Shown piece by piece: positions 1 to 64,000 of a stretch of 64,000 nt of DNA. The notes beneath the pieces were generated by a model. That model worked only from the letters and a program-made list of their open reading frames with translations, made no database searches and had not been told where the DNA came from. Within the stretch, counting starts at the first letter, position 1. Every line of letters starts with the position of its first letter. This DNA is from Fusobacterium ulcerans (GTDB taxonomy: Bacteria > Fusobacteriota > Fusobacteriia > Fusobacteriales > Fusobacteriaceae), in assembly GCF_003019675.1 (NCBI RefSeq), contig NZ_CP028105.1, forward strand, positions 248,001 through 312,000, in the 5' to 3' direction. The position numbers and the translations under genes are program-made.

Positions 1-1383
1 CATTATTCTAACAGCTAAGTTTGGATAATCCTGGGCTAACAGTCCCATTGATGACAATATATATGTTTTGTCTACAAGGAATTTTGGAGACATAGGTTTC
101 AAGTGAACAGGATCTTGTTCATTGAAATTTCCAGCTTTTAATATTCCTTGAGGATTTAAACTATGAATGATAACTCCTCCTGTACCAATAACATAAGGTG
201 CATCAGTCAAGTCTTTTCCACTTTGATTAAACATTGTTCCCATTGGAGTATAAACACACTCTAGCACTCCACAGTGTCTTGTCATTGCAATTTCAGTAGC
301 TGCCATTGCCATTGCCTCATCAAATCTGATCTCTTCTTCATTTTGAGGCACCATCTTGATATGATCATGTCTATACTGACATGCAGCTTTCACATCAATT
401 TGCTTTAATGAATCATGTAAATAGTTTCTTATTTTTCTTGTTCCTGCTGCTTCTAAAAGAGCTACTGATGAGTATCTCATTCCAAGATCTCCTTCTACAG
501 TTCTTTTAGCAAATGGTTCTTCCAAACCTTTTATCATGATAGAAGGTTTTGTAGGATCTCCTTTAGCTATTGAGTGAACATCTGTTGTTGCTCCTCCAAT
601 ATCTACTACTATTAAATCTCCTATTCCATCTTCATCATCAGTACCCTCTGCAAGTACCTCAGCAGCTTTTAATACAGCTGCTGGTGTAGGCATCAGTATA
701 CCTCTTATAAACTCTTCTGCGTTTTTCATTCCTTTAGCTTCTACTATTCTATTCATAAAAACTTTTCTGATTTCTTCACGAGAAGGTTCAACATTTAATT
801 TATTTATTACAGGCATTACATTTTCTGTTACAAAATAATCTATTTCAGCTTCTTTGAAAATAGCTTCCACCTGGTCAATAGCTGCTTTATTTCCTGCAAC
901 TACAACTGGCACATCAAGTTTATACTCTGCAATCATTTTAGCATTATGAATGATACAGTCTTTATTACCACCGTCTGTTCCACCAGCTAATAATATTATG
1001 TCCAGAGGAGTAGCCTTGATTTCTTCAAGTTCTCTGTGATTTAATTCGTAAGCATATGTCTTTATTACTCTTGCTCCAGCTCCTAGAGCAGCTTTTTTAG
1101 CAGCTTCAGCTGTAAGTTCAGGTACAAGGCCTATTGCTACCATTTTCAATCCACCAGCAGCAGATGAACAGGCAGTTTTACTTACAAACTCCACAGAATC
1201 AAAATCAACCTTCTCATTTATTGCAGCTTTTAATTTGTCATAAGCCTTATTAAATCCGATCATGATATCTTCTTCAACTGTAGTAATATCCTTTGCTGTC
1301 GCTAAAATAACTTCATTATCCATATCTATAGCAGTAAGTTTAGTGTAAGTACTCCCAAAATCTATGGCTAGATAAACTTTCAT
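1..1383 (-). CDS. glmL: Glutamate mutase accessory protein GlmL/MutL (3' end beyond window)
   Basis: The gene starts at 1383 and reads off the left edge; 461 codons are open with no stop, so only a few codons should be missing. The N-terminus carries a phosphate-binding loop of the ASKHA ATPase fold (AIDFGSTYTKLTAID), and a second nucleotide loop follows mid-protein (VVDIGGATTDVHSI). This matches the MutL/GlmL family encoded between the small and large subunits of adenosylcobalamin-dependent glutamate mutase. It probably acts as a chaperone or reactivase for the B12 enzyme; that role is inferred from family and position. It lies 55 bp downstream of glmS on the same strand. The catalytic subunit glmE would be expected just outside the window. 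Confidence 0.93.
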   Translation of the reverse strand, partial: MKVYLAIDFGSTYTKLTAIDMDNEVILATAKDITTVEEDIMIGFNKAYDKLKAAINEKVDFDSVEFVSKTACSSAAGGLKMVAIGLVPELTAEAAKKAALGAGARVIKTYAYELNHRELEEIKATPLDIILLAGGTDGGNKDCIIHNAKMIAEYKLDVPVVVAGNKAAIDQVEAIFKEAEIDYFVTENVMPVINKLNVEPSREEIRKVFMNRIVEAKGMKNAEEFIRGILMPTPAAVLKAAEVLAEGTDDEDGIGDLIVVDIGGATTDVHSIAKGDPTKPSIMIKGLEEPFAKRTVEGDLGMRYSSVALLEAAGTRKIRNYLHDSLKQIDVKAACQYRHDHIKMVPQNEEEIRFDEAMAMAATEIAMTRHCGVLECVYTPMGTMFNQSGKDLTDAPYVIGTGGVIIHSLNPQGILKAGNFNEQDPVHLKPMSPKFLVDKTYILSSMGLLAQDYPNLAVRIM

Positions 1384-1438
1384 AACAACCACTCTCTTTT
1401 ATTGTAAAGTTTTTTTGAAAAATTTCAGTTGATTAAGA

Positions 1439-1858
1439 TTAAGCAATCCCTAAATCTTTCTTTAAATCTTCTGTTGTATCTTCGATAGGAGTTCCTGGTC
1501 TGTAAACTCTATCAAATCCCATAGCTTTAAATCTTTCTTCTACTTCACTCCAAACTTGTTTTCCAACAACAATGTTTCCACCTACATAAAGGATGATGTC
1601 ATTAAGTCCTGCTTCTTTACATTTTTCTCTCATTCCTTGACAATCTAGTTCCCCATGTCCATATAAAGAAGAAACTATTATAGCATCAGCACTCGTTTCA
1701 ACAGCTGCGTTGATGAAGTCAGCTTGTGGTGATAAAACTCCGATGTTTACTACTTCAAATCCATTAGACTCTAAAACGTGATGAATAATTTTGTTTCCAA
1801 CTGCGTGACAGTCTGATCCAATAACTCCAATTACAACTTTTTTTCCATTTTTTTCCAT
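1439..1858 (-). CDS. glmS: Glutamate mutase sigma (B12-binding) subunit
   Basis: A 139-residue protein. I chose the start at 1858 because AGGAGG lies 8-10 bases upstream; an upstream ATG at 1933 in the same frame has no ribosome site and falls on the promoter. Near the N-terminus is the base-off cobalamin motif DxHxxG (SDCHAVGNK) that supplies the axial histidine. It is followed by the Rossmann-like B12 fold with SSLYGHGE and YVGGN segments. Together with GlmE it converts L-glutamate to 3-methylaspartate, the first step of the methylaspartate route of glutamate fermentation. It is the first gene of a minus-strand operon with glmL. Confidence 0.95.
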
Positions 1859-1901
1859 GAAAAATAGCCTCCTCTGTGTATGATATTTAAACTTTAATAA
1901 T

Positions 1902-1929
1902 AATATACCTCTTTTTTGTAAAAAATCAA
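1902..1929 (-). promoter_or_regulatory. Promoter of the glutamate mutase operon
   Basis: On the minus strand TTGATT (1924-1929) is followed after 16 bp by TATATT (1902-1907). This is a good sigma-70 type promoter about 45 bp upstream of the glmS start. No B12-riboswitch-like structure is apparent in the short leader. Confidence 0.6.
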
Positions 1930-2303
1930 GCATTATTAATAATATGAATGATAAAAATTTATTTTTTTAATCACATATATAAAACTCGCTATTTTATGCC
2001 ATTTTGTTAAATATTTGTTAATATTTTTCAATTACTGGTTAACAGATTTCCATTTTAGGTAATATTTCCTTTTTTATGTTGTAAAAAATATATTTCATAA
2101 TTATAAAAAATATATGTTTTTTTTCATTTTTGAATAAAAAATGGTCAAACCAAGGTTTTTTATTAACATTTTTTTTGATTAATTACTTTACACTAAAATA
2201 TTTTCAAAAAACTTTTTTTAATTGAATTTAAAAACTATCCTTACTTTTTCTTAAATATCCTTTGCTCATCTATGTTTTTCAATGAAACTTCCATTAGGAA
2301 AAT

Positions 2304-2332
2304 TTGATTTTTTCAAGAATGTGTGTTATAAT
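2304..2332 (+). promoter_or_regulatory. Promoter of the rimP-nusA-infB operon
   Basis: TTGATT (2304-2309), a 17-bp spacer and a perfect TATAAT (2327-2332). It stands upstream of the long translation operon. The bases between about 1934 and 2303 are very AT-rich, hold no gene that I can see, and separate the divergent glm promoter from this one. Confidence 0.75.
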
Positions 2333-2363
2333 ATCTTGAAAATAAATTATACTAGCTAATGTA

Positions 2364-2388
2364 GGGGAGTGGGTTTTGGTCCACTCCC
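2364..2388 (+). promoter_or_regulatory. GC-rich hairpin in the rimP leader
   Basis: GGGAGTGG (2365-2372) pairs perfectly with CCACTCCC (2381-2388) around an 8-nt loop. It begins about 25 nt after the likely transcription start and is followed by CTCTTT. It is the only GC-rich stretch in the leader. It could be an attenuator or a protein-binding leader for this autoregulated operon; the sequence alone does not say which. Confidence 0.5.
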
Positions 2389-2429
2389 TCTTTAGTAGTT
2401 ATCTTGAAAGTGAGGTGAATACATACTTT

Positions 2430-2909
2430 ATGGAAAAAAATAACAAGGAAAATATTTTGAAAAAAATTGAAACCATTGTTACCCCAGTAGTAAATGAAAT
2501 GGAATTATCTCTTGTTGATATTGAATACCTTCAAGATGGAGGTTACTGGTATGTGAGAATATATGTTGAAAACCCTGAGGGAGATATAACTCTCGAAGAT
2601 TGTGCAGCTATCAGTAATAAGATAGATGAAGACATTGACAAACTCATTGAACAAAGATTCTTCTTGGAAGTGTCTTCTCCAGGCATTGAAAGACCACTGA
2701 AGAAAATAGAAGATTATATCAGATTCAAGGGAGAAAAAGCTAAACTTAGTCTTAAACATAAAGTTGATGACAATAAAAACTTTGAAGGAATAATTACAGA
2801 CTGTAAGGATAGTATTATATATTTAGAACTAGAAGATGAAAAAGTAATGGAAATTCCCTTTTCAGAAGTAAGAAAAGCCAATCTTGTTTATGAATTTGAA
2901 GAATTTTAA
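2430..2909 (+). CDS. rimP: Ribosome maturation factor RimP
   Basis: A 159-residue protein starting at MEKNNKEN. A TTG upstream at 2376 in the same frame lies inside the leader hairpin and is rejected as a start; GAGGTG at 2412-2417 serves the ATG. It carries the RimP signature LEVSSPGIERPLKK around residues 79-92 that joins the N-terminal alpha/beta domain to the C-terminal SH3-like domain. RimP assists 30S subunit maturation. It is first in the conserved rimP-nusA-ylxR-infB-rbfA order seen across bacteria. Confidence 0.95.
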   Translation: MEKNNKENILKKIETIVTPVVNEMELSLVDIEYLQDGGYWYVRIYVENPEGDITLEDCAAISNKIDEDIDKLIEQRFFLEVSSPGIERPLKKIEDYIRFKGEKAKLSLKHKVDDNKNFEGIITDCKDSIIYLELEDEKVMEIPFSEVRKANLVYEFEEF

Positions 2910-2938
2910 TAGAATTTTCAGGAGGTAATGAAAATAAT

Positions 2939-4024
2939 ATGAAAAGTAAAGACGCTAAAGTTTTTTTAGAAGCCCTAGATGAATTAGAAAGAGAAAAAGG
3001 AATAAGTAAAGAAAATCTTCTTTTAACTGTTGAACAAGCTCTTTTGGCAGCTTACAAAAAAAATCATGGTGAAGAGGAAAATGTAGAAGTTGAAATCAAC
3101 AGAGAAACTGGTGATGTAAAACTTTATGAGGTAAAAACTGTTGTAGAAACTGAAGACCTTTATGATGCAGCTATTGAAATCTCTCTTGATGATGCTCAAG
3201 AAATTAAAAAGAGAGTAAAAGTTGGTGATATAGTAAGAATAGAAATCAACTGTGAAGAGTTTAGAAGAAATGCTATCCAAAATGGAAAACAAATAGTTAT
3301 CCAAAAAGTAAGAGAAGCTGAAAGACAATATATTTATGACAGATTCAAGGGAAAAGAAAATGATATCATTAATGGTATTATTAGAAGAATCGATGAGAAG
3401 AAAAATATATTTGTTGAGTTTGATGGTATAGAAGCTATCCTTCCTACCACTGAACAATCTCCAGCAGATACTTATAGAGTAGGAGAAAGACTTAAAGTAT
3501 TCTTAGCAGAAGTTGAGAAAACTAATAAATTCCCTAAAATAGTTATTTCTAGAAAGCATGAAGGATTATTGAAAAAATTATTTGAACTTGAAATACCAGA
3601 AATTACATCTGGATTGATAGAAATAAAAGCAGTTGCCAGAGAAGCTGGTTCAAGAGCTAAAGTCGCTGTATATTCAGCTGATCCTAATATTGACACTGTA
3701 GGAGCATGTATAGGTCAAAAAGGACTTAGAATAAAAAATATAGTTAATGAATTAAATGGAGAAAAAATAGATATTGTTATTTGGAAAGAATCTGTTGAAG
3801 AATTTGTTTCGGCAGTATTAAGTCCAGCAAAGGTAAAAAGTGTTGAAGTTATTGAAGATGAAAATACTGCAAGAGTTATTGTTGATAATTCACAATTATC
3901 TCTGGCTATTGGTAAAAACGGGCAAAATGCTAGACTTGCTGCCAAATTAACTGGTATGAGAGTTGATATAAAAACTGAGAATAGTTCTAAAGAGGATTCT
4001 TTAGAAGGAGAACAAAGTGAGTAA
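2939..4024 (+). CDS. nusA: Transcription termination/antitermination factor NusA
   Basis: A 361-residue protein, the short form without the C-terminal acidic repeats of the enterobacterial protein. Visible domains are an N-terminal RNA-polymerase-binding region (about 1-125), an S1 domain (about 130-200, KGKENDIINGIIRRIDEKK), and two KH domains. The second KH domain contains AIGKNGQNARLAAKLTG near residues 322-338. It modulates pausing, termination and antitermination. AGGAGG precedes the start, and its stop overlaps the GTG start of the next gene by 8 bases, suggesting translational coupling. Confidence 0.97.
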   Translation: MKSKDAKVFLEALDELEREKGISKENLLLTVEQALLAAYKKNHGEEENVEVEINRETGDVKLYEVKTVVETEDLYDAAIEISLDDAQEIKKRVKVGDIVRIEINCEEFRRNAIQNGKQIVIQKVREAERQYIYDRFKGKENDIINGIIRRIDEKKNIFVEFDGIEAILPTTEQSPADTYRVGERLKVFLAEVEKTNKFPKIVISRKHEGLLKKLFELEIPEITSGLIEIKAVAREAGSRAKVAVYSADPNIDTVGACIGQKGLRIKNIVNELNGEKIDIVIWKESVEEFVSAVLSPAKVKSVEVIEDENTARVIVDNSQLSLAIGKNGQNARLAAKLTGMRVDIKTENSSKEDSLEGEQSE

Positions 4025-4544
4025 TCAGGATTTTCCAGAAAGAACTTGCTTGATCTGTAAGGATAAAAAAGATAAAAAAGATTTATTCAGATTGGTTAAA
4101 GCAGGGGATGATAAGTATGTTTTTGATGAAAAACAAAAGCAGCAAAGCAGAGGCTACTATGTCTGTAAAACTCATGAATGTCTTCAAAGACTTGCTAAGC
4201 ATAAGAAGATAAAAATGAACACAGATGACCTGATGAAGATGTTGAGTCTTTTAAAAAAGGGAGAAAAGGACTATTTGAATATTTTGAAAGCAATGAAAAA
4301 TTCACAAGTTTTATCTTTTGGAATGAATATGGTTTTAGATGAGATAGAGCATACTCATTTCTTAGTTCTGGCACAAGATATAAGCGAAAAAAATGAAAAA
4401 AAACTTTTGCTTAAAGCTAAAGAACTAAATATAAACTTTGTTTATTTTGGAAATAAAAATCAACTTGGAGATATTTTTGGCAAAGATGAAGTAAGTGTCG
4501 TCGGTGTTAAAAATAAAAAAATAGCCCGTGGCCTCATAAATTAA
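4017..4544 (+). CDS. YlxR (RnpM) domain fused to an L7Ae/YlxQ-like RNA-binding domain
   Basis: A 175-residue protein with a GTG start inside the end of nusA. Residues about 1-75 are a YlxR/DUF448 domain, with RTCLICKDKKDKKDL and RGYYVCK motifs and four cysteines. Residues about 80-175 resemble the L7Ae/YlxQ fold, ending in GNKNQLGDIFGKDEVSVVGV, typical of the K-turn-binding end of these proteins. In Bacillus these are two adjacent genes (ylxR, ylxQ) in the same operon position; here they form one polypeptide. YlxR homologues have been linked to RNase P regulation. The role of the fusion is inferred. Confidence 0.85.
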   Translation: MSNQDFPERTCLICKDKKDKKDLFRLVKAGDDKYVFDEKQKQQSRGYYVCKTHECLQRLAKHKKIKMNTDDLMKMLSLLKKGEKDYLNILKAMKNSQVLSFGMNMVLDEIEHTHFLVLAQDISEKNEKKLLLKAKELNINFVYFGNKNQLGDIFGKDEVSVVGVKNKKIARGLIN

Positions 4545-4564
4545 CCTAATTTAGGAGGTAATTA

Positions 4565-6802
4565 ATGAAAGTAAGAGTACATGAATTAGCTAAAAAATAC
4601 GATATGGGAAATAAAGAGTTTTTAAATCTTTTAAAAGATGATATTAAAATTACTGTTTCATCTCATTTATCTGGTTTAGCTGAGGAAGATGTGAAAAAAA
4701 TAGATAAATATTTTGAAAATATAAATAATAATAAAGAAGAAATGATTGTGAAGCCTGAAAAAACGACTTCAAATGGAAAAGGAGATAGTTTGAATAAAAA
4801 GGTTGTAGAAACAGAAACAGATGATATATTTGAAGAAGAAGGATTAGGTAACGGTAAAAAATCTCAACAAATAAAAATTGGAAAAGATAAGAAAAACTGG
4901 AAAGGAGCTAAACCAGCTTCTGGAGAGAAAACTACTGATGATGAAAAATCTAAAAAAAATAAAAAGAAAAAAGGAAGAAGAACTGACTTTGTTATGAAAA
5001 CTGTTGATAATGCTGGTTCTGAAACTATTGAAGAAGATGGAGTAAAAATAATCAAGGTAAGAGGAGAGATCACTTTAGGTGATTTTGCATCAAGACTTGG
5101 TGTAGGTAGTGCTGAAATAATTAAAAAGCTTTTCCTTAAAGGACAAATGCTTACTATAAACAGCCCTATATCTATAGAGATGGCTGAAGAAATAGCTATG
5201 GATTATGATGCTTTAGTTGAAAAAGAAGAAGAAGTAGAATTAGAGTTTGGAGAAAAATTTGCTCTTGAGCTTGAAGACAAAGATGAAGATCTTGTTGAAA
5301 GACCTCCTGTTATTACTATTATGGGACACGTTGACCATGGTAAGACATCATTGCTTGATGCTATTAGAGCAAGTAATGTAGTTTCTGGAGAAGATGGTGG
5401 AATTACTCAAAAGATTGGAGCTTATCAAGTTGTTAAAAGTGGTAAAAAAATCACTTTCGTTGACACTCCTGGACATGAGGCTTTTACTGATATGAGAGCC
5501 AGAGGAGCACAAGTTACTGATATTGCTATATTAGTTGTTGCTGCTGATGATGGAGTTATGCCACAAACAATAGAAGCTCTGTCACATGCAAAAGCTGCTA
5601 ATGTTCCTATTATTGTTGCAGTAAATAAAATTGATAAACCTGAAGCTAACCCACAAAAAGTAAAACAAGAGCTTATGGAACATGGACTTGTTTCTATTGA
5701 ATGGGGAGGAGATACTGAATTTGTTGAAGTATCTGCTAAAAAACAATTAAACCTTGATACATTGCTTGATACTATACTTATCACAGCTGAGATTCTTGAA
5801 CTTAAAGCTAACCCTAAGAAAAGAGCTAAAGGAGTTGTTCTTGAATCTAAACTTGATCCTAAAGTTGGACCTATCGCAGACATTCTTGTTCAAGAGGGTA
5901 CACTAAAAATAGGTGATGTTATAGTTGCTGGAGAAGTTTATGGTAAAGTAAGAGCATTGATTAATGATAGAGGAGAAAGAGTAGAAAAAGTAGAACTTTC
6001 TCAGCCAGCTGAAATTATTGGTTTCAACCAAGTACCTCAAGCTGGAGATACTATGTATGTTATTCAAAATGAACAACATGCTAAAAGAATTGTTGAAGAA
6101 GTGGCCAAGGAGAGAAAACTTTCTGAAACTAGTAAGAAGACTATCTCGCTTGAATCATTATCAGAGCAATTTGATCATGAAAACCTTAAAGAACTTAACC
6201 TTGTATTAAGAGCTGATTCTAGAGGTTCTGTAGAAGCGTTAAGAGAATCATTGATGAAACTTTCAACTAATGAAGTTGCTGTTAATATTATTCAAGCTGC
6301 TTCTGGAGCAATTACAGAAAGTGACGTTAAACTTGCTGAAGTTTCAAATGCTATTATAATAGGTTTCCATGTAAGACCTACTACAAAAGCTATAAAAGAA
6401 GCTGATGTTAATGGTGTTGAAATAAGAACTTCAAATATCATTTATCACATCACTGAAGATATAGAGAAAGCTCTGACTGGTATGCTTGAACCTGAGTTCA
6501 AAGAAATATACCTTGGAAGAATTGAAATCAAAAAAGTATTTAAAGTTTCTAAAGTTGGAAACATAGCTGGATGCGTTGTTGTTGACGGAAAAGTTAAAAA
6601 TGACTCAAATATCAGAATACTAAGAGATGGAATAGTTATGTATGAAGGAAAACTTTCTTCATTGAAAAGATATAAAGATGATGCTAAAGAAGTAGTTGCA
6701 GGACAAGAATGTGGACTTGGAGTAGAAAACTTTAACGATATCAAAGAAGGAGATATTGTTGAGGCATTTGAAATCCAAGAAATTAAAAGAACTCTGAAAT
6801 AA
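4565..6802 (+). CDS. infB: Translation initiation factor IF-2
   Basis: A 745-residue GTPase. An N-terminal IF2-N helical motif (KVRVHELAKKYDM) is followed by a charged Lys/Glu-rich linker to about residue 140. A second IF2-N module comes next, then the G domain with G1 GHVDHGKT (254-261), G3 DTPGH (300-304) and G4 NKID (354-357). Domains II to IV complete the protein. It delivers fMet-tRNA to the 30S subunit. AGGAGG at 4553-4558 sets the start. The linker is shorter than in enterobacterial IF2 and I see only one start. Confidence 0.98.
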   Translation: MKVRVHELAKKYDMGNKEFLNLLKDDIKITVSSHLSGLAEEDVKKIDKYFENINNNKEEMIVKPEKTTSNGKGDSLNKKVVETETDDIFEEEGLGNGKKSQQIKIGKDKKNWKGAKPASGEKTTDDEKSKKNKKKKGRRTDFVMKTVDNAGSETIEEDGVKIIKVRGEITLGDFASRLGVGSAEIIKKLFLKGQMLTINSPISIEMAEEIAMDYDALVEKEEEVELEFGEKFALELEDKDEDLVERPPVITIMGHVDHGKTSLLDAIRASNVVSGEDGGITQKIGAYQVVKSGKKITFVDTPGHEAFTDMRARGAQVTDIAILVVAADDGVMPQTIEALSHAKAANVPIIVAVNKIDKPEANPQKVKQELMEHGLVSIEWGGDTEFVEVSAKKQLNLDTLLDTILITAEILELKANPKKRAKGVVLESKLDPKVGPIADILVQEGTLKIGDVIVAGEVYGKVRALINDRGERVEKVELSQPAEIIGFNQVPQAGDTMYVIQNEQHAKRIVEEVAKERKLSETSKKTISLESLSEQFDHENLKELNLVLRADSRGSVEALRESLMKLSTNEVAVNIIQAASGAITESDVKLAEVSNAIIIGFHVRPTTKAIKEADVNGVEIRTSNIIYHITEDIEKALTGMLEPEFKEIYLGRIEIKKVFKVSKVGNIAGCVVVDGKVKNDSNIRILRDGIVMYEGKLSSLKRYKDDAKEVVAGQECGLGVENFNDIKEGDIVEAFEIQEIKRTLK

Positions 6803-6847
6803 GAAATAACTAGATCAATAGTTCATATAGAAAGAGAGTGATGAAAA

Positions 6848-7195
6848 ATGAAAAGACAAAGATTAGCAGGAATAGAAAAAGAAATGGCTAGAGTTATATC
6901 TCAAGCTCTTCTTGAAGAAGTAAAAAATCCAAAAATAAAAGGTATTGTATCAGTTACAAGTGTGCATGTTACTGAAGACCTAAAATTTGCAGATGTATTT
7001 TTTAGTGTAATGGGACAGGAAGATGTAAATACTGATGAAGTATTAGAAGGATTAAATCAAATAAAAGGATTTCTAAGAAAAAGAGTAGCTGAAGAGATCG
7101 AAATCAGATATATCCCTGAAATAAGAGTTAAAATAGATGACTCTATTGAACATGCAGTAAAAATATCAAAACTTTTAAATGATTTGAAAAGGTAG
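6848..7195 (+). CDS. rbfA: 30S ribosome-binding factor RbfA
   Basis: A 115-residue protein with the compact type II KH fold of RbfA. KRQRLAGIEKEMARVISQ at the N-terminus, the central SVTSVHVTEDLKFADVFFSV strand pair and the C-terminal IRVKIDDSIEHA segment are characteristic. It is a cold-shock and 30S maturation factor that acts on the 5' end of 16S rRNA. It lies 45 bp after infB and 4 bp before recJ in the same operon. Confidence 0.96.
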   Translation: MKRQRLAGIEKEMARVISQALLEEVKNPKIKGIVSVTSVHVTEDLKFADVFFSVMGQEDVNTDEVLEGLNQIKGFLRKRVAEEIEIRYIPEIRVKIDDSIEHAVKISKLLNDLKR

Positions 7196-7199
7196 TGGT

Positions 7200-8921
7200 A
7201 TGATGCATTGGGAATATAGTTCGCTACCTCAGACTCTTATTGATACTAAGGCTGCTCAATGGAAGAAGAATAGATTACTTACTACCTTATTACTCAATAG
7301 AGGCTTTGAAGATGGAAAAAAAGCAGATGAATTTATAAGCCCAAAAATTTCTGATTTTAGAGACCCTTTCAAATTTGAAAAAATGGAAAAAGTAGTAGAT
7401 AAAATTTTAGAAAAAAGAGAAAAAAAGGAAAAAGTTTTTATTTATGGAGATTATGATGTTGATGGAATAACAGCAGCTGTATTTCTTGTTCTAGTCTTCA
7501 GAAACATTGGAATAGAAGTAGACTATTACATTCCCAATAGAATGGAAGAAGGCTATGGACTGGATAAAAAAACCATTGACTTCATTAATAAAGAGAAGGG
7601 AAAACTGGTTATCACTGTTGATACTGGTGTCAATTCTATAGAAGATGTAAAATATGCAGAGAGTTTAGGGATAGATGTGATAGTCACTGACCATCATAAA
7701 AGTATAAAAGAGGAGGAAGATGATCATCTCCTTCTCTTGAATCCCAAATTAAGTGATACTTATGAATTCAAATACCTGTCTGGAGCTGGAGTTGCTTTAA
7801 AAGTAGCTCAGGGTGTATATCAAAAACTTAAAATTGATATAAAAGACCTGCACCAGTATATGGATATAGTTATGATTGGCACGGTTGCTGATGTTGTTCC
7901 TATGACAGATGAAAACAGAATAATAATTAAACAGGGTCTTAGAGCTTTGAAAAAAACTAAAGTAAAAGGGCTTATGTATCTTTTGAAATATCTTAAATTT
8001 CAAAATAAAACTATAAATACAACAGATGTAAGTTACTTTATATCTCCTCTAATCAATTCTCTTGGAAGAGTAGGAATTTCCAAAATGGGAGCTGATTTTT
8101 TCTTGAAAGAGGATGATTTTGAAATCTATAATATAATAGAAGAAATGAAAAAATCAAATAAGAAAAGAAGAGAACTTGAAAAAAATATATATGATGAGGC
8201 CAATCAGGAAATTGCAAAAGTAGGACTTAAAAATCTTAAATGTATATTCTTAAGTTCAGAAAAATGGCATCCTGGAGTTATTGGTGTTGTGTCTTCAAGA
8301 TTAAGTGTAAAATATAACATTCCTGTAACACTTGTCGCATTTAAAGATGGAATAGGAAAAGCATCTTGCAGAAGTGTAAAAGGAATAAGTGTTTTCAATA
8401 TATTTCAGAATATGGGTAAAAAGCTTGTTAGATTTGGTGGACACGATCTTGCGGCTGGCTTCATAGTAAAGTCTGAAAATTTTGAAGAGGTAAAAAATAT
8501 TTTTGAAGCAAGTATAGAAAATATAAAAATAGAAAAAGAAAAAAAGAGTTTGAAAATAGATACAGAATATTCTATTGAAAACATTGATGAAGATATGTTT
8601 GAGACTATGGAAAGTATATCACCATATGGGCTTGAAAATCCACATCCTTTATTTATTGATAGAGATCTTTCCTTTGAAACTATCAAAAAATTTGGTGTAG
8701 ATGAAAGACATTTTAATGGAATAATAAGAAAAAATGGAAAAAATTATCATATGGTAGCATTCGATCTAGGTCATAAAATAAACGAAATAGAAGCTAAAAT
8801 TCAAAAGTTTGATATTGTTTATTACCCTGAAAAAACTCTGTATAGAGGAGAGGAAATTTTTCAAATCAGGGTAAAAGATATTAAAATAAAAGACGATTTT
8901 TATGAAATTTTTACTAAATAG
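7200..8921 (+). CDS. recJ: Single-stranded-DNA-specific exonuclease RecJ
   Basis: A 573-residue DHH-superfamily phosphoesterase. The metal-binding motifs are DYDVDG (84-89) and DHH (164-166). A later GGHDLAAGF marks the DHHA1 domain, and an OB-like region ends the protein. RecJ degrades single-stranded DNA 5' to 3' in recombination and mismatch repair. It starts 4 bp after the rbfA stop, with a weak ribosome site (AAAAGG), so coupling to rbfA translation is likely. Two adjacent ATG codons begin the frame; I kept the first. Confidence 0.95.
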   Translation: MMHWEYSSLPQTLIDTKAAQWKKNRLLTTLLLNRGFEDGKKADEFISPKISDFRDPFKFEKMEKVVDKILEKREKKEKVFIYGDYDVDGITAAVFLVLVFRNIGIEVDYYIPNRMEEGYGLDKKTIDFINKEKGKLVITVDTGVNSIEDVKYAESLGIDVIVTDHHKSIKEEEDDHLLLLNPKLSDTYEFKYLSGAGVALKVAQGVYQKLKIDIKDLHQYMDIVMIGTVADVVPMTDENRIIIKQGLRALKKTKVKGLMYLLKYLKFQNKTINTTDVSYFISPLINSLGRVGISKMGADFFLKEDDFEIYNIIEEMKKSNKKRRELEKNIYDEANQEIAKVGLKNLKCIFLSSEKWHPGVIGVVSSRLSVKYNIPVTLVAFKDGIGKASCRSVKGISVFNIFQNMGKKLVRFGGHDLAAGFIVKSENFEEVKNIFEASIENIKIEKEKKSLKIDTEYSIENIDEDMFETMESISPYGLENPHPLFIDRDLSFETIKKFGVDERHFNGIIRKNGKNYHMVAFDLGHKINEIEAKIQKFDIVYYPEKTLYRGEEIFQIRVKDIKIKDDFYEIFTK

Positions 8922-8935
8922 ATCAAGGAGGAAAA

Positions 8936-10222
8936 ATGAAACACGAAATCAAAAAATTAGAAAATTCAGCAGTAGAAATCAAAATTTCTCTTACTACTGA
9001 AGAAGTAAGTCCTATTAAAAATGAGGTATTAGCAGAACTTGCAGGTAAAGCAGAAGTTCCTGGATTCAGAAAAGGGAAAGCTCCTCTAGACAAAGTTGAA
9101 GCTCAATTCAAAGATGCTCTAAAAGAGGAAGTTACTGAGAAAGTTTTACATAAATACTATGAAGAAGTAGTGAAAGCTGAAAACATCATGCCTATAAGCT
9201 ATATTCACAGTGTAGTAACTAACCTTAATGATGCTTTTGATCTTACTTTCAAAGTTGATGTATATCCAACTGTTGAATTAGGAGAATATAAAGGATTAGA
9301 AGCTGAAAAAGAAACTTTTGAAATGACTGAAGAAGTTTTAAACAAAGAACTTGAAATCATGGTAAACAGCAAGTCTAAATTAGAAGATACTGAAGCTGGA
9401 CACAAAGCTGAAATGGGAGATACTGTTGATCTTGCTTTTGAAGGATTTGTAGATGGTGTTCCTTTTGAAGGAGGAAAATCTGAATCTCATACTTTAAAAT
9501 TAGGTTCTAAGATGTTTATTGATAATTTTGAAGACCAACTAGTTGGTTATACAGCTGGACAAGAAGGAGAAATTAATGTAACTTTCCCTGAGCAATATCA
9601 CGCTGCTGATCTTGCTGGAAAACCTGCTGTTTTCAAAGTTAAAATCAACGCTATCAAAAAACTTGTTGTTCCTGAACTAAATGAAGAATTAGCTAAAGAA
9701 TTAGGATTTGAATCTATTGAAGATCTTAAAGCTAAAAAAACTGAAGAAATCAAAGCTAGAGAAGAAGCTAGAATCAAAAATGAGTACATTGGTAAATTAT
9801 TAGATAAAGTTGCTGCTAGTTCAAAAGTAGAAGTTCCTTTCTCTATGGTAGCTACTGAAGTTAAAAATAGAATCTCTGAAATGGAAAACCAACTTTCAGC
9901 TCAAGGTATAGGAATGGATATGTACCTACAAATGACTGGAATGGACAGAGCTAAATTAGAAAATCAAATCGCTCCTATGGCTGCTGGAAAAGTAAAAGTA
10001 GATCTTATACTTGAAGCTATAGCTAAAGCTGAAAACTTAGAAGTTTCTGAAGAAGAAGTTACTGCTAAAATGACAGAAGTTGCTAAATATTATGGAATGG
10101 ATTTAGCTAAATTAGAAGAAGAATTAAAAACTCACAACAACTATGATAACTTTAAATATACATTAAAAGGTGAATGTATGATGCAAAAAGCTATCAACCT
10201 TTTAGTTGAAACTGCAAAATAA
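8936..10222 (+). CDS. tig: Trigger factor (ribosome-associated chaperone and prolyl isomerase)
   Basis: A 428-residue protein in three parts. The N-terminal ribosome-binding domain has the GFRKGKAPL signature near residue 42. An FKBP-type PPIase domain spans about 155-240 (EMGDTVDLAFEGFVDGVPFEG). A long helical C-terminal substrate cradle follows. It binds at the ribosomal exit tunnel. AAGGAGG lies 6 bases before the start. It is followed by clpP-clpX-lon, the common tig-clp-lon order. Confidence 0.97.
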   Translation: MKHEIKKLENSAVEIKISLTTEEVSPIKNEVLAELAGKAEVPGFRKGKAPLDKVEAQFKDALKEEVTEKVLHKYYEEVVKAENIMPISYIHSVVTNLNDAFDLTFKVDVYPTVELGEYKGLEAEKETFEMTEEVLNKELEIMVNSKSKLEDTEAGHKAEMGDTVDLAFEGFVDGVPFEGGKSESHTLKLGSKMFIDNFEDQLVGYTAGQEGEINVTFPEQYHAADLAGKPAVFKVKINAIKKLVVPELNEELAKELGFESIEDLKAKKTEEIKAREEARIKNEYIGKLLDKVAASSKVEVPFSMVATEVKNRISEMENQLSAQGIGMDMYLQMTGMDRAKLENQIAPMAAGKVKVDLILEAIAKAENLEVSEEEVTAKMTEVAKYYGMDLAKLEEELKTHNNYDNFKYTLKGECMMQKAINLLVETAK

Positions 10223-10233
10223 TAATCACAATA

Positions 10234-10263
10234 CTATAGGAAGCAGCTAGCTGCTTCCTATAG
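10234..10263. terminator. Perfect 30-bp palindrome after tig
   Basis: A perfect inverted repeat of 15 bp per arm (centre AGCTAGCT at 10245-10252). There is no T-run on either side, so it is a poor intrinsic terminator. It more likely acts as an attenuator or 3'-end stabiliser separating tig from clpP. Confidence 0.5.
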
Positions 10264-10264
10264 C

Positions 10265-10316
10265 TTAAATAAATAACTGAATAATGGAGAAATCTATCAT
10301 TTTGTTATTTATTTAA
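10265..10316 (+). promoter_or_regulatory. Inverted repeat over the clpP ribosome site
   Basis: A 13-bp arm, TTAAATAAATAAC (10265-10277), is exactly complementary to GTTATTTATTTAA (10304-10316). The second arm runs into the AAGGAGG of clpP (10315-10321). The AU-only stem could make clpP translation sensitive to temperature or to a trans factor. That is an inference; only the complementarity is seen. Confidence 0.45.
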
Positions 10317-10329
10317 GGAGGTAATATTT

Positions 10330-10905
10330 ATGTATAGTCCAACAGTAGTAGAAAGTACAGGTAGATCAGAAAGGGCCTATGATATATATTCAAGACTTTT
10401 AAAAGATAGGATAATATTCTTAGGAACAGAAATAGATGATAATGTAGCAAATGCAATTGTGGCACAACTTCTTTTTCTTGAAGCTGAAGATCCTGATAAA
10501 GATATCATTATGTATATAAATAGTCCTGGTGGAGTAGTTACAGCAGGAATGGCTATATATGATACTATGAACTATATAAAACCTGATGTACAAACTGTCT
10601 GCATTGGTCAGGCAGCAAGTATGGGTGCTCTTCTTTTAGGGGCTGGAGCAAAAGGAAAAAGATATGCTCTAGAACATTCTAGAATAATGATTCACCAACC
10701 TTTAGGTGGAGCAAGAGGTCAGGCGACAGATATAGAAATACAGGCAAAAGAAATATTGAGAATGAAAGAGATGCTATCTCAAATAATGGCTGACTGCACA
10801 GGAAAATCACTTTCAGAAATCCTAAATGATACTGAAAGAGACAACTATATGTCAGCTGAAGAAGCAAAAAATTATGGTCTTATTGATCAAGTCTTTAAAA
10901 AATAA
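10330..10905 (+). CDS. clpP: ATP-dependent Clp protease proteolytic subunit
   Basis: A 191-residue serine protease. The catalytic triad aligns exactly with the family numbering: Ser97 in [10 protein letters not shown], His122 in MIHQPLGG and Asp171 in TERDNYMS. Fourteen subunits form the proteolytic chamber, and ClpX next door supplies unfolding. The start is fixed by AAGGAGG at 10315-10321. The stop lies 11 bp before clpX, so the two are co-transcribed. Confidence 0.98.
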
Positions 10906-10916
10906 AGGAGAATGAT

Positions 10917-12167
10917 ATGAGTAAAAAAGCTAGATGTTCCTTCTGTGGAAGTACTGAAAATGAAGTTTCTAAATTATTCAGTGGAATAGATGGAGCTCTT
11001 ATCTGTGACAGATGTATAGAAAGCTGTTTTGATATCCTTGAACTTTCTAACGAAAAAATGGGAGAAAAACTTCCAGAAGATATATCACCAGATTCTCTTT
11101 TGACACCAAAGGAGATAAAAGAAAAACTTGATGAATATGTAATTGGACAGGATGAAACAAAGAAAATCCTTTCAGTTGCCGTATATAATCATTATAAAAG
11201 AATATTAGATAAAAATACTCAGGAAAATGAGGATAATAATGTAGAGCTTCAAAAATCTAATGTCCTTTTAATCGGACCTACTGGTTCTGGTAAAACTCTT
11301 CTAGCACAAACTCTTGCAAGATGTCTAAGTGTGCCTTTTGCAATAGCTGATGCTACTACTCTTACTGAAGCAGGATATGTAGGAGATGACGTTGAGAATG
11401 TATTAGTAAGACTTCTGCAAGCTGCTGATTATGATGTAGATGCTGCTGAAAGAGGAATTATTTATATAGATGAAATAGATAAAATAGCAAGAAAATCAGA
11501 AAATGTATCTATTACAAGAGATGTTTCTGGTGAAGGAGTGCAACAGTCTCTTCTAAAAATAATAGAAGGAACTAAATCACAAGTACCACCTCAAGGTGGA
11601 AGAAAACATCCTAATCAGGAGCTTATTGAAATAGATACAGCAAATATCCTTTTCATAGTAGGAGGAGCTTTTGAAGGACTTGAAAAAGTAATAAAATCAA
11701 GAACTAATAAAAAAGTTATAGGTTTTGGTGCTGATGTAAAGAGTGAAACTGACGAAAGGGTTGGAGAAGTATTTATAAAAGTTTTACCTGAAGATTTGGT
11801 AAGACAAGGAATAATTCCAGAATTAGTTGGAAGACTTCCTGTTATAACTACTTTAAAAGATCTTGATGAAAAAGCTCTTATCAGAATACTTACAGAACCT
11901 AAAAACGCAATCGTTAAGCAGTACAAAAAACTGTTTGATTTAGAAGGAGTAGATTTAGAGTTTACTCCAGAAGCACTTAAAAAAATCGCCGTTCTTGCTC
12001 TTGAAAGAAAAATAGGAGCAAGAGGTCTTAGAGCAATAATAGAACAAACTATGCTTGAATTAATGTACGAAGTTCCTTCTGATGATTCTATATCTAAGGT
12101 TACAATTGGAGAAGAAGCCGTCCTTGATTCAACAAAAGCTATTATTGAAAAAGAACAAAAAAATTAG
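10917..12167 (+). CDS. clpX: Clp protease ATP-binding subunit ClpX
   Basis: A 416-residue AAA+ unfoldase. The N-terminal zinc-binding domain has Cys7, Cys10, Cys30 and Cys33. Walker A is GPTGSGKT at 120-127, Walker B is [10 protein letters not shown], and the IGF loop that docks on ClpP is seen as VIGFGADV near residue 265. It recognises tagged substrates and feeds them to ClpP. Spacing of 11-13 bp to clpP and lon indicates one transcript. Confidence 0.98.
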
Positions 12168-12180
12168 GAGGGATAACTTT

Positions 12181-14490
12181 ATGAGTAAAACACTATTTTT
12201 ACCTACTAGGGACTTAGTTATCTTCCCAGGTATAGTAACACCTATATATGTAGGTAGAGTAAAAAGTATCAATACACTGGAATCAGCTGTAAACAGCAAA
12301 AGCAAATTAGTACTAGGGATGCAGAAGGATCCTTCTAAAGAGAATCCTGATTTTCCTGAAGATATATACAATATTGGAGTAATAGTCAACATACTTCAAA
12401 TAGTTAAAATGCCTAACAATAACATAAAAGTATTGGTAGAAGCAGAAGATAGAGTAACTATTGATGGAATAGAGGTAGGAGAGACTGAATATAAAGCTAC
12501 ATATAAAATTTTGAAATGTACTAATGGAAAAACTAAAGAAACTGAGGCAGTATATAGAAAAGTTTTAAGCTACTTTGAAAAATATGTAGGTTTAACTGGG
12601 AAGATATCTTCAGAACTTTTAGTCAACCTAAAAGGTATCAAAGATATTAATAATGCTTTTGATATTATTTCATCTAATCTTCCTGTAAAAAGTGAAATAA
12701 GACAGGAACTTTTAGAAATATTTGATATCAAAGAAAGAGGATATAAGCTATTAGAACTTCTTACTAACGAAATGGAAATAGCTTCTCTTGAAAAGAAAAT
12801 AGATGATAAAGTAAAAACAAAAATGAACGAAGCTCAAAAAGCTTACTACATAAAAGAAAAAATATCTGCTATGAAAGAAGAATTGGGAGATTATTCACAA
12901 GATGATGATATGCTTGATCTTGTTGAAAAACTAAAGAAAGCTAAACTTCCTAAAGAAGTTAAACAAAAACTTGATGTTGAGATGAAAAAGCTTTCTAAAA
13001 TGCCTCCATTCTCTGCTGAAGCAACAGTATCAAGAAATTATATTGAAACTGTACTTGATCTTCCATGGGAAAAAACTACTAAAGATATTCTTGACTTGAA
13101 AAAAGCCAATGAAATTTTAGAAAGAGATCACTATGGATTAAAAGATGCTAAAAACAGAGTTTTAGATTATCTTTCTGTGAAGAAACTTAATCCAAATATG
13201 AAAGGTGGAATCCTTTGTCTTGCAGGACCTCCTGGAATAGGAAAAACTTCCCTTGTTAAGTCTATAGCTGATGCTATGGGAAGAAAATTTGTAAGAGTGT
13301 CTCTTGGTGGAGTAAGAGATGAAGCTGAAATAAGAGGACACAGAAGAACATATATTGGTTCTATGCCTGGTAAACTTATCAAAGCTATGAAAGATGCTGG
13401 AACTAAAAACCCTGTTATCTTGCTGGATGAAATAGATAAAATGTCTAATGACTACAAAGGAGATCCAGCTTCAGCTATGCTTGAAGTACTTGATCCTGAA
13501 CAAAACAGCCATTTTGAAGATCACTACGTTGATATGCCTTTTGACCTTTCAAAAGTATTCTTTGTAGCAACAGCAAATGATCTTAGAAATGTTTCTCCTC
13601 CTTTGAGAGACAGAATGGAAATAATAAATATCTCTTCATATACAGAGTTTGAAAAACTTCATATAGCTAAAAAATATCTTATCAAACAAGCTAAAGAAGA
13701 AAATGGACTTAAAGATTATGATATTCATATTCCTGATAGTGTCATCATGAAAATTATTGATGAATATACTAGAGAAGCTGGAGTAAGAAATCTAAAAAGA
13801 GAAATTATAACTCTTTGCAGAAAAATAGCTAGAGAAGTAGTTGAGCAAAAGAAAAAGAAATTCACAATAAAAAGCTCAAGTCTTGAAAAACTTTTAGGAA
13901 AACCTAAATTCAGACCTGAAAAGGCTAAGGAAAAACAACCTAAACAAGGTGTAGTAAATGGATTAGCATGGACTTCTGTAGGAGGAGTTACTCTTGAAGT
14001 ACAAGGAGTCTCTATCCCTGGTAAAGGAGAAATATCTCTAACTGGAACATTAGGAAATGTAATGAAAGAATCAGCTCAAGTAGCATTTACTTATGTAAAA
14101 GCTAACCTTGATAAATATAAATTAGAAAACCCAGAATTCTTTGAAAAGAAGAATATACATCTTCACTTCCCAGAGGGAGCAACACCTAAAGATGGTCCTT
14201 CTGCTGGTATAACTATTGTTACAGCTATACTTTCTGTCCTTACTGGAAGACAGGTAAGACAGGATATAGCAATGACTGGTGAAGTTACTATTACTGGAGA
14301 TGTCCTAGCAATAGGCGGAGTAAAAGAAAAAGTTATAGGAGCTCACAGAGCTGGTATCAGAGAAGTTATCCTTCCTGATGACAATAGAATGGATGAAAGT
14401 GATATTCCTTCTGAAGTAGCAAAAACTATGACTATCCACTTTGCTAAAACATATGATGATGTAGAAAAACTGGTTTTTGCAGACAAATAA
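12181..14490 (+). CDS. lon: ATP-dependent protease Lon
   Basis: A 769-residue protein starting at MSKTLFLPTRDL. AGGAGG at 12166-12171 sets this start; an ATG at 12082 in frame lies inside clpX and is rejected. The N-terminal substrate-binding domain is followed by a coiled-coil, an AAA+ module (Walker A GPPGIGKT at 349-356) and the protease domain. That domain has the Ser674 (DGPSAG) and Lys717 (GGVKEK) dyad, 43 residues apart as in other Lon proteins. It degrades misfolded and regulatory proteins in the cytoplasm. Confidence 0.98.
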   Translation: MSKTLFLPTRDLVIFPGIVTPIYVGRVKSINTLESAVNSKSKLVLGMQKDPSKENPDFPEDIYNIGVIVNILQIVKMPNNNIKVLVEAEDRVTIDGIEVGETEYKATYKILKCTNGKTKETEAVYRKVLSYFEKYVGLTGKISSELLVNLKGIKDINNAFDIISSNLPVKSEIRQELLEIFDIKERGYKLLELLTNEMEIASLEKKIDDKVKTKMNEAQKAYYIKEKISAMKEELGDYSQDDDMLDLVEKLKKAKLPKEVKQKLDVEMKKLSKMPPFSAEATVSRNYIETVLDLPWEKTTKDILDLKKANEILERDHYGLKDAKNRVLDYLSVKKLNPNMKGGILCLAGPPGIGKTSLVKSIADAMGRKFVRVSLGGVRDEAEIRGHRRTYIGSMPGKLIKAMKDAGTKNPVILLDEIDKMSNDYKGDPASAMLEVLDPEQNSHFEDHYVDMPFDLSKVFFVATANDLRNVSPPLRDRMEIINISSYTEFEKLHIAKKYLIKQAKEENGLKDYDIHIPDSVIMKIIDEYTREAGVRNLKREIITLCRKIAREVVEQKKKKFTIKSSSLEKLLGKPKFRPEKAKEKQPKQGVVNGLAWTSVGGVTLEVQGVSIPGKGEISLTGTLGNVMKESAQVAFTYVKANLDKYKLENPEFFEKKNIHLHFPEGATPKDGPSAGITIVTAILSVLTGRQVRQDIAMTGEVTITGDVLAIGGVKEKVIGAHRAGIREVILPDDNRMDESDIPSEVAKTMTIHFAKTYDDVEKLVFADK

Positions 14491-14511
14491 TTTTTTAAGT
14501 GAGGAAGATTT

Positions 14512-15102
14512 ATGAATGTAAAACAGGCAGATTTTGTTAAATCGGCAGTTTATGAAAAAGATTACCCAGAGCAATTAAATAATATGGAATTTGCTTTTGT
14601 AGGAAGATCTAATGTAGGAAAATCCTCTTTAATCAACAGCATTACTGGTAGAAAAAAATTGGCAAAAACAAGTAAAACTCCAGGAAGGACTCAACTTATA
14701 AACTATTTCAAAATAAATAATGAATTCTTTATAGTTGACCTTCCAGGATATGGATTTGCCAAAGTACCTAAAGAGATGAAGGCTGAATGGGGAAAAACAA
14801 TGGATAGATATATTGCCAGTCCAAGAAAAAAACTGGTATTTGTCCTTTTAGATATAAGAAGAATCCCTAGTCAGGAAGATATAGAAATGCTTGTATATCT
14901 TGATCACCATGATATCCCTTTTAAAATAATTTTTACTAAAATAGATAAAGTTTCAAATAATGAAAAATTTAAAGTAATGAAAGAAATAAAGAAAAAGATA
15001 GAATTTCATAATGAGGATGTTTTCTTTCATTCTTCACTTTCAGATAATGGAAAAGAAGATATTCTTAATTTTATAGAAACTATGTTGGAAAAGAATGATT
15101 AA
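14512..15102 (+). CDS. engB: Ribosome biogenesis GTPase EngB/YsxC
   Basis: A 196-residue small GTPase. G1 is GRSNVGKSS (31-39), G2 lies in KTPGRTQLINYF, G3 is DLPGYGFAKV and G4 is FTKIDK. These are the hallmarks of the YihA/YsxC/EngB family needed for 50S assembly. It follows lon by 21 bp, the common lon-engB pairing, and precedes valS by 34 bp. Confidence 0.97.
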   Translation: MNVKQADFVKSAVYEKDYPEQLNNMEFAFVGRSNVGKSSLINSITGRKKLAKTSKTPGRTQLINYFKINNEFFIVDLPGYGFAKVPKEMKAEWGKTMDRYIASPRKKLVFVLLDIRRIPSQEDIEMLVYLDHHDIPFKIIFTKIDKVSNNEKFKVMKEIKKKIEFHNEDVFFHSSLSDNGKEDILNFIETMLEKND

Positions 15103-15136
15103 ATATTATATATAAGTTTATTGGGAGGAATTTTAA

Positions 15137-17797
15137 ATGGAAGAACTTAATAAGACTTATTCCCCTAAGGAAATAGAGTCAAAATGGTATAAGATCTGGG
15201 AAGATTCTAAATACTTTGCAGGAAAAATGGAAGAAGGAAAAGAAAGCTATTCAATAGTTATCCCTCCTCCAAACGTCACTGGTATACTTCATATGGGGCA
15301 TATACTTAATAACTCTATCCAAGATACTCTAGTAAGATATAAGAGAATGTGTGGTTATAATACTTTATGGCTTCCAGGATGTGACCATGCTGGAATAGCT
15401 ACTCAAAATAAAGTTGAAAGAAAACTTGCTGAAGAGGGATTAAAAAAAGAAGATTTAGGAAGAGAAAAATTTATTGAAGAAACTTGGAAATGGAAAGAAA
15501 AGCATGGTGGTATTATCACTACTCAATTAAGAAAAATTGGTGCTTCTCTTGACTGGGACAGAGAAAGATTTACAATGGATGAAGGACTTTCAAAAGCTGT
15601 AAGAGAAATATTTGTTCACTTATATAATGATGGACTTATCTATCAAGGTGAATACATGGTAAACTGGTGCCCAAGATGTGGTACTGCTCTTGCTGACGAT
15701 GAAGTTGAACATGTGGAAAAAGATGGTCATTTATGGCATGTTAAATATCCAGTAAAAGATTCTGATGAATTTATAATAATAGCTACTTCAAGACCTGAAA
15801 CAATGCTGGCTGACGTAGCAGTTGCTGTACATCCTGAAGATGACAGATATAAACACCTTATAGGAAAAAAACTTATCCTTCCATTAGTAGGAAGAGAAAT
15901 TCCTGTAATAGCTGATGATTATGTAGATAGAGAATTTGGAACTGGAGCTCTTAAAATAACTCCTGCTCATGACCCTAATGACTTTAATGTAGGGAAAAAA
16001 CATGATCTTCCTATAATCAACATGCTTACAAAAGAAGCTACAGTTACTGATGAATTTCCTAAATATGCTGGACTAGACAGATTTGAAGCTAGAAAAGTAA
16101 TGGTTGAAGAATTAAAAGAAACTGGAGCTCTTATTAAAGTAGAAAATATAAAACACAATGTAGGTCAATGCTATAGATGTCAAACTGTAGTTGAACCAAG
16201 AGTTTCTAAACAATGGTTTGTAAAAACTGAAACTTTAGCTCAAAAAGCTTTGGAAGTAGTAAGAAATGGTGAAATAAAAATCATGCCTAAGAGAATGGAG
16301 AAAATCTATTACAACTGGCTTGAAAATATAAGAGACTGGTGTATCTCAAGACAACTTTGGTGGGGACATAGAATCCCAGCATGGTATGGTCCTGATAAGT
16401 ACATATTTGTAGCAAGAGATGAAAATGAAGCTAAAGAAATGGCTGTTAAACATTATGGAAAAGAAATGGAATTAATTCAGGAAGAAGATGTACTAGATAC
16501 TTGGTTCTCATCTGCATTATGGCCTTTCTCTACAATGGGATGGCCTGAAAAAACTAAAGAACTTGAAACTTTCTATCCTACATCTACACTTGTAACAGGA
16601 GCAGATATCATCTTCTTCTGGGTAGCTAGAATGATCATGTTTGGGCTTTATGAAATGAAAGAGATTCCTTTCAAAGATGTATTCTTCCACGGAATTGTAA
16701 GAGATGAGCTTGGTAGAAAAATGTCTAAATCATTAGGAAATTCTCCTGATCCATTGAATTTAATAGAAGAATTCGGAGCAGATGCTATCAGATTCTCTAT
16801 GATATATAACACATCTCAAGGGCAAGATGTACACTTCTCTGAGAAACTTCTTGAAATGGGAAGAAACTTTGCTAACAAAATATGGAACGTTGCAAGATTT
16901 GTTATCATGAACCTTGAAGGATTTGATGTAAAATCTGTAAATAAAGAAGAGCTTAAACTTGAATTGGTTGATAAATGGATATTCTCTAGAATGAATGAAA
17001 CTTCTAAAGAAGTAGCTGACTACATTGATAAATTCCAATTAGATGACGCTGCTAAGGCTGTTTATGAATTCTTAAGAGGAGACTTCTGTGACTGGTATGT
17101 TGAACTTGCAAAAGTAAGACTATACAATGATGATGAAGCTGGAAAAGCATCTAAAACAACTGCTCAATATGTACTTTGGACAGTATTGGAAGCTGGACTT
17201 AGAATGCTTCACCCATTTATGCCGTTCATAACAGAAGAGATCTGGCAGAAAATTAAAGTTGAAGGAGATTCTATTATGATACAGCAATATCCTGTAGCTG
17301 ATGAATCACTAATCAACAGAGACATAGAAAATTCATTTGAGTATATTAAAGATGTTATTTCTTCTTTAAGAAACATTAAAGCTGAAATGGGAATCTCTCC
17401 AGCTAAAGAAGTAAAAGTTGTTATCAAAACTTCTGATGAAATGGAACTAAAAACTCTTGAAGACAACTACATTTTCATAACTAAGTTAGCTAAAATAGAA
17501 GAACTTAAGTATGGTAAAGATATGGAAAAACCTGAACAAAGTGGATTCAGAGTAGCTGGAAATTCTGAAGTATATATGATACTTACTGGACTTTTAAATG
17601 CTGAAGTAGAAATCAAAAAAATTCAAGAACAGATAGAAAAAGTACAAAAAGATCTTGATAAAGTTAATGCTAAACTTTCTGATGAAAGATTTACTTCTAA
17701 AGCTCCTGCCCATATTCTGGAGAGAGAAAGAAGAATTCAAAAAGAACATCAAGATAAGATGGATAAACTTACTGAGAACCTTAAAAACTTTATGTAA
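15137..17797 (+). CDS. valS: Valyl-tRNA synthetase
   Basis: An 886-residue class I synthetase. The HIGH motif appears as HMGH (52-55, in PPNVTGILHMGHIL) and KMSKS is at 528-532. An editing CP1 domain lies between them (ATSRPETMLADVAVAVHPED). The anticodon-binding domain follows, and the C-terminus is a coiled-coil arm (KIQEQIEKVQKDLDKVNAKL) typical of ValRS. A zinc-ligand-like CPRCG sits near residue 178. No T-box leader is visible in the 34-bp gap before it, so expression depends on the upstream operon. Confidence 0.98.
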   Translation: MEELNKTYSPKEIESKWYKIWEDSKYFAGKMEEGKESYSIVIPPPNVTGILHMGHILNNSIQDTLVRYKRMCGYNTLWLPGCDHAGIATQNKVERKLAEEGLKKEDLGREKFIEETWKWKEKHGGIITTQLRKIGASLDWDRERFTMDEGLSKAVREIFVHLYNDGLIYQGEYMVNWCPRCGTALADDEVEHVEKDGHLWHVKYPVKDSDEFIIIATSRPETMLADVAVAVHPEDDRYKHLIGKKLILPLVGREIPVIADDYVDREFGTGALKITPAHDPNDFNVGKKHDLPIINMLTKEATVTDEFPKYAGLDRFEARKVMVEELKETGALIKVENIKHNVGQCYRCQTVVEPRVSKQWFVKTETLAQKALEVVRNGEIKIMPKRMEKIYYNWLENIRDWCISRQLWWGHRIPAWYGPDKYIFVARDENEAKEMAVKHYGKEMELIQEEDVLDTWFSSALWPFSTMGWPEKTKELETFYPTSTLVTGADIIFFWVARMIMFGLYEMKEIPFKDVFFHGIVRDELGRKMSKSLGNSPDPLNLIEEFGADAIRFSMIYNTSQGQDVHFSEKLLEMGRNFANKIWNVARFVIMNLEGFDVKSVNKEELKLELVDKWIFSRMNETSKEVADYIDKFQLDDAAKAVYEFLRGDFCDWYVELAKVRLYNDDEAGKASKTTAQYVLWTVLEAGLRMLHPFMPFITEEIWQKIKVEGDSIMIQQYPVADESLINRDIENSFEYIKDVISSLRNIKAEMGISPAKEVKVVIKTSDEMELKTLEDNYIFITKLAKIEELKYGKDMEKPEQSGFRVAGNSEVYMILTGLLNAEVEIKKIQEQIEKVQKDLDKVNAKLSDERFTSKAPAHILERERRIQKEHQDKMDKLTENLKNFM

Positions 17798-17875
17798 TAT
17801 TAAAAATCTATTTTAAAAAACTTAAGAAAGTTGTATAATGAAATTGTAGAAGGCTTTTTTAAGGAGGTAGATCTT

Positions 17876-18190
17876 ATGAATTTACAAGAGATGGTTTTCA
17901 GAGCCCTTTTGGACTTCGAAGCTCAAGGGGAAATATATATAGAAAAAGAGAGAGTAACACTTGGCTGTATGGCTAATGGAAGTGAAATGGAAACTGTAAG
18001 AAAGTTTTTAAATACTGTTGAACTACAGGAAAAATTTAAAGATTATCCTTTAAGTGAAATCAATAACGCTGTACAAAGTCTTGTAGAAAAAGATTTTATA
18101 AAAGCTAGAAGAGTTACTACTACTACTGGTGTTAACTTCTATGAAATTCTAAATAGTGAATGTGATTTAGAAGAGTTCTTAGAGGGATAA
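17876..18190 (+). CDS. Small acidic protein of unknown function
   Basis: A 104-residue protein. AAGGAGGT at 17861-17868 places the start at 17876; a TTG at 17831 in the same frame is rejected. A TATAAT-like box at 17834-17839 could give it its own promoter, but no good -35 is seen. The protein is mostly helical, with CMANGSEMETVRKFLN and LSEINNAVQSLVEKDFIKA, which has the look of a winged-helix or substrate-adaptor fold. I do not recognise a family. No signal peptide or membrane segment is present. It lies between valS and a strong terminator. Confidence 0.75.
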   Translation: MNLQEMVFRALLDFEAQGEIYIEKERVTLGCMANGSEMETVRKFLNTVELQEKFKDYPLSEINNAVQSLVEKDFIKARRVTTTTGVNFYEILNSECDLEEFLEG

Positions 18191-18211
18191 AAGTATTTTA
18201 TTTTGAGAAAA

Positions 18212-18262
18212 TAGGGCTGGCTCAAAAGTTAATTTTGACCAGCCTATTATTTTATCTTTATT
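18212..18262 (+). terminator. Intrinsic terminator after the 104-residue gene
   Basis: A long stem with two bulges (TAGG-CTGG-TCAAAA at 18212-18227 pairing with TTTTGACCAGCCTA at 18233-18246) is followed by the T-rich run TTATTTTATCTTTATTT. It closes the valS-region transcript. Confidence 0.8.
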
Positions 18263-18275
18263 TAAGGAGGATTAA

Positions 18276-19058
18276 ATGATAAAAGCTGTATTTTTTGATA
18301 TTGATGGAACTCTTGTAAGTTTTAATACTCATAAAGTTCCTGAAAGTACAATGAAAGCTTTTGAGCTGCTTCATGAGAAGGGAATAAAAACATTTGTTGC
18401 AACAGGAAGACATCCTTCAATTATGTCATTAGGCAACAATCTTGATCAATTAAAATTTGATGGCTATGTAACTCTTAATGGACAGTATTGTTTTAATGAT
18501 AAAGAGATAATATATAAAAATAGTATATCTCCTGAAGATATAAAAAACCTTGTTGAATTTCTAAAAGACTATCCTCATCCTTGTGGTTTTGTAGAAGGAG
18601 ATGGGGGAATGTATATTAATCATATAAATGATAATGTTAAAGCTGTTTTGGATGCTGTAAACCTTCCTATGCTTCCTATAAAGGATGTATCTAGAGCTTT
18701 AGAGAATGAAGTATTTCAGTTAAATCCTTATGTATCTCCTGAAGAGGAACATATTTTTATGAATGCATTAAAAAATTGTGAAGCTACAAGATGGAATCCA
18801 CTATTTTTAGACGTCATCCCTGCTGGCGGAGGAAAACATGTAGCAGTGGAAAAAGTCAGAGAATATTATGGTTTTTCTAAAGAGGAAACTATGGCCTTTG
18901 GAGATGGGGGAAATGACATCACTATGCTTTCAAATGTAGGAATAGGAGTTGCCATGGGAAATGCTAATGATGATGTAAAAGAGATTGCTGATTATGTTAC
19001 TGATACAGTAGATAATGATGGAATCTTTAAAGCTCTTAAGCATTTTTCTATTATTTAA
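18276..19058 (+). CDS. HAD-superfamily (Cof-type) phosphatase
   Basis: A 260-residue HAD hydrolase of the Cof/YidA subfamily. Motif I is DIDGT (8-12) with Asp8 and Asp10 catalytic, motif II includes FVATGR near residue 45, and motif IV is FGDGGNDITML near residue 208, with a C2-type cap domain between. The likely activity is dephosphorylation of small sugar phosphates or nucleotides; the substrate cannot be read from sequence. AAGGAGG sits just before the start. The stop is followed by a terminator, so it appears monocistronic. Confidence 0.9.
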   Translation: MIKAVFFDIDGTLVSFNTHKVPESTMKAFELLHEKGIKTFVATGRHPSIMSLGNNLDQLKFDGYVTLNGQYCFNDKEIIYKNSISPEDIKNLVEFLKDYPHPCGFVEGDGGMYINHINDNVKAVLDAVNLPMLPIKDVSRALENEVFQLNPYVSPEEEHIFMNALKNCEATRWNPLFLDVIPAGGGKHVAVEKVREYYGFSKEETMAFGDGGNDITMLSNVGIGVAMGNANDDVKEIADYVTDTVDNDGIFKALKHFSII

Positions 19059-19138
19059 AAAATATACAATTTTTTATATTAAATATATTAAAAAAACTCT
19101 TTTTATTAATTTTTTATTATTGTATCATTTCTAAAAAT

Positions 19139-19180
19139 AAAGTTCAATATATAAAAAATTTATGTAACTGAACTTTTTAT
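19139..19180 (+). terminator. Intrinsic terminator after the HAD phosphatase gene
   Basis: AAAGTTCA (19139-19146) pairs with TGAACTTT (19169-19176) around an imperfect inner stem, followed by TTATTTTAATTTTT. The remaining bases up to the LysR gene are AT-rich. A TATGATAAAAT stretch near 19290 may be the -10 region of the next gene, without a convincing -35. Confidence 0.65.
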
Positions 19181-19355
19181 TTTAATTTTTAAAACTTATT
19201 GTATTAAATAAAAACATTATTCTATTTTTTTCAAAAAATAAAATAAAATATTTTAATTTTTTTTATAAAAAAGTTATGAAATATAAGATTTTTATGATAA
19301 AATAGATGTACGCATAGTTATTTATTACATATATATTTCTTTGGGGAGTGGTCAA

Positions 19356-20228
19356 ATGGATTTACATTATTTAAAAATATTTTATGAAGTAGCAAAAGAG
19401 AAAAGTTTTACTAAGGCAGCAAGCAAACTTTACATCAATCAATCAGCTGTATCTATTCAAGTTAAAAAATTTGAAGAGATTTTAAATGCAAAACTTTTTG
19501 ACAGAAGTTCTAAAAAAATTAAGCTTACTTATACTGGGGAAGCTCTATATAAAATGGCTGAAGATATATTCGACAAAGTTAAAAGAGCAGAAAAAGAAAT
19601 ATCTAGAATTATTGATCTGGATAGAGCTAGAATCTCTATAGGAGCTACATCTGTTATTGGTGAACCTCTTATCCCAAGATTAATGAAAGGATTTTCTAAG
19701 GCTCATGAAGAAATCGAGTATGATGTAACTATTGCTGATAAGGCATGGCTTTTAAAACTATTAAAAGAGGGAGATCTTGATATCCTGATCATAGATGAGG
19801 AACATATCACTGACTCTAACCTTGAAGTTTTAACTATTGAAAAAATGCCTTATGTTCTTGTAAGTAAAAAAGAGTATCATAGTATGGAAAGTGTGTCTAA
19901 AGATCCACTTATCACTAGAAAAACTATTCCTAATAATAATGAAGCTATTGCTGTAATTGAAGATAAATACAGAATATCTTTTGATACAAAGATATCTGTA
20001 CTTGGAAACCTTGAAGTAATAAAAGGAATGGTAAGAGAAGAGATAGGAAATGTAATCCTTCCTTATTATGCAGTTCATAAAGAGATCGAAAGAGGAGAAT
20101 TCAAAATAATCTATAAGGTTAATGAAGTAAAAGATGGATATCAGGTAGTTATCACAAAAGATAAGAAAAGCCTTATTCAAATTATCAAATTCATCAACTT
20201 TATACAGGATTACAAGATTCAATATTAG
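19356..20228 (+). CDS. LysR-type transcriptional regulator
   Basis: A 290-residue protein starting at MDLHYLKIFYEVAKEKSF, preceded by GGGGAGTGG. The N-terminal winged helix-turn-helix (about 1-60, AASKLYINQSAVSIQVKKFE) is typical of LysR. It is followed by a linker helix and a periplasmic-binding-like effector domain (about 90-290). Unlike most LysR genes it is not divergent from a neighbour. It lies 8 bp upstream of gmhA and shares its transcript, so gmhA could be a target or merely a passenger. The effector is unknown. Confidence 0.93.
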   Translation: MDLHYLKIFYEVAKEKSFTKAASKLYINQSAVSIQVKKFEEILNAKLFDRSSKKIKLTYTGEALYKMAEDIFDKVKRAEKEISRIIDLDRARISIGATSVIGEPLIPRLMKGFSKAHEEIEYDVTIADKAWLLKLLKEGDLDILIIDEEHITDSNLEVLTIEKMPYVLVSKKEYHSMESVSKDPLITRKTIPNNNEAIAVIEDKYRISFDTKISVLGNLEVIKGMVREEIGNVILPYYAVHKEIERGEFKIIYKVNEVKDGYQVVITKDKKSLIQIIKFINFIQDYKIQY

Positions 20229-20236
20229 GAGGTTGA

Positions 20237-20812
20237 ATGAACTTAATAGATTCATACAAGACAGAACTTGTACTTCTTGAAAATTTTATCAAGGAAGAAG
20301 AAAAAAGAAAAGAAACTGAAAAAGTTGCCAAAGTTTTGGCAGAGGTTTTCAACAATGGAAATAAAGTATTGATATGTGGTAATGGTGGAAGCAACTGTGA
20401 TGCTCTGCACTTTGCAGAGGAATTTACAGGAAGATTCAGAGGAGACAGAAGAGCTCTTCCTGTTATAGCAATATCAGAATCATCTCATATAACTTGTGTA
20501 GGGAATGACTATGGATTTGATTATGTCTTTTCAAGAGGTGTAGAAGCCTATGGGAAGTCTGGAGATATGTTTATAGGTATTTCTACCAGCGGAAACTCTG
20601 GCAATGTAATTAAGGCTGTAGAGGCTGCTAAGAAGATAGGGATGAAAACTTGTGTCCTTCTGGGAAAAGATGGAGGAAAACTTAAAGGAATGTGTGATTA
20701 TGAATTTATTATTCCTGGAAAAACTTCTGACAGAGTACAGGAGATACATATGATGATACTTCATATCATCATTGAAGGTGTAGAAAGAATAATGTTCCCT
20801 GAGAACTACTAA
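20237..20812 (+). CDS. gmhA: Sedoheptulose-7-phosphate isomerase
   Basis: A 191-residue SIS-domain protein. Phosphosugar-binding loops are GNGGSNCDA (48-56) and STSGNSGN (about 117-124), and FTGRFRGDRRALP is diagnostic for GmhA. A C-terminal HMMILHIIIEGVE helix carries the conserved His. It makes heptose 7-phosphate for the ADP-heptose of the LPS inner core, so it supports a diderm with heptose-containing LPS. AGGAGG lies 5 bases upstream. No other heptose genes are in the window. Confidence 0.94.
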   Translation: MNLIDSYKTELVLLENFIKEEEKRKETEKVAKVLAEVFNNGNKVLICGNGGSNCDALHFAEEFTGRFRGDRRALPVIAISESSHITCVGNDYGFDYVFSRGVEAYGKSGDMFIGISTSGNSGNVIKAVEAAKKIGMKTCVLLGKDGGKLKGMCDYEFIIPGKTSDRVQEIHMMILHIIIEGVERIMFPENY

Positions 20813-20815
20813 TAC

Positions 20816-20852
20816 AAAAAGAGCCTGAATAAATATATTCAAGCTCTTTTTT
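20816..20852 (+). terminator. Intrinsic terminator after gmhA
   Basis: AAAAAGAGC-TGAATA pairs with TATTCA-GCTCTTTTTT, with one unpaired base on each side, ending in a T-run. It can work in both directions. Confidence 0.85.
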
Positions 20853-20883
20853 GATTTACAGTAACTACTCAATTTTCAAAGAC

Positions 20884-20919
20884 GAAAAAAGATTCAAAAT
20901 CATTTTTTGAATTTGAATC
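20884..20919 (-). terminator. Terminator at the end of the glycan/O-acetylation region
   Basis: On the minus strand GATTCAAA (20912-20919) pairs with TTTGAATC (20891-20898) and is followed by TTTTTT (20885-20890). It lies 45 bp beyond the stop of the SGNH gene. Confidence 0.75.
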
Positions 20920-20963
20920 CTAACTTTATTATACAAATAATTACTCTTCTTGTAAAACACAAA

Positions 20964-21878
20964 TTATAAAAGAGAGCTGATTTTATTATTTAATTCTTCT
21001 GAAAATTTGTTTGCTCCTTTCTCATTTAAATGTGTTACATCTTCAAAATATTCAATATTAGAATCTAAGTAATGAGAGTAATCTAAATAATCAATTCCAA
21101 TATTACTTATAAAAAATTTTTTATATTTTTCTACTATCTCTTTTGGATAACATTTTTCTTCTACTTTTCTTAATGGAGCCATTACCATAAATACTTTTAT
21201 ATTATTTTTTTTACAATATTCTAATATATAAAAAAAATATTTTTTTTGTACTTCTAATATTTCCCATTCTCTTTTGACAGTATCAGATAATTGGCCTTTC
21301 TTATTAATTTGTTCATGATACCATCCATTTTCTTCTAATTTATAAGTTTTAATAATTTTTCTATTTTTCATTACTTCTAATAAGGTGTTTAATGAGATTT
21401 TAAATTTAGTAGCCTTTTCTTCAAAGTAAAAATTTAATTTATTGATAAAATTTTTACTATTCTCAAAATCTTTCATATATTCATTGGAAAATTTATTCCC
21501 ATATATATAGTTTCTAGTATCACTAAGAAAAGAAAATTGAAAATAATCTACCCCCATAATTAAATATTTTATTTTTTTATTTGATTTATTTTCTACATAT
21601 AATAATTTATAATACATTTGATTAAAAGAGTCATTATCATGAGCAAAATTATAAAAATTCCCAAATTTTAACTTGTCAGGATTAATTCCTCTATACATTC
21701 TTGAATTTCCCAAAATTATTCCATTATATTTTAGATTTTCAATTCTTTTAAAAGAATACTCTATTTGCTCTTTAGTTGTTAAGCCATATGTTTCTTTTAA
21801 AAATTTTGTTGTCAGAACATTTATTAAAAGAAAAATAAATATTCCTATTAAAATATCACTATAAAAACTTCTCTTCAA
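20964..21878 (-). CDS. SGNH-fold O-acetyltransferase partner protein (membrane-anchored)
   Basis: A 304-residue protein that appears to start with TTG at 21878, 7 bases after AAGGAG. One membrane segment (about residues 8-24) anchors it, with the rest outside the cytoplasm. GNSR (57-60, Ser59) resembles the SGNH block I, and DVTH (Asp280, His283) near the C-terminus resembles the catalytic Asp-x-x-His block. Proteins of this type (AlgX/AlgJ, DltD, PatB-like) accept an acyl group from an MBOAT partner, and an MBOAT gene lies 10 bp upstream. The acceptor glycan is probably the surface polysaccharide made by this locus; that is inferred. Confidence 0.78.
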   Translation of the reverse strand: MKRSFYSDILIGIFIFLLINVLTTKFLKETYGLTTKEQIEYSFKRIENLKYNGIILGNSRMYRGINPDKLKFGNFYNFAHDNDSFNQMYYKLLYVENKSNKKIKYLIMGVDYFQFSFLSDTRNYIYGNKFSNEYMKDFENSKNFINKLNFYFEEKATKFKISLNTLLEVMKNRKIIKTYKLEENGWYHEQINKKGQLSDTVKREWEILEVQKKYFFYILEYCKKNNIKVFMVMAPLRKVEEKCYPKEIVEKYKKFFISNIGIDYLDYSHYLDSNIEYFEDVTHLNEKGANKFSEELNNKISSLL

Positions 21879-21888
21879 TTTTTTCTCC

Positions 21889-23322
21889 TTAAAAATTAAA
21901 ATATAAAAAATCAGATGTTGTACTAAGTAGAAATATACTTAATAGTATATACATAATCTTTTCACTTCTAATATTTTTCTTACTTTTCTCATAACTATTA
22001 TTCATAAAAACCACTATTATTGTAGCTAGTAATAAGAATACTAAATTAATTTTATTTCCTAACATTCCTATAGTTAATTCTCTATATGACTTTGTCATTT
22101 CTCCTATTTGCCCCATATGTGTTCCCGTATATATTAATCCTTTTATATCAAACATTCCTTTTAGTACTTTTATTGCTCCATTTAATGTTTCTGCTCTAAA
22201 AAACACCCAAAATATATTTACTAGATTTATTGTTATAAACCATCCTAATAGTTTATTCATTTTTCTTCCACTATTTTTCCATACTCTATGTACTAGAATG
22301 CATATTCCATGTAAGCATCCCCATATAATAAAGTTCCATCCTGCTCCATGCCATATTCCACTTGCCATAAATACTATAAATAGATTTCTTAAAGTTTTTC
22401 TTTCCCCTAATCTATTTCCTCCAAGTGGAATATATAAATAATTTGTCATAAATCTCCCCAATGTCATATGCCATCTTTTCCAAAATTCCTGTATATTTAT
22501 TGACTTATATGGTGAGTTGAAGTTTAATGGTAATACTATGTTAAACATAAGAGCTATTCCCATTGCCATATCACAATATCCGCTAAAATCAAAATATAGT
22601 TGTAATGTATATGATATTGAAGTCATCCATGCTTCTATAATATTTAATGTTTCCATTTGATCAAATCCTGCATTTGCAAAATTTGCTATTGTATCTGCTA
22701 TTATTACTTTCTTAGCTAAACCAATGGAAAACATATATAGTCCTCTATTCATATTTTCATAATTTATTACCTTATTTCTTTTATCTTCAAATTGTGAAAG
22801 CATTTCATTTGGTAGTACTATTGGTCCTGCTATTAACTGTGGAAAAAATGTTACAAATAGACAATAACTTAAAAAATCATATTTCATACTTTTTTCATTG
22901 TAACTATCTATTACAAATGAAAGCTGTTGAAATGTAAAAAATGATATTCCTAATGGCAGTAGTATATGTAATAAGGTAAAATTTGTTCTAAATACTGTAT
23001 TTATATTTTCTACAAAGAAATCATAATATTTAAAATATCCTAATAACCCTAAATTAAATATTACCCCTACTATCATCCATATTTTTCTTCCTCTTCCAGT
23101 TAAGCTTTTATGATTTAATTTATTTCCAATAAAATAATTTATTATTATTGAAGTTAAAATTAAATATAAATATGAAAGATGAAAATATGAATAAAAATAT
23201 AGGGAAGCTATTACTAGCCACTCTTTAGCTATATTATTTTTACCATATCTATTTAAAGTAAAATATATTATTAATGTAATTGGTAAAAATAGGAAAATAA
23301 ACTCATATGAATTAAATAACAT
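21889..23322 (-). CDS. MBOAT-family membrane-bound O-acyltransferase
   Basis: A 477-residue polytopic membrane protein with about 10-12 hydrophobic segments. It starts with MLFNSYEFIFLFLP, the usual opening of the AlgI/PatA group. The invariant MBOAT histidine is His325 in SGIWHGAGWNFIIWG, preceded by FWKRWHMTLGRF. It moves acetyl groups across the inner membrane to the SGNH partner. AGGAGG precedes the start. A repeat-like leader separates it from the HU-like genes, so it may be transcribed apart from the main glycan operon. Confidence 0.92.
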   Translation of the reverse strand: MLFNSYEFIFLFLPITLIIYFTLNRYGKNNIAKEWLVIASLYFYSYFHLSYLYLILTSIIINYFIGNKLNHKSLTGRGRKIWMIVGVIFNLGLLGYFKYYDFFVENINTVFRTNFTLLHILLPLGISFFTFQQLSFVIDSYNEKSMKYDFLSYCLFVTFFPQLIAGPIVLPNEMLSQFEDKRNKVINYENMNRGLYMFSIGLAKKVIIADTIANFANAGFDQMETLNIIEAWMTSISYTLQLYFDFSGYCDMAMGIALMFNIVLPLNFNSPYKSINIQEFWKRWHMTLGRFMTNYLYIPLGGNRLGERKTLRNLFIVFMASGIWHGAGWNFIIWGCLHGICILVHRVWKNSGRKMNKLLGWFITINLVNIFWVFFRAETLNGAIKVLKGMFDIKGLIYTGTHMGQIGEMTKSYRELTIGMLGNKINLVFLLLATIIVVFMNNSYEKSKKNIRSEKIMYILLSIFLLSTTSDFLYFNF

Positions 23323-23342
23323 TATTCCTCCAAGATTTAAAT

Positions 23343-23510
23343 GTTCGCTTTTATGTATAAAAGAGAACTCTTTATTTTTTGCAAATACTCTTTATTTAAT
23401 AATTTAATAAAAATATTATTAGAATTATTTTTTTAACTTTATTTATTAAAGTTTTTAACTTCTCTACCTTCAAAGGTTTTAAAACTTCGCCTTTATACAT
23501 AAAAGCGAAC
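23343..23510. repeat. Inverted-repeat element A (19-bp ends, GTTCGC type)
   Basis: The left end GTTCGCTTTTATGTATAAA (23343-23361) is repeated exactly in inverted orientation at 23492-23510. Each end is itself a hairpin: the left end continues to GAGAAC (23363-23368) and pairs back on its own start with one mismatch. The 130 bp inside are AT-rich and noncoding. Size and layout resemble a MITE or an intergenic palindromic repeat. It separates the HU-like genes from the MBOAT gene. A similar element lies at 39995-40213. Confidence 0.6.
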
Positions 23511-23520
23511 TCTTTTTTTC

Positions 23521-23802
23521 TCAGTTTATTTCTAATATTTTTGACTGTACAAATTTTATTGTTTTTTTAGGAACTATTTCTCTTACTTCTTTTGAGGTTG
23601 GACTGCCTATTCTTCTTTTTTTTCTTTTTAAAAGTGAAAATGTTCCTTTATTTTTAAATTTTACTTCTTCATCCATAGCTATTACTTCTGCTATAAGGTT
23701 AAATATCTCTTCTATTTCTTCTCTTGCTTCTTTATCTTCTATTGTTTCATCTTGTTCTCTTCTCAATTTCTTGTAATATGATACAAATTCTCTAGTGTTC
23801 AT
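23521..23802 (-). CDS. Divergent HU-like DNA-binding protein (second of a pair)
   Basis: A 93-residue basic protein. The N-terminal half is helical; the second half aligns by eye with the HU/IHF beta-arm. KFKNKGTFSLLKRKKRRIG (48-66) matches the HU strand with its Gly-Thr-Phe turn and Arg-rich arm, SPTSKE (67-72) sits where HU has NPxTG, and KKTIKFVQSKIL (79-90) matches the closing PxFKxGxxL segment. The N-terminus lacks the usual MNKxELI start. Its ATG overlaps the stop of the previous HU-like gene by 11 bases. A role in nucleoid structure or locus control is inferred only. Confidence 0.72.
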   Translation of the reverse strand: MNTREFVSYYKKLRREQDETIEDKEAREEIEEIFNLIAEVIAMDEEVKFKNKGTFSLLKRKKRRIGSPTSKEVREIVPKKTIKFVQSKILEIN

Positions 23803-24103
23803 ATTCTTCCTCCATTAGAGTATTGAGTTCATTTACTTTATCTATCATTTTCATTCTAGGTTTAAATTTAATAACTTTCTTTTCTTCTGTTATCATCATT
23901 TCTCTAGTAGCTAGATTTAATATCTTTCTTGGTTTTACTTCTTTCTTTTCAAATATTCCCCAATCTTTTATTATTACTTTTTCTTCTTCTGCTAAAACAT
24001 CAAAAAGAGCTTTCCAAAAAGAATCTAATCTTTCTTTTGCTTCTCTTATGCTTTTTAGATTCCTTCTTTCTTTGTATAAGGTTAAAAACTCTTTTTCTGT
24101 CAT
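23792..24103 (-). CDS. Divergent HU-like DNA-binding protein (first of a pair)
   Basis: A 103-residue protein similar in plan to its downstream neighbour. Helical residues 1-42 are followed by an HU-type core: KDWGIFEKKEVKPRK (46-60, with Gly49-Ile-Phe where HU has GTF), LNLATREMM at the NPxTG position, and KVIKFKPRMKMIDKVN as the closing strand and helix. It starts 12 bp after the ABC exporter stop with AAGGAAAT upstream, so it is in the glycan operon. The two HU-like proteins differ clearly in sequence and could form a heterodimer like IHF. Function within the cluster is unknown. Confidence 0.68.
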   Translation of the reverse strand: MTEKEFLTLYKERRNLKSIREAKERLDSFWKALFDVLAEEEKVIIKDWGIFEKKEVKPRKILNLATREMMITEEKKVIKFKPRMKMIDKVNELNTLMEEEYEH

Positions 24104-24115
24104 TTTATTTCCTTT

Positions 24116-25834
24116 CTATAATTCCTCTACCGATTTTACTATTCTTCCTACTTCTCCATTACTTATAACAAATATTCTATCACAGTCTTTTAATGTTGTA
24201 AGTCTATGAGCTACTATAATCAAAGTTCTATCTTTTGATACATCATAGATTTCTTTCATTATCTCTTCTTCAGTTTCATTATCTAAGGCTGACGTTGCTT
24301 CATCTAGTACTAATACTTCTGGATTATCATAAAGAGCTCTAGCTATTGCTATTCTCTGCTTCTGCCCTCCAGATAACATTATTCCTCTATCTCCTACTAC
24401 TGTTTTTATTCCTTCTTTCTTCTTTAAAAATTCCCATATTCTTGCTTTTTTTAACGATTCTATTAATCTTTCTTCATTGTATTCTCTATTAAATACAACA
24501 TTATCTGCTATTGTCCCATCAAAAAGATAGACTTCTTGTGGTATATATCCTATGCTTTGTCTCCAATATCCAATATTTTTATCTTCTAACTTTGTATCAT
24601 CTAAATATACATTTCCATTTTTAGGTTTATATAGTCCTGTGATTAAATCTACAAGAGTTGTTTTTCCAGAGCCTGATTCTCCTACAAATGCTACTTTTTC
24701 TCCTTTAAATATATTTAGATTTATATTTTTTAGAACCTCTTTTCCTTTTTCAAATTCAAAACATACATCTTTTAATTCTATATTTTTATTAAACTCTATA
24801 GGATTATTTTCAATATTTTCAACTTCGTTTTCTAATTCATCAACTATGATATCAAGAGATTTTCTATAAAAAAGAATTCCTTGGTAATGAGTAATAATCC
24901 TATTTACTGATGGCAGTATTCTATATAACCCTATAAAAAATATTGATATTATTGGCATTATTTTAGCTAATCCATTTTCATCATACATTATTACAGAAAA
25001 TATTATTAAAACTACCACTATTGAAAATCCTAAGAATTCTAAAATTAATCTTGGTACTGGTTGAGAAGACATATACTTTTTATCAACTTTTATATATTTA
25101 TTACAAGAATTTTGAAAATTATTCATTATTTTCTCATCATTTGATTGTAATTTTATAAACTTATAGTTCCCAAATGTTGAGCCAATTATTTGATAATACT
25201 CTTCTATAGCTTTACTTCTTTCTATTCCCCATTTTTTTGTTTTATTTAATATTAGGTGTTTTATAAGAAGTATATTAATCCCCATAAATACAGTAACAAA
25301 TAAAGTTATTTTTAAATCAACATATAACATTACCAAATATATAAAAAATACTACACATATTTCACTTAACATCATTAAGAAATTTTGAATCAATATAACT
25401 AATAAATTAGCTTCTGTTGTTATATTTTTCATAAGATCATTTGAGTTCTTTTTTATAAAGTTTTGATATGGATATTTCAAATAATTCTCCATTAACTTAC
25501 ATGTAAATTGATAATATGAATTTCGAGAAAAAGATACTAAAATATAATTAAAAAATATATTTAAAATATTTTTTATTAAAAATATTATTATTATAGTTAT
25601 TCCAAAATAAAATATAAAATTCTTAGTACTTTCAAAGTTAAAAAAACTATATATTACTTTTAAATATTTATTCTCAAATATTATATTTTGATTAGTTACC
25701 ATTGCCATAAATGGAACTATTGTTGATAGTCCTACTACTTCACTTAAAGAAATTATTATTGAAAAAACTGTTATTCCTAATAGCTTTTTCATTTCATTTT
25801 TAGAGAATAGTTTCTTTATTTTTTTTATCATCAT
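24116..25834 (-). CDS. ABC exporter, fused membrane and ATPase domains (MsbA/PglK-like glycolipid flippase)
   Basis: A 572-residue half-transporter. Residues about 1-320 hold six membrane segments. The ATPase domain has Walker A GESGSGKTT, signature LSGGQKQR, Walker B VLVLDEATSALDN and the switch HRL motif. It lies directly after the nonulosonate genes in a glycan operon that has no wzx flippase, wzy polymerase or wzm/wzt pair in view. The likely substrate is therefore an undecaprenyl-linked oligosaccharide, as for PglK. The substrate is an inference from context. Confidence 0.85.
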   Translation of the reverse strand: MMIKKIKKLFSKNEMKKLLGITVFSIIISLSEVVGLSTIVPFMAMVTNQNIIFENKYLKVIYSFFNFESTKNFIFYFGITIIIIFLIKNILNIFFNYILVSFSRNSYYQFTCKLMENYLKYPYQNFIKKNSNDLMKNITTEANLLVILIQNFLMMLSEICVVFFIYLVMLYVDLKITLFVTVFMGINILLIKHLILNKTKKWGIERSKAIEEYYQIIGSTFGNYKFIKLQSNDEKIMNNFQNSCNKYIKVDKKYMSSQPVPRLILEFLGFSIVVVLIIFSVIMYDENGLAKIMPIISIFFIGLYRILPSVNRIITHYQGILFYRKSLDIIVDELENEVENIENNPIEFNKNIELKDVCFEFEKGKEVLKNINLNIFKGEKVAFVGESGSGKTTLVDLITGLYKPKNGNVYLDDTKLEDKNIGYWRQSIGYIPQEVYLFDGTIADNVVFNREYNEERLIESLKKARIWEFLKKKEGIKTVVGDRGIMLSGGQKQRIAIARALYDNPEVLVLDEATSALDNETEEEIMKEIYDVSKDRTLIIVAHRLTTLKDCDRIFVISNGEVGRIVKSVEEL

Positions 25835-25841
25835 TCTTTCC

Positions 25842-26525
25842 TTATTTATTTTTTATTAAATACTCAGCTATTTTAAAATCTAGTTCATCATCTATATCTA
25901 TTGAATTTTCTTTTTCCATTATATATGCATAACTATCTTTATAATAAAAATCTTGATACTTTTTAAAATATTCTACATTCGCTATATAAAGAGCCCCATT
26001 AATTCTATAATATGTTTCTAACTCTTGCCTATTTTTATTTACATCAATTCCTTTTAAAAAAGAATCCATCCTTCTTTCTTCATTTAAAATATTTGCCCAT
26101 AGAGGTGAATGTTCCATTTCACAAACTGAAACAACACTACTTGCTTTTTTTTCTAAGTACATTTTATAAGCTTCTATAATATTTTTTTCTGTTCTTAAAG
26201 GTGATGTTGGCTGCAACATTATAAATGAATCATATTTTTTTTCTACTCTATTTAAAATATCTAATATTACATCACTACTCTTAGCGTTATCATTTGCTAA
26301 TTTTTTATCTCTTAAATATGGTACACTTCCTCCATATTTCTTTGCTATTTCTGCATATTTTTCTGAATCTGTTGATATTATTATATCCTCAAAAATTTTA
26401 CTGTTTTGAGCTGCTTCTATAGTATAAGCAATCAATGGTTTCCCATTCATCATCTTTATATTTTTATCTTTTAATCCTTTTGAACCACTTCTAGCTGGAA
26501 TTATTACTAATATCTTTTCTTTCAT
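25842..26525 (-). CDS. neuA: CMP-nonulosonate (sialate/legionaminate) cytidylyltransferase
   Basis: A 227-residue NeuA/LegF-type enzyme starting at MKEKILVIIPARSGSKG; GTGAGG upstream fits this ATG better than a GTG four codons earlier. The CTP-binding loop is IPARSGSKGLKDKNI (9-23), and LQPTSPLRTEKNI and DIDDELDF are further conserved blocks. It activates a nonulosonic acid as its CMP-sugar. Known family members act on Neu5Ac, legionaminate or pseudaminate; the neighbouring LegB and LegC types favour legionaminate here. Confidence 0.9.
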   Translation of the reverse strand: MKEKILVIIPARSGSKGLKDKNIKMMNGKPLIAYTIEAAQNSKIFEDIIISTDSEKYAEIAKKYGGSVPYLRDKKLANDNAKSSDVILDILNRVEKKYDSFIMLQPTSPLRTEKNIIEAYKMYLEKKASSVVSVCEMEHSPLWANILNEERRMDSFLKGIDVNKNRQELETYYRINGALYIANVEYFKKYQDFYYKDSYAYIMEKENSIDIDDELDFKIAEYLIKNK

Positions 26526-26533
26526 TCTATGCC

Positions 26534-27688
26534 TCACTTAATATCATAAAATTCTTTTTTTAAATTAATATTTTTAATATTTTTTATTATATCAACTATT
26601 TTAAAACTAACTTCTCCATTTCCATAAGGTGAAACAGTTTTTTGAACTTTTTCTTTATATTCATCAGTCAACATTATTTTTATCTTTTCTATTATTTCTT
26701 CTTTTATTGGATTACAGTTCAAAGTTGAAGAGCTTTGAATTCTTCCCTTTTGTCTATCTCCTATATTAAGATTTCCTACTTTTAAATATGGTAATTCTAC
26801 TATTCCACTTGAAGAATTTCCTATTAATCCTTTTGAATATTTTAAAATGCTAAAATATTCTTCAACAGTCAGGGAAGAAAATACTTTATATTTATCATTA
26901 TTTTTTTTAGAAAACTCTTCTATTTTTCTATTAATTGCCCTTCCACCAGAATCTGCATTACCTTTTATAAAAATAACATCTATATTTTCAATTTCTATTG
27001 CCTTTAATAATTCATTTAACTGAGATTCAGCTGTATTTTTTTCTAATGTTACTGGATGAAAAATTACAACAAATATCTTACTTGTGAATTTTATATCCAA
27101 TTTTTCTTCAAGTTCATTTTTAGGTATTATTTTTAAATTTTTTATATTTTCTAGTCCAATAGCCCCAACATTAAAAACTCGTTCTGGACTTTCTCCAAGT
27201 TGAATTACTCTTTTTCGATATTCTTCAGTGCTTATAAAATGTAAGTAACTCATCTTAGTTATACAATGCCTAAAAAATTCATCATATGCCCCTTCTGTAG
27301 TTTCTCCTCCATGTAAATGGCAAACAGGAATTTTTAAAATACCTGCACATGAAACTAGAGAAAAAATTTCAAATCTATCTCCTAAAACAACTATTAAATC
27401 TGGAATTAGTCTTTCTAAAGCTTCTGAAAATAATATCATTCCTAAACCTACTGATTTGCAAATTCCACTGTCCTTATCTGAGCTTAATAAAATTTCTATT
27501 TTTTCATCTATTTTAAATCCATCTTCTTCTATTTGTTTATAAGTTAATCCAAATTCAGGAGATAAATGCATTCCTGTCACCAAAATCTGCAATTGTAATT
27601 GTTTCTCTTCTTTTATTCTTTTTATTAATGGTTTTAAAAGTCCATATTCAGCTCTAGTTCCAGTAACTATACATATCTTCTTTATCAT
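26534..27688 (-). CDS. neuC: NeuC/LegG-type UDP-sugar 2-epimerase, hydrolysing
   Basis: A 384-residue GT-B-fold epimerase. GTRAEYGLLKPLIKRI (8-23), VTGMHLSPEFG (37-47) and HLHGGETTEGAYDEFFRH mark the hydrolysing NeuC/LegG branch, as opposed to the non-hydrolysing WecB. It releases a ManNAc-type sugar (or its 2,4-diacetamido-6-deoxy analogue) from UDP for condensation by NeuB. The gene overlaps neuB by 4 bases. Confidence 0.92.
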   Translation of the reverse strand: MIKKICIVTGTRAEYGLLKPLIKRIKEEKQLQLQILVTGMHLSPEFGLTYKQIEEDGFKIDEKIEILLSSDKDSGICKSVGLGMILFSEALERLIPDLIVVLGDRFEIFSLVSCAGILKIPVCHLHGGETTEGAYDEFFRHCITKMSYLHFISTEEYRKRVIQLGESPERVFNVGAIGLENIKNLKIIPKNELEEKLDIKFTSKIFVVIFHPVTLEKNTAESQLNELLKAIEIENIDVIFIKGNADSGGRAINRKIEEFSKKNNDKYKVFSSLTVEEYFSILKYSKGLIGNSSSGIVELPYLKVGNLNIGDRQKGRIQSSSTLNCNPIKEEIIEKIKIMLTDEYKEKVQKTVSPYGNGEVSFKIVDIIKNIKNINLKKEFYDIK

Positions 27689-28686
27689 ATCTCTATCAAC
27701 TCATCTTCTTCAAAATTTCTAATAGAACTCTTCCCTATAACTTCATCCCACTGCATTGGTGAAATTCCATTTCCTGGTCTCTTTACAGTTAAGTTTTCTT
27801 CTGTAAAAATTTCTCCTTTTTTTATATTTTTTTTAGCTACTATGCTTTTTCTAGCTATATCTTTATTCTTTTTTTCAGATTCACTTACTTCTTTTTGTTT
27901 TTTTCCTAAAGCTTCTTCTATATTTCTTATCCCTGTTACCATTTTCTTTAGTTCTTCTGGTTCAAGACTTGCTTTGTGATCTGGTCCTTCCATATTTTTA
28001 TCTAAAGTAAAATGTTTTTCTATTATTCTTGCCCCTAAAGCTACTGCTGCTATAGAAACTTCTATTCCCAAAGTATGATCTGAATACCCTACTTCTACAT
28101 TAAATTTTTCTTTTAATAACTCCATAGCTCTTAAATTAACATCTTCCATAGGTGTTGGGTATTCTGTATTGCAATGTAAAATTAATATTTTTTTATTTTC
28201 TTTTTTCAATATCTCTACAGCTTTACTTATTTCACACAAATCCGACATTCCTGTAGATAAGATTATCTCATCTGCTACTTCTGCTATTTTTCTTAAATAA
28301 GGAAGATTTGTTATTTCCCCAGAAGGTACTTTCCATATTTTCATTCCTAATTTTTTTAAAAATTCTATGCTATCCAAATCAAAGGGAGTTGATAAAAACT
28401 TTATTCTCATTTCATCACAATATCTTTTTAGTTCTATAAACTGTTCAAAAGACAATTCTAGTTTTTTTATCATTTCTAATTGGGATTCTTTGTTATTTGT
28501 ATTTAATTTTTGATAGTTAGCTTTTTCTGTATTTCTAGAAACTAAATTTTTAGCTATAAATGTTTGAAATTTAATAGCATCCACTTTAGCTTCTACGGCT
28601 TTTTCTACCATTTTCTTAGCTAACTTCAAACTTCCATTATGATTTACTCCTGCTTCTGCTATTATAAAAACTTTATTTTTCTTCAT
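27685..28686 (-). CDS. neuB: Nonulosonate synthase (NeuB/LegI type)
   Basis: A 333-residue enzyme. The TIM-barrel domain has AEAGVNHNGS, KFQTF and GYSDHTLGI followed by EKHFTLDKNMEGPDHKASL. A C-terminal antifreeze-like SAF domain (about 275-333) begins RKSIVAKKNIKKGEIF. It condenses phosphoenolpyruvate with a ManNAc-like sugar. The start at 28686 is set by GGA with 6-base spacing; it overlaps the end of neuD. The sequence alone cannot separate NeuB from LegI. The neighbouring dehydratase and aminotransferase argue for a legionaminate-type substrate. Confidence 0.92.
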   Translation of the reverse strand: MKKNKVFIIAEAGVNHNGSLKLAKKMVEKAVEAKVDAIKFQTFIAKNLVSRNTEKANYQKLNTNNKESQLEMIKKLELSFEQFIELKRYCDEMRIKFLSTPFDLDSIEFLKKLGMKIWKVPSGEITNLPYLRKIAEVADEIILSTGMSDLCEISKAVEILKKENKKILILHCNTEYPTPMEDVNLRAMELLKEKFNVEVGYSDHTLGIEVSIAAVALGARIIEKHFTLDKNMEGPDHKASLEPEELKKMVTGIRNIEEALGKKQKEVSESEKKNKDIARKSIVAKKNIKKGEIFTEENLTVKRPGNGISPMQWDEVIGKSSIRNFEEDELIEI

Positions 28687-29329
28687 ATTCATTCCTTTTT
28701 ATCACTTTAGCTGGATTTCCAACAACTGTACAATTATCTTCAATATCTCTTATAACTACTGTTCCTGCTCCTATTATTACATTTTTTCCTATTTTAATAT
28801 TTGGTTTTATAATGCTCCCTGCTCCTATCCATGAATTTTCCTCAACTTTTACTCCACCACATAAAATTACTCCTGGAGAAATATGAACATAACTTTCTAT
28901 AACATTATCATGTTCTATTATTGCTCCAGTATTTATAATTACATTCTCTTTTATAATGGTAAAAGAATTTATTGTAGTATTTGCCATAACTACTGTGCCT
29001 TTTCCAATCTGTACATTTATTCCTATAATAGAAGAGGGATGAATAATATTTAATAATTTTATAGTTTGGTATTTTTGTGATATTTTTTTTCTTGTTAAAT
29101 TATCTCCGATAGCTATAACAAAGTAACTTTCTTCTTTTAGTTTTTCTATTAAAGAAATATTTCCTAATATAGGAAATCCAAAAATTTCCTTTTTATCTAA
29201 ATTTTTAAAATTGTCATCTAAAAAGCCTAAAATATTTATTTTTTCATTCAACAATTCTTTTCTTTTTAATAAAATATCTAAAATTACCTTTGCATGTCCT
29301 CCTGCTCCAATAATTACAATATCTTTCAT
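28673..29329 (-). CDS. neuD: NeuD/LegH-type sugar O- or N-acetyltransferase
   Basis: A 218-residue left-handed beta-helix acetyltransferase. The N-terminal Rossmann-like part starts IVIIGAGGHAKVILDIL, and the C-terminal half shows hexapeptide repeats (IGKGTVVMANTTINSF, GAGSIIKPNIKIGKNVIIGAG) with an acceptor-site His in EHDNVIESYVHISPG. In the legionaminate route this position adds the N-acetyl group at C-4 of the UDP-sugar; in sialic acid clusters NeuD is an O-acetylase. Here the former is favoured because of LegB/LegC, but this is not proven. Confidence 0.85.
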   Translation of the reverse strand: MKDIVIIGAGGHAKVILDILLKRKELLNEKINILGFLDDNFKNLDKKEIFGFPILGNISLIEKLKEESYFVIAIGDNLTRKKISQKYQTIKLLNIIHPSSIIGINVQIGKGTVVMANTTINSFTIIKENVIINTGAIIEHDNVIESYVHISPGVILCGGVKVEENSWIGAGSIIKPNIKIGKNVIIGAGTVVIRDIEDNCTVVGNPAKVIKRNEYEEK

Positions 29330-29344
29330 TTTTCCTCTACTTTC

Positions 29345-30517
29345 TCAACTTTTATATTTTTTTAATTTTTCTATTACTATATCTACCTCTTCCTCAGTAA
29401 GATTTGTACTACATGGTATATTTAATATTCTATCAATGTAATATAGAGATTTTTCCATTTCATAGGCTTCATTATTTAGATAAGGTTTCTGTTGATGAAT
29501 GAGTCCCCATATTGGTCTAGACTGTATATTTTCTTCATTCAACTTCATTAAAAGTTCATCTTTATTTAATCCATATTTTTCTTTATCTACTAATAGAGAA
29601 TAAAACCAATGGTTTGATCTGATATTCTTATTAAAAGTCATTAGTTTCAGTCCTTCTATTTTTTCTATTGCTTCTTTATATCTTTTATAGTTTCTAATTT
29701 TTATATTTATAAACTCCTCAAGCTGATCTATCTGTTCTGTTCCTAAGGCAGCTTGTAGATTAAGCATTCTGTAGTTATACCCAATTTCATCATGAATAAA
29801 ATATAGTGGGTCAGTTTTTGCTTGCACTGATAAAAATCTTACTTTATCTAAAAGTTCTTGGTTATTTGAAACAACCATTCCTCCCCCACCAGTAGTTATT
29901 ATCTTGTTTGCATTGAAAGAATAAACTCCAATATCTCCTATTGTTCCTGCAAATTTTCCTGTGTATCTTCCTGATATATAATAAGTTCCTAATGCTTCTG
30001 TTGAATCTTCTAATACTTTTAAATTATACTTTTGGGCTATATCCATTATTTTTTCCATATCAGCCATATTTCCAAAAACATGGACTACCACTATTACTTT
30101 TATTTGCTTTTTAGTTTTCTTGTTATAAAGTTTTCCCTTTATTATTTCACATTCTTCTCTACAAAATTTTTCTAATTTTATTGGGTCTATACAAAATGTA
30201 TCATCACAATCTATAAATACTGGTTGTGCTCCTAAATAAGTTATTGGATTTACTGCTGCAATAAATGTTAATGTAGGGGCTATTACTTCCTCATCTCTTT
30301 CTACTCCCAATACTCTCAAAGCTGTATGAAGTCCTGCTGTTCCACTTTGTATTCCCACTGCTTCTTTTACTCCTACATATTTAGCTATTTTATCTTCAAA
30401 TTCACTTATAAATCTTCCTCCAGTTGATACCCATCCACTCTCTAAACATTCACTTAGATTTCTTAGAATATTTTCTTTCCCCAGATTTGGAACTGATAAA
30501 TTTATTACTCTTCCCAT
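29345..30517 (-). CDS. legC: Nucleotide-sugar aminotransferase (LegC type, PLP)
   Basis: A 390-residue DegT/DnrJ/EryC1-family enzyme. I chose the ATG at 30517 (MGRVINLSVPNLGKENI) because GGGGGA lies 6 bases before it. The PLP lysine is in FNANKIITTGGGGMVV. EDSTEALGTYY and the opening NLSVPNLG block resemble LegC aminotransferases rather than the PseC or WecE types. It would aminate the 4-keto sugar made by the upstream dehydratase. It follows that gene by 16 bp. Confidence 0.82.
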   Translation of the reverse strand: MGRVINLSVPNLGKENILRNLSECLESGWVSTGGRFISEFEDKIAKYVGVKEAVGIQSGTAGLHTALRVLGVERDEEVIAPTLTFIAAVNPITYLGAQPVFIDCDDTFCIDPIKLEKFCREECEIIKGKLYNKKTKKQIKVIVVVHVFGNMADMEKIMDIAQKYNLKVLEDSTEALGTYYISGRYTGKFAGTIGDIGVYSFNANKIITTGGGGMVVSNNQELLDKVRFLSVQAKTDPLYFIHDEIGYNYRMLNLQAALGTEQIDQLEEFINIKIRNYKRYKEAIEKIEGLKLMTFNKNIRSNHWFYSLLVDKEKYGLNKDELLMKLNEENIQSRPIWGLIHQQKPYLNNEAYEMEKSLYYIDRILNIPCSTNLTEEEVDIVIEKLKKYKS

Positions 30518-30533
30518 TTTCTTTTCCCCCATT

Positions 30534-31943
30534 TTATTTTGATTCTTTATATGTTGGAACTATTAATTTTAAAATATTTTTTATTTTCTCATTATTATAT
30601 TCATTTAATGATTCTTTTAATTTTTCTAATAATTCTTCTAAATTATTGTTTTCAGATTTTAATTTAGCTATATATATCTTCTGTGATTCAGTTTTTTCAC
30701 AATGTTTTACATCATAAAGTAATTCCTCATATAGCTTTTCTCCTGGTCTAAGTCCAGTTATTTCTATACCTATTTCTTTTTCTAATCCTGATAATTCTAT
30801 CATTTTCTTTGCTAAATCTATTATTTTTATTGGTTCTCCCATATCAAGAACAAAAACTTCTCCCCCATTGCCAAGGCTTCCTGCTCTTAATACAAGTTGA
30901 CTCGCTTCAGATATTGTCATAAAATACCTTATTATATCTGGATGAGTTACTGTTAAATTTTTTCTTTCTGCTATCTTCTTTTTAAAAATTGGAATAACAC
31001 TTCCATTGCTTCCTAAAACATTACCAAATCTAACAGCCATAAATTTTGTTTTTCCTTTTTCATTATAGTGTTCCACAAGCATTTCAGTTACTCTTTTAGT
31101 TGTTCCCATAACACTTGTAGGATTTACTGCTTTATCTGTTGAAATTAAAACAAACTTTTCCACTCCATTTAATATTGAACTTTCAATTAGATTTTTAGTT
31201 CCATATATATTATTTTTTACAGCCTCTTCTGGGTTTCTCTCCATTAACGGCACATGTTTATGAGCTGCTGCATGAAATACTAATTGAGGTTTATATTTAT
31301 CAAAAAGATATTCCATTTTTTTCTTATCTCTTATATTCCCTATTTCAATATTCAATTTAATTTCTGGATATGTTTCTCTTAAAAAAAGTTCTAGAAAATA
31401 TAGATCATTTTCATTTATATCCAACAAAATCAATTCCTTAGGATTATACTTTACTATCTGTTTTGACAACTCACTTCCTATTGATCCTGCTGCTCCTGTA
31501 ACTAGTATCTTCTTATTTTCTAAAAAAGTTTTTATCTGTAAAATATTATGCTGGACTACTTCTCTTCCTAATAAGTCTTCTATTTCAAAATCTTTTACTT
31601 GCGAGAAAAAATTCTTTGACATCATAAGTTGGGACATATTAGGAATAATTTTTATTTCTATCTTATTTAAATTTAATACTTTAATAAGTTTTTCTAAATC
31701 TTGTTTTGATATTGACGTACTAGCTATTATACAAATATCTACTTTATTTGATTTTAAAAATTTTTTTAAATTGTCACTTTTATCTTTTACTTCTATTCCT
31801 AAAAATTTTTTCCCCACTTTAAAATCATCATTATCCAAAAACCCTACAACATTATATTGAATTTTATCTTCTACTATTCCAGCAGCCACAGCTTTTCCTG
31901 CATATCCTGCTCCTATAATTAGTATCTTTTTTTTCATATTCAT
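30534..31943 (-). CDS. legB: UDP-GlcNAc 4,6-dehydratase, soluble FlaA1/WbpM-like (LegB role)
   Basis: A 469-residue protein. An N-terminal CoA-binding-like Rossmann domain (IIGAGYAGKAVAAG) is followed by a short-chain dehydrogenase domain with GAAGSIGSELSKQI near residue 153, the HAAAHKHVPLMERNP block and NPTSVMGTTKR at the active site. It lacks the four N-terminal membrane helices of WbpM/CapD and is cytosolic. It makes the 4-keto-6-deoxy sugar feeding LegC. Its ATG overlaps the previous stop by 4 bases. Confidence 0.88.
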   Translation of the reverse strand: MNMKKKILIIGAGYAGKAVAAGIVEDKIQYNVVGFLDNDDFKVGKKFLGIEVKDKSDNLKKFLKSNKVDICIIASTSISKQDLEKLIKVLNLNKIEIKIIPNMSQLMMSKNFFSQVKDFEIEDLLGREVVQHNILQIKTFLENKKILVTGAAGSIGSELSKQIVKYNPKELILLDINENDLYFLELFLRETYPEIKLNIEIGNIRDKKKMEYLFDKYKPQLVFHAAAHKHVPLMERNPEEAVKNNIYGTKNLIESSILNGVEKFVLISTDKAVNPTSVMGTTKRVTEMLVEHYNEKGKTKFMAVRFGNVLGSNGSVIPIFKKKIAERKNLTVTHPDIIRYFMTISEASQLVLRAGSLGNGGEVFVLDMGEPIKIIDLAKKMIELSGLEKEIGIEITGLRPGEKLYEELLYDVKHCEKTESQKIYIAKLKSENNNLEELLEKLKESLNEYNNEKIKNILKLIVPTYKESK

Positions 31944-33079
31944 AATTTATCTCCATTAATAAATTGTAAAATACTATCTTTAGCAGATTTTAAATTTATT
32001 CCATCTCCAAGATATTCATTATAATATTTTTGATATTTCTCTTTGTTTATCCTTAATTTTGGTATATTCTTATAAGCAAAAACATCCATATTAATAATTA
32101 TTATATCTAATACTTCTGCTATTTTTTTTACTTTTGATTTCATAAATTCTGAGAAATCATTGTTTTCTATTAAAATAATTGCTTTATTTTCTATCGTTCC
32201 TAATCCTATAGTAGTACTATAACTAGCTAAAATAAGTTTGCTTTTTTTTATTTCAGTTGCTGTCTGATTTTTTACTATTTTTCTTCCATTAAATGTTTCA
32301 AGTGAGTAATTAGATTTTGGATGAGCTGCAATTATAATTTTTGCACTAAATATTTTTTCTATATAATCAAAAAAATTATTAAGCTGTTTATAATATTTCT
32401 TTGAATTTATTTTTTTTTCTCCAAGAATATCAAAATCTGGATGATTTGGTAAATCTTGATCTAAAAAAACTATTTGATTTTCTTCTTTTTCTATATCGTT
32501 TATTTTCAAATAATTTTCAAGATCCTCTGACATTACTGCAATTTTTTCAATTTTTTTGTTTTTTAAAATTCCATCCTTAAATTTTATCCCAGCATATAAT
32601 ATTTTTATATTTTTTTCATTATATTTACTTAGCCAATTAAGTTTTTGACATTTAAGTAAGAACCTTATATGCAATATTACTTTTTTTATATTTAAAAGTT
32701 TTTTTAATCTTTTTTTTAAAAGATCCTTTCCATCTATTTGTGGAGTACATCCCCATTTCAGAAAAATAATTTTAATCTTTTTTTGAAAAACTTTTAAATA
32801 AAAATCTATTATTTCTTTTTCAATTCCTCCTTCTTTTACAAAAATAGAATCTATTGAAATCTTATCTATTTCATTTAATAATTCTATTTTTGTTTTAAAT
32901 ATTTTTTCATTTTTTTGAATAATTCTATTGTAAATTACAGGTTCATTTTTATAAAAAATATAATATAATGACCAATATTCATATTCTATTTTATTTTTTT
33001 CAAATTCATACATAAACAATCTTTTTTTATATGCTTCATTTAATGGAAGAAGCCCTACTACAATTATTTTTTTTTTCAT
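31940..33079 (-). CDS. Putative GT-B-like glycosyltransferase with HP and ST motifs
   Basis: A 379-residue protein I do not recognise with certainty. It has no signal peptide or clear membrane segment. An N-terminal Rossmann-like start (KKKIIVVGLLPLNEAYKKR), a central LDQDLPNHPDF, then IIIAAHPKSNY and LILASYSTTIGLGTIENKAI form a pattern seen in sialyltransferases and related GT-B enzymes: a His-Pro motif followed by a Ser/Thr pair that bind the CMP-sugar. It sits immediately before the CMP-nonulosonate genes, so transfer of that sugar is a reasonable guess. Very AT-rich codon use. Confidence 0.6.
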   Translation of the reverse strand: MKKKIIVVGLLPLNEAYKKRLFMYEFEKNKIEYEYWSLYYIFYKNEPVIYNRIIQKNEKIFKTKIELLNEIDKISIDSIFVKEGGIEKEIIDFYLKVFQKKIKIIFLKWGCTPQIDGKDLLKKRLKKLLNIKKVILHIRFLLKCQKLNWLSKYNEKNIKILYAGIKFKDGILKNKKIEKIAVMSEDLENYLKINDIEKEENQIVFLDQDLPNHPDFDILGEKKINSKKYYKQLNNFFDYIEKIFSAKIIIAAHPKSNYSLETFNGRKIVKNQTATEIKKSKLILASYSTTIGLGTIENKAIILIENNDFSEFMKSKVKKIAEVLDIIIINMDVFAYKNIPKLRINKEKYQKYYNEYLGDGINLKSAKDSILQFINGDKL

Positions 33080-33097
33080 ATTAATTTCACCTTAATT

Positions 33098-33823
33098 TTA
33101 TTTGATTTTATTTATCCATAACAAACTTTCTCTAATTAATATAATAAAAGTAAATATTATATTTAATAAAGCGTAAAAAATTATTATATCAGTATTAAAA
33201 AAATATAACAGTGTACTAAATAATATAAAATTAGGATAAATAGTAAATATTTCAATAATTCTTTTTATTTTTTCTTTTATTTTTTTTGAAAAATCTACTT
33301 CTTTTTCTCTGATTTTTGTTTCTTTTTCCTTTAAATTTTTTATTAAATAGAATGCATAAATATTTCTAGAATATAAATCCAAATAAGTTATCAGAAAAAA
33401 AATAGTTACTATTAAAGTACTATTATATTTTTTAGCATCCAACATAGATATTAAAAGTGAAATAGAAAATAATGGGTGATTGATTATATGAGCTGTGTAA
33501 TCCAATTCTTTTCCATATTTTGAAAAATTGTTTGTTTCTCTTGCTACTTCCCCATCTGAACAATCCAAAATAAACCATAGTTGCATAAAAATAACCCCTA
33601 TTAATTTTAAATAAATATTTGAAAAGCTAAAAAATATCGCTCCTATTATTCCTGAAATTATCATATGAATTGTTATTGTATTAGGTACTACTTTTTTCTT
33701 TATATAAAATGCTGAAAAATATGGAGAAATTCTTTTAGAAATTAAAAATCCTATTAAAAAATCTGATTTAATCGTTATTTTATTTGTTTGTTTAAGTTTA
33801 ATAATAATATCATAATATGACAT
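33098..33823 (-). CDS. CDP-alcohol phosphotransferase-family membrane protein
   Basis: A 241-residue protein with about six membrane segments. The family signature is seen as DCSDGEVAR followed by GKELDYTAH: Asp-x2-Asp-Gly-x2-Ala-Arg, then Gly-x3-Asp, but the final Asp is replaced by His. Relatives transfer a phospho-alcohol from a CDP donor to an acceptor. Inside a glycan operon this suggests a phosphate-linked side group or phosphopolyol, but the donor is unknown and the changed residue makes activity uncertain. It starts at 33823 after AAAGGA. Confidence 0.75.
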   Translation of the reverse strand: MSYYDIIIKLKQTNKITIKSDFLIGFLISKRISPYFSAFYIKKKVVPNTITIHMIISGIIGAIFFSFSNIYLKLIGVIFMQLWFILDCSDGEVARETNNFSKYGKELDYTAHIINHPLFSISLLISMLDAKKYNSTLIVTIFFLITYLDLYSRNIYAFYLIKNLKEKETKIREKEVDFSKKIKEKIKRIIEIFTIYPNFILFSTLLYFFNTDIIIFYALLNIIFTFIILIRESLLWINKIK

Positions 33824-33903
33824 TCTATATTCCTTTCTATGCTTTCATTTATTTTATATTTAATTTAGTTTAAAAATTTTTAAACTCCTAAAAAATTAGT
33901 TTT

Positions 33904-34485
33904 TTATTTCTGTAAATTGTATATTTTTATATACTCTTTAAAAGTTTGATGCTTTTTATCTTTTTCTGATAAAACTATCCCCTCTTCTTTCAATCCATAT
34001 TTTTCAAAATTCCAATTAATATTTATCTCTTTATCATTCCACATTATTCCCGAATCATATTGTGGCATATAAAAATCTGTACATTTATATTGAAATTCTG
34101 TTTCATCTTCTAAAGTGAGAAATCCATGTGCAAAGCCTTTTGGTATAAAAAATATTTTCTTGTTTTCTGCACTTAATTCTATTCCATACCATTTCCCATA
34201 TGTACTGCTGTTTTTTCTAATATCTACAGCTACATCATATACAGAACCTTTTAGCACTCTTACAAGTTTTCCTTGAGGATGCTTAGTTTGAAAATGAAGC
34301 CCTCTTAGTACTCCTTTTTTAGATTTAGAATGATTATCTTGTACAAATTCTTCGAATATCCCAATTTCCTCAAATTCTTTTTTGTTATATGTTTCCAGAA
34401 AAAATCCTCTTTCATCTCCAAATATAGTTGGTTCTAATATGTATAATCCTTCTATTCCTGTTTCTATTTTTTTAAATTTACTCAT
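33904..34485 (-). CDS. rmlC: dTDP-4-dehydrorhamnose 3,5-epimerase
   Basis: A 193-residue cupin enzyme. RGLHFQTKHPQGKLVRVLKG contains the catalytic His and the substrate-binding residues, with YDVAVDIRKNSSTYGKW and IPKGFAHGF following. It converts dTDP-4-keto-6-deoxyglucose to the rhamnose precursor. It starts 14 bp after rmlA. The partners rmlB and rmlD are not in this window. Confidence 0.95.
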   Translation of the reverse strand: MSKFKKIETGIEGLYILEPTIFGDERGFFLETYNKKEFEEIGIFEEFVQDNHSKSKKGVLRGLHFQTKHPQGKLVRVLKGSVYDVAVDIRKNSSTYGKWYGIELSAENKKIFFIPKGFAHGFLTLEDETEFQYKCTDFYMPQYDSGIMWNDKEININWNFEKYGLKEEGIVLSEKDKKHQTFKEYIKIYNLQK

Positions 34486-34499
34486 ATCTTCCCCTCTAT

Positions 34500-35363
34500 C
34501 TATTTGATGAGATCCATCAAATATTCTCCATATTTAGATTTAAGCAGTGGCTTTGCTAGTTCACATACTTTTTCTTTTGTTATCCATCCATTTCTATATG
34601 CAATTTCTTCAAGGCAAGCCACCATTACTCCCTGTCTGCTTTGAATAGTTTTTACATAGTTTGCTGCTTCTAGTAGAGCTTCATGCGTTCCTGTATCAAG
34701 CCATGCCATTCCTCTTCCTAGACTTGTTACATTTAAAGTTCCCTCATTAAGATACATCTCATTTAGTGTTGTTATTTCCAATTCTCCTCTTTTTGAAGGT
34801 TTTACTTTTTTAGCTTTTTCTACTACTGTATTGTCATAGAAATATAGTCCTGGTACTGCATAATTAGATTTAGGCTTCTCTGGTTTCTCTTCTAATGATA
34901 TTGCTCTATTATTTTCATCAAATTCTACTACTCCAAAATCTCTAGGATTTTGCACATAATAGCCAAATATTGTTGCGCCTTTTTTTCTTGATTCAGCTTC
35001 TTTGAGCATTCCTGTAAAACCATGACCATAGAATATATTATCTCCAAGAACTAAAGCACATGAATCATTTCCAATAAAGTCTTCTCCTATTAAAAATGCT
35101 TCTGCTAGTCCATTAGGCTGTTCCTGTACTGCATAACTTAGAGATATACCAAAATCAACCCCAGTCTGTAATAACTCTTCAAACATAGGAAGGTCTCTTG
35201 GAGTAGAAATAACTAAAATATCTTTTATTCCAGCTAGCATTAAAACTGATAAAGGATAATATATCATTGGCTTATCATATATTGGTGTTATCTGTTTTGA
35301 TATTGATTTCGTTATTGGATAAAGTCTCGTTCCGCTTCCTCCAGCTAATATTATTCCTTTCAT
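34500..35363 (-). CDS. rmlA: Glucose-1-phosphate thymidylyltransferase
   Basis: A 287-residue nucleotidyltransferase starting at [25 protein letters not shown] at 7-base spacing favours this ATG over one two codons earlier, which overlaps the previous gene. The dTTP loop GGSGTRLYP and the metal-binding LGDNIFYG and [10 protein letters not shown] blocks are present. It makes dTDP-glucose, the first step to dTDP-rhamnose or other dTDP-deoxysugars. Confidence 0.95.
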
Positions 35364-35365
35364 CT

Positions 35366-36433
35366 TCATACCTCTGTTTCCATAATTTCTTTTACTGCTT
35401 CTAAATAACCATATTCAAATTTTTCATCAGGTTCTAAGTACATCCCTTCAGCCCATTCATTCCATGCATTTAAAAAAATATATTCTATATTTTTTTCTTT
35501 CATTATTTTTTTTTGTTCTAATAAATACTCTTTAAACAATTTTGGAGTATTCCCTTTAATCACATATCCTCTTCGTCCATGTCTTGATGTATTATCCCAA
35601 CCTGTAAATACTCCTGGAAAACATTTTTTATTGCTATATTTTTGTGATAATTCTAAACTATTTTTCATAAAAAATTCATATTCATATTTAGAGGGAAAAT
35701 ACAAATAATTTTTTTTAAAAGAAGATTTTAATTTTTGAAAAATTTTTTGAAATAAACTTCTTCTTTCTAAAGAAAGTAATGGTTCTCTGATAGCAACAGC
35801 TTCACTTTTCGATGATATTTTTTGATTTTTTAAACTATTTAGAGATTCTATTATATATATTCCAGAAAAATTTATTTCTTTGCATTTCTTATCAAAAAAT
35901 GCTATTATTTCATCTATTTTATTTATATCTTTAGGATTATATATCATTAAAATAGGTTTGTTTTCTATTTTAATATACCTTTCATCTTTAAAAAAATTTT
36001 TTAGATATTTAAAATGTTCTTCCCAGTCTTCTTCCACTCCATATTCTTGTTTTATAAGAATTTCATTTAACCCATTCCAAGTTTTTTTCCAAGAGTGATT
36101 AGCCCAACAAAAACAAAAATTTTGTTTTATTTCTTTCCATTTAAGTAAATTTTCTGCTGGTTTCTCCAATATTTTTTTTCCTTTAAACCAATAATGATAA
36201 TAACAAAACCCATATATTCCATACTCATTTCCTAATTTAGTTTGCCATTCTATTGTTTTTTTATTTAATAAATTGTAATAATTATCATTTAATGGCTTTA
36301 GTGGTTGATTTTGTCCTTTGAATAATTTTTTTCCATTTTTGACATTTGTCCATTCTGTAAAACCTTTTCCCCACCAAAGATTATTTTCTTTAATTTCATG
36401 AAATTGTGGCAAATAATATGCTATTATTTTCAT
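35366..36433 (-). CDS. WbsX-like glycan biosynthesis protein (GH99-like domain)
   Basis: A 355-residue soluble protein. It opens with [27 protein letters not shown], and later [27 protein letters not shown] closes the domain; both are hallmarks of the WbsX/GH99-like family found in O-antigen and capsule clusters. The family is often annotated as glycosyltransferase or lipopolysaccharide biosynthesis protein, but its reaction is not established. AAGGAG precedes the start. It lies 3 bp upstream of rmlA's chosen start. Confidence 0.85.
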
Positions 36434-36502
36434 TAAACTTATCTCCTTATTTTTCTTTTGTTTAAAAAAATTATATCTATATGATAAAATTGTAATAAGA
36501 GT

Positions 36503-37501
36503 TTAAATATATTTTTGTATTTTAATTAGTATTTTTAAAACACCATAGCATAACTTTGGACTTAATTTATAAAGTAAAATTAATATTTTATAAAAAAAAT
36601 ATTCTTTTTCAAAAATAAATTTCATATTTTGAATATTTTTTTCATATTTTCTTAATTCTTTTAAATAAATACTTTGTTCTATTTTTGTTGATTTTTTTTT
36701 AACTAACTCATTAATATTTCCAATAAATGTTATTGCATAAAAAAGATAAAAATATTTTTCCATTGTCTTTTTCTTTATAGAACTTAAAGTCCTTAAATTT
36801 TGTAATGATTTTAATGTATCTAGTTTCTTTAAACTTATTTCTTTGTTCATAGCTGAACCTTGTCTTTGAAAATAAATAAAATAACTTTTATTTACATAAT
36901 AAAAATTCTCAGAAAAATTGATAACTCTAATTAAAAAATTATAATCCTCACTATATGTTAATTTTTTATCAAATATTATTTTATTTTCTTCTATTATTTT
37001 TTTTCTTATTATATTCGTTCCTGTTACAGCTTTACTTATTCTTCTTAAAAACAAATTTTTCAATATAAACTCTTTTGAATAATTTCCTTCTTTTATTTTC
37101 CTATTTCTTTTTTCATACAATTCATTATTTTTAGCAATAATATATGAAAAAAATAATATATCTGGTTCTTCTTTTTTTAATATTTCTGCTGTTTCTGATA
37201 AAAAATCATTTGTTATGTAATCATCTCCATCTAAAAAATAAATATATTTTCCTACTGCTATTTTGATTCCTTCATTTCTTGCCTCAGAAACTCCTGAATT
37301 TTTTTTATTGATTACATTTATTCTTTTATCTTTTTGAAAATATTCATCTAATATATTTTTAGTTTTATCTGTTGAACCATCATTCACTAAAATTAATTCA
37401 AAGTCATCAAAGGTTTGAGTTAAAATTGATTTAATTGTTTTTTCTATATATTTTTCTACGTTATAACATGGTACTATTATTGAAAAAAAAACTTTTCCCA
37501 T
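36503..37501 (-). CDS. Family 2 glycosyltransferase
   Basis: A 332-residue GT-A enzyme. SIIVPCYNVEKYIEKTIKS opens the nucleotide-binding fold; VNDGSTDKT and YFLDGDDYI supply the conserved Asp residues and the metal-binding DxD-like pair. The C-terminal third is basic and helical, without clear membrane segments. It adds one sugar to the repeat unit; donor and linkage cannot be read. AAGGAG at 9-base spacing sets the start. The 69 bp after it may hold a weak internal promoter. Confidence 0.88.
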   Translation of the reverse strand: MGKVFFSIIVPCYNVEKYIEKTIKSILTQTFDDFELILVNDGSTDKTKNILDEYFQKDKRINVINKKNSGVSEARNEGIKIAVGKYIYFLDGDDYITNDFLSETAEILKKEEPDILFFSYIIAKNNELYEKRNRKIKEGNYSKEFILKNLFLRRISKAVTGTNIIRKKIIEENKIIFDKKLTYSEDYNFLIRVINFSENFYYVNKSYFIYFQRQGSAMNKEISLKKLDTLKSLQNLRTLSSIKKKTMEKYFYLFYAITFIGNINELVKKKSTKIEQSIYLKELRKYEKNIQNMKFIFEKEYFFYKILILLYKLSPKLCYGVLKILIKIQKYI

Positions 37502-37622
37502 TATATATCTCCTTTATAATTACTTATAACAGAAAAAAATTACTTTTTTTAGTTTATAAAAAAATTGATCTATAAATTTTTTTCATCTATTTTCTTCCTT
37601 TGTATTTTTATTAATTTTTTAT

Positions 37623-38393
37623 TTAAATCCAGCCCCATTTATCGAAATATTTTATGGCTGATTTTATATGTTCCCACATCATTTTTTTATTCTTAAAAGA
37701 TTCCTTTGCATGATTATGAAATATTTCTACTTCTGGATAAAAAATAATTTTTGATATTTCTCCTATTCTTCTACACAAATCAAAATCTTCCATATACATA
37801 AAGAATCTTTCATCAAAGCCATTTACTTTCACAAATATCTCTGTTCTTAAAAACATAAAACACCCTGATAACAATGGAACTTCCCTTATTTTCTCATACC
37901 CTAAATCTCTCATTTCATATAAATAGTCTTGTTTTTCTATTATTTTTTTAAAAGGACAAAATCTCCTTAAAAATAAATTCATTGGAGTTGGATATCTTTT
38001 ACATAAATATTGAATCTCTCCATTAGGATGCTTAACTAATGGCATTAATTGCCCAATATCCTTATTTAATTCCATATATTCAAAAATTTTTTCCAATACT
38101 CCTCTATCAAAATAAATATCTGGGTTTATTATCAAATGATATTTAGAATTATTTTTTATTTTTTCTATGGTTTTGTTATGTCCATATCCATATCCTCCAT
38201 TACAATCATTAAACATATATTCTATTCTCTGATCATTTAAATTTAAAATTTCAACTTCTAAATCATTACTAGGTGAGTTATCTGAAATCCAAACTTTTAC
38301 TTTTAATTTTGTATTCAGAAAACTATTTAATATTTTTTTTAATTCTTCTTTGTTAGTTTTGTAAGTTACAATACTAGCTGTAATATCAAACAT
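37623..38393 (-). CDS. Family 2 glycosyltransferase (rhamnosyltransferase-like)
   Basis: A 256-residue GT2 protein starting at MFDITASIVTYKTNKEEL; a TTG seven codons upstream lacks a ribosome site. WISDNSPS, NGGYGYGHN, INPDIYFDRG and MYMEDFDLCRRI are the conserved blocks of the WbbL/RfbF-type enzymes, many of which transfer rhamnose. With rmlA and rmlC nearby, a dTDP-rhamnose donor is plausible. The start lies 4 bp beyond the stop of the sugar-phosphate transferase gene. A 121-bp AT-rich gap follows. Confidence 0.87.
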   Translation of the reverse strand: MFDITASIVTYKTNKEELKKILNSFLNTKLKVKVWISDNSPSNDLEVEILNLNDQRIEYMFNDCNGGYGYGHNKTIEKIKNNSKYHLIINPDIYFDRGVLEKIFEYMELNKDIGQLMPLVKHPNGEIQYLCKRYPTPMNLFLRRFCPFKKIIEKQDYLYEMRDLGYEKIREVPLLSGCFMFLRTEIFVKVNGFDERFFMYMEDFDLCRRIGEISKIIFYPEVEIFHNHAKESFKNKKMMWEHIKSAIKYFDKWGWI

Positions 38394-38397
38394 ATCT

Positions 38398-39708
38398 TTA
38401 TATTCCCTTCCCAAATATTACTGTTTTACACGTTTTAAAAAATATAATCATATCCATTACAAAATCTTGATGTTTTATATAATACAAATCATATTCCAGT
38501 TTTATCTCTGCATCTTCTAGTGAAGCACCATATGAATACATTACCTGTGCCCATCCTGTAAGTCCTGGCTGTACTGCATATCTTAACTTATAGTTTTTTA
38601 TTTTCTTCTCATATTCTCTTCCTAGTTCATTCCATTCTGGTCTAGGGCCTACAAATGACATCTCTCCTCTTAGCACATTTATTAATTGTGGTAGTTCATC
38701 TAATCTTGTTTTTCTTATAAACTTTCCCACTGAAGTAATTCTATTGTCATTTTCTGAAGCATATTTTGAAAATTTCGCAGGATCATGTAGTTTCATACTT
38801 CTAAATTTGATTATTTCAAATTCATTTCCCTTCATTCCTATTCTCTTCTGCTTAAAAAATGCTGGATTTTTAATTACTTTCATTGGACTTTTAATCCCTA
38901 TATCCAGTTTTACTAATATGTAAGTAAGGACTATAAAAGGCATAGCTATAATAAGCATTGATATTGATACTGTTATATCAAAGAATCTTTTTATTCTTTT
39001 TTGTAATGTATTATTTAAAACTACAAATCCATCTGACATTACTATCCAAAGATCATCTATCTTTTCTGTATCTATTTTTCCTTCACACTTTTCTAGAAAA
39101 CTTATGTAATCTATTATTTTAATTCCCTGCAATTTCAAATCAGTTATTATATTTGAATAATTTATTATCTGCTTTCTGCTGGTAAAGATTATACTTTCTA
39201 TATTTTTTTCTTTTACTATTTTTTCTATATCTGTTATTTTTCCAAGATATTTTTCTTTACTTTTTTCTTCATCATTTAAATAGCCTATATAGTTATACTG
39301 TTTATTTTTTTCTAAAATATCAGCTATTTTATCTGTATTTTCTCCACTATCAATTATTGCTATATTCACTATTTTTTTATTGCAAATAAGGAGCAGATAT
39401 CTTAATATATTTTGAAATAAATCATAAAAAAGAAAAGCGTGTATAAATTCTATTTTTTTATAGAAGAAATAGAATATACAAAATCCACCAAAATTTATAG
39501 AAGTAGAATATATAAAATCTTTTGTCTTATACTGATAATTATTAAAGTTGAGAAGGTCTAGTAAGTAATAGAAGAAAGAAATTAAAATAAAGATTCCATA
39601 TACAGCTGTATTTATACTCAATCCTAAATATATAAAAATATTTCTATACATAAAGAAGAGCATTAGAAAATATATTATTCTTATTTTCATATTTCTGCTA
39701 TGTCTCAT
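38398..39708 (-). CDS. Undecaprenyl-phosphate sugar-phosphate transferase (initiating enzyme)
   Basis: A 436-residue polyprenyl glycosylphosphotransferase. Several N-terminal membrane helices and a cytoplasmic CoA-binding-like region (about 130-220) precede the catalytic domain. That domain shows KRFFDITVS, EIIKFRSMK, TRLDELPQLINVLRGEMSFVGPRPEW and QPGLTGWAQV, the standard blocks of the WbaP/WcaJ family. It loads the first sugar phosphate onto undecaprenyl phosphate. First gene of the minus-strand glycan operon, with GGGGATGG before the ATG. Confidence 0.93.
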   Translation of the reverse strand: MRHSRNMKIRIIYFLMLFFMYRNIFIYLGLSINTAVYGIFILISFFYYLLDLLNFNNYQYKTKDFIYSTSINFGGFCIFYFFYKKIEFIHAFLFYDLFQNILRYLLLICNKKIVNIAIIDSGENTDKIADILEKNKQYNYIGYLNDEEKSKEKYLGKITDIEKIVKEKNIESIIFTSRKQIINYSNIITDLKLQGIKIIDYISFLEKCEGKIDTEKIDDLWIVMSDGFVVLNNTLQKRIKRFFDITVSISMLIIAMPFIVLTYILVKLDIGIKSPMKVIKNPAFFKQKRIGMKGNEFEIIKFRSMKLHDPAKFSKYASENDNRITSVGKFIRKTRLDELPQLINVLRGEMSFVGPRPEWNELGREYEKKIKNYKLRYAVQPGLTGWAQVMYSYGASLEDAEIKLEYDLYYIKHQDFVMDMIIFFKTCKTVIFGKGI

Positions 39709-39994
39709 AATCCATCCCCATTTATCATTTGTTTCTTTTTTTATATTTTTCTATTTTATATATTTTTATCATTTATTTTCTTTATTTTATATATTTTGTA
39801 ATATTTTTAATCCCAAATATACATTTAGTAGTTTTATTTAAATTGGATAGATTTCAACTTATATTCTCTAACTTCTATCCCTTTTTATTTTCATTCTTTC
39901 CAAAAACTTGAATCTTATATTTTTTTCAATTTTTAAAATTTAATATCTATTTTCAATTTTTGTAAAAATTGTTACTTCCAACTAATTTAAAAAA

Positions 39995-40213
39995 GTTCGC
40001 ATTATTACAATAATGAGAACTTTTTCTCTTCCAAAACTCAATGAAATCGTTCTAACATTTCTTAAAAATGTCAAATTATAGGTTTTTTTAGTATTGACAA
40101 TATTCTATTTTAGTAGTATCATTTCACTATACTAATCTATAATTCTAAAAAGTTTCGCGTATAAATTTTTTGAAAAAAATTTATACAGGACGCCTTTTTG
40201 TAATAATGCGAAC
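39995..40213. repeat. Inverted-repeat element B (14-bp ends, GTTCGC type)
   Basis: GTTCGCATTATTAC (39995-40008) recurs exactly in inverted orientation at 40200-40213. The left end continues into a self-hairpin ending GAGAAC (40015-40020) and then CTTTTT, the same plan as the left end of element A. The interior carries a plus-strand promoter and a 13-bp stem (40159-40171 with 40074-equivalent partner at 40174-40186). It lies upstream of the glycan operon. A nonautonomous mobile element or a paired terminator structure are both possible. Confidence 0.55.
40094..40122 (+). promoter_or_regulatory. Strong plus-strand promoter in the gene-free stretch
   Basis: A perfect TTGACA (40094-40099), a 17-bp spacer and TATCAT (40117-40122). 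No coding gene lies downstream on the plus strand for several kilobases, so the product is expected to be a noncoding transcript. Just upstream, ACATTT (40055-40060) and AAATGT (40066-40071) form a 6-bp inverted repeat that might be an operator. Confidence 0.6.
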
Positions 40214-40257
40214 ATTTACACCTCCTAACTCCCCATTTTTTAAGGAGTCATTTTTTT
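40129..40257 (+). ncRNA. Candidate small RNA upstream of the glycan operon
   Basis: Between the promoter above and a T-run at 40251-40257 lies a stretch with a 13-bp stem (40159-40171 and 40174-40186), a single-stranded ACACCTCCT near 40218-40226 complementary to a Shine-Dalgarno sequence, and a small terminal hairpin (ACTCC 40228-40232 with GGAGT 40244-40248). This is the layout of a trans-acting small RNA. No expression evidence is available from sequence, and it overlaps the repeat element. Confidence 0.4.
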
Positions 40258-40644
40258 ACCCCTCTCTTTTGGACGTTTTTCTATTTCTCTTCTCTTATGT
40301 AACTTTTCCCTTTTCTTATATCAAAATTATTAATTTTTTATATATTTCATCATACTTTATTTGTTTTTCTATATTTCCCTTCTCTCATTTTTTTATTTCA
40401 TATTTTTATTTTTTCTTTGTAAAATAGTTTTTAATTGAACCTGCTATTTTTATATAATTTCTTTTCCCTTGCTGTTTTTTATTTTTTAGTATATTGATTA
40501 AAAACTATGTATTTACACTGCATTTACTTCTTTTACATCTCTTATTAAAAAAGTATGATGTATTTCATATCTTAGTTTTATTTATTTTTTAAAAATCATC
40601 TTATTTTTCAATTTTCATATACATTTTAAATTTATTTTTAGGTA
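40258..40644. other. Gene-free pyrimidine-rich stretch
   Basis: About 390 bases, strongly T- and C-rich on the plus strand. I see no gene, ribosome site or conserved structure here. The glycan operon promoter should lie between here and 39708 on the minus strand, but no convincing -35/-10 pair was found. Confidence 0.6.
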
Positions 40645-40678
40645 CAAAAAAAGGAACCCTAATCATTTAAGGTTCCTT
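40645..40678 (-). terminator. Terminator of proBA
   Basis: On the minus strand AAGGAACC (40671-40678) pairs with GGTTCCTT (40651-40658), followed by a run of T (40645-40652 region). It lies about 18 bp after the proA stop. Confidence 0.85.
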
Positions 40679-40695
40679 CTCTTATTTATCTTATT

Positions 40696-41940
40696 CTATT
40701 TTCTAACTTGTCCATTACCAAATATTACATACTTAGTAGTAGTCAATTCTTTCAGCCCCATAGGCCCTCTTGCATGAAGCTTTTGAGTACTGATACCTAT
40801 CTCAGCTCCAAAACCAAACTGTCCTCCATCTGTAAATCTTGTAGAAGCATTTACATATACAGCTGCTGCATCTATTTCATTTAAGAATCTTTGAGCATTT
40901 GAATAGTCCTCTGTTATTATTGATTCAGAATGTTTAGTTCCATATTTTCCAATATGTTCTATTACCTCATCTAAAGTTTTTACAGTTTTTACTGCTAGAA
41001 TGTAGTCTTCATATTCTGTAGCCCAGTCTTCTTCAGTAGCTTTTTTAGATTCAGGGATATATTTATTTACAGTTTCATCCCCTCTTATCTCCACATTTCT
41101 CTCCAGCAGCTCTTTTCCCATTACAGGAAGCAGTTCAGCTGCTATATCTTCATGTACCAGTATAGTCTCCACTGCATTACATACTCCTGGTCTTTGAGTT
41201 TTAGCATTGATTATTATATCTACAGCTTTTTTCAAATCTCCAGTTTTATCAACATATATATGGCAGTTTCCTATTCCTGTCTGTATACATGGTATAGTAC
41301 TGTTGTTGATAACAGTATTTATTAGTCTGGCACTTCCTCTAGGGATAAGTACATCTATATATTCATTAGCTTTCATAAGTTCAGCAGCTTTTTCATGGCT
41401 TGTATCTTCAAGTATCTGTACAGTATCTTCTGAAAGTCCAGCCTCTCTCAATACTTCTTTAAATACACTTACAATAGCTACATTTGTTTTTATCGCTTCT
41501 TTTCCGCCTCTCAGGATAACTGCATTCCCGCTTTTTAAGCAAAGTCCAAAAGCATCAGCTGTTACATTAGGACGTGATTCAAATATTATAGCCACCACTC
41601 CTAGAGGAACTCTTTTTTGCTGAATGATAAGTCCATTAGGAAGTGTTTTCCCATATACATATTCTCCAACAGGATCATTAAGCATAGATATTTCTTTCAA
41701 TCCTGCTGCCATATCTTCAATTCTTTTCTCTGTCAAAGTAAGTCTGTCTATAAAGGACTGTTTTACACCATTTGCAAGGGCGTTTTTTACATCCTCCTTA
41801 TTTATTTCAATTATTCTTTCTTTATTCCTTATTAAAGCATCTGCTGCTCTTTGAAGTATATCATTTTTTACTCCAGTAGAAAGCTGAGCTGTTTTTACAG
41901 CAGCTTTTTTAGCAGCCTCTCCTATTCTTGATATTTCCAT
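40696..41940 (-). CDS. proA: Gamma-glutamyl phosphate reductase
   Basis: A 414-residue aldehyde-dehydrogenase-like enzyme. The start at 41940 (MEISRIGEAAKKAA) follows AGGAGG; an earlier start in frame is rejected. The catalytic Cys is in QRPGVCNAVETILVH. NADP binding and the late GGQFGFGAEIGISTQKLHARGPMG block are typical. It makes glutamate 5-semialdehyde for proline synthesis. proB lies 11 bp upstream. Confidence 0.96.
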   Translation of the reverse strand: MEISRIGEAAKKAAVKTAQLSTGVKNDILQRAADALIRNKERIIEINKEDVKNALANGVKQSFIDRLTLTEKRIEDMAAGLKEISMLNDPVGEYVYGKTLPNGLIIQQKRVPLGVVAIIFESRPNVTADAFGLCLKSGNAVILRGGKEAIKTNVAIVSVFKEVLREAGLSEDTVQILEDTSHEKAAELMKANEYIDVLIPRGSARLINTVINNSTIPCIQTGIGNCHIYVDKTGDLKKAVDIIINAKTQRPGVCNAVETILVHEDIAAELLPVMGKELLERNVEIRGDETVNKYIPESKKATEEDWATEYEDYILAVKTVKTLDEVIEHIGKYGTKHSESIITEDYSNAQRFLNEIDAAAVYVNASTRFTDGGQFGFGAEIGISTQKLHARGPMGLKELTTTKYVIFGNGQVRK

Positions 41941-41951
41941 AATATTTCCTC

Positions 41952-42755
41952 CTAAGCTATACAATCAAAAACTGTTCCTATATCTTCCCCAGATATTAAT
42001 CTTTCTACAAGAAGAGGGTTAGAACCATCAAGTATAGCCATTACTACACCACTATCAAAGCATTCTCTTGCTGCCAGAAGTTTTGTTTCCATACCTCCAA
42101 CACTGAATTCGCTTCCCTTTTCTCCACCCATTTCCATTATATCGTCAGTAACTTTCTCTACATAAGCAATTCTTTGAGCATCTGGATTAGTTTTAGGATT
42201 AGAATCATATAGAGCGTCTATATCAGTAAGTATAATTAACAGATCAGCTTTCAGCAAAGAAGCCACACTTGCAGAAAGTCTGTCATTATCACTGAATTCT
42301 ATTTCAAAAGTAGAAATAGTATCATTGGCATTGACAATAGGGATAACTCCATATTCCAGCAATGTTTCAAATGTATTGTTGGTATTAGTTTTTCTCTCTC
42401 CCTCTTTGAAATCATCTTTTGTCAAAAGTATTTGAGCTGTCTTCTGGCTGTACTCACTAAAAAAGTTTTGATATATATGCATAAGTTCAGCCTGCCCTAC
42501 TGCTGCTGCTGCCTGTTTCTCTCTAGTTTCTTTAGGTCTTGTTTTAAAATCAAGCTTTTTAGATCCTACACCTATAGCTCCAGATGTTACAAGTACTACA
42601 TCTCTCTCTTGATTTCTCAGATCACTGAGCACCCATACAAGTTTATTTAAAAGCCCTAGATTAAGGTTTCCATTTGCATAAGTCAATGTAGATGTTCCTA
42701 CTTTTACCACTATTCTTTTGGCATTTTTAACTCTTTCTTTTATATCTCCATTCAT
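41952..42755 (-). CDS. proB: Glutamate 5-kinase, short form without PUA domain
   Basis: A 267-residue amino-acid kinase. VVKVGTSTLT at the N-terminus, VTSGAIGVG, NANDTISTFEIEFSDNDRLSA and VGGMETKLLAA are the family blocks. It lacks the C-terminal PUA domain of the 367-residue enterobacterial enzyme. The start at 42755 is preferred because GGTGA lies 8 bases upstream; ATG at 42764 or GTG at 42767 are alternatives. It catalyses the first, usually proline-inhibited, step. Confidence 0.93.
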   Translation of the reverse strand: MNGDIKERVKNAKRIVVKVGTSTLTYANGNLNLGLLNKLVWVLSDLRNQERDVVLVTSGAIGVGSKKLDFKTRPKETREKQAAAAVGQAELMHIYQNFFSEYSQKTAQILLTKDDFKEGERKTNTNNTFETLLEYGVIPIVNANDTISTFEIEFSDNDRLSASVASLLKADLLIILTDIDALYDSNPKTNPDAQRIAYVEKVTDDIMEMGGEKGSEFSVGGMETKLLAARECFDSGVVMAILDGSNPLLVERLISGEDIGTVFDCIA

Positions 42756-42922
42756 TACAGACATCACCCCTCTAATATTTCATTTAATGATATTATTATA
42801 CTAAATATTTCCAAGTTTTGCACATTTATTTTTATTTTTCTCTAAAAGTGATAAAATATTTTTTAAAATTCAAAAAATAAAAAAGAGCAGCTCAAAAACA
42901 AAAATAAAGGAAACTACATCAG

Positions 42923-43009
42923 TTACAGCAATGCAAACTCTGGCAGGGCAGTTCCCACAATGGCTCCAGCATAAAAAATAGAATTATCCCAGTTTTTTGT
43001 CAAATTATA
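42923..43009 (-). pseudogene. C-terminal remnant of a membrane or transport protein
   Basis: After an in-frame TAA, 28 codons read YNLTKNWDNSIFYAGAIVG and then TALPEFALL and stop. The stretch is clearly richer in GC than its surroundings and reads like the end of a hydrophobic protein. No start or ribosome site exists, so it is probably a relic. It lies between tRNA-Leu with its terminator and proB. The parent family is not recognised. The rest of 42768-42922 holds no gene that I can see. Confidence 0.35.
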
Positions 43010-43010
43010 T

Positions 43011-43049
43011 TAATAAAAAGGTGCTGATACTATTTTTAGTACCAACACC
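43011..43049 (-). terminator. Terminator of tRNA-Leu
   Basis: On the minus strand a 12-bp stem (43038-43049 with 43020-43031, two G-U pairs) around a 6-base loop is followed by CTTTTTATT. It lies 34 bp after the tRNA 3' end. Confidence 0.85.
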
Positions 43050-43082
43050 AAATATTATACAATTATATTATTGAGAAAATGG

Positions 43083-43165
43083 TGCAGAAGAAGAGATTTG
43101 AACTCTCACGGGGGCACCCCCACTGCCGTCTGAAGACAGCGCGTCTACCATTCCGCCACTTCTGC
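43083..43165 (-). tRNA. tRNA-Leu (anticodon CAG)
   Basis: 83 bases forming a class II tRNA. The acceptor GCAGAAG pairs with CTTCTGC, then discriminator A. D-arm TGGCGGAATGGTAGACGC, anticodon loop TTCAGAC (anticodon CAG), a long variable arm GGGGGTGCCCCC and T-loop GTTCAAATC follow. CCA is not encoded. It reads the CUG codon, which looks rare in these AT-rich genes. Confidence 0.95.
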
Positions 43166-43179
43166 ATAGCCACTCTCGT

Positions 43180-43208
43180 AGTATATACCTATTACATTGA
43201 AATTTCAA
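43180..43208 (-). promoter_or_regulatory. Promoter of tRNA-Leu
   Basis: Minus-strand TTGAAA (43203-43208), 17-bp spacer, TATACT (43180-43185), about 15 bp upstream of the tRNA 5' end. An ACGAG discriminator-like run follows. Confidence 0.7.
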
Positions 43209-43227
43209 GTATTTTTTCAAAAATTTA

Positions 43228-43256
43228 AAACCCCTTCCATCTCTGAAAGGGGTAAT
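43228..43256 (-). terminator. Terminator of hpf
   Basis: Minus-strand CCCCTT (43247-43252) pairs with AAGGGG (43231-43236) around a 10-base loop, then TTTTAAATTTTT. It lies just beyond the hpf stop and upstream of the tRNA promoter. Confidence 0.8.
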
Positions 43257-43272
43257 ATTTACAAATATTTAA

Positions 43273-43824
43273 TTATTTTTTAATTGCTGGCTCTACGTGT
43301 GCGTAGTCTCCATCTTTTCTCTTATAAACTATGTTCATCTCTCCTGTTTCACAGTTAGTGAATGGATAGAATACTCTATTCAATAATTCAAGTTGAAGTA
43401 TAGCTTCTTCTATATCCATTGGTTTTGGAGGTAGATAAACTTTTACTACATTTACAGCAGCTTCTTTTTCAACTGTGTTAGTTTCAGGATCATATTTTAT
43501 TTTTTTAACTCCTGGAACCTGTCCATAATTGATAGCTCTTTTTTCTTTGTGTTTTTTAAGCTGCGCCTCTATAATATCAGAAACTTGGTCAATAGCTGCA
43601 TATAGGTCTGTATCTGTACAAGAAGCTTTTAAAGTACTTCCACTCAGATATGCCAATACTTCAGCTGTATGGCTGCTTCCAGTTTTAGTTCTCACTGCTG
43701 ATAAGCTGACATCTAAATCTATAATACTATCGTGATACTTTTCAACCCTCCCTAGTTTAGTTTCCGCATACTTTTTGATTGCATCAGTTACAACTAATTG
43801 TTTTCCATGGATAGACATTTTCAT
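43273..43824 (-). CDS. hpf: Ribosome hibernation promoting factor, long form
   Basis: A 183-residue protein. The N-terminal RaiA/HPF domain (about 1-100, MSIHGKQLVVTDAIKKYAETKL) binds the 30S decoding centre. A linker leads to the C-terminal dimerisation domain (about 125-183, MDIEEAILQLELLNRVFYPFTN) that drives 100S ribosome dimers. The length fits the long HPF of Firmicutes-type bacteria. AAGGAAGTGG precedes the start. It is monocistronic, followed by its own terminator. Confidence 0.95.
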   Translation of the reverse strand: MKMSIHGKQLVVTDAIKKYAETKLGRVEKYHDSIIDLDVSLSAVRTKTGSSHTAEVLAYLSGSTLKASCTDTDLYAAIDQVSDIIEAQLKKHKEKRAINYGQVPGVKKIKYDPETNTVEKEAAVNVVKVYLPPKPMDIEEAILQLELLNRVFYPFTNCETGEMNIVYKRKDGDYAHVEPAIKK

Positions 43825-43931
43825 AATACCACTTCCTTTTAAGTCCGCAAGTTCTCTTTGCTTTGTATAATATTATACTTCCTTTTTTCGAGATTTCCTC
43901 TTTTTTTATAGAAAAATTTTGAAAACTTTTT

Positions 43932-44621
43932 CTAATCATCTGTTAAATGCAGAATACCTTTTTTAAGATAGAGCTTTTTGTCCGAAATCTTTGCCAGATC
44001 TTTTGAATGTGTAACTACTATTATAGTCTGCTTTCTATTTTTATTAATATCTCTCAGTATATCGAAGATAGTTTCACTTGTCTCCTCATCCAGATTTCCT
44101 GTAGGCTCATCTGCCAAAAGTATTTTAGGTGAATTGATTAAGGCTCTGGCTATTGCTACTCTTTGTTTTTCTCCTCCAGATAATTGTGAAGGTTTGTGTT
44201 TTACTCTGTCTTTCAATCCAACCGCTTCCAATATTTCCATTGCTCTTTTTTCTACTTCTTTCCTGTTTTTAAAATCATTCACCAAAGCTGGAAGCATTAC
44301 ATTTTCCAAAGCTGTAAATTCAGGAAGCAGATAATGAAATTGAAATACAAAGCCTAACATTCCATTTTTTAAAATATCTTTCTTTTCATCAGAAAGTTTT
44401 TCCACTTCCTGACCACCAATATATATTTTTCCTTTATCTATTTTATCCAACAGTCCAATTATATTCAGCAGAGTAGATTTTCCAGATCCTGATCTTCCCA
44501 GTATTGAAATAAATTCTCCCTCTTCTACAGTTAAGCTTAAGTTTCTTATAATATGAAGTTTATCTATATTCCCACTGTAATATTTTTCTATATTTTCTAA
44601 TCTCAATATCTCTCTACTCAT
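43932..44621 (-). CDS. ABC transporter ATPase, LolD/MacB type
   Basis: A 229-residue ATPase. Walker [10 protein letters not shown] (42-50), Q-loop [23 protein letters not shown], signature LSGGEKQR and Walker [13 protein letters not shown] are complete. [10 protein letters not shown] is the LolD-type Q-loop. Its start overlaps the permease stop by 8 bases. With that permease it probably releases lipoproteins from the inner membrane. The A2M lipoprotein encoded upstream in the same operon would be a client. MacB-like export is the alternative. Confidence 0.87.
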
Positions 44622-45777
44622 GTCTCAATGCCTCCACAGTTTCCATCTTGGCAGCTCTATATGCTGGGAATACACTCGATACAAAGATTATTCCAATATT
44701 TGCTCCAATTATTACTCCTATCTCCTTAACAGATATTTCAACTGGTATTTTAGTAAGATAATAGATAGAAGTTATAAATGCAAGAGTATAATTCTTAATG
44801 TACCACAAGAAGCACAGAGAAATAATTGTTCCTATTACTATTCCTGCAATTCCCAAGAGCATTCCCTGTATAAGGAAAATCTTCATTATACTTTTTCTTG
44901 AAAATCCCATTGATCTCATTATCCCTATATCTTTTATTTTTTCTCTTACCAGCATATTCAGTGTTACCCACACTACAAACCCTGCTATTATTACGATTAA
45001 AGAAAATACCATTATCATAACGGTTTTTTCCAATGACAGTGCTGAAAGAAGATTTCTGTTGAGATCTCCCCATGTCCTTGAGAAAATCTTTGTCTCAGAC
45101 ATTATTTTATCAGCTATTTCAGGAGCCTTGTATGGATCATTTAATGTTACATCAATCTTATTTACTGTATCTCCACTGTACACAAGATATTGAGCAGCCT
45201 TCAGTGGAAGAATTATCATATTTATATCATAATCATAATATCCGCTCTGGAATACCCCTTCTATCTTGAATTTTATCTCTTTATTTTCTGATGAAATAAT
45301 AGTCACTTCATCTCCAAGAGAAGCCCCAATATTCCTAAAAAGTTCCTTTCCTATGAGGACTCCATTTATTTTATCAGGAGATATGCTTCCCTCTACAATC
45401 TTTTTATCCAAATCCATTGCTTTCTTTGCACTTTCTAAATCAAAGCCTTCTATTTTTACTCCAGATATGTATCCTCCATATATTCCATTATATTTAAAGA
45501 TACCCTGTGTTTCTATACTTGGAACTGCTCCCTTTACTCCGGGAATTTTTTCTATTTTTTCTTTTAACTCGTTATAATTTGATAATTTATCTCCATTCTC
45601 CACCAGTACATGACTTGTCATAGAAAGAATACTGTTTATCATATTTTTATCTAATCCATTTGCTATTCCAATAGAGACTATTAAAACTACTACCCCTATT
45701 GCTATTCCTAAAGTTGAAATAAGACTCTGTCTTTTTCTCTCAAATATATGTTTCTTTGCTATAAAAAACTCTACCAT
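44614..45777 (-). CDS. ABC transporter permease, LolC/LolE (FtsX) type
   Basis: A 387-residue protein with four membrane segments: one at the N-terminus (about 20-45), then a periplasmic MacB-PCD domain (about 50-240), then three near the C-terminus (about 255-380). [20 protein letters not shown] and [15 protein letters not shown] are typical of LolC/E. Only one permease gene is present, so a homodimer (LolF-like) is expected. It starts 1 bp after pbpC ends. Confidence 0.87.
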
Positions 45778-45778
45778 T

Positions 45779-48055
45779 CTACTTCCTTCCTGCTCTATTT
45801 TTTACTATTTCAAATTTTACTTTTTCTGTTTCACCATTTTCAGCTACTACAGTTATTTCATATTCTCCTTCTTTTAGATTGAGACTTTTTTCCTTGTCTC
45901 TGTCTCTTCCTATATATTCCTTATTGATATACCAATAGAGATTTTGTTTTTTTAGATTTGCTACTTTTACTATGACGCTCTTTTCTCCATCAAAATCTTT
46001 TGGTATAACTATCTTTAAGTTATTTATTGGATATATGAATTTTACACTTTTTTCTTTGATTTTGCTACTAAAAATATTTGAAACATCCATATTCTGTCTT
46101 ATGAAATAGTTTATTATCTCAATAGGGTAGTTAAGCACTACTTTTTCCTCTTTTTCAGTAAAGTCTTCATTTCTTGAATCTATCTCTTCTCCATCTTTGT
46201 TTAAAAAAACTTTTTTATAATATGGAGAAAGCTTCAAAGGTTTAGCTCCCACAGGATAAAGTATTTCTTTTGATGGAACATCAAACTTCATTCTATACCC
46301 AGTTTCTTGATCTACTTTTATAATTTCGAGATCTTCTTCTGGAAGTTTAAACAGAGTTGTTTTCTTTGGAAGAACATTAAATACATTAAACAAAAGTTTT
46401 CCTGCACTGACTACTCCTGATAGATTGCTGTTGCTTTCCCCAGTAAAATTTCCTACCCACACAACTACTGTCCAGTCTGGTGTAACTCCAGCTGCCCATC
46501 CATCTCTTCGTCCATAGCTTGTTCCAGTTTTCCATGAAACAGGATTTTTTTCTCTATACATACTTTCAAGACCAGGTCTTTCCAGCTGTCTTATAGTATC
46601 CAATGTTAGATATGCTGCTCCTCTTGATATAAGCTGATCTCCCTTTTCTTCCTGCCCATCTCTTGTATATTTTAAATCTTTAAAATTTCCATAATTTCCC
46701 AGTCCAGTATATAGTTTAGCTATATTTTCCACACTTAGCTCTTTAGTTCCAAGTATTAGAGAAAGTCCATATCTTGATGGGTTATTGTCTTTGAAGTCCA
46801 ATACCTCTTTCAAAAAATAGAAAAATTTATCATCTTTATATTCCTTTAATAAAGATACAAAAGGAATATTCAATGATTTTATAAGAGCTTCTCTCATTTC
46901 AATCAATCCATAATATTTTTTATTGGCATTTTGAGGACTGAAATTTGAAAAATATAAAGGAACATCTGGTATTTTTGACTCTGGAGCTGCTATTCCTTCA
47001 TCTATTGCCAAAGCATAAAGGAAAGGTTTTAATACAGATCCTGGTGATCTTTTAGCAGTTATTCCATCTACCTGTCCATTTGTACTAAAGTCATAAAAAT
47101 TCTGTGAACCTACATATACTTTTACTTCATAAGTTTTATTATCTACCACTAATACAGCTGCATTTCCTATTCCTTCACCTTTTAGGTATTCAGAATAATC
47201 CTTCACTACTTTTTCTATTTTTTCCTGTAGCTGGCTATTAATAGTACTGTTTATTATTTTTTCATTGCTCTCCTGTGTCAATCTTCTAGTGAGATGTGGA
47301 GCAAGGGATCTGAATCTATATCTTTTTTCAGGAATAGGTTCCATTTTTGATAAAGCATACTGCCTTTCATCTATTACCCCTCTGTCCAATAACTTTTTTA
47401 AAAGAGCATTTCTCTTATTTATAAGCCTGTCTCTGTTTCTTTCCACATGCATAAGCCCGGGAGAATTAGGGAGCACTGCTAACAGTGCTCCCTCTGCCCA
47501 AGTAAGTTCATCTGGATTTTTTTGAAAGTATAAAAGTGAAGCTGTCTTATAGCCTACAATATTTCCACCATATGGAGCATTATTCAGATACATTGATAAT
47601 ATCTCATCTTTACTGAATTTTCTTTCTATTTTCAGTGCATGAACTATCTCTTTGTATTTATTAAAATAACTCCTCTGTTTAGGTTCGAGAACTTTTGCCA
47701 CCTGCATAGTAACAGTGCTGCCTCCAGTTCTCCTCCTCTGGAATATATTATCTCTCACAGCTCTGATTATCGCTTTTGCATCTACTCCCCTATGAGAATA
47801 GAAATTTTTATCTTCATAATTCAAAACTGCTTCTTTCAATTTTTCAGGTATTTTATCTGTACTTTTTAAATGCCATTGTTCATTTTTATTAAGATAAGCT
47901 CCAAGGATATCATTTTTATCATCTAACACCACCTGGCTGTATCTCTCTTCAAATGTACTTGATATTTTATCAGTATCATATTTTAAATATGTCCATGATG
48001 TAAGAATAATTCCACTCAGAACAATTCCTGAAAATATCAGATATCTTTTTTTCAT
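45779..48055 (-). CDS. pbpC: Penicillin-binding protein 1C
   Basis: A 758-residue bifunctional PBP. One N-terminal anchor (about 5-22) is followed by a GT51 transglycosylase domain with catalytic Glu81 (EDKNFYSHRG) and TGGSTVTMQVAK. The transpeptidase domain has S340-x-x-K, KSLN and K509-TGTS. A C-terminal PBP1C domain (LYWYINKEYIGRDRDK) completes it. Its ATG overlaps the stop of the A2M gene by one base (TAATG), so translation is coupled. PBP1C with bacterial A2M is a known pair thought to repair and guard the wall after attack. Confidence 0.95.
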   Translation of the reverse strand: MKKRYLIFSGIVLSGIILTSWTYLKYDTDKISSTFEERYSQVVLDDKNDILGAYLNKNEQWHLKSTDKIPEKLKEAVLNYEDKNFYSHRGVDAKAIIRAVRDNIFQRRRTGGSTVTMQVAKVLEPKQRSYFNKYKEIVHALKIERKFSKDEILSMYLNNAPYGGNIVGYKTASLLYFQKNPDELTWAEGALLAVLPNSPGLMHVERNRDRLINKRNALLKKLLDRGVIDERQYALSKMEPIPEKRYRFRSLAPHLTRRLTQESNEKIINSTINSQLQEKIEKVVKDYSEYLKGEGIGNAAVLVVDNKTYEVKVYVGSQNFYDFSTNGQVDGITAKRSPGSVLKPFLYALAIDEGIAAPESKIPDVPLYFSNFSPQNANKKYYGLIEMREALIKSLNIPFVSLLKEYKDDKFFYFLKEVLDFKDNNPSRYGLSLILGTKELSVENIAKLYTGLGNYGNFKDLKYTRDGQEEKGDQLISRGAAYLTLDTIRQLERPGLESMYREKNPVSWKTGTSYGRRDGWAAGVTPDWTVVVWVGNFTGESNSNLSGVVSAGKLLFNVFNVLPKKTTLFKLPEEDLEIIKVDQETGYRMKFDVPSKEILYPVGAKPLKLSPYYKKVFLNKDGEEIDSRNEDFTEKEEKVVLNYPIEIINYFIRQNMDVSNIFSSKIKEKSVKFIYPINNLKIVIPKDFDGEKSVIVKVANLKKQNLYWYINKEYIGRDRDKEKSLNLKEGEYEITVVAENGETEKVKFEIVKNRAGRK

Positions 48056-51000
48056 TATTTGACCTCTACTTCAAATCCTTTTAGATAAGCTTCATAATTT
48101 TTATCATACATAGCTTCTGCCATAGTTCCAGGGAACTTATATTTTCCAACTGTTACTGTATTTATTTTAACAAAGAAGCTGTTTCCTGTTCTGCTGTAAT
48201 TATTGAAGCCAAAGAACCACATAACTCTGTCATCTCTGATATCTTCATAATCTATATTAGTATTTCCCATTTTAGATTTTACCCATTCTGGATATTGCTG
48301 TTTCAATGCTCTTACATTTTCTATTTCCCATCCTGTAGGAAGTACCTGTGTTAATGCTACATCATCTATATAGAAATATCCTCTTGTATTTTCAGGAAGT
48401 ACTTTTACTTCTAACCAGAATGTAGTTCCAGATGTAAGAGATTTAGGATTTATTTCTGCTCCATTAATATCATAGAATTTTCTCTCTATTTTGATATTTT
48501 TAGCGATGTCTTCTCCTTCATAGTTTACAGGAACTCCTTCCCAATAGTAATTAACAAACATATCTTTTGAATTACCAGAAACTATTTTGATATCTTTTAC
48601 TTTATCAGAAATTGATTCTGTGTAAGTACCATTCTTAGTTGTAAATCTTTTTAGCTGTCCATCTATTTCTATAGTTCCAGATACCTCTTCTTTAGCTCCT
48701 GATTTTACCATTTCAGCTATAGTCATCAGAGAATACCCTGTACTTTGAGTAGACAGCCAGTTTTGCGACTGAAGAGCCTGAAGTAAATTGTTGTATAATT
48801 TTTCTTCTATCTTACCATATACTTTATAGTATGCTCCAAGTATAATAGCTTTATCTCTTAAATTTGAACCATAAGAATATCTATAGTAGTCATAATCATA
48901 TTCAGGTACAGTAATTGGAAGAGAATTAGCAATATCTACTGCTATCTTATCTTCACCAATTAATTTATATGCTGCTGCCATGTACCATTTACTTGTTATT
49001 GAAAGGCTTCCCATATAATTTTCATATACAAGGTTCATTTCACTTATTTCAGGAGAACCAGCTGATGCTAATAAGTATAGAGTATATGCCTTTCTGTCTA
49101 AATCAGCACCTGCTATTTTACTTTGCTTTTTACTGAAATCAAGCCATCTGTTGTACATATCCTCTGGTACATAGTATCCATTATCTCTTGCACTTATCAG
49201 TAATTGTCCAATATAGTTAGTTACCCATAAGTCAGCATCTCTATTTCCAGGCCAGTATGTGAAAGATCCATCATAAAGCTGGAATTTTGATAATCTAGTA
49301 ATTCCTGAATTAATATTAGCTGTTATTCTCTTTTTATCAAAAGCATTTTCAGAAGACAGCTCTTTTATAAATAATTGTGGAAGTATACTTGATGTAGTCT
49401 GCTCTGCACATCCATATGGATATCTGATAAGCCATTTAAGTCTTTGATCTATAGCCAGTATAGGTGAACTAGAAATAGTTAATGTACTTTCTACACTTCC
49501 TTCTATTGAATCTTTTGGTGCATTAAATACAATCTCTTTTCCACCTGGTACAGTTTTTATATCATTCAAATAAATATATGGATTATTTGAATTTACATCT
49601 ATATCAGTAACTTCTTCATAATTATATTTATTAGATTTTGCACTTATAGTTATTTTATCTGCCCCTATTTTATTAGGAACTTTTTCTGTGAAGTATACTG
49701 TTTTCTTCTCTTTATTTTTCAAAGTGAATTTTTCAGTTTTTGTCTCTCCATTGTAATTTATACTTACAGTTATTTCTCCAAGACCATCTTCTAAAGCAAA
49801 GATTTCCACTGGAACTTTAAATTCATCTCCAACTTTCAATGTTCTAGGAAGTGAAGCATTCATAACTATTGGAGCTTTTACAGTAATTGTAGATTCTGCT
49901 TTTCCATACATTCCTTTATCTGCTCCTATTACCATAACTCTTACAGAACCCATATAGTTAGGCATTGTAAATTCTACTTCTCCTTCACCTTTATCATTAG
50001 TAGTAAGAACTCCTTTAAACATTGCCACTGGTTTAAATCTTTGAGCTTCTTCAAGTCCCATTTGTTTATTTCTAGATTTATCCATTGCTGACATTTCAGC
50101 TAGGAATTCTCCTCCTCCAGTTTTCAATACCTGATGCACTTCTCCAAAAGTTTTTCCTATGATTTCATTATAGTTGTCATAAGACATTATTTGAAGAGCT
50201 TCTTTTTGGTAGAAATAATTCCATGGATCTGGAGTTTTAAATGCTGTTATATCTAAAAGTCCTTCATCTACCACTGCTACTGTATATTCCATAGGTGTTC
50301 CAGCTTTATTTTTAACTTTTACACTAAACTTTTCATTTGGTCTTAATTCTTTTGGAGTATTTAATTCCAAGCTAAGTTTAGTTGCCTCATTTTTTACCAT
50401 TAGAGGTACAGCACCATACAGTCTTAATGGTCTGTCATTTGTAAAGTTATTATAATCTTGGAATAAAGATATAGTTACATAAGCATTTGGGAACATTCCC
50501 TCAGTAATCTCTATTTCCTCTTCATTTTTAATATTATTAACATCTTTCCAGTATCTTTTTACTATTTGACCAGATTTTTCTATAGTAATAAGGGCTTTAG
50601 CTCCCTTTTCTCCTTCATATACAATCTTAGCCTTTTCTCCTATATTGTAAGATTTTTTATCAGTTTCCATTTTAAGTTTATCTACTTTTTTACTTACACT
50701 AGGATCCATCCAAGTACTTACATATAGATTTACTCCTGTACTCTGTTCTGTTTCTAAATCCTCTACTTCTACAAATATTTCTCCTGTTCCTTCTATTGGA
50801 TAATCTATAATATATGGTTTATCTCCTGATACAAATTCCTGCTCATGAACAAAAGTAGTATTTGTATCTGTCTTTATTGATTTTAGGAAACTTCCATAAT
50901 CATTATAGTCCCACCACCAAGAATATTCGTTTTTATATATTCTGTATTTCATTTTTCTTCCAGGAACAAGCTTATCTCCATCACTAGATACTGCTATAAC

Positions 51001-52908
51001 CTGAAGATTTACTTTATCTCCACTCTTCATATATCTGTCAGATGGTATTTCCATTCCTACATATGTATCGAATTTCTTTAATGTTACTACACTTCTATCT
51101 AAAACAGGTCTTCCACTTGTTTCTAATACTTTAGTAGTAAGAGTTCCTGTTAAATTTATATTTTTAGGAGTAACTTTAGCAATATCAAAATTAATAGTTC
51201 CTTTTCCTTCACTGTTTAATACTCCCTCTTTATAATCTCTGTGATAGAAATTATATGATGTAGGATTTGTAAAAGTATAGTTTTTAAATTTTTCAAATCT
51301 TACATTCTCTTCTCTTATTTGCAGTTCACTGTTAAATCTCAAATCACTTCCAGGTGCACCAAAAAGATAATCTGAAGCAACTTTCACTTCAAAATTACCA
51401 GTTTCATTTATATCCACCACTTTAGGTGCATCAACATCAACTTTTATTTTATACGGAACTATAGTTTCCACAGGAATATCTTTTCTGAATGTAGTGCTTC
51501 CTACTTGTGCCTCTACTCTCCAGATACCAGTTTCTGAATCCAGATTAGTTTTGAAAGAATATGTATAGAATCCATTTTTCCCATTATTCAAAACATAGTT
51601 CTCCAAAAATTTCTTTCCTGTTGGAGTGTATATGTTTAATTTGATTGGATGATTTTCAGGGAAGCTGTCATCTGCATTTCTAGCTATTACAGAAAGATAT
51701 ATATCATCTCCAGGTCTGTATATTCCTCTGTCTGTATACATAAAACTTTTTACACCTTCAGTTGCGTATATACCATCTACAGCAAATCCATCATATGATA
51801 GAAGAGAATCACTTAATTTAAGTATTGATTTTTCATCTCCAAGTTCGCTTATAATATAGAAAATTTTATCTTTTCCATCAAAAGTTACCTCTCCATTTTC
51901 ATTGGTAGTTTTTTCTTCAATTACCTGATTATTGAGAGTTATAGCTTTTACTTTAGCACCTTTTACAACACCATTTTTTGCTACATTAGTTACAGTTACC
52001 AGATAATTATCCTTAGTTTTTTGAGCAAGAATACCCATATCTGAAAGTAAAATAACTTTTCCTATTTTCCCGTTATTTTCAAAGAAACTGTACTGCTGCC
52101 AGTTTTCTACACCTTCTGGGAAAGTATAGTCTATTCCATCTTTATTAAAAGATAATTCAACTATAAAGAATCCCTTATAGTTTACCAGACTTCCTAATTC
52201 AATTTCTGTTTGAATCCATTTATTTTTAATATTATTCAGATCATAATCTTTTTCAAAAAGAACATCTCCAATTTTATAGAAATCTCCCTGCAATCCATAA
52301 TTGAATACATTTCCATTTCCTTTAAATACAAAATTCTGTAAAAATTGAGTAGTATTATTTTCAAATACCTTTTTAACTTTTACATTTACTTTTTTTACAT
52401 TAAGAGATTTAAAACTTATTCTCTTATCATTCACAGCTGGAAGGATTATCCCTTCATTTGAAAAAGCTATCTTAGGTTCTATTTCTTTAAAAGCTACTGT
52501 TGTATTGAAATTTTCATTTAATACAACTCCGTTTTTAGACTTCAATCCTTTTAAAATTTCTACTTGATATGTTTCTCCAGTAGAAAAATCTCCTCTTATG
52601 ATTATCTTATTTTTCATTTTAATAATATCATAGCCATTTTCCCCATCAACTTTTATATATGCATCTATATCACTATTAAGTCCTATTTCATCAGAAAGAG
52701 TTATTTCAATATTAGGTTTTTCTCCAGATGCAGTTGTCACATCTAAAACTTTCAATTCTGTCTCTTTCGTTGGTGGAGCTACCACTTCATTTTCTGTTTT
52801 TGTTACCTCTGTTTTCTTTTCTGGTTCAATCGTTTGTTCTGGTGTTTTATCCCCCTGGCTGCATCCAAGTGTAGTCAATAAAACAAGAAATGCCAATATT
52901 TTTTTCAT
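48055..52908 (-). CDS. Bacterial alpha-2-macroglobulin-like lipoprotein (YfhM type)
   Basis: A 1617-residue protein with a lipoprotein-like signal ending TTLGC (Cys16). Repeated macroglobulin domains fill the first 1000 residues. The thioester motif is CAEQ with Cys1167 and Gln1170, in YPYGCAEQTTSS, followed by the alpha/alpha-toroid TED domain and a receptor-like C-terminus. It traps attacking proteases in the periplasm. The lipobox is not ideal at position -3. It lies 18 bp after recQ and is coupled to pbpC. Confidence 0.93.
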   Translation of the reverse strand: MKKILAFLVLLTTLGCSQGDKTPEQTIEPEKKTEVTKTENEVVAPPTKETELKVLDVTTASGEKPNIEITLSDEIGLNSDIDAYIKVDGENGYDIIKMKNKIIIRGDFSTGETYQVEILKGLKSKNGVVLNENFNTTVAFKEIEPKIAFSNEGIILPAVNDKRISFKSLNVKKVNVKVKKVFENNTTQFLQNFVFKGNGNVFNYGLQGDFYKIGDVLFEKDYDLNNIKNKWIQTEIELGSLVNYKGFFIVELSFNKDGIDYTFPEGVENWQQYSFFENNGKIGKVILLSDMGILAQKTKDNYLVTVTNVAKNGVVKGAKVKAITLNNQVIEEKTTNENGEVTFDGKDKIFYIISELGDEKSILKLSDSLLSYDGFAVDGIYATEGVKSFMYTDRGIYRPGDDIYLSVIARNADDSFPENHPIKLNIYTPTGKKFLENYVLNNGKNGFYTYSFKTNLDSETGIWRVEAQVGSTTFRKDIPVETIVPYKIKVDVDAPKVVDINETGNFEVKVASDYLFGAPGSDLRFNSELQIREENVRFEKFKNYTFTNPTSYNFYHRDYKEGVLNSEGKGTINFDIAKVTPKNINLTGTLTTKVLETSGRPVLDRSVVTLKKFDTYVGMEIPSDRYMKSGDKVNLQVIAVSSDGDKLVPGRKMKYRIYKNEYSWWWDYNDYGSFLKSIKTDTNTTFVHEQEFVSGDKPYIIDYPIEGTGEIFVEVEDLETEQSTGVNLYVSTWMDPSVSKKVDKLKMETDKKSYNIGEKAKIVYEGEKGAKALITIEKSGQIVKRYWKDVNNIKNEEEIEITEGMFPNAYVTISLFQDYNNFTNDRPLRLYGAVPLMVKNEATKLSLELNTPKELRPNEKFSVKVKNKAGTPMEYTVAVVDEGLLDITAFKTPDPWNYFYQKEALQIMSYDNYNEIIGKTFGEVHQVLKTGGGEFLAEMSAMDKSRNKQMGLEEAQRFKPVAMFKGVLTTNDKGEGEVEFTMPNYMGSVRVMVIGADKGMYGKAESTITVKAPIVMNASLPRTLKVGDEFKVPVEIFALEDGLGEITVSINYNGETKTEKFTLKNKEKKTVYFTEKVPNKIGADKITISAKSNKYNYEEVTDIDVNSNNPYIYLNDIKTVPGGKEIVFNAPKDSIEGSVESTLTISSSPILAIDQRLKWLIRYPYGCAEQTTSSILPQLFIKELSSENAFDKKRITANINSGITRLSKFQLYDGSFTYWPGNRDADLWVTNYIGQLLISARDNGYYVPEDMYNRWLDFSKKQSKIAGADLDRKAYTLYLLASAGSPEISEMNLVYENYMGSLSITSKWYMAAAYKLIGEDKIAVDIANSLPITVPEYDYDYYRYSYGSNLRDKAIILGAYYKVYGKIEEKLYNNLLQALQSQNWLSTQSTGYSLMTIAEMVKSGAKEEVSGTIEIDGQLKRFTTKNGTYTESISDKVKDIKIVSGNSKDMFVNYYWEGVPVNYEGEDIAKNIKIERKFYDINGAEINPKSLTSGTTFWLEVKVLPENTRGYFYIDDVALTQVLPTGWEIENVRALKQQYPEWVKSKMGNTNIDYEDIRDDRVMWFFGFNNYSRTGNSFFVKINTVTVGKYKFPGTMAEAMYDKNYEAYLKGFEVEVK

Positions 52909-52926
52909 TGTAACCTCCTTAATGTT

Positions 52927-54843
52927 CTAACTAAATAATGACTTAATTAAAATTTCTCTTAATTTTTCTGAACTTATATTTATTTGTAATTTATTTTTTA
53001 AGTCTTCCAGTTTAGATTCTTCCAGATATTTATCTTCAACTATACTTTCAAGTCGGATAATCTCCATATCTTCATCTGAAAAACTATTAATAACCTTTAA
53101 AAATTCTTCCCCATAGTTTTTAAATTTCTGATTTCCTATTCCCCTTATCTTCAGCATATCCCATCTATTTTTAGGTTTTTTCTCTGCCATTTCCATAAGT
53201 GTCAGATCTGAAAATACTATATATGGTGCTACTTTTTCTTTTTCAGCTATTCTATTTCTTAACTGATTCAGGTTTTCAAATAATGGATCTTCATAATAAT
53301 CAAATGTTACTTTTTCATCTACTCTTCTAAATACAGCAGTTTCATTTTTCAAAACTTTTCTGGCTCGTTCATTCAGCCTGAGCACTGGAAAACTTCCTGC
53401 ACTTTGTTCAAGATATCCATCTGATATCAAAAAGTTTATAAATTCCTCTATCCAGTTTCTATCTCTCTCCTGCATTATTCCAAAAGTAGATAATTTATGG
53501 TATTCTTTTTTATCCATCTTAGTATCTGATTTTCCCACAAGTATGTTTGTCAAAGTGGATATTCCTATACTTTCTTTTGCTCTTCCTATGCAAGAAAGTA
53601 TCTTTTGAGCTTCTACAGTAAGATCTTCAACATTTTTGAAAGATTTGCAGTTACCGCATTTTCCACAATAATTCTTTATTCTCTTATCTCCAAAATATTT
53701 CAATATATATTCTCTGTAACAACTCTCCAGATAGGCATACTCCACCATCTTATCAAGCTTTTCCATTTTCTCTTTCTTCAACTGATTTTCAGTTTCCTCA
53801 TTCATCTCTATGAGATATTCCTGTGTTCCTACATCTTCTTCAAAATACATGAGAACAGCTTCAGCAGGGGCACCATCTCTTCCAGCACGTCCAGCTTCCT
53901 GATAGTAACTCTCCATATCCTTTGGTATATTTCTATGAAGTACAAATCTTACATTGGATTTATCTATTCCCATTCCAAAAGCATTTGTAGCTACCATTAT
54001 TTTTATTTCATCTTTAATGAACTTCTCCTGAAAATCTTTTCTCTCTTTTTCAGTAAGCCCAGCATGGTATTTCCCCACACTAAATTCCCTAAGTTCAAGA
54101 TAGGCATATAGGCTGTCTACCTCTTTTCTGGTAGAAGCATAGATTATTCCTGATTTTTTAGGTGCTTTTTTCAAGTAATCTACTATATAGGCTTCTGCAA
54201 CTACATTTTTCACTACCTTAAAAAATATATTTTCCCTGTCAAATCCCGCAACATAGCTGAATGGATTTTTCATTTCAAGTTTTTCCTCTATATCCTGTCT
54301 TACTTCAGCAGTAGCTGTTGCTGTAAGAGCCAGCATCTGTATTGGCTTTCCTATCTTCTTTACAAAATTAGGTATTTCCAGATAACTTTTTCTGAAATCA
54401 TGCCCCCATTGTGAAATACAATGTGCTTCATCTACAGCTATCATAGCTATATTCAGTTTTTTTATAAAAGTCACAAATTTCTCATTGGCAAGACGTTCAG
54501 GAGCTATATATATTATTTTCACATTTCCGCTTCTTATTCTCCCCATAGCATCAGAATATTCTTCTCTAGAGAGAGTAGAATTTATATATACACTTTTTAT
54601 TCCTAAAAGCTTTAAAGTATCTACCTGATCCTTCATCAAAGATATCAGTGGAGAAATAACTATTGTTATTCCTTTAAAAAGAAGAGCTGGAATTTGATAG
54701 CATATAGATTTTCCTCCTCCAGTGCTCATTACTCCCAAAGTGTCTCTTCTTTGAAGAACTGAAGATACTATTACTTTCTGTCCATCTCTGAAATCATCAT
54801 ATCCATATATTTCTTTAAGCAGTCTTCTCGCTTCATTTTTCAT
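52927..54843 (-). CDS. recQ: ATP-dependent DNA helicase RecQ
   Basis: A 638-residue superfamily 2 helicase. The start at 54843 (MKNEARRLLKEIYG) is preferred because GGTGA lies 8 bases before it. Motif I is STGGGKSICYQIPAL, motif II is DEAHCISQWGHDFR and motif VI is QEAGRAGRDG. A zinc-binding cluster (CYREYILKYFG, CGKCGNC), a winged helix and an HRDC domain (about 520-600) follow. It processes stalled forks and recombination intermediates. It is the first gene of the recQ-A2M-pbpC-ABC block. Confidence 0.96.
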   Translation of the reverse strand: MKNEARRLLKEIYGYDDFRDGQKVIVSSVLQRRDTLGVMSTGGGKSICYQIPALLFKGITIVISPLISLMKDQVDTLKLLGIKSVYINSTLSREEYSDAMGRIRSGNVKIIYIAPERLANEKFVTFIKKLNIAMIAVDEAHCISQWGHDFRKSYLEIPNFVKKIGKPIQMLALTATATAEVRQDIEEKLEMKNPFSYVAGFDRENIFFKVVKNVVAEAYIVDYLKKAPKKSGIIYASTRKEVDSLYAYLELREFSVGKYHAGLTEKERKDFQEKFIKDEIKIMVATNAFGMGIDKSNVRFVLHRNIPKDMESYYQEAGRAGRDGAPAEAVLMYFEEDVGTQEYLIEMNEETENQLKKEKMEKLDKMVEYAYLESCYREYILKYFGDKRIKNYCGKCGNCKSFKNVEDLTVEAQKILSCIGRAKESIGISTLTNILVGKSDTKMDKKEYHKLSTFGIMQERDRNWIEEFINFLISDGYLEQSAGSFPVLRLNERARKVLKNETAVFRRVDEKVTFDYYEDPLFENLNQLRNRIAEKEKVAPYIVFSDLTLMEMAEKKPKNRWDMLKIRGIGNQKFKNYGEEFLKVINSFSDEDMEIIRLESIVEDKYLEESKLEDLKNKLQINISSEKLREILIKSLFS

Positions 54844-55016
54844 TAATTTTTTCACCAACATCTATTCATTATATTTGCTAATATTATACCATTGAAATTA
54901 GTAAAAAGTAAGGGATGAAAAACCTCTGTAGTCATAATATCAATTTTAAAGAAGTAGATAATTTATAAATAGAAATATAATTTTTCAGTAATTACACAGT
55001 TAAGATTTTAATTGCT

Positions 55017-55163
55017 CTAATTACCAAGATCCAACTGTAGAACTGCTGTAATCATTTCTAATTTCCAAATTTCTAAAATTTTATCCAACTCTTTCTTATC
55101 TACATTCTGCCAAACTTCCTAAATTCCTGTTTCTATAGGGAATTTTATTTTAACATTTTTCAT
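55017..55163 (-). pseudogene. Decayed small gene with internal stop
   Basis: From ATG at 55163, 14 codons (MKNVKIKFPIETGI) lead to TAG, then 33 more open codons (EVWQNVDKKELDKILEIWK and on) to TAG. LDKILEIW resembles the start of a GNAT acetyltransferase, but this is weak. It lies in the 485-bp gap between nrdJ and recQ, where nothing else coding is seen. Confidence 0.3.
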
Positions 55164-55224
55164 CTTTCCATACTACCAACTATCTTCTACTTTTTGTCTA
55201 CTGCTAGTTGCATTTATATTTTTA

Positions 55225-55260
55225 CAAAAAAAAAGAATAATCTGAAATCAGAAATTTATT
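55225..55260 (-). terminator. Probable terminator of the RNR gene
   Basis: Minus-strand TCTGA-TT-TCAGA (55241-55252) with weak A-T extensions is followed by TTATTCTTTTTTTTTT. The stem is short, so the call is tentative. Confidence 0.45.
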
Positions 55261-55328
55261 TTTAGAACTTTCCAATGGAAATATTTCTAAATTTTACTCT
55301 GATTTTTGATCATTCTTTTCTTAATTAA

Positions 55329-57590
55329 TTATTCACATTTAGAGAACCCACAGCTTCTGCAAGTATAGCATCCTCCAGTAACATCTATTATCTCTCCACA
55401 TTCAGGACAACGAGTTACATAATCAGCTTCTCTCTCACTGCTTTCTATCTCTTTTCTCTCTTCTTCATCTATTTTTTGTATAGCTTTTTCGTGTGCATCC
55501 AGTCCCATCTCTTTTTCGAAATTCTTAAGAATGTTAAGGATAGCTGATGGACATGTATTTCCTTTACTTATTTCCTGATTTTTACTTCTTGCTACAGCAA
55601 ATGATGTACATCCACTTACTCCTGCTATTGCTTTCTCCAGCATGAATAAATTTCCACCTAATCTAAGTATTCCTGACATATATATTGCCACTGCCTGAAT
55701 ATTTTTCTCACATCCACCTACACCACTTCTTATTACATACAGGTCTTGAATAGCTCTCTCACTTGGTGAGTACCCAATCATTACTTTAAGTTTTCCACAA
55801 CCTATTCTCATAGTAGTTGGATAGTATATTGTATCTGGAGCTATTGGTTTCAGCTCTCCTCTAGGCATAGCTGGTAATTTTAATTCTTCTATTTTTTCTT
55901 CAACTTTAGGTGTTACAGTAAGTATTCCCTCTCTATCACATCCAGCTCTATAGATTGTCATTCCCTTCAGACCATTTTTCCAAGCTTCTAAATATAGTTT
56001 TTCAACTTCTTCAACAGAAACTTTATTTACAAGATTGATTGTTGATGAAATACTTGCATCTATTCTTTTCTGCCATATTCCCTGCATTTTTATTCTGTCA
56101 TATGGATTAAGATTTTGTGCTGTAACAAAGTATTCTGGCAGATCATCTTCATCATCAATTTCATTTTCTTCCATATATTTTTTAGCAATTGGAATAAATA
56201 CCTTATAGAATACATCTTCCCCATGTAAACTTTCTGTTTTTCTTATATAAGAGAATGCAAAGTTAGGTTCTATTCCTGTACTTGTCTCCAGCATTGTTCC
56301 TATTGAACCAGTAGGGGCTATAGTTAAAAGCTGTGAATTTCTAAGTCCATATTCTTCTATTAATTGAAGTGTCTCTATGCTTGCATTTTCCAATAGAAAT
56401 TCTGATTTCAATACTTTATCTGCTTTATATTTAGGATATGCTCCAGACTCTTTAGCCAAAAGAGCACTTGCCTTTAATGCATTATCAATTATAACTTTTG
56501 CTATGTTATCACAAAATTCTAAAGATTCTGGTGATCCATATTTCATTCCAAGTTTTATTAAAAGGTCTCCTACTCCTAAGATTCCCAGTCCAATCTGTCT
56601 CCAGTCTCTTACTGATTCTCTCTGCTCCTCTAATGGATGCAGAGGAAGTCCTTCATCAAGTACATCATTAAGAGCTTTTACTGATTTTTGTACAGCATTT
56701 GCCAATCTATCAAAATCAAATTCTTTTCCCTCTACAAATGTCGGAAGAATAAGAGAACCTAAAAGACAGCTTCCTCCTGCTGGTAATGGCTCTTCTGCAC
56801 ATGGATTTGTTCCAGCATATTCAAACTCTTCATCTTCACTTAATAGATTCCATTTTGATATTCTATCCCAGAAAAGTACTCCTGGTTCAGCAAATTTCCA
56901 GTTTTGTCTTGCAAGTTCTTTAAAAAGTTTTCTTGCATCTATTTCTTTACTGATTACTTCACCAGTATCTTCTACTAAAAATTCAGTTACAAATTGCAGT
57001 CCTTCAACCACTGCTTTCATAAAATTAGCATCTACTCTTACAGAGATATTTGCTTTTTGTATTTTATTAAGGTCAGATTTGATAGATATAAATTCTGAAA
57101 CATCTGGATGATTTACATCAATAGATATCATTAATGCTCCTCTTCTCCCTTTCTGTCCTATTATATCTGTAGTCAGGTTATACAGCTCCATAAAAGATAT
57201 TGATCCTGTTGTATATTTTGCTGAGTTATTTACCTCCGATCCTTTTGGCCTCAATTTAGAAATGTCTACTCCGCATCCCCCGCCATAAGAATAAGTTCTT
57301 GCCAGTTTTTTAGCAGTATCAAATATAGATTCCAGATTATCTTCTGGAGGTGCTATAACATAACAATTTGAATAAGTTATTTTCCTTCCTAATTTATATA
57401 ATCCTCTATTTGAAAGAATTCTTCCTGCAAAGATAAATTCTTTGTTAGCTATCATTTCTTTTAGTTCCTGATCTCCGCCAGAAACTCTCTCTAACCATTC
57501 ATTGAATGTTTCTCCATCATATTTATATTTTTTTTCCCAAATATCCATTCCTAATTTGTTATCTTTTCCTAACCAGCTAGCTATATCCAT
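55329..57590 (-). CDS. nrdJ: Adenosylcobalamin-dependent ribonucleotide reductase, class II
   Basis: A 753-residue enzyme. The catalytic barrel contains NPCAEEPLPAGGSCLLGS (Cys264) and TGIEPNFAFSY. A TSCPD-type domain follows (IRSGVGGCEKNIQAVAIYMSG), and the C-terminus has zinc-ribbon cysteines (CPECGEIIDVTGGCYTCRSCG). It makes deoxyribonucleotides using B12, independently of oxygen. It is monocistronic with GGGAGG before the start. No NrdR box was identified with confidence. Confidence 0.95.
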   Translation of the reverse strand: MDIASWLGKDNKLGMDIWEKKYKYDGETFNEWLERVSGGDQELKEMIANKEFIFAGRILSNRGLYKLGRKITYSNCYVIAPPEDNLESIFDTAKKLARTYSYGGGCGVDISKLRPKGSEVNNSAKYTTGSISFMELYNLTTDIIGQKGRRGALMISIDVNHPDVSEFISIKSDLNKIQKANISVRVDANFMKAVVEGLQFVTEFLVEDTGEVISKEIDARKLFKELARQNWKFAEPGVLFWDRISKWNLLSEDEEFEYAGTNPCAEEPLPAGGSCLLGSLILPTFVEGKEFDFDRLANAVQKSVKALNDVLDEGLPLHPLEEQRESVRDWRQIGLGILGVGDLLIKLGMKYGSPESLEFCDNIAKVIIDNALKASALLAKESGAYPKYKADKVLKSEFLLENASIETLQLIEEYGLRNSQLLTIAPTGSIGTMLETSTGIEPNFAFSYIRKTESLHGEDVFYKVFIPIAKKYMEENEIDDEDDLPEYFVTAQNLNPYDRIKMQGIWQKRIDASISSTINLVNKVSVEEVEKLYLEAWKNGLKGMTIYRAGCDREGILTVTPKVEEKIEELKLPAMPRGELKPIAPDTIYYPTTMRIGCGKLKVMIGYSPSERAIQDLYVIRSGVGGCEKNIQAVAIYMSGILRLGGNLFMLEKAIAGVSGCTSFAVARSKNQEISKGNTCPSAILNILKNFEKEMGLDAHEKAIQKIDEEERKEIESSEREADYVTRCPECGEIIDVTGGCYTCRSCGFSKCE

Positions 57591-57841
57591 GACTACCTCC
57601 CTGTTATGTTGACAAAAACATTATAGCATAATTCTTACAAAATATAGTGTTTAATTTTTCAAATAAAACTATATATAGTATGAATTTGATTTTTTTATAT
57701 TTTCAAATTATCTCAACTATATATACTTTTTCCATGCTTTTTTCCCTTTTTTATTTTTTTTATAATTTATTTTTTCAAATATTTCAGTTATAATATATAC
57801 ATATTTTTAATAATAATTTTTTATTAAGATTCCACTCTTTA

Positions 57842-57871
57842 TTGACTTTGAGTCGATAAAAGGTGTATATT
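57842..57871 (+). promoter_or_regulatory. Promoter of the 2-selenouridine synthase gene
   Basis: TTGACT (57842-57847), 18-bp spacer, TATATT (57866-57871). The -35 overlaps GACT-TTG-AGTC, a short inverted repeat that could be an operator. The rest of 57591-57841 is AT-rich with no gene seen. Confidence 0.6.
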
Positions 57872-57902
57872 ATATATATTATGAATTTTGGGAGGATTTT
57901 TT

Positions 57903-58931
57903 ATGAATACAATTACCTATAGGGAACTTTTAGAAATGGATAACTACGTTTTGGTTGATGTAAGAACTCCAAAAGAATTTGAAAGTGAACCTATCCCCAA
58001 TGCTGTAAATATCCCTGTTTTATTGGATGAAGAAAGAGCTGCTGTTGGAACAGCTTATGTACAGCAATCAAAAGAATTAGCTAAAGAACTGGGGGTAAAT
58101 TTTATTTCTAAAAGACTTCCTGAGATTTTTAAGCAGGTGCAGGAACTTTCCTCTAAAAATAGAAGAATAGTATTTTTCTGTGCAAGAGGTGGAATGAGAA
58201 GCGGAACTATGTGTTCACTTTTTCAGGCGTTAGGATATAAATGTATGAAGCTTGAAGGAGGATACAAAGCTTACAGAGAATTTGTCTATAAGTCAATTCC
58301 TGTTCTCAATGAAAAATTTAAATATGTCATTATCCATGGAAGAACAGGTATAGGAAAAACTAAAATACTTGCTAAACTTCAGGAAATGGGATACCCTGTA
58401 TTAAATCTTGAAAAAATTGCAGATCACAAAGGATCTCATTTTGGAGCTCTTGGAGAGAAAAGAAAACAAAGCCAGAAAAGATTCGAAACAGAACTTTATG
58501 AATTTCTTGTTTCTAATAAAGAAGGATATATTCTTGCAGAAAGTGAAAGTAAAAGAATAGGAAATATCTATATCCCTGATTCTGTTTATGATTCTCTTGT
58601 TTCAGGATATCATTTAATAGCTGAAACTACTCCAGAACACAGAATAGAAATACTTATGGAAGATTATGCTGATGCTCCTGAAGAAGCTTTGAGAGAGTGC
58701 ATCATGAAAATCAGTCGTTATACTTCTAAGAAAAATACAGAAAACTATCTGGAGCTTCTTGAAAACAAAAAGCTTCCAGAATTGGCTGCTGAATTGATAA
58801 AAGAATACTACGACCCTCTTTATCAGAAAAGTATAGACAAGTATCAATTTAATCATAAGATACAATATGCAACTACTGATGAAGGTGTAGAAAAGGTTAT
58901 TGAGTTCCTAAGAGAAAAAGAATTTATATAA
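57903..58931 (+). CDS. mnmH: tRNA 2-selenouridine synthase
   Basis: A 342-residue protein starting at MNTITYRELLEMDNY after GGGAGG. The N-terminal rhodanese domain has active Cys93 in FFCARGGMRSGT, and the C-terminal part has a P-loop GRTGIGKT (146-153). This is SelU/YbbB, which replaces sulfur with selenium in the wobble 2-thiouridine of tRNA-Lys, -Glu and -Gln by way of a geranylated intermediate. It implies a selenophosphate source (selD), not seen here. Confidence 0.94.
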   Translation: MNTITYRELLEMDNYVLVDVRTPKEFESEPIPNAVNIPVLLDEERAAVGTAYVQQSKELAKELGVNFISKRLPEIFKQVQELSSKNRRIVFFCARGGMRSGTMCSLFQALGYKCMKLEGGYKAYREFVYKSIPVLNEKFKYVIIHGRTGIGKTKILAKLQEMGYPVLNLEKIADHKGSHFGALGEKRKQSQKRFETELYEFLVSNKEGYILAESESKRIGNIYIPDSVYDSLVSGYHLIAETTPEHRIEILMEDYADAPEEALRECIMKISRYTSKKNTENYLELLENKKLPELAAELIKEYYDPLYQKSIDKYQFNHKIQYATTDEGVEKVIEFLREKEFI

Positions 58932-58975
58932 AATAAAAAATGAGGATGGCTAGCCATCTTCATTTTTATTTTGGT
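58931..58975. terminator. Bidirectional terminator between convergent genes
   Basis: GATGGC (58945-58950) and GCCATC (58953-58958) form the core of a stem extended by TGA/TCA and flanked by A- and T-runs. It serves mnmH and the M29 peptidase gene. Confidence 0.85.
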
Positions 58976-59016
58976 CTATACATTCCCCTGCCAAGGAACT
59001 CTATTTTATCACTTTA

Positions 59017-60252
59017 TTACTTTTCAGTAAAGGCAAAATTTCCATTTTTCATTATCAAAGTTTCATTTCCAAGATGGTCTATTCCAATTACTTCCAAGTC
59101 AGAAGTTCCAACCATGAAATCTTCATGTACCATTGAAATATTTACCCCTTTTTCTCTAAGCTGACTCTCATCCATTTCACTTCCATTTTCTAAGCAAATA
59201 GGATAAGCCTGCCCCAATGCCAGATGACATGAAGCATTTTCATCAAAAAGAGTATTGTAAAATATAGTATTTGAATTTGAAATTGGCGAATCATATGGAA
59301 CAAGTGCTACCTCTCCAAGATAAGATGATCCCTCATCACTTTTTAAAAGCTGTTTAAGAATTTCTTTTCCCTTTTCAGCAGAAAAATCTACTACTTTTCC
59401 CTCTTTAAATGTAAGTGAGAAATTTTCTATTAAATTACCTCCATAACTAAAAGGCTTGCTGCTGTAAACTATTCCATTAACTTCATCTTTTTTAGGCAGT
59501 GTAAATATTTCCTCAGTAGGCATATTTGCTACAAAATATACACCCTCTTTTGAAGTTTCTCCTCCTGCTGTCCAAATATGCCCCTCTGGAAGACCTATCT
59601 CCAGATTTGTTCCAAGTGAATTTTTATATATCAACTTTTTAAATTTCTTTTTATTAAGATAATTCATATTCTCTTTTAATGAGTTTAAATGTTTTTTCCA
59701 TTCCTCTATTGGATTTTCTTTATCTGCTCTCACTATTGAGAAAATGAGATCCCATAATTTTTCTTTACTTTCTTCTTTAGTCAATTCTGGGAATATTTTT
59801 CCAGCCCAAGCATCAGTTGGTACAGATACTACACACCATTGATTATAGTTATTCAGTATTTTATCATAATATTCCTTCAATGCTCTGCTTCTGGCTCTCT
59901 GATATTTTGCGATTTTGTTTTGCTCTACATCTTTTAATAATTCTGGATCAGAAGCATATACACTTAGAAAAGCAGCTCCTTTTCTCATATATTCCATAAC
60001 AGATTCTACCTGCCATTGTGGATAATTTTCAAATAGCTCCTCTGCTCCGTATAGATACTTATATTTCCCACATATCTCATCATTCCAATGAACTATTACT
60101 TCTTTTGCTCCATTTTTATATGCAGCCTCTACAATTTTTCTTGTAAAGTCAGCTGTTTCTACAGGAGAATTTATAACCAAAATCTGTCCCTGCTGAAGAT
60201 TTATTCCAATCTTTACAGCAAGTTCTACATACTTCTCTATCTTTTTTTCCAT
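59017..60252 (-). CDS. M29-family aminopeptidase (AmpS/PepS)
   Basis: A 411-residue metallopeptidase. The N-terminal domain starts KYVELAVKIGINLQQGQIL, typical of M29. Metal ligands lie in the C-terminal domain, in MPTEEIFTLP and near HEDFMVGTSDLEVIGID. It removes N-terminal residues from peptides in the cytoplasm, fitting an amino-acid fermenter. GGAGG precedes the start, 13 bp after the hydrolase-like gene. Confidence 0.93.
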   Translation of the reverse strand: MEKKIEKYVELAVKIGINLQQGQILVINSPVETADFTRKIVEAAYKNGAKEVIVHWNDEICGKYKYLYGAEELFENYPQWQVESVMEYMRKGAAFLSVYASDPELLKDVEQNKIAKYQRARSRALKEYYDKILNNYNQWCVVSVPTDAWAGKIFPELTKEESKEKLWDLIFSIVRADKENPIEEWKKHLNSLKENMNYLNKKKFKKLIYKNSLGTNLEIGLPEGHIWTAGGETSKEGVYFVANMPTEEIFTLPKKDEVNGIVYSSKPFSYGGNLIENFSLTFKEGKVVDFSAEKGKEILKQLLKSDEGSSYLGEVALVPYDSPISNSNTIFYNTLFDENASCHLALGQAYPICLENGSEMDESQLREKGVNISMVHEDFMVGTSDLEVIGIDHLGNETLIMKNGNFAFTEK

Positions 60253-60265
60253 TTGCTTCCTCCAA

Positions 60266-60907
60266 TTAATCTACTCTAAACTGTCCCTTTGATATAAAAT
60301 TATTTATATATTTTGCTGTTCCCATTTTTTTATGTATTTCATCATGGACAAGAGGAAGAAAAAGAGTATCCTTAGCATAACCCAGCATACATTCTTTAGA
60401 ATTTACCAGACCATCATTATATTCTCCCAGCCATTTACTAAATATTCCATCTGTCTCTGTCCCTATAATCAATCCTATCTCTATCTTTCTATCTATTTCA
60501 TATTCTTTTTTTCTTTTGAAAAGCCTCAATGGTTTAAATATAGTGTCCAACAGTGGAAAAATCCTTTTTAATCTTCTATGAACAACTGAATCTCTCAGAG
60601 GAGCAGCTATCAATACTATTTTATCAACAATGTCTTCTGCTTCTTTATCTCTCAAAGTTTCCTCAATTAATAGCCCTCCAAGCCCATATCCAATGAGAAC
60701 AATTTCCTCTTTCTCACTAAGTCCACCATATTTTAGATCTAAAAGAAAACTTTTAAGCATCTCCACTGAAAATTTTATATCTGGAAAAGTAAGAGGAAAA
60801 TTTAAGTTTTCTACTTTATACCCTAATGAAGTTAAATTTTGTTCCAATGGCTCCATATCTCTATAATCTCTATGAAATCCATGAATCAATACTATTCTGT
60901 AGCTCAT
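60266..60907 (-). CDS. Alpha/beta-hydrolase-fold protein lacking the nucleophile serine
   Basis: A 213-residue protein with the usual opening strand and oxyanion turn (IVLIHGFHRDY). The nucleophile elbow, normally GxSxG, reads GYGLG (73-77), so Gly75 replaces the catalytic Ser. A possible His is in HDEIHKK near the C-terminus. The reading is unambiguous in the DNA (GGA TAT GGG CTT GGA). It may be a binding protein or use another residue. It is co-transcribed with the M29 peptidase. Confidence 0.82.
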   Translation of the reverse strand: MSYRIVLIHGFHRDYRDMEPLEQNLTSLGYKVENLNFPLTFPDIKFSVEMLKSFLLDLKYGGLSEKEEIVLIGYGLGGLLIEETLRDKEAEDIVDKIVLIAAPLRDSVVHRRLKRIFPLLDTIFKPLRLFKRKKEYEIDRKIEIGLIIGTETDGIFSKWLGEYNDGLVNSKECMLGYAKDTLFLPLVHDEIHKKMGTAKYINNFISKGQFRVD

Positions 60908-61067
60908 CTTCTCACTTTCCTTTTTTTAATAATTTTATCAAAATCGTCTTTCTTTTTTATTATAACATTTTTTAGAGGAACTTGAAGAAAAAAAGATAAA
61001 AATTTCTAATCTCTTTTTGGTAAAATTATGCTATGATATATTTAAAACAACTTTGAGGTGATAATTA

Positions 61068-63830
61068 ATGCAAAAATTTAAAAAATACATTTTTACTGTT
61101 CTACTTTTCATATTTTCTATAACTGTCTTTTCCAAGCCTTTGGAAAACAGCTCAAATCTAGTTACTGGAAAACTTCCAAATGGAATAACTTATTACATAT
61201 ACAAAAATAAAAAACCAGAAGAGAAGGCTGAACTTAATCTTGTAGTGAAAGCTGGTTCTCTGTATGAAACAGAGCAGGAGCAAGGGCTGGCTCATTTTCT
61301 TGAGCATATGGCTTTCAATGGTACTACAAAATATGAAAAAAATGATATGATAAAATACCTTCAATCTCTTGGATTAAATTTTGGAGGAGACTTAAATGCC
61401 TATACTTCTTTTGACAGAACTGTATATAAGCTGCAAGTTCCTTCAACTACAACTGAAGATATAGAAAAAGGTGTAGAAGTTCTTAGAGAATGGGCTACAG
61501 AAGTAACTCTGGCTCCTGATCAGGTAGAAAGTGAAAAGAAAGTTATTATAGAAGAGTGGAGATTAAGACAAGGTCTTTCTCAGAGACTTGGAGATATTCA
61601 TAAAAAAGCTATCTTTGGTAATTCAAGATATTTTGACAGATTTCCAATAGGTCTTCCTGAAACTATTAATGGAGCTACTTCTGAAATCTTGAAAGGTTTC
61701 TATGACAGATGGTATCTTCCTGAGAATATGTCTGTAGTTGCAGTTGGAGATTTTGATCCTGTTCAGGTGGAAAATATAATCAAAAAATATTTCAACTACA
61801 CAAGTGATAAAAAAGTTACTGTTCCAGAAGACTATAAGCTTGCTGAACTTAAAAATAATTATATAGTCTTTACTGATCCTGAAATCACATATAATACTTT
61901 CTATATGACAAAACTATTGGATAGAACTATTGTAAACACTGAAGAGGGAATGGAAACAAACATCATAGACCAGCTTCTTTTCAATATACTGAATACAAGG
62001 TTAGCTAATCTTTCTAAACAGGATAATTCTCCAATTATGGAAAGTCTTGTGTATAAATATTCTATCAACAACCACAGTGATATCTTTAGTGCAGTGGCTG
62101 CTGTAAGAGATGGAAGAATAGAAGAGGGAGCTGCTCTTCTCAATGCAGCTTTAAAAACATCTACAATAAAAGGAATAAACCAAACAGAACTTGAACTGGA
62201 AAAGAAAAATATTTATAACAGTTACAAAACTTTAGTTGCAAATAAAGAAAGCATCCAGCATGGAACATATATAAACGCCCTTGTGGAATACATCATGTCT
62301 GGAGACAGCTTCCTAGATGTAGATAAGGAATTTGAAGTATTCTCAAAAGAATTAGACAAAATAAGATTATCTGATCTTAATAGAAGAATGAAAGAAATAT
62401 ATGACAGCAATACTCTTTACTTCCTGACTGCTCCATCTACTGGAAAAGGTGTTCCAGATGAAAAGCAGCTTGAAAAAGTAATGACTGAGAGCAGAGATGC
62501 AAAAGATAATCTATTGGATTTTTCTTCAGCAAATGTAGAGCTTCCTCCTATTAAGGTAACAAATGGAAAAATAACTGAATCTAAAGATGGAGCTTTTACT
62601 CTTTCCAATGGAATTAAAGTATTATCTAAGTCAACAGACTTTGACAAAGATAAAATATATATAAAATTATTTAAAAAAGAGGGAAGCTCAGTTGATACAT
62701 ACCCTGAATATTTGAATTCTATATTCAGCAGCGATCTTGTAATGAGTTCTGGAGCAGCTAATATTTCTCCTAATGATTTAGAAAACTTCATGAAGGGAAA
62801 AAATTTCAGCGTGTCTCCATATATTACTGACTATGAGCAAGGAATTTCTATGACAACAGATAAAGAAAATCTTATCCCAGCTTTAGAATATATGAGCTAT
62901 ACTGTAAAAGAACCTAAAATTGATGATGTAATATTTAAAACAATGATAGAAAATACTAAAGAAACTATCCTAAATAGAAATAACTCTCCAAGAGCTGTAT
63001 ATAATGATGAAATTTCTAAACTATACAGTGGAAACAATCCAAGAAGGCTTCCTCTGTCTCTTGAAGATTTAGAAAAAGTTAATAAAGATGAAGCTTTAAA
63101 TGTATTTAAGAATAAATTTGATGATTTTAATGGTTATCAATTATTAATAGTTGGTTCATTTGATGAAAAAGAACTTCCTGCACTCCTTGAGAAATATTTT
63201 GCTTCATTGCCTAGCAGTGAGAAAACAATTTCTCCTAAGCCGCTTGCTTTGAATATCCCTAAGGATATAGTAAAAAAAGAGGTAGTAAAGGGAATTGATA
63301 AAAAATCAACTGTAACTTTAATATTCCCATATAACAGTACTTATGGAGAAAAGGAAAGAATCCTGTACAGTGGTTTCTCAAGAGTATTAAATATAGCTCT
63401 TATTGAAGATATCAGAGAAAAAATAGGCGGTGTGTACTCTATCTCATCTAAAGTTTCTCTTTCACCTAATAATTTTGGTGAAGACAGAATGATAATAAGT
63501 TTCAGCTGTGACACTAAGAGAGCTGAAGAATTAACAAAAGCAGTCCTGCAAGTTATTTCTGATATGTCCAGCAAAGATATAGATCAGAAGAAAATAGACA
63601 GTATTATAAAAAACTATGAACTTTCATATAAAAATGAATTAAAAGAAAATGTATTCTGGTTAAATTATTTCTATCAAAAATCTACTGTTGATCCTGAATA
63701 CAAAGTTCCTACTCCAGAAGAATATGCAAAAATAATGCAGAAAAAAGATTTAATGGACTTTGCTAAGAAAGCAATAAACTTAAATAACTACATCAATGTA
63801 ACTTTGGTTCCTGAAAAGGAATCTTTATAA
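61068..63830 (+). CDS. M16-family zinc peptidase, exported
   Basis: A 920-residue protein with a signal peptide (about 1-22, FTVLLFIFSITVFS). Inverted zinc motif HFLEH at 76-80, with the distal Glu at about 154-156 in VESEKKVIIEEW. Two M16 halves follow; the C-terminal half has the substrate-binding Arg/Tyr motif in DIREKIGGVYSISS. Size matches periplasmic PqqL-like peptidases. It starts after GAGGTG and is followed 20 bp later by a DUF1904 gene. Confidence 0.93.
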   Translation: MQKFKKYIFTVLLFIFSITVFSKPLENSSNLVTGKLPNGITYYIYKNKKPEEKAELNLVVKAGSLYETEQEQGLAHFLEHMAFNGTTKYEKNDMIKYLQSLGLNFGGDLNAYTSFDRTVYKLQVPSTTTEDIEKGVEVLREWATEVTLAPDQVESEKKVIIEEWRLRQGLSQRLGDIHKKAIFGNSRYFDRFPIGLPETINGATSEILKGFYDRWYLPENMSVVAVGDFDPVQVENIIKKYFNYTSDKKVTVPEDYKLAELKNNYIVFTDPEITYNTFYMTKLLDRTIVNTEEGMETNIIDQLLFNILNTRLANLSKQDNSPIMESLVYKYSINNHSDIFSAVAAVRDGRIEEGAALLNAALKTSTIKGINQTELELEKKNIYNSYKTLVANKESIQHGTYINALVEYIMSGDSFLDVDKEFEVFSKELDKIRLSDLNRRMKEIYDSNTLYFLTAPSTGKGVPDEKQLEKVMTESRDAKDNLLDFSSANVELPPIKVTNGKITESKDGAFTLSNGIKVLSKSTDFDKDKIYIKLFKKEGSSVDTYPEYLNSIFSSDLVMSSGAANISPNDLENFMKGKNFSVSPYITDYEQGISMTTDKENLIPALEYMSYTVKEPKIDDVIFKTMIENTKETILNRNNSPRAVYNDEISKLYSGNNPRRLPLSLEDLEKVNKDEALNVFKNKFDDFNGYQLLIVGSFDEKELPALLEKYFASLPSSEKTISPKPLALNIPKDIVKKEVVKGIDKKSTVTLIFPYNSTYGEKERILYSGFSRVLNIALIEDIREKIGGVYSISSKVSLSPNNFGEDRMIISFSCDTKRAEELTKAVLQVISDMSSKDIDQKKIDSIIKNYELSYKNELKENVFWLNYFYQKSTVDPEYKVPTPEEYAKIMQKKDLMDFAKKAINLNNYINVTLVPEKESL

Positions 63831-63850
63831 TAAAAATTTAGGAGGAAATT

Positions 63851-64000
63851 ATGCCACATTTAAAAGTTAGAGGAATGGATAAAAAAGCTTTAATTGAAAA
63901 CAGCAAGGAGATAATTGATGGTCTTACTGAAATAATCAAGTGTGACAGAACTTGGTTTACTATTGAACATATGGATACTGAATATATCTATGATGGAAAA
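63851..64000 (+). CDS. DUF1904-family protein (5' part only)
   Basis: 50 codons are visible before the window ends, opening MPHLKVRGMDKKALIENSK, with IIKCDRTWFTIEHMD later. This matches the small DUF1904 family, distantly tautomerase-like, of unknown function. AGGAGG lies 6 bases upstream. Confidence 0.8.
   Translation, partial: MPHLKVRGMDKKALIENSKEIIDGLTEIIKCDRTWFTIEHMDTEYIYDGK

Follow-up and report, generated by a model that had tools for sequence, protein, structure and literature searches.

Tandem HU-type protein pairs linked to predicted invertible promoters of surface operons in Fusobacterium ulcerans

The HU family, invertible promoters, phase-variable capsules and autotransporters, and one HU gene within a capsule operon are all known kinds of element. 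Invertons have reportedly been surveyed on a large scale by Jiang et al. in 2019. The one precedent for an HU gene in a capsule operon is PG0121 of Porphyromonas gingivalis, which is co-transcribed with the K-antigen capsule operon and whose mutation lowers capsule transcription (PMC3969353). In Escherichia coli, IHF is essential for the inversion of the 314-bp fimS element by FimB and FimE, and the element is frozen without IHF (PMC9993118). Autotransporters are unusually numerous (32-44) in Fusobacterium varium and F. ulcerans, according to a report whose text mentions neither phase variation nor DNA-binding proteins (PMC5720691). In a partial literature search, we found no published description of invertible promoters in Fusobacterium, nor of some 22 tandem HU pairs within a genome-wide set of such promoters.

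We analysed a 64,000-nucleotide stretch of the F. ulcerans genome (the window; C1:248001-312000 of a 3,537,675-base genome in one contig, C1), in which a surface-glycan operon is followed by two small genes on the same strand:

24116-39708, minus strand: surface-glycan operon, annotated by Pfam for its eight 5' genes (seven matched) and read by eye for the rest
5' part of the operon (Pfam): initiating sugar transferase, glycosyltransferases, dTDP-sugar genes, WbsX and CDP-alcohol transferase
Later part of the operon (by-eye sequence resemblance): NeuB/NeuC/NeuA-type nonulosonate-like pathway and ABC exporter
23792-24103, minus strand: HU-A, the leading protein of the pair (103 aa, PF00216), member of the A subfamily, with no NP motif in its arm
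23521-23802, minus strand: HU-B, second protein of the pair, 93 aa, PF00216, arm-tip proline kept (SPTS)

The two frames share 11 bases, and 12 bp separate the stop of the ABC exporter gene (24116-25834, minus strand) from the start of HU-A. Both proteins match Pfam Bac_DNA_binding (PF00216) above its gathering cut-off of 22.4 bits, with 54.0 bits for HU-A and 38.9 bits for HU-B, and both also match PHROG 379. The HU family is the only Pfam family above cut-off in either protein, and these matches reveal no homology to UpxY or UpxZ. Single-chain AlphaFold2 models (pLDDT 92 and 85) predict the HU fold for both, with two N-terminal helices, a beta saddle and an arm, and their best Foldseek matches in the PDB are HU and IHF chains (best E 4e-6 for A and 2e-5 for B). 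A sequence-only reading of this DNA had described two small HU/IHF-type proteins, and this description holds: the ORFs are real, and profile searches and structure prediction of each protein alone return an HU/IHF match. The helical N-terminus that it had called unusual is formed by helices 1 and 2, a normal part of the HU fold. Matches to the IHF-alpha and IHF-beta equivalog models (himA/hip) are weak, at 21-30 bits against cut-offs of 111-120. Judged by these profile scores, the window pair is an IHF-like arrangement, not IHF proper.

The pair is not a local oddity but one of 22 tandem pairs in the genome. PF00216 has 56 matches genome-wide, 55 of them above the cut-off, which form 32 clusters: five canonical-type single HUs and 27 non-canonical clusters. 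An A gene is followed by a B gene in 22 of the 27 (21 AB and one AAB, with B truncated in one), and the remainder are lone A (n = 4) or lone B (n = 1) genes. In a tree, A and B form separate subfamilies that remain distinct across four genomes, and the DNA-intercalating proline motif at the arm tip (NP/SP) is present in 76 of 78 B proteins and 3 of 78 A proteins. A and B are nearly always retained as a pair, and a heterodimer of A and B is plausible from their sequences. The A and B trees mirror each other (r = 0.88), a value uninformative on interaction because linkage alone predicts such a correlation.

Among 98 Fusobacteriota genomes, high-scoring A/B proteins were found only in six of the 12 genomes of the genus (G000 and G025-G029), and none of the 86 genomes outside the genus has A/B pairs. 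HU matches number at least 47 each in G000, G026, G027 and G028, 15 in G029 and 1 to 8 in the others. An A-profile scan of genome contigs under a strict pattern filter matched one Fusobacterium metagenome-assembled genome, a result that does not imply absence elsewhere. Two plasmid-sized contigs of G028, C2 and C3 (L096 and L094), carry A-type HU genes, and C2 also carries two small tyrosine recombinases.

Thirteen of the 22 tandem pairs lie 17-145 bp downstream of an autotransporter gene (identity confirmed by PF03797, one of them checked singly), three stand at the end of glycan loci (the window, L020 and L031) and one follows a FadA-like cluster. The HU pair was therefore rejected as a general marker of glycan loci, since autotransporters precede most pairs. 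The family as a whole thus occurs mostly away from glycan loci, an outcome that the sequence-only reading had named as refuting its view, whereas the window's own subfamily is almost wholly confined to them. Co-expression of the pair with the glycan genes, as first proposed, is supported as a prediction by the gene spacing, by the same layout at this genome's other two glycan loci and by synteny of such loci in related genomes. The accompanying remark that HU proteins are not standard members of glycan operons was largely right, the exception being PG0121, co-transcribed with a capsule operon (PMC3969353).

Two site-flanked elements occur in the window, one before the whole glycan operon and one after the HU pair, ahead of an O-acyltransferase gene:

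39995-40020: operon-proximal site of the glycan invertible promoter, core TTACAA
40188-40213: operon-distal site of the glycan invertible promoter, core TTACAA
40021-40187: invertible segment of the glycan element
40094-40122, plus strand: promoter TTGACA-N17-TATCAT, located in the invertible segment and directed away from the glycan operon (OFF here)
23485-23510: 26-bp site of recombination type, 10 bp beyond the stop of HU-B
23343-23368: inverted partner of this site, just upstream of the MBOAT gene
23369-23484: 116-bp segment between these two sites, predicted invertible, in the same orientation in L031 and L086
21889-23322, minus strand: MBOAT O-acyltransferase (PF03062), starting 20 bp past the second site
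20964-21878, minus strand: next gene downstream of MBOAT (304 aa), unmatched in Pfam; possibly, to judge by eye alone, an acyltransferase partner

The sites at 23343-23368 and 23485-23510 share the core ATGTAT, with 0 expected in shuffles, and no clear promoter was recognised within 23343-23510. A half-site-like sequence (ATTTCTATACATAAAGAAGAGC) at 39640-39662, near the 5' end of the first glycan gene, is possibly a chance match or a decayed site. Since the HU pair stands at the end of a promoter-switched operon, it is predicted to be expressed with that phase-variable operon.

As counted by pattern searches and in individual retrieved stretches, the near-palindromic 26-bp site, with 10-bp arms (GTTCGCNTTT / AAANGCGAAC) around a 6-bp centre, has 31 copies in the genome at three mismatches or fewer; a reversed control pattern gave 0 matches in the same search. 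The sites stand in inverted pairs, 142-198 bp from start to start, with one exception of 876 bp. In this exception (L011 3130-4031), an IS200-like transposase sequence inside the switch accounts for the length, and the autotransporter gene behind it is split into two frames. Strand exchange by tyrosine recombinases of the Xer/Fim type needs matched 6-bp centres. With the centre left free in the local site search, the two centres were identical in 23 of 23 pairs of this genome, against 3.8 expected when second sites were shuffled, and in 53 of 54 pairs over all HU loci examined; three more candidate pairs, each of whose sites had 5 mismatches, were discarded as chance matches. Between loci the centres vary (ATGTAT, ATATAC, GTGTAT, TTACAA, ATCTAT and others). 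The sole pair of the 54 with unequal centres (ATACAT and ATCTAT; L061 14474-14650) is perhaps a chimaera that arose when adjacent tandem autotransporter units recombined. In 47 of the 54 elements, one direction holds a promoter that has a 17-bp spacer and scores 10 or more, a score reached by 4.6% of shuffled segments per strand.

Both orientations of these elements are seen between paralogous loci in the assemblies. The window glycan element (39995-40213) is 96% identical to its counterpart at the L020 locus (L138) when inverted and 65-66% identical unflipped, near the level of shuffles, while the flanks match unflipped (0.87 and 0.79, versus 0.62 and 0.64 in shuffles) and the half-sites are swapped exactly at the centre. 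The counterpart at the L031 locus (L139) matches the window element unflipped, at 93%. A second case is provided by L028 and L030, which are 88% identical when inverted, with flanks at 0.83 and 0.89 unflipped. On this evidence the site-flanked segments are invertible, that is phase-variable, promoters. Because of the inverted and unflipped matches among the three glycan elements, the L020 glycan operon is read as ON in this assembly and the window and L031 operons as OFF; most autotransporter elements are also OFF. Terminators or REP-like elements were rejected as identities of the repeats on the grounds of the matched centres within pairs and the inverted paralogues, and a terminator scan returned none. 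The initial suggestion of a link to phase variation and to the flanking repeats is well supported in this respect, the repeats being interpreted as recombination sites of invertible promoters.

The switches are linked to the HU pairs. For 24 of the 31 sites, a non-canonical HU cluster is found at a distance of no more than 5 kb. Conversely, 15 of the 27 non-canonical clusters have a site within 5 kb, where rotation of the positions predicts 1.5; the highest count in 5000 rotations was 16, on a par with the observed 15, and this maximum is so high because sites and HU clusters are both clustered. None of the five canonical-type HUs is within 5 kb of a site. At L024, L042, L045, L057, L077 and L089, the invertible promoter stands directly before an HU pair with no cargo between, and at L093 the switch sits between the HU pair and a divergent glycan operon. 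The site is absent from 94 of the 98 Fusobacteriota genomes, and the four genomes that have it are the same four with the large HU expansion, a coincidence in close relatives that may be one event. G025 and G029 have HU pairs and lack the 26-bp site, and nothing convincing was found among inverted repeats near G029-type pairs. In this genome, 9 of 27 HU clusters have no site within 8 kb. The opposite case, switched loci with no HU pair, is seen at L134-L137, L140-L146 and L150-L153, and therefore the pair is not needed in cis. Such exceptions in both directions led us to reject any strict rule tying each switched locus to an HU pair or each HU pair to a switched locus. The cargo of the HU-less switches comprises autotransporters, a patatin-like phospholipase, an outer-membrane barrel and a glycan locus:

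L134 5900-6131, L135 6400-6612 and L136 5741-5973: HU-less site pairs, adjoining a patatin-like phospholipase, an outer-membrane beta-barrel protein and a second glycan cluster

Upstream of many switched autotransporters or FadA-type loci, we also observed a recurring module of a 276-aa unknown protein, an IstB/DnaC-like ATPase, an HTH_17 protein and a 116-aa coiled-looking protein, which may be a mobile or duplicating unit:

L019 11437-13322 and L018 2437-3958, also L014, L017, L032 and L149: 276-aa/IstB/HTH_17 module

As to the recombinase, the genome encodes nine tyrosine recombinases and one serine recombinase. A serine invertase acting on a hix-like 26-bp site is not favoured, as the sole serine recombinase is in a 504-aa frame. 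Two of the tyrosine recombinases are Fim-sized, one of 198 aa in a FadA/HU-pair locus (L103) and one of 189 aa:

L104 1396-2355 (G000:C1:3006230-3007081): 189-aa tyrosine recombinase, 117 bp upstream of a canonical HU gene

By coordinates, a tyrosine recombinase of about 190 aa adjoins an HU gene in 10 of the 12 genomes of the genus, with the gene order read at L104. This makes the 189-aa enzyme a suggestive candidate for an HU partner; it is not a proven switch enzyme, because the adjacency is also found in genomes without the 26-bp site. FadA-like genes, an HU pair and the 198-aa tyrosine recombinase occur together in one locus (L015 8243-12394, L050, L071 and L090), and in G027 this 198-aa recombinase is degenerate.

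We tentatively propose that A and B form an IHF-like heterodimer acting in trans on the inversion and/or the promoter activity of the switches, to which we assign a probability of about 0.42. HU-A and HU-B would be the two subunits of an IHF-like DNA bender translated from the 3' end of the glycan operon, which itself would be switched by the invertible promoter at 39995-40213. With the segment facing the operon, the glycan genes and the HU pair would be made together; in this assembly it faces away. Action in trans is proposed because not all switches carry a pair, and the targets would be the genome's short (142-198 bp) invertible promoters. A site spacing in this range is near the persistence length of DNA, and a strong bender helps inverted sites to meet. 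By bending the segment, the pair would help a small tyrosine recombinase to join two sites near the bending limit of DNA, and it may also, or instead, set promoter strength at the invertible segments. In this way, the output of one locus would act back on the switch that controls it and on the switches at other surface loci. Against this proposal, the canonical HU proteins of the genome could already supply bending, and the switched loci that lack a pair, the HU clusters far from any site and the site-less pairs of G025 and G029 also speak against it.

The main rival, not exclusive with a role in inversion, is cross-locus control of transcription, in which the pair from an ON operon represses or activates other glycan and autotransporter promoters so that few loci are expressed at once, with no part in recombination. 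Such a pair would do the work that UpxY/UpxZ do in Bacteroides (PMC7315117). It accords with the way the subfamilies track locus class: the glycan-class A proteins form a single well-supported set of 12 rows, and locus context changes 12 times on the A tree versus 33.6 in shuffles, a figure to which near-copies contribute. It also accords with the HU pairs that are the sole product directly behind an invertible promoter, with the single ON and two OFF glycan loci of this assembly, and with the reduced capsule transcription of PG0121 mutants (PMC3969353). However, HU proteins usually bind with little sequence specificity, an unsystematic search met no conserved operator, and mutual exclusion goes beyond what one assembly can show. 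We regard this reading as somewhat less likely than the main proposal.

A second alternative is that the genes are unremarkable HU duplicates, which spread as autotransporter operons were duplicated and whose products have a general role in the nucleoid or in RNA binding. Pair and autotransporter are indeed duplicated as tandem units at L060, L061 and L084. The association nevertheless also covers loci of the glycan, FadA and stand-alone types, none of the five canonical HUs is close to a site, and A and B remain separate subfamilies in four genomes, which renders this explanation quite improbable.

Finally, the pair and the invertible promoter might serve as constant flanks for swaps of glycan cassettes, with the proteins in a general HU role only. 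Glycan loci occupy the same chromosomal places across genomes with the pair at the end and different glycan cargo (L040/L058/L081/window; L031/L047/L059/L086; L020/L039), and L045 retains the promoter and HU pair but has no glycan genes. At the DNA level, glycan-class pairs from different loci and species are 90-97% identical, with orthologues no closer to each other than paralogues; the pair copies have therefore mixed. Cassette exchange through constant flanks is thus likely, and it is compatible with a role for the proteins. As a complete account it is still less probable than simple duplication, given that dN/dS among the glycan-class copies from four genomes (about 0.09 for A and 0.12 for B) means that both A and B are selected as proteins, and that the conserved A/B asymmetry and the stand-alone switched pairs would be left unexplained.

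Taken further, the in-trans action of an IHF-like heterodimer would allow some 20 locus-specific, phase-variable HU heterodimers to form a combinatorial switchboard, each pair recognising a class of invertible promoter and setting its orientation or strength. We think this extension unlikely; if true, the present surface coat would decide the next one. More broadly, the data predict that most autotransporters of F. varium and F. ulcerans are promoter-switched and mostly OFF in assemblies, alongside several alternative surface glycans, which would directly explain antigenic heterogeneity. An HU expansion within switched operons would represent a new route of inversion control, in which the bending factor is encoded as cargo of the switch. 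Because some 20 further pairs exist, many of them in flip-switched surface operons, our results suggest that paired DNA-bending proteins help to run antigen switching in this fusobacterium.

Compared with HU and IHF (DNABII) proteins at large, the pair shares the profile, the predicted fold and a two-gene A/B layout reminiscent of IHF, and differs in forming about 22 tandem pairs in one genome that diverge from the canonical HUs, with A mostly devoid of the intercalating proline. In Bacteroides, several alternative glycan operons with invertible promoters likewise each carry a small pair of putative regulators, UpxY and UpxZ. These two, an antiterminator and the protein that inhibits it, are encoded where the operon begins, whereas the HU pair is of an unrelated family and stands at the operon end (PMC7315117). 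UpaE of uropathogenic E. coli is an autotransporter under an invertible promoter flipped by tyrosine recombinases (PMC6083910). It differs in being a single locus. We know of no operon-encoded HU pair for the UpaE switch. PG0121 is also a co-directional HU gene at the 3' end of a surface polysaccharide operon with an inverted repeat at the operon's 5' end; there, a single HU gene at one locus accompanies a 77-bp inverted repeat that its report treats as a stem-loop, in contrast to the pairs, many loci and predicted invertible promoters described here. fimS, whose inversion requires an IHF-type protein (PMC9993118), resembles the present elements as a short invertible promoter, and this genome has small tyrosine recombinases of about 190-200 aa. 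Different from fimS, a single switch with 9-bp repeats served by the host IHF, the system in F. ulcerans would comprise more than 20 switches, each flanked by 26-bp sites, with HU pairs among the genes of the switched operons.
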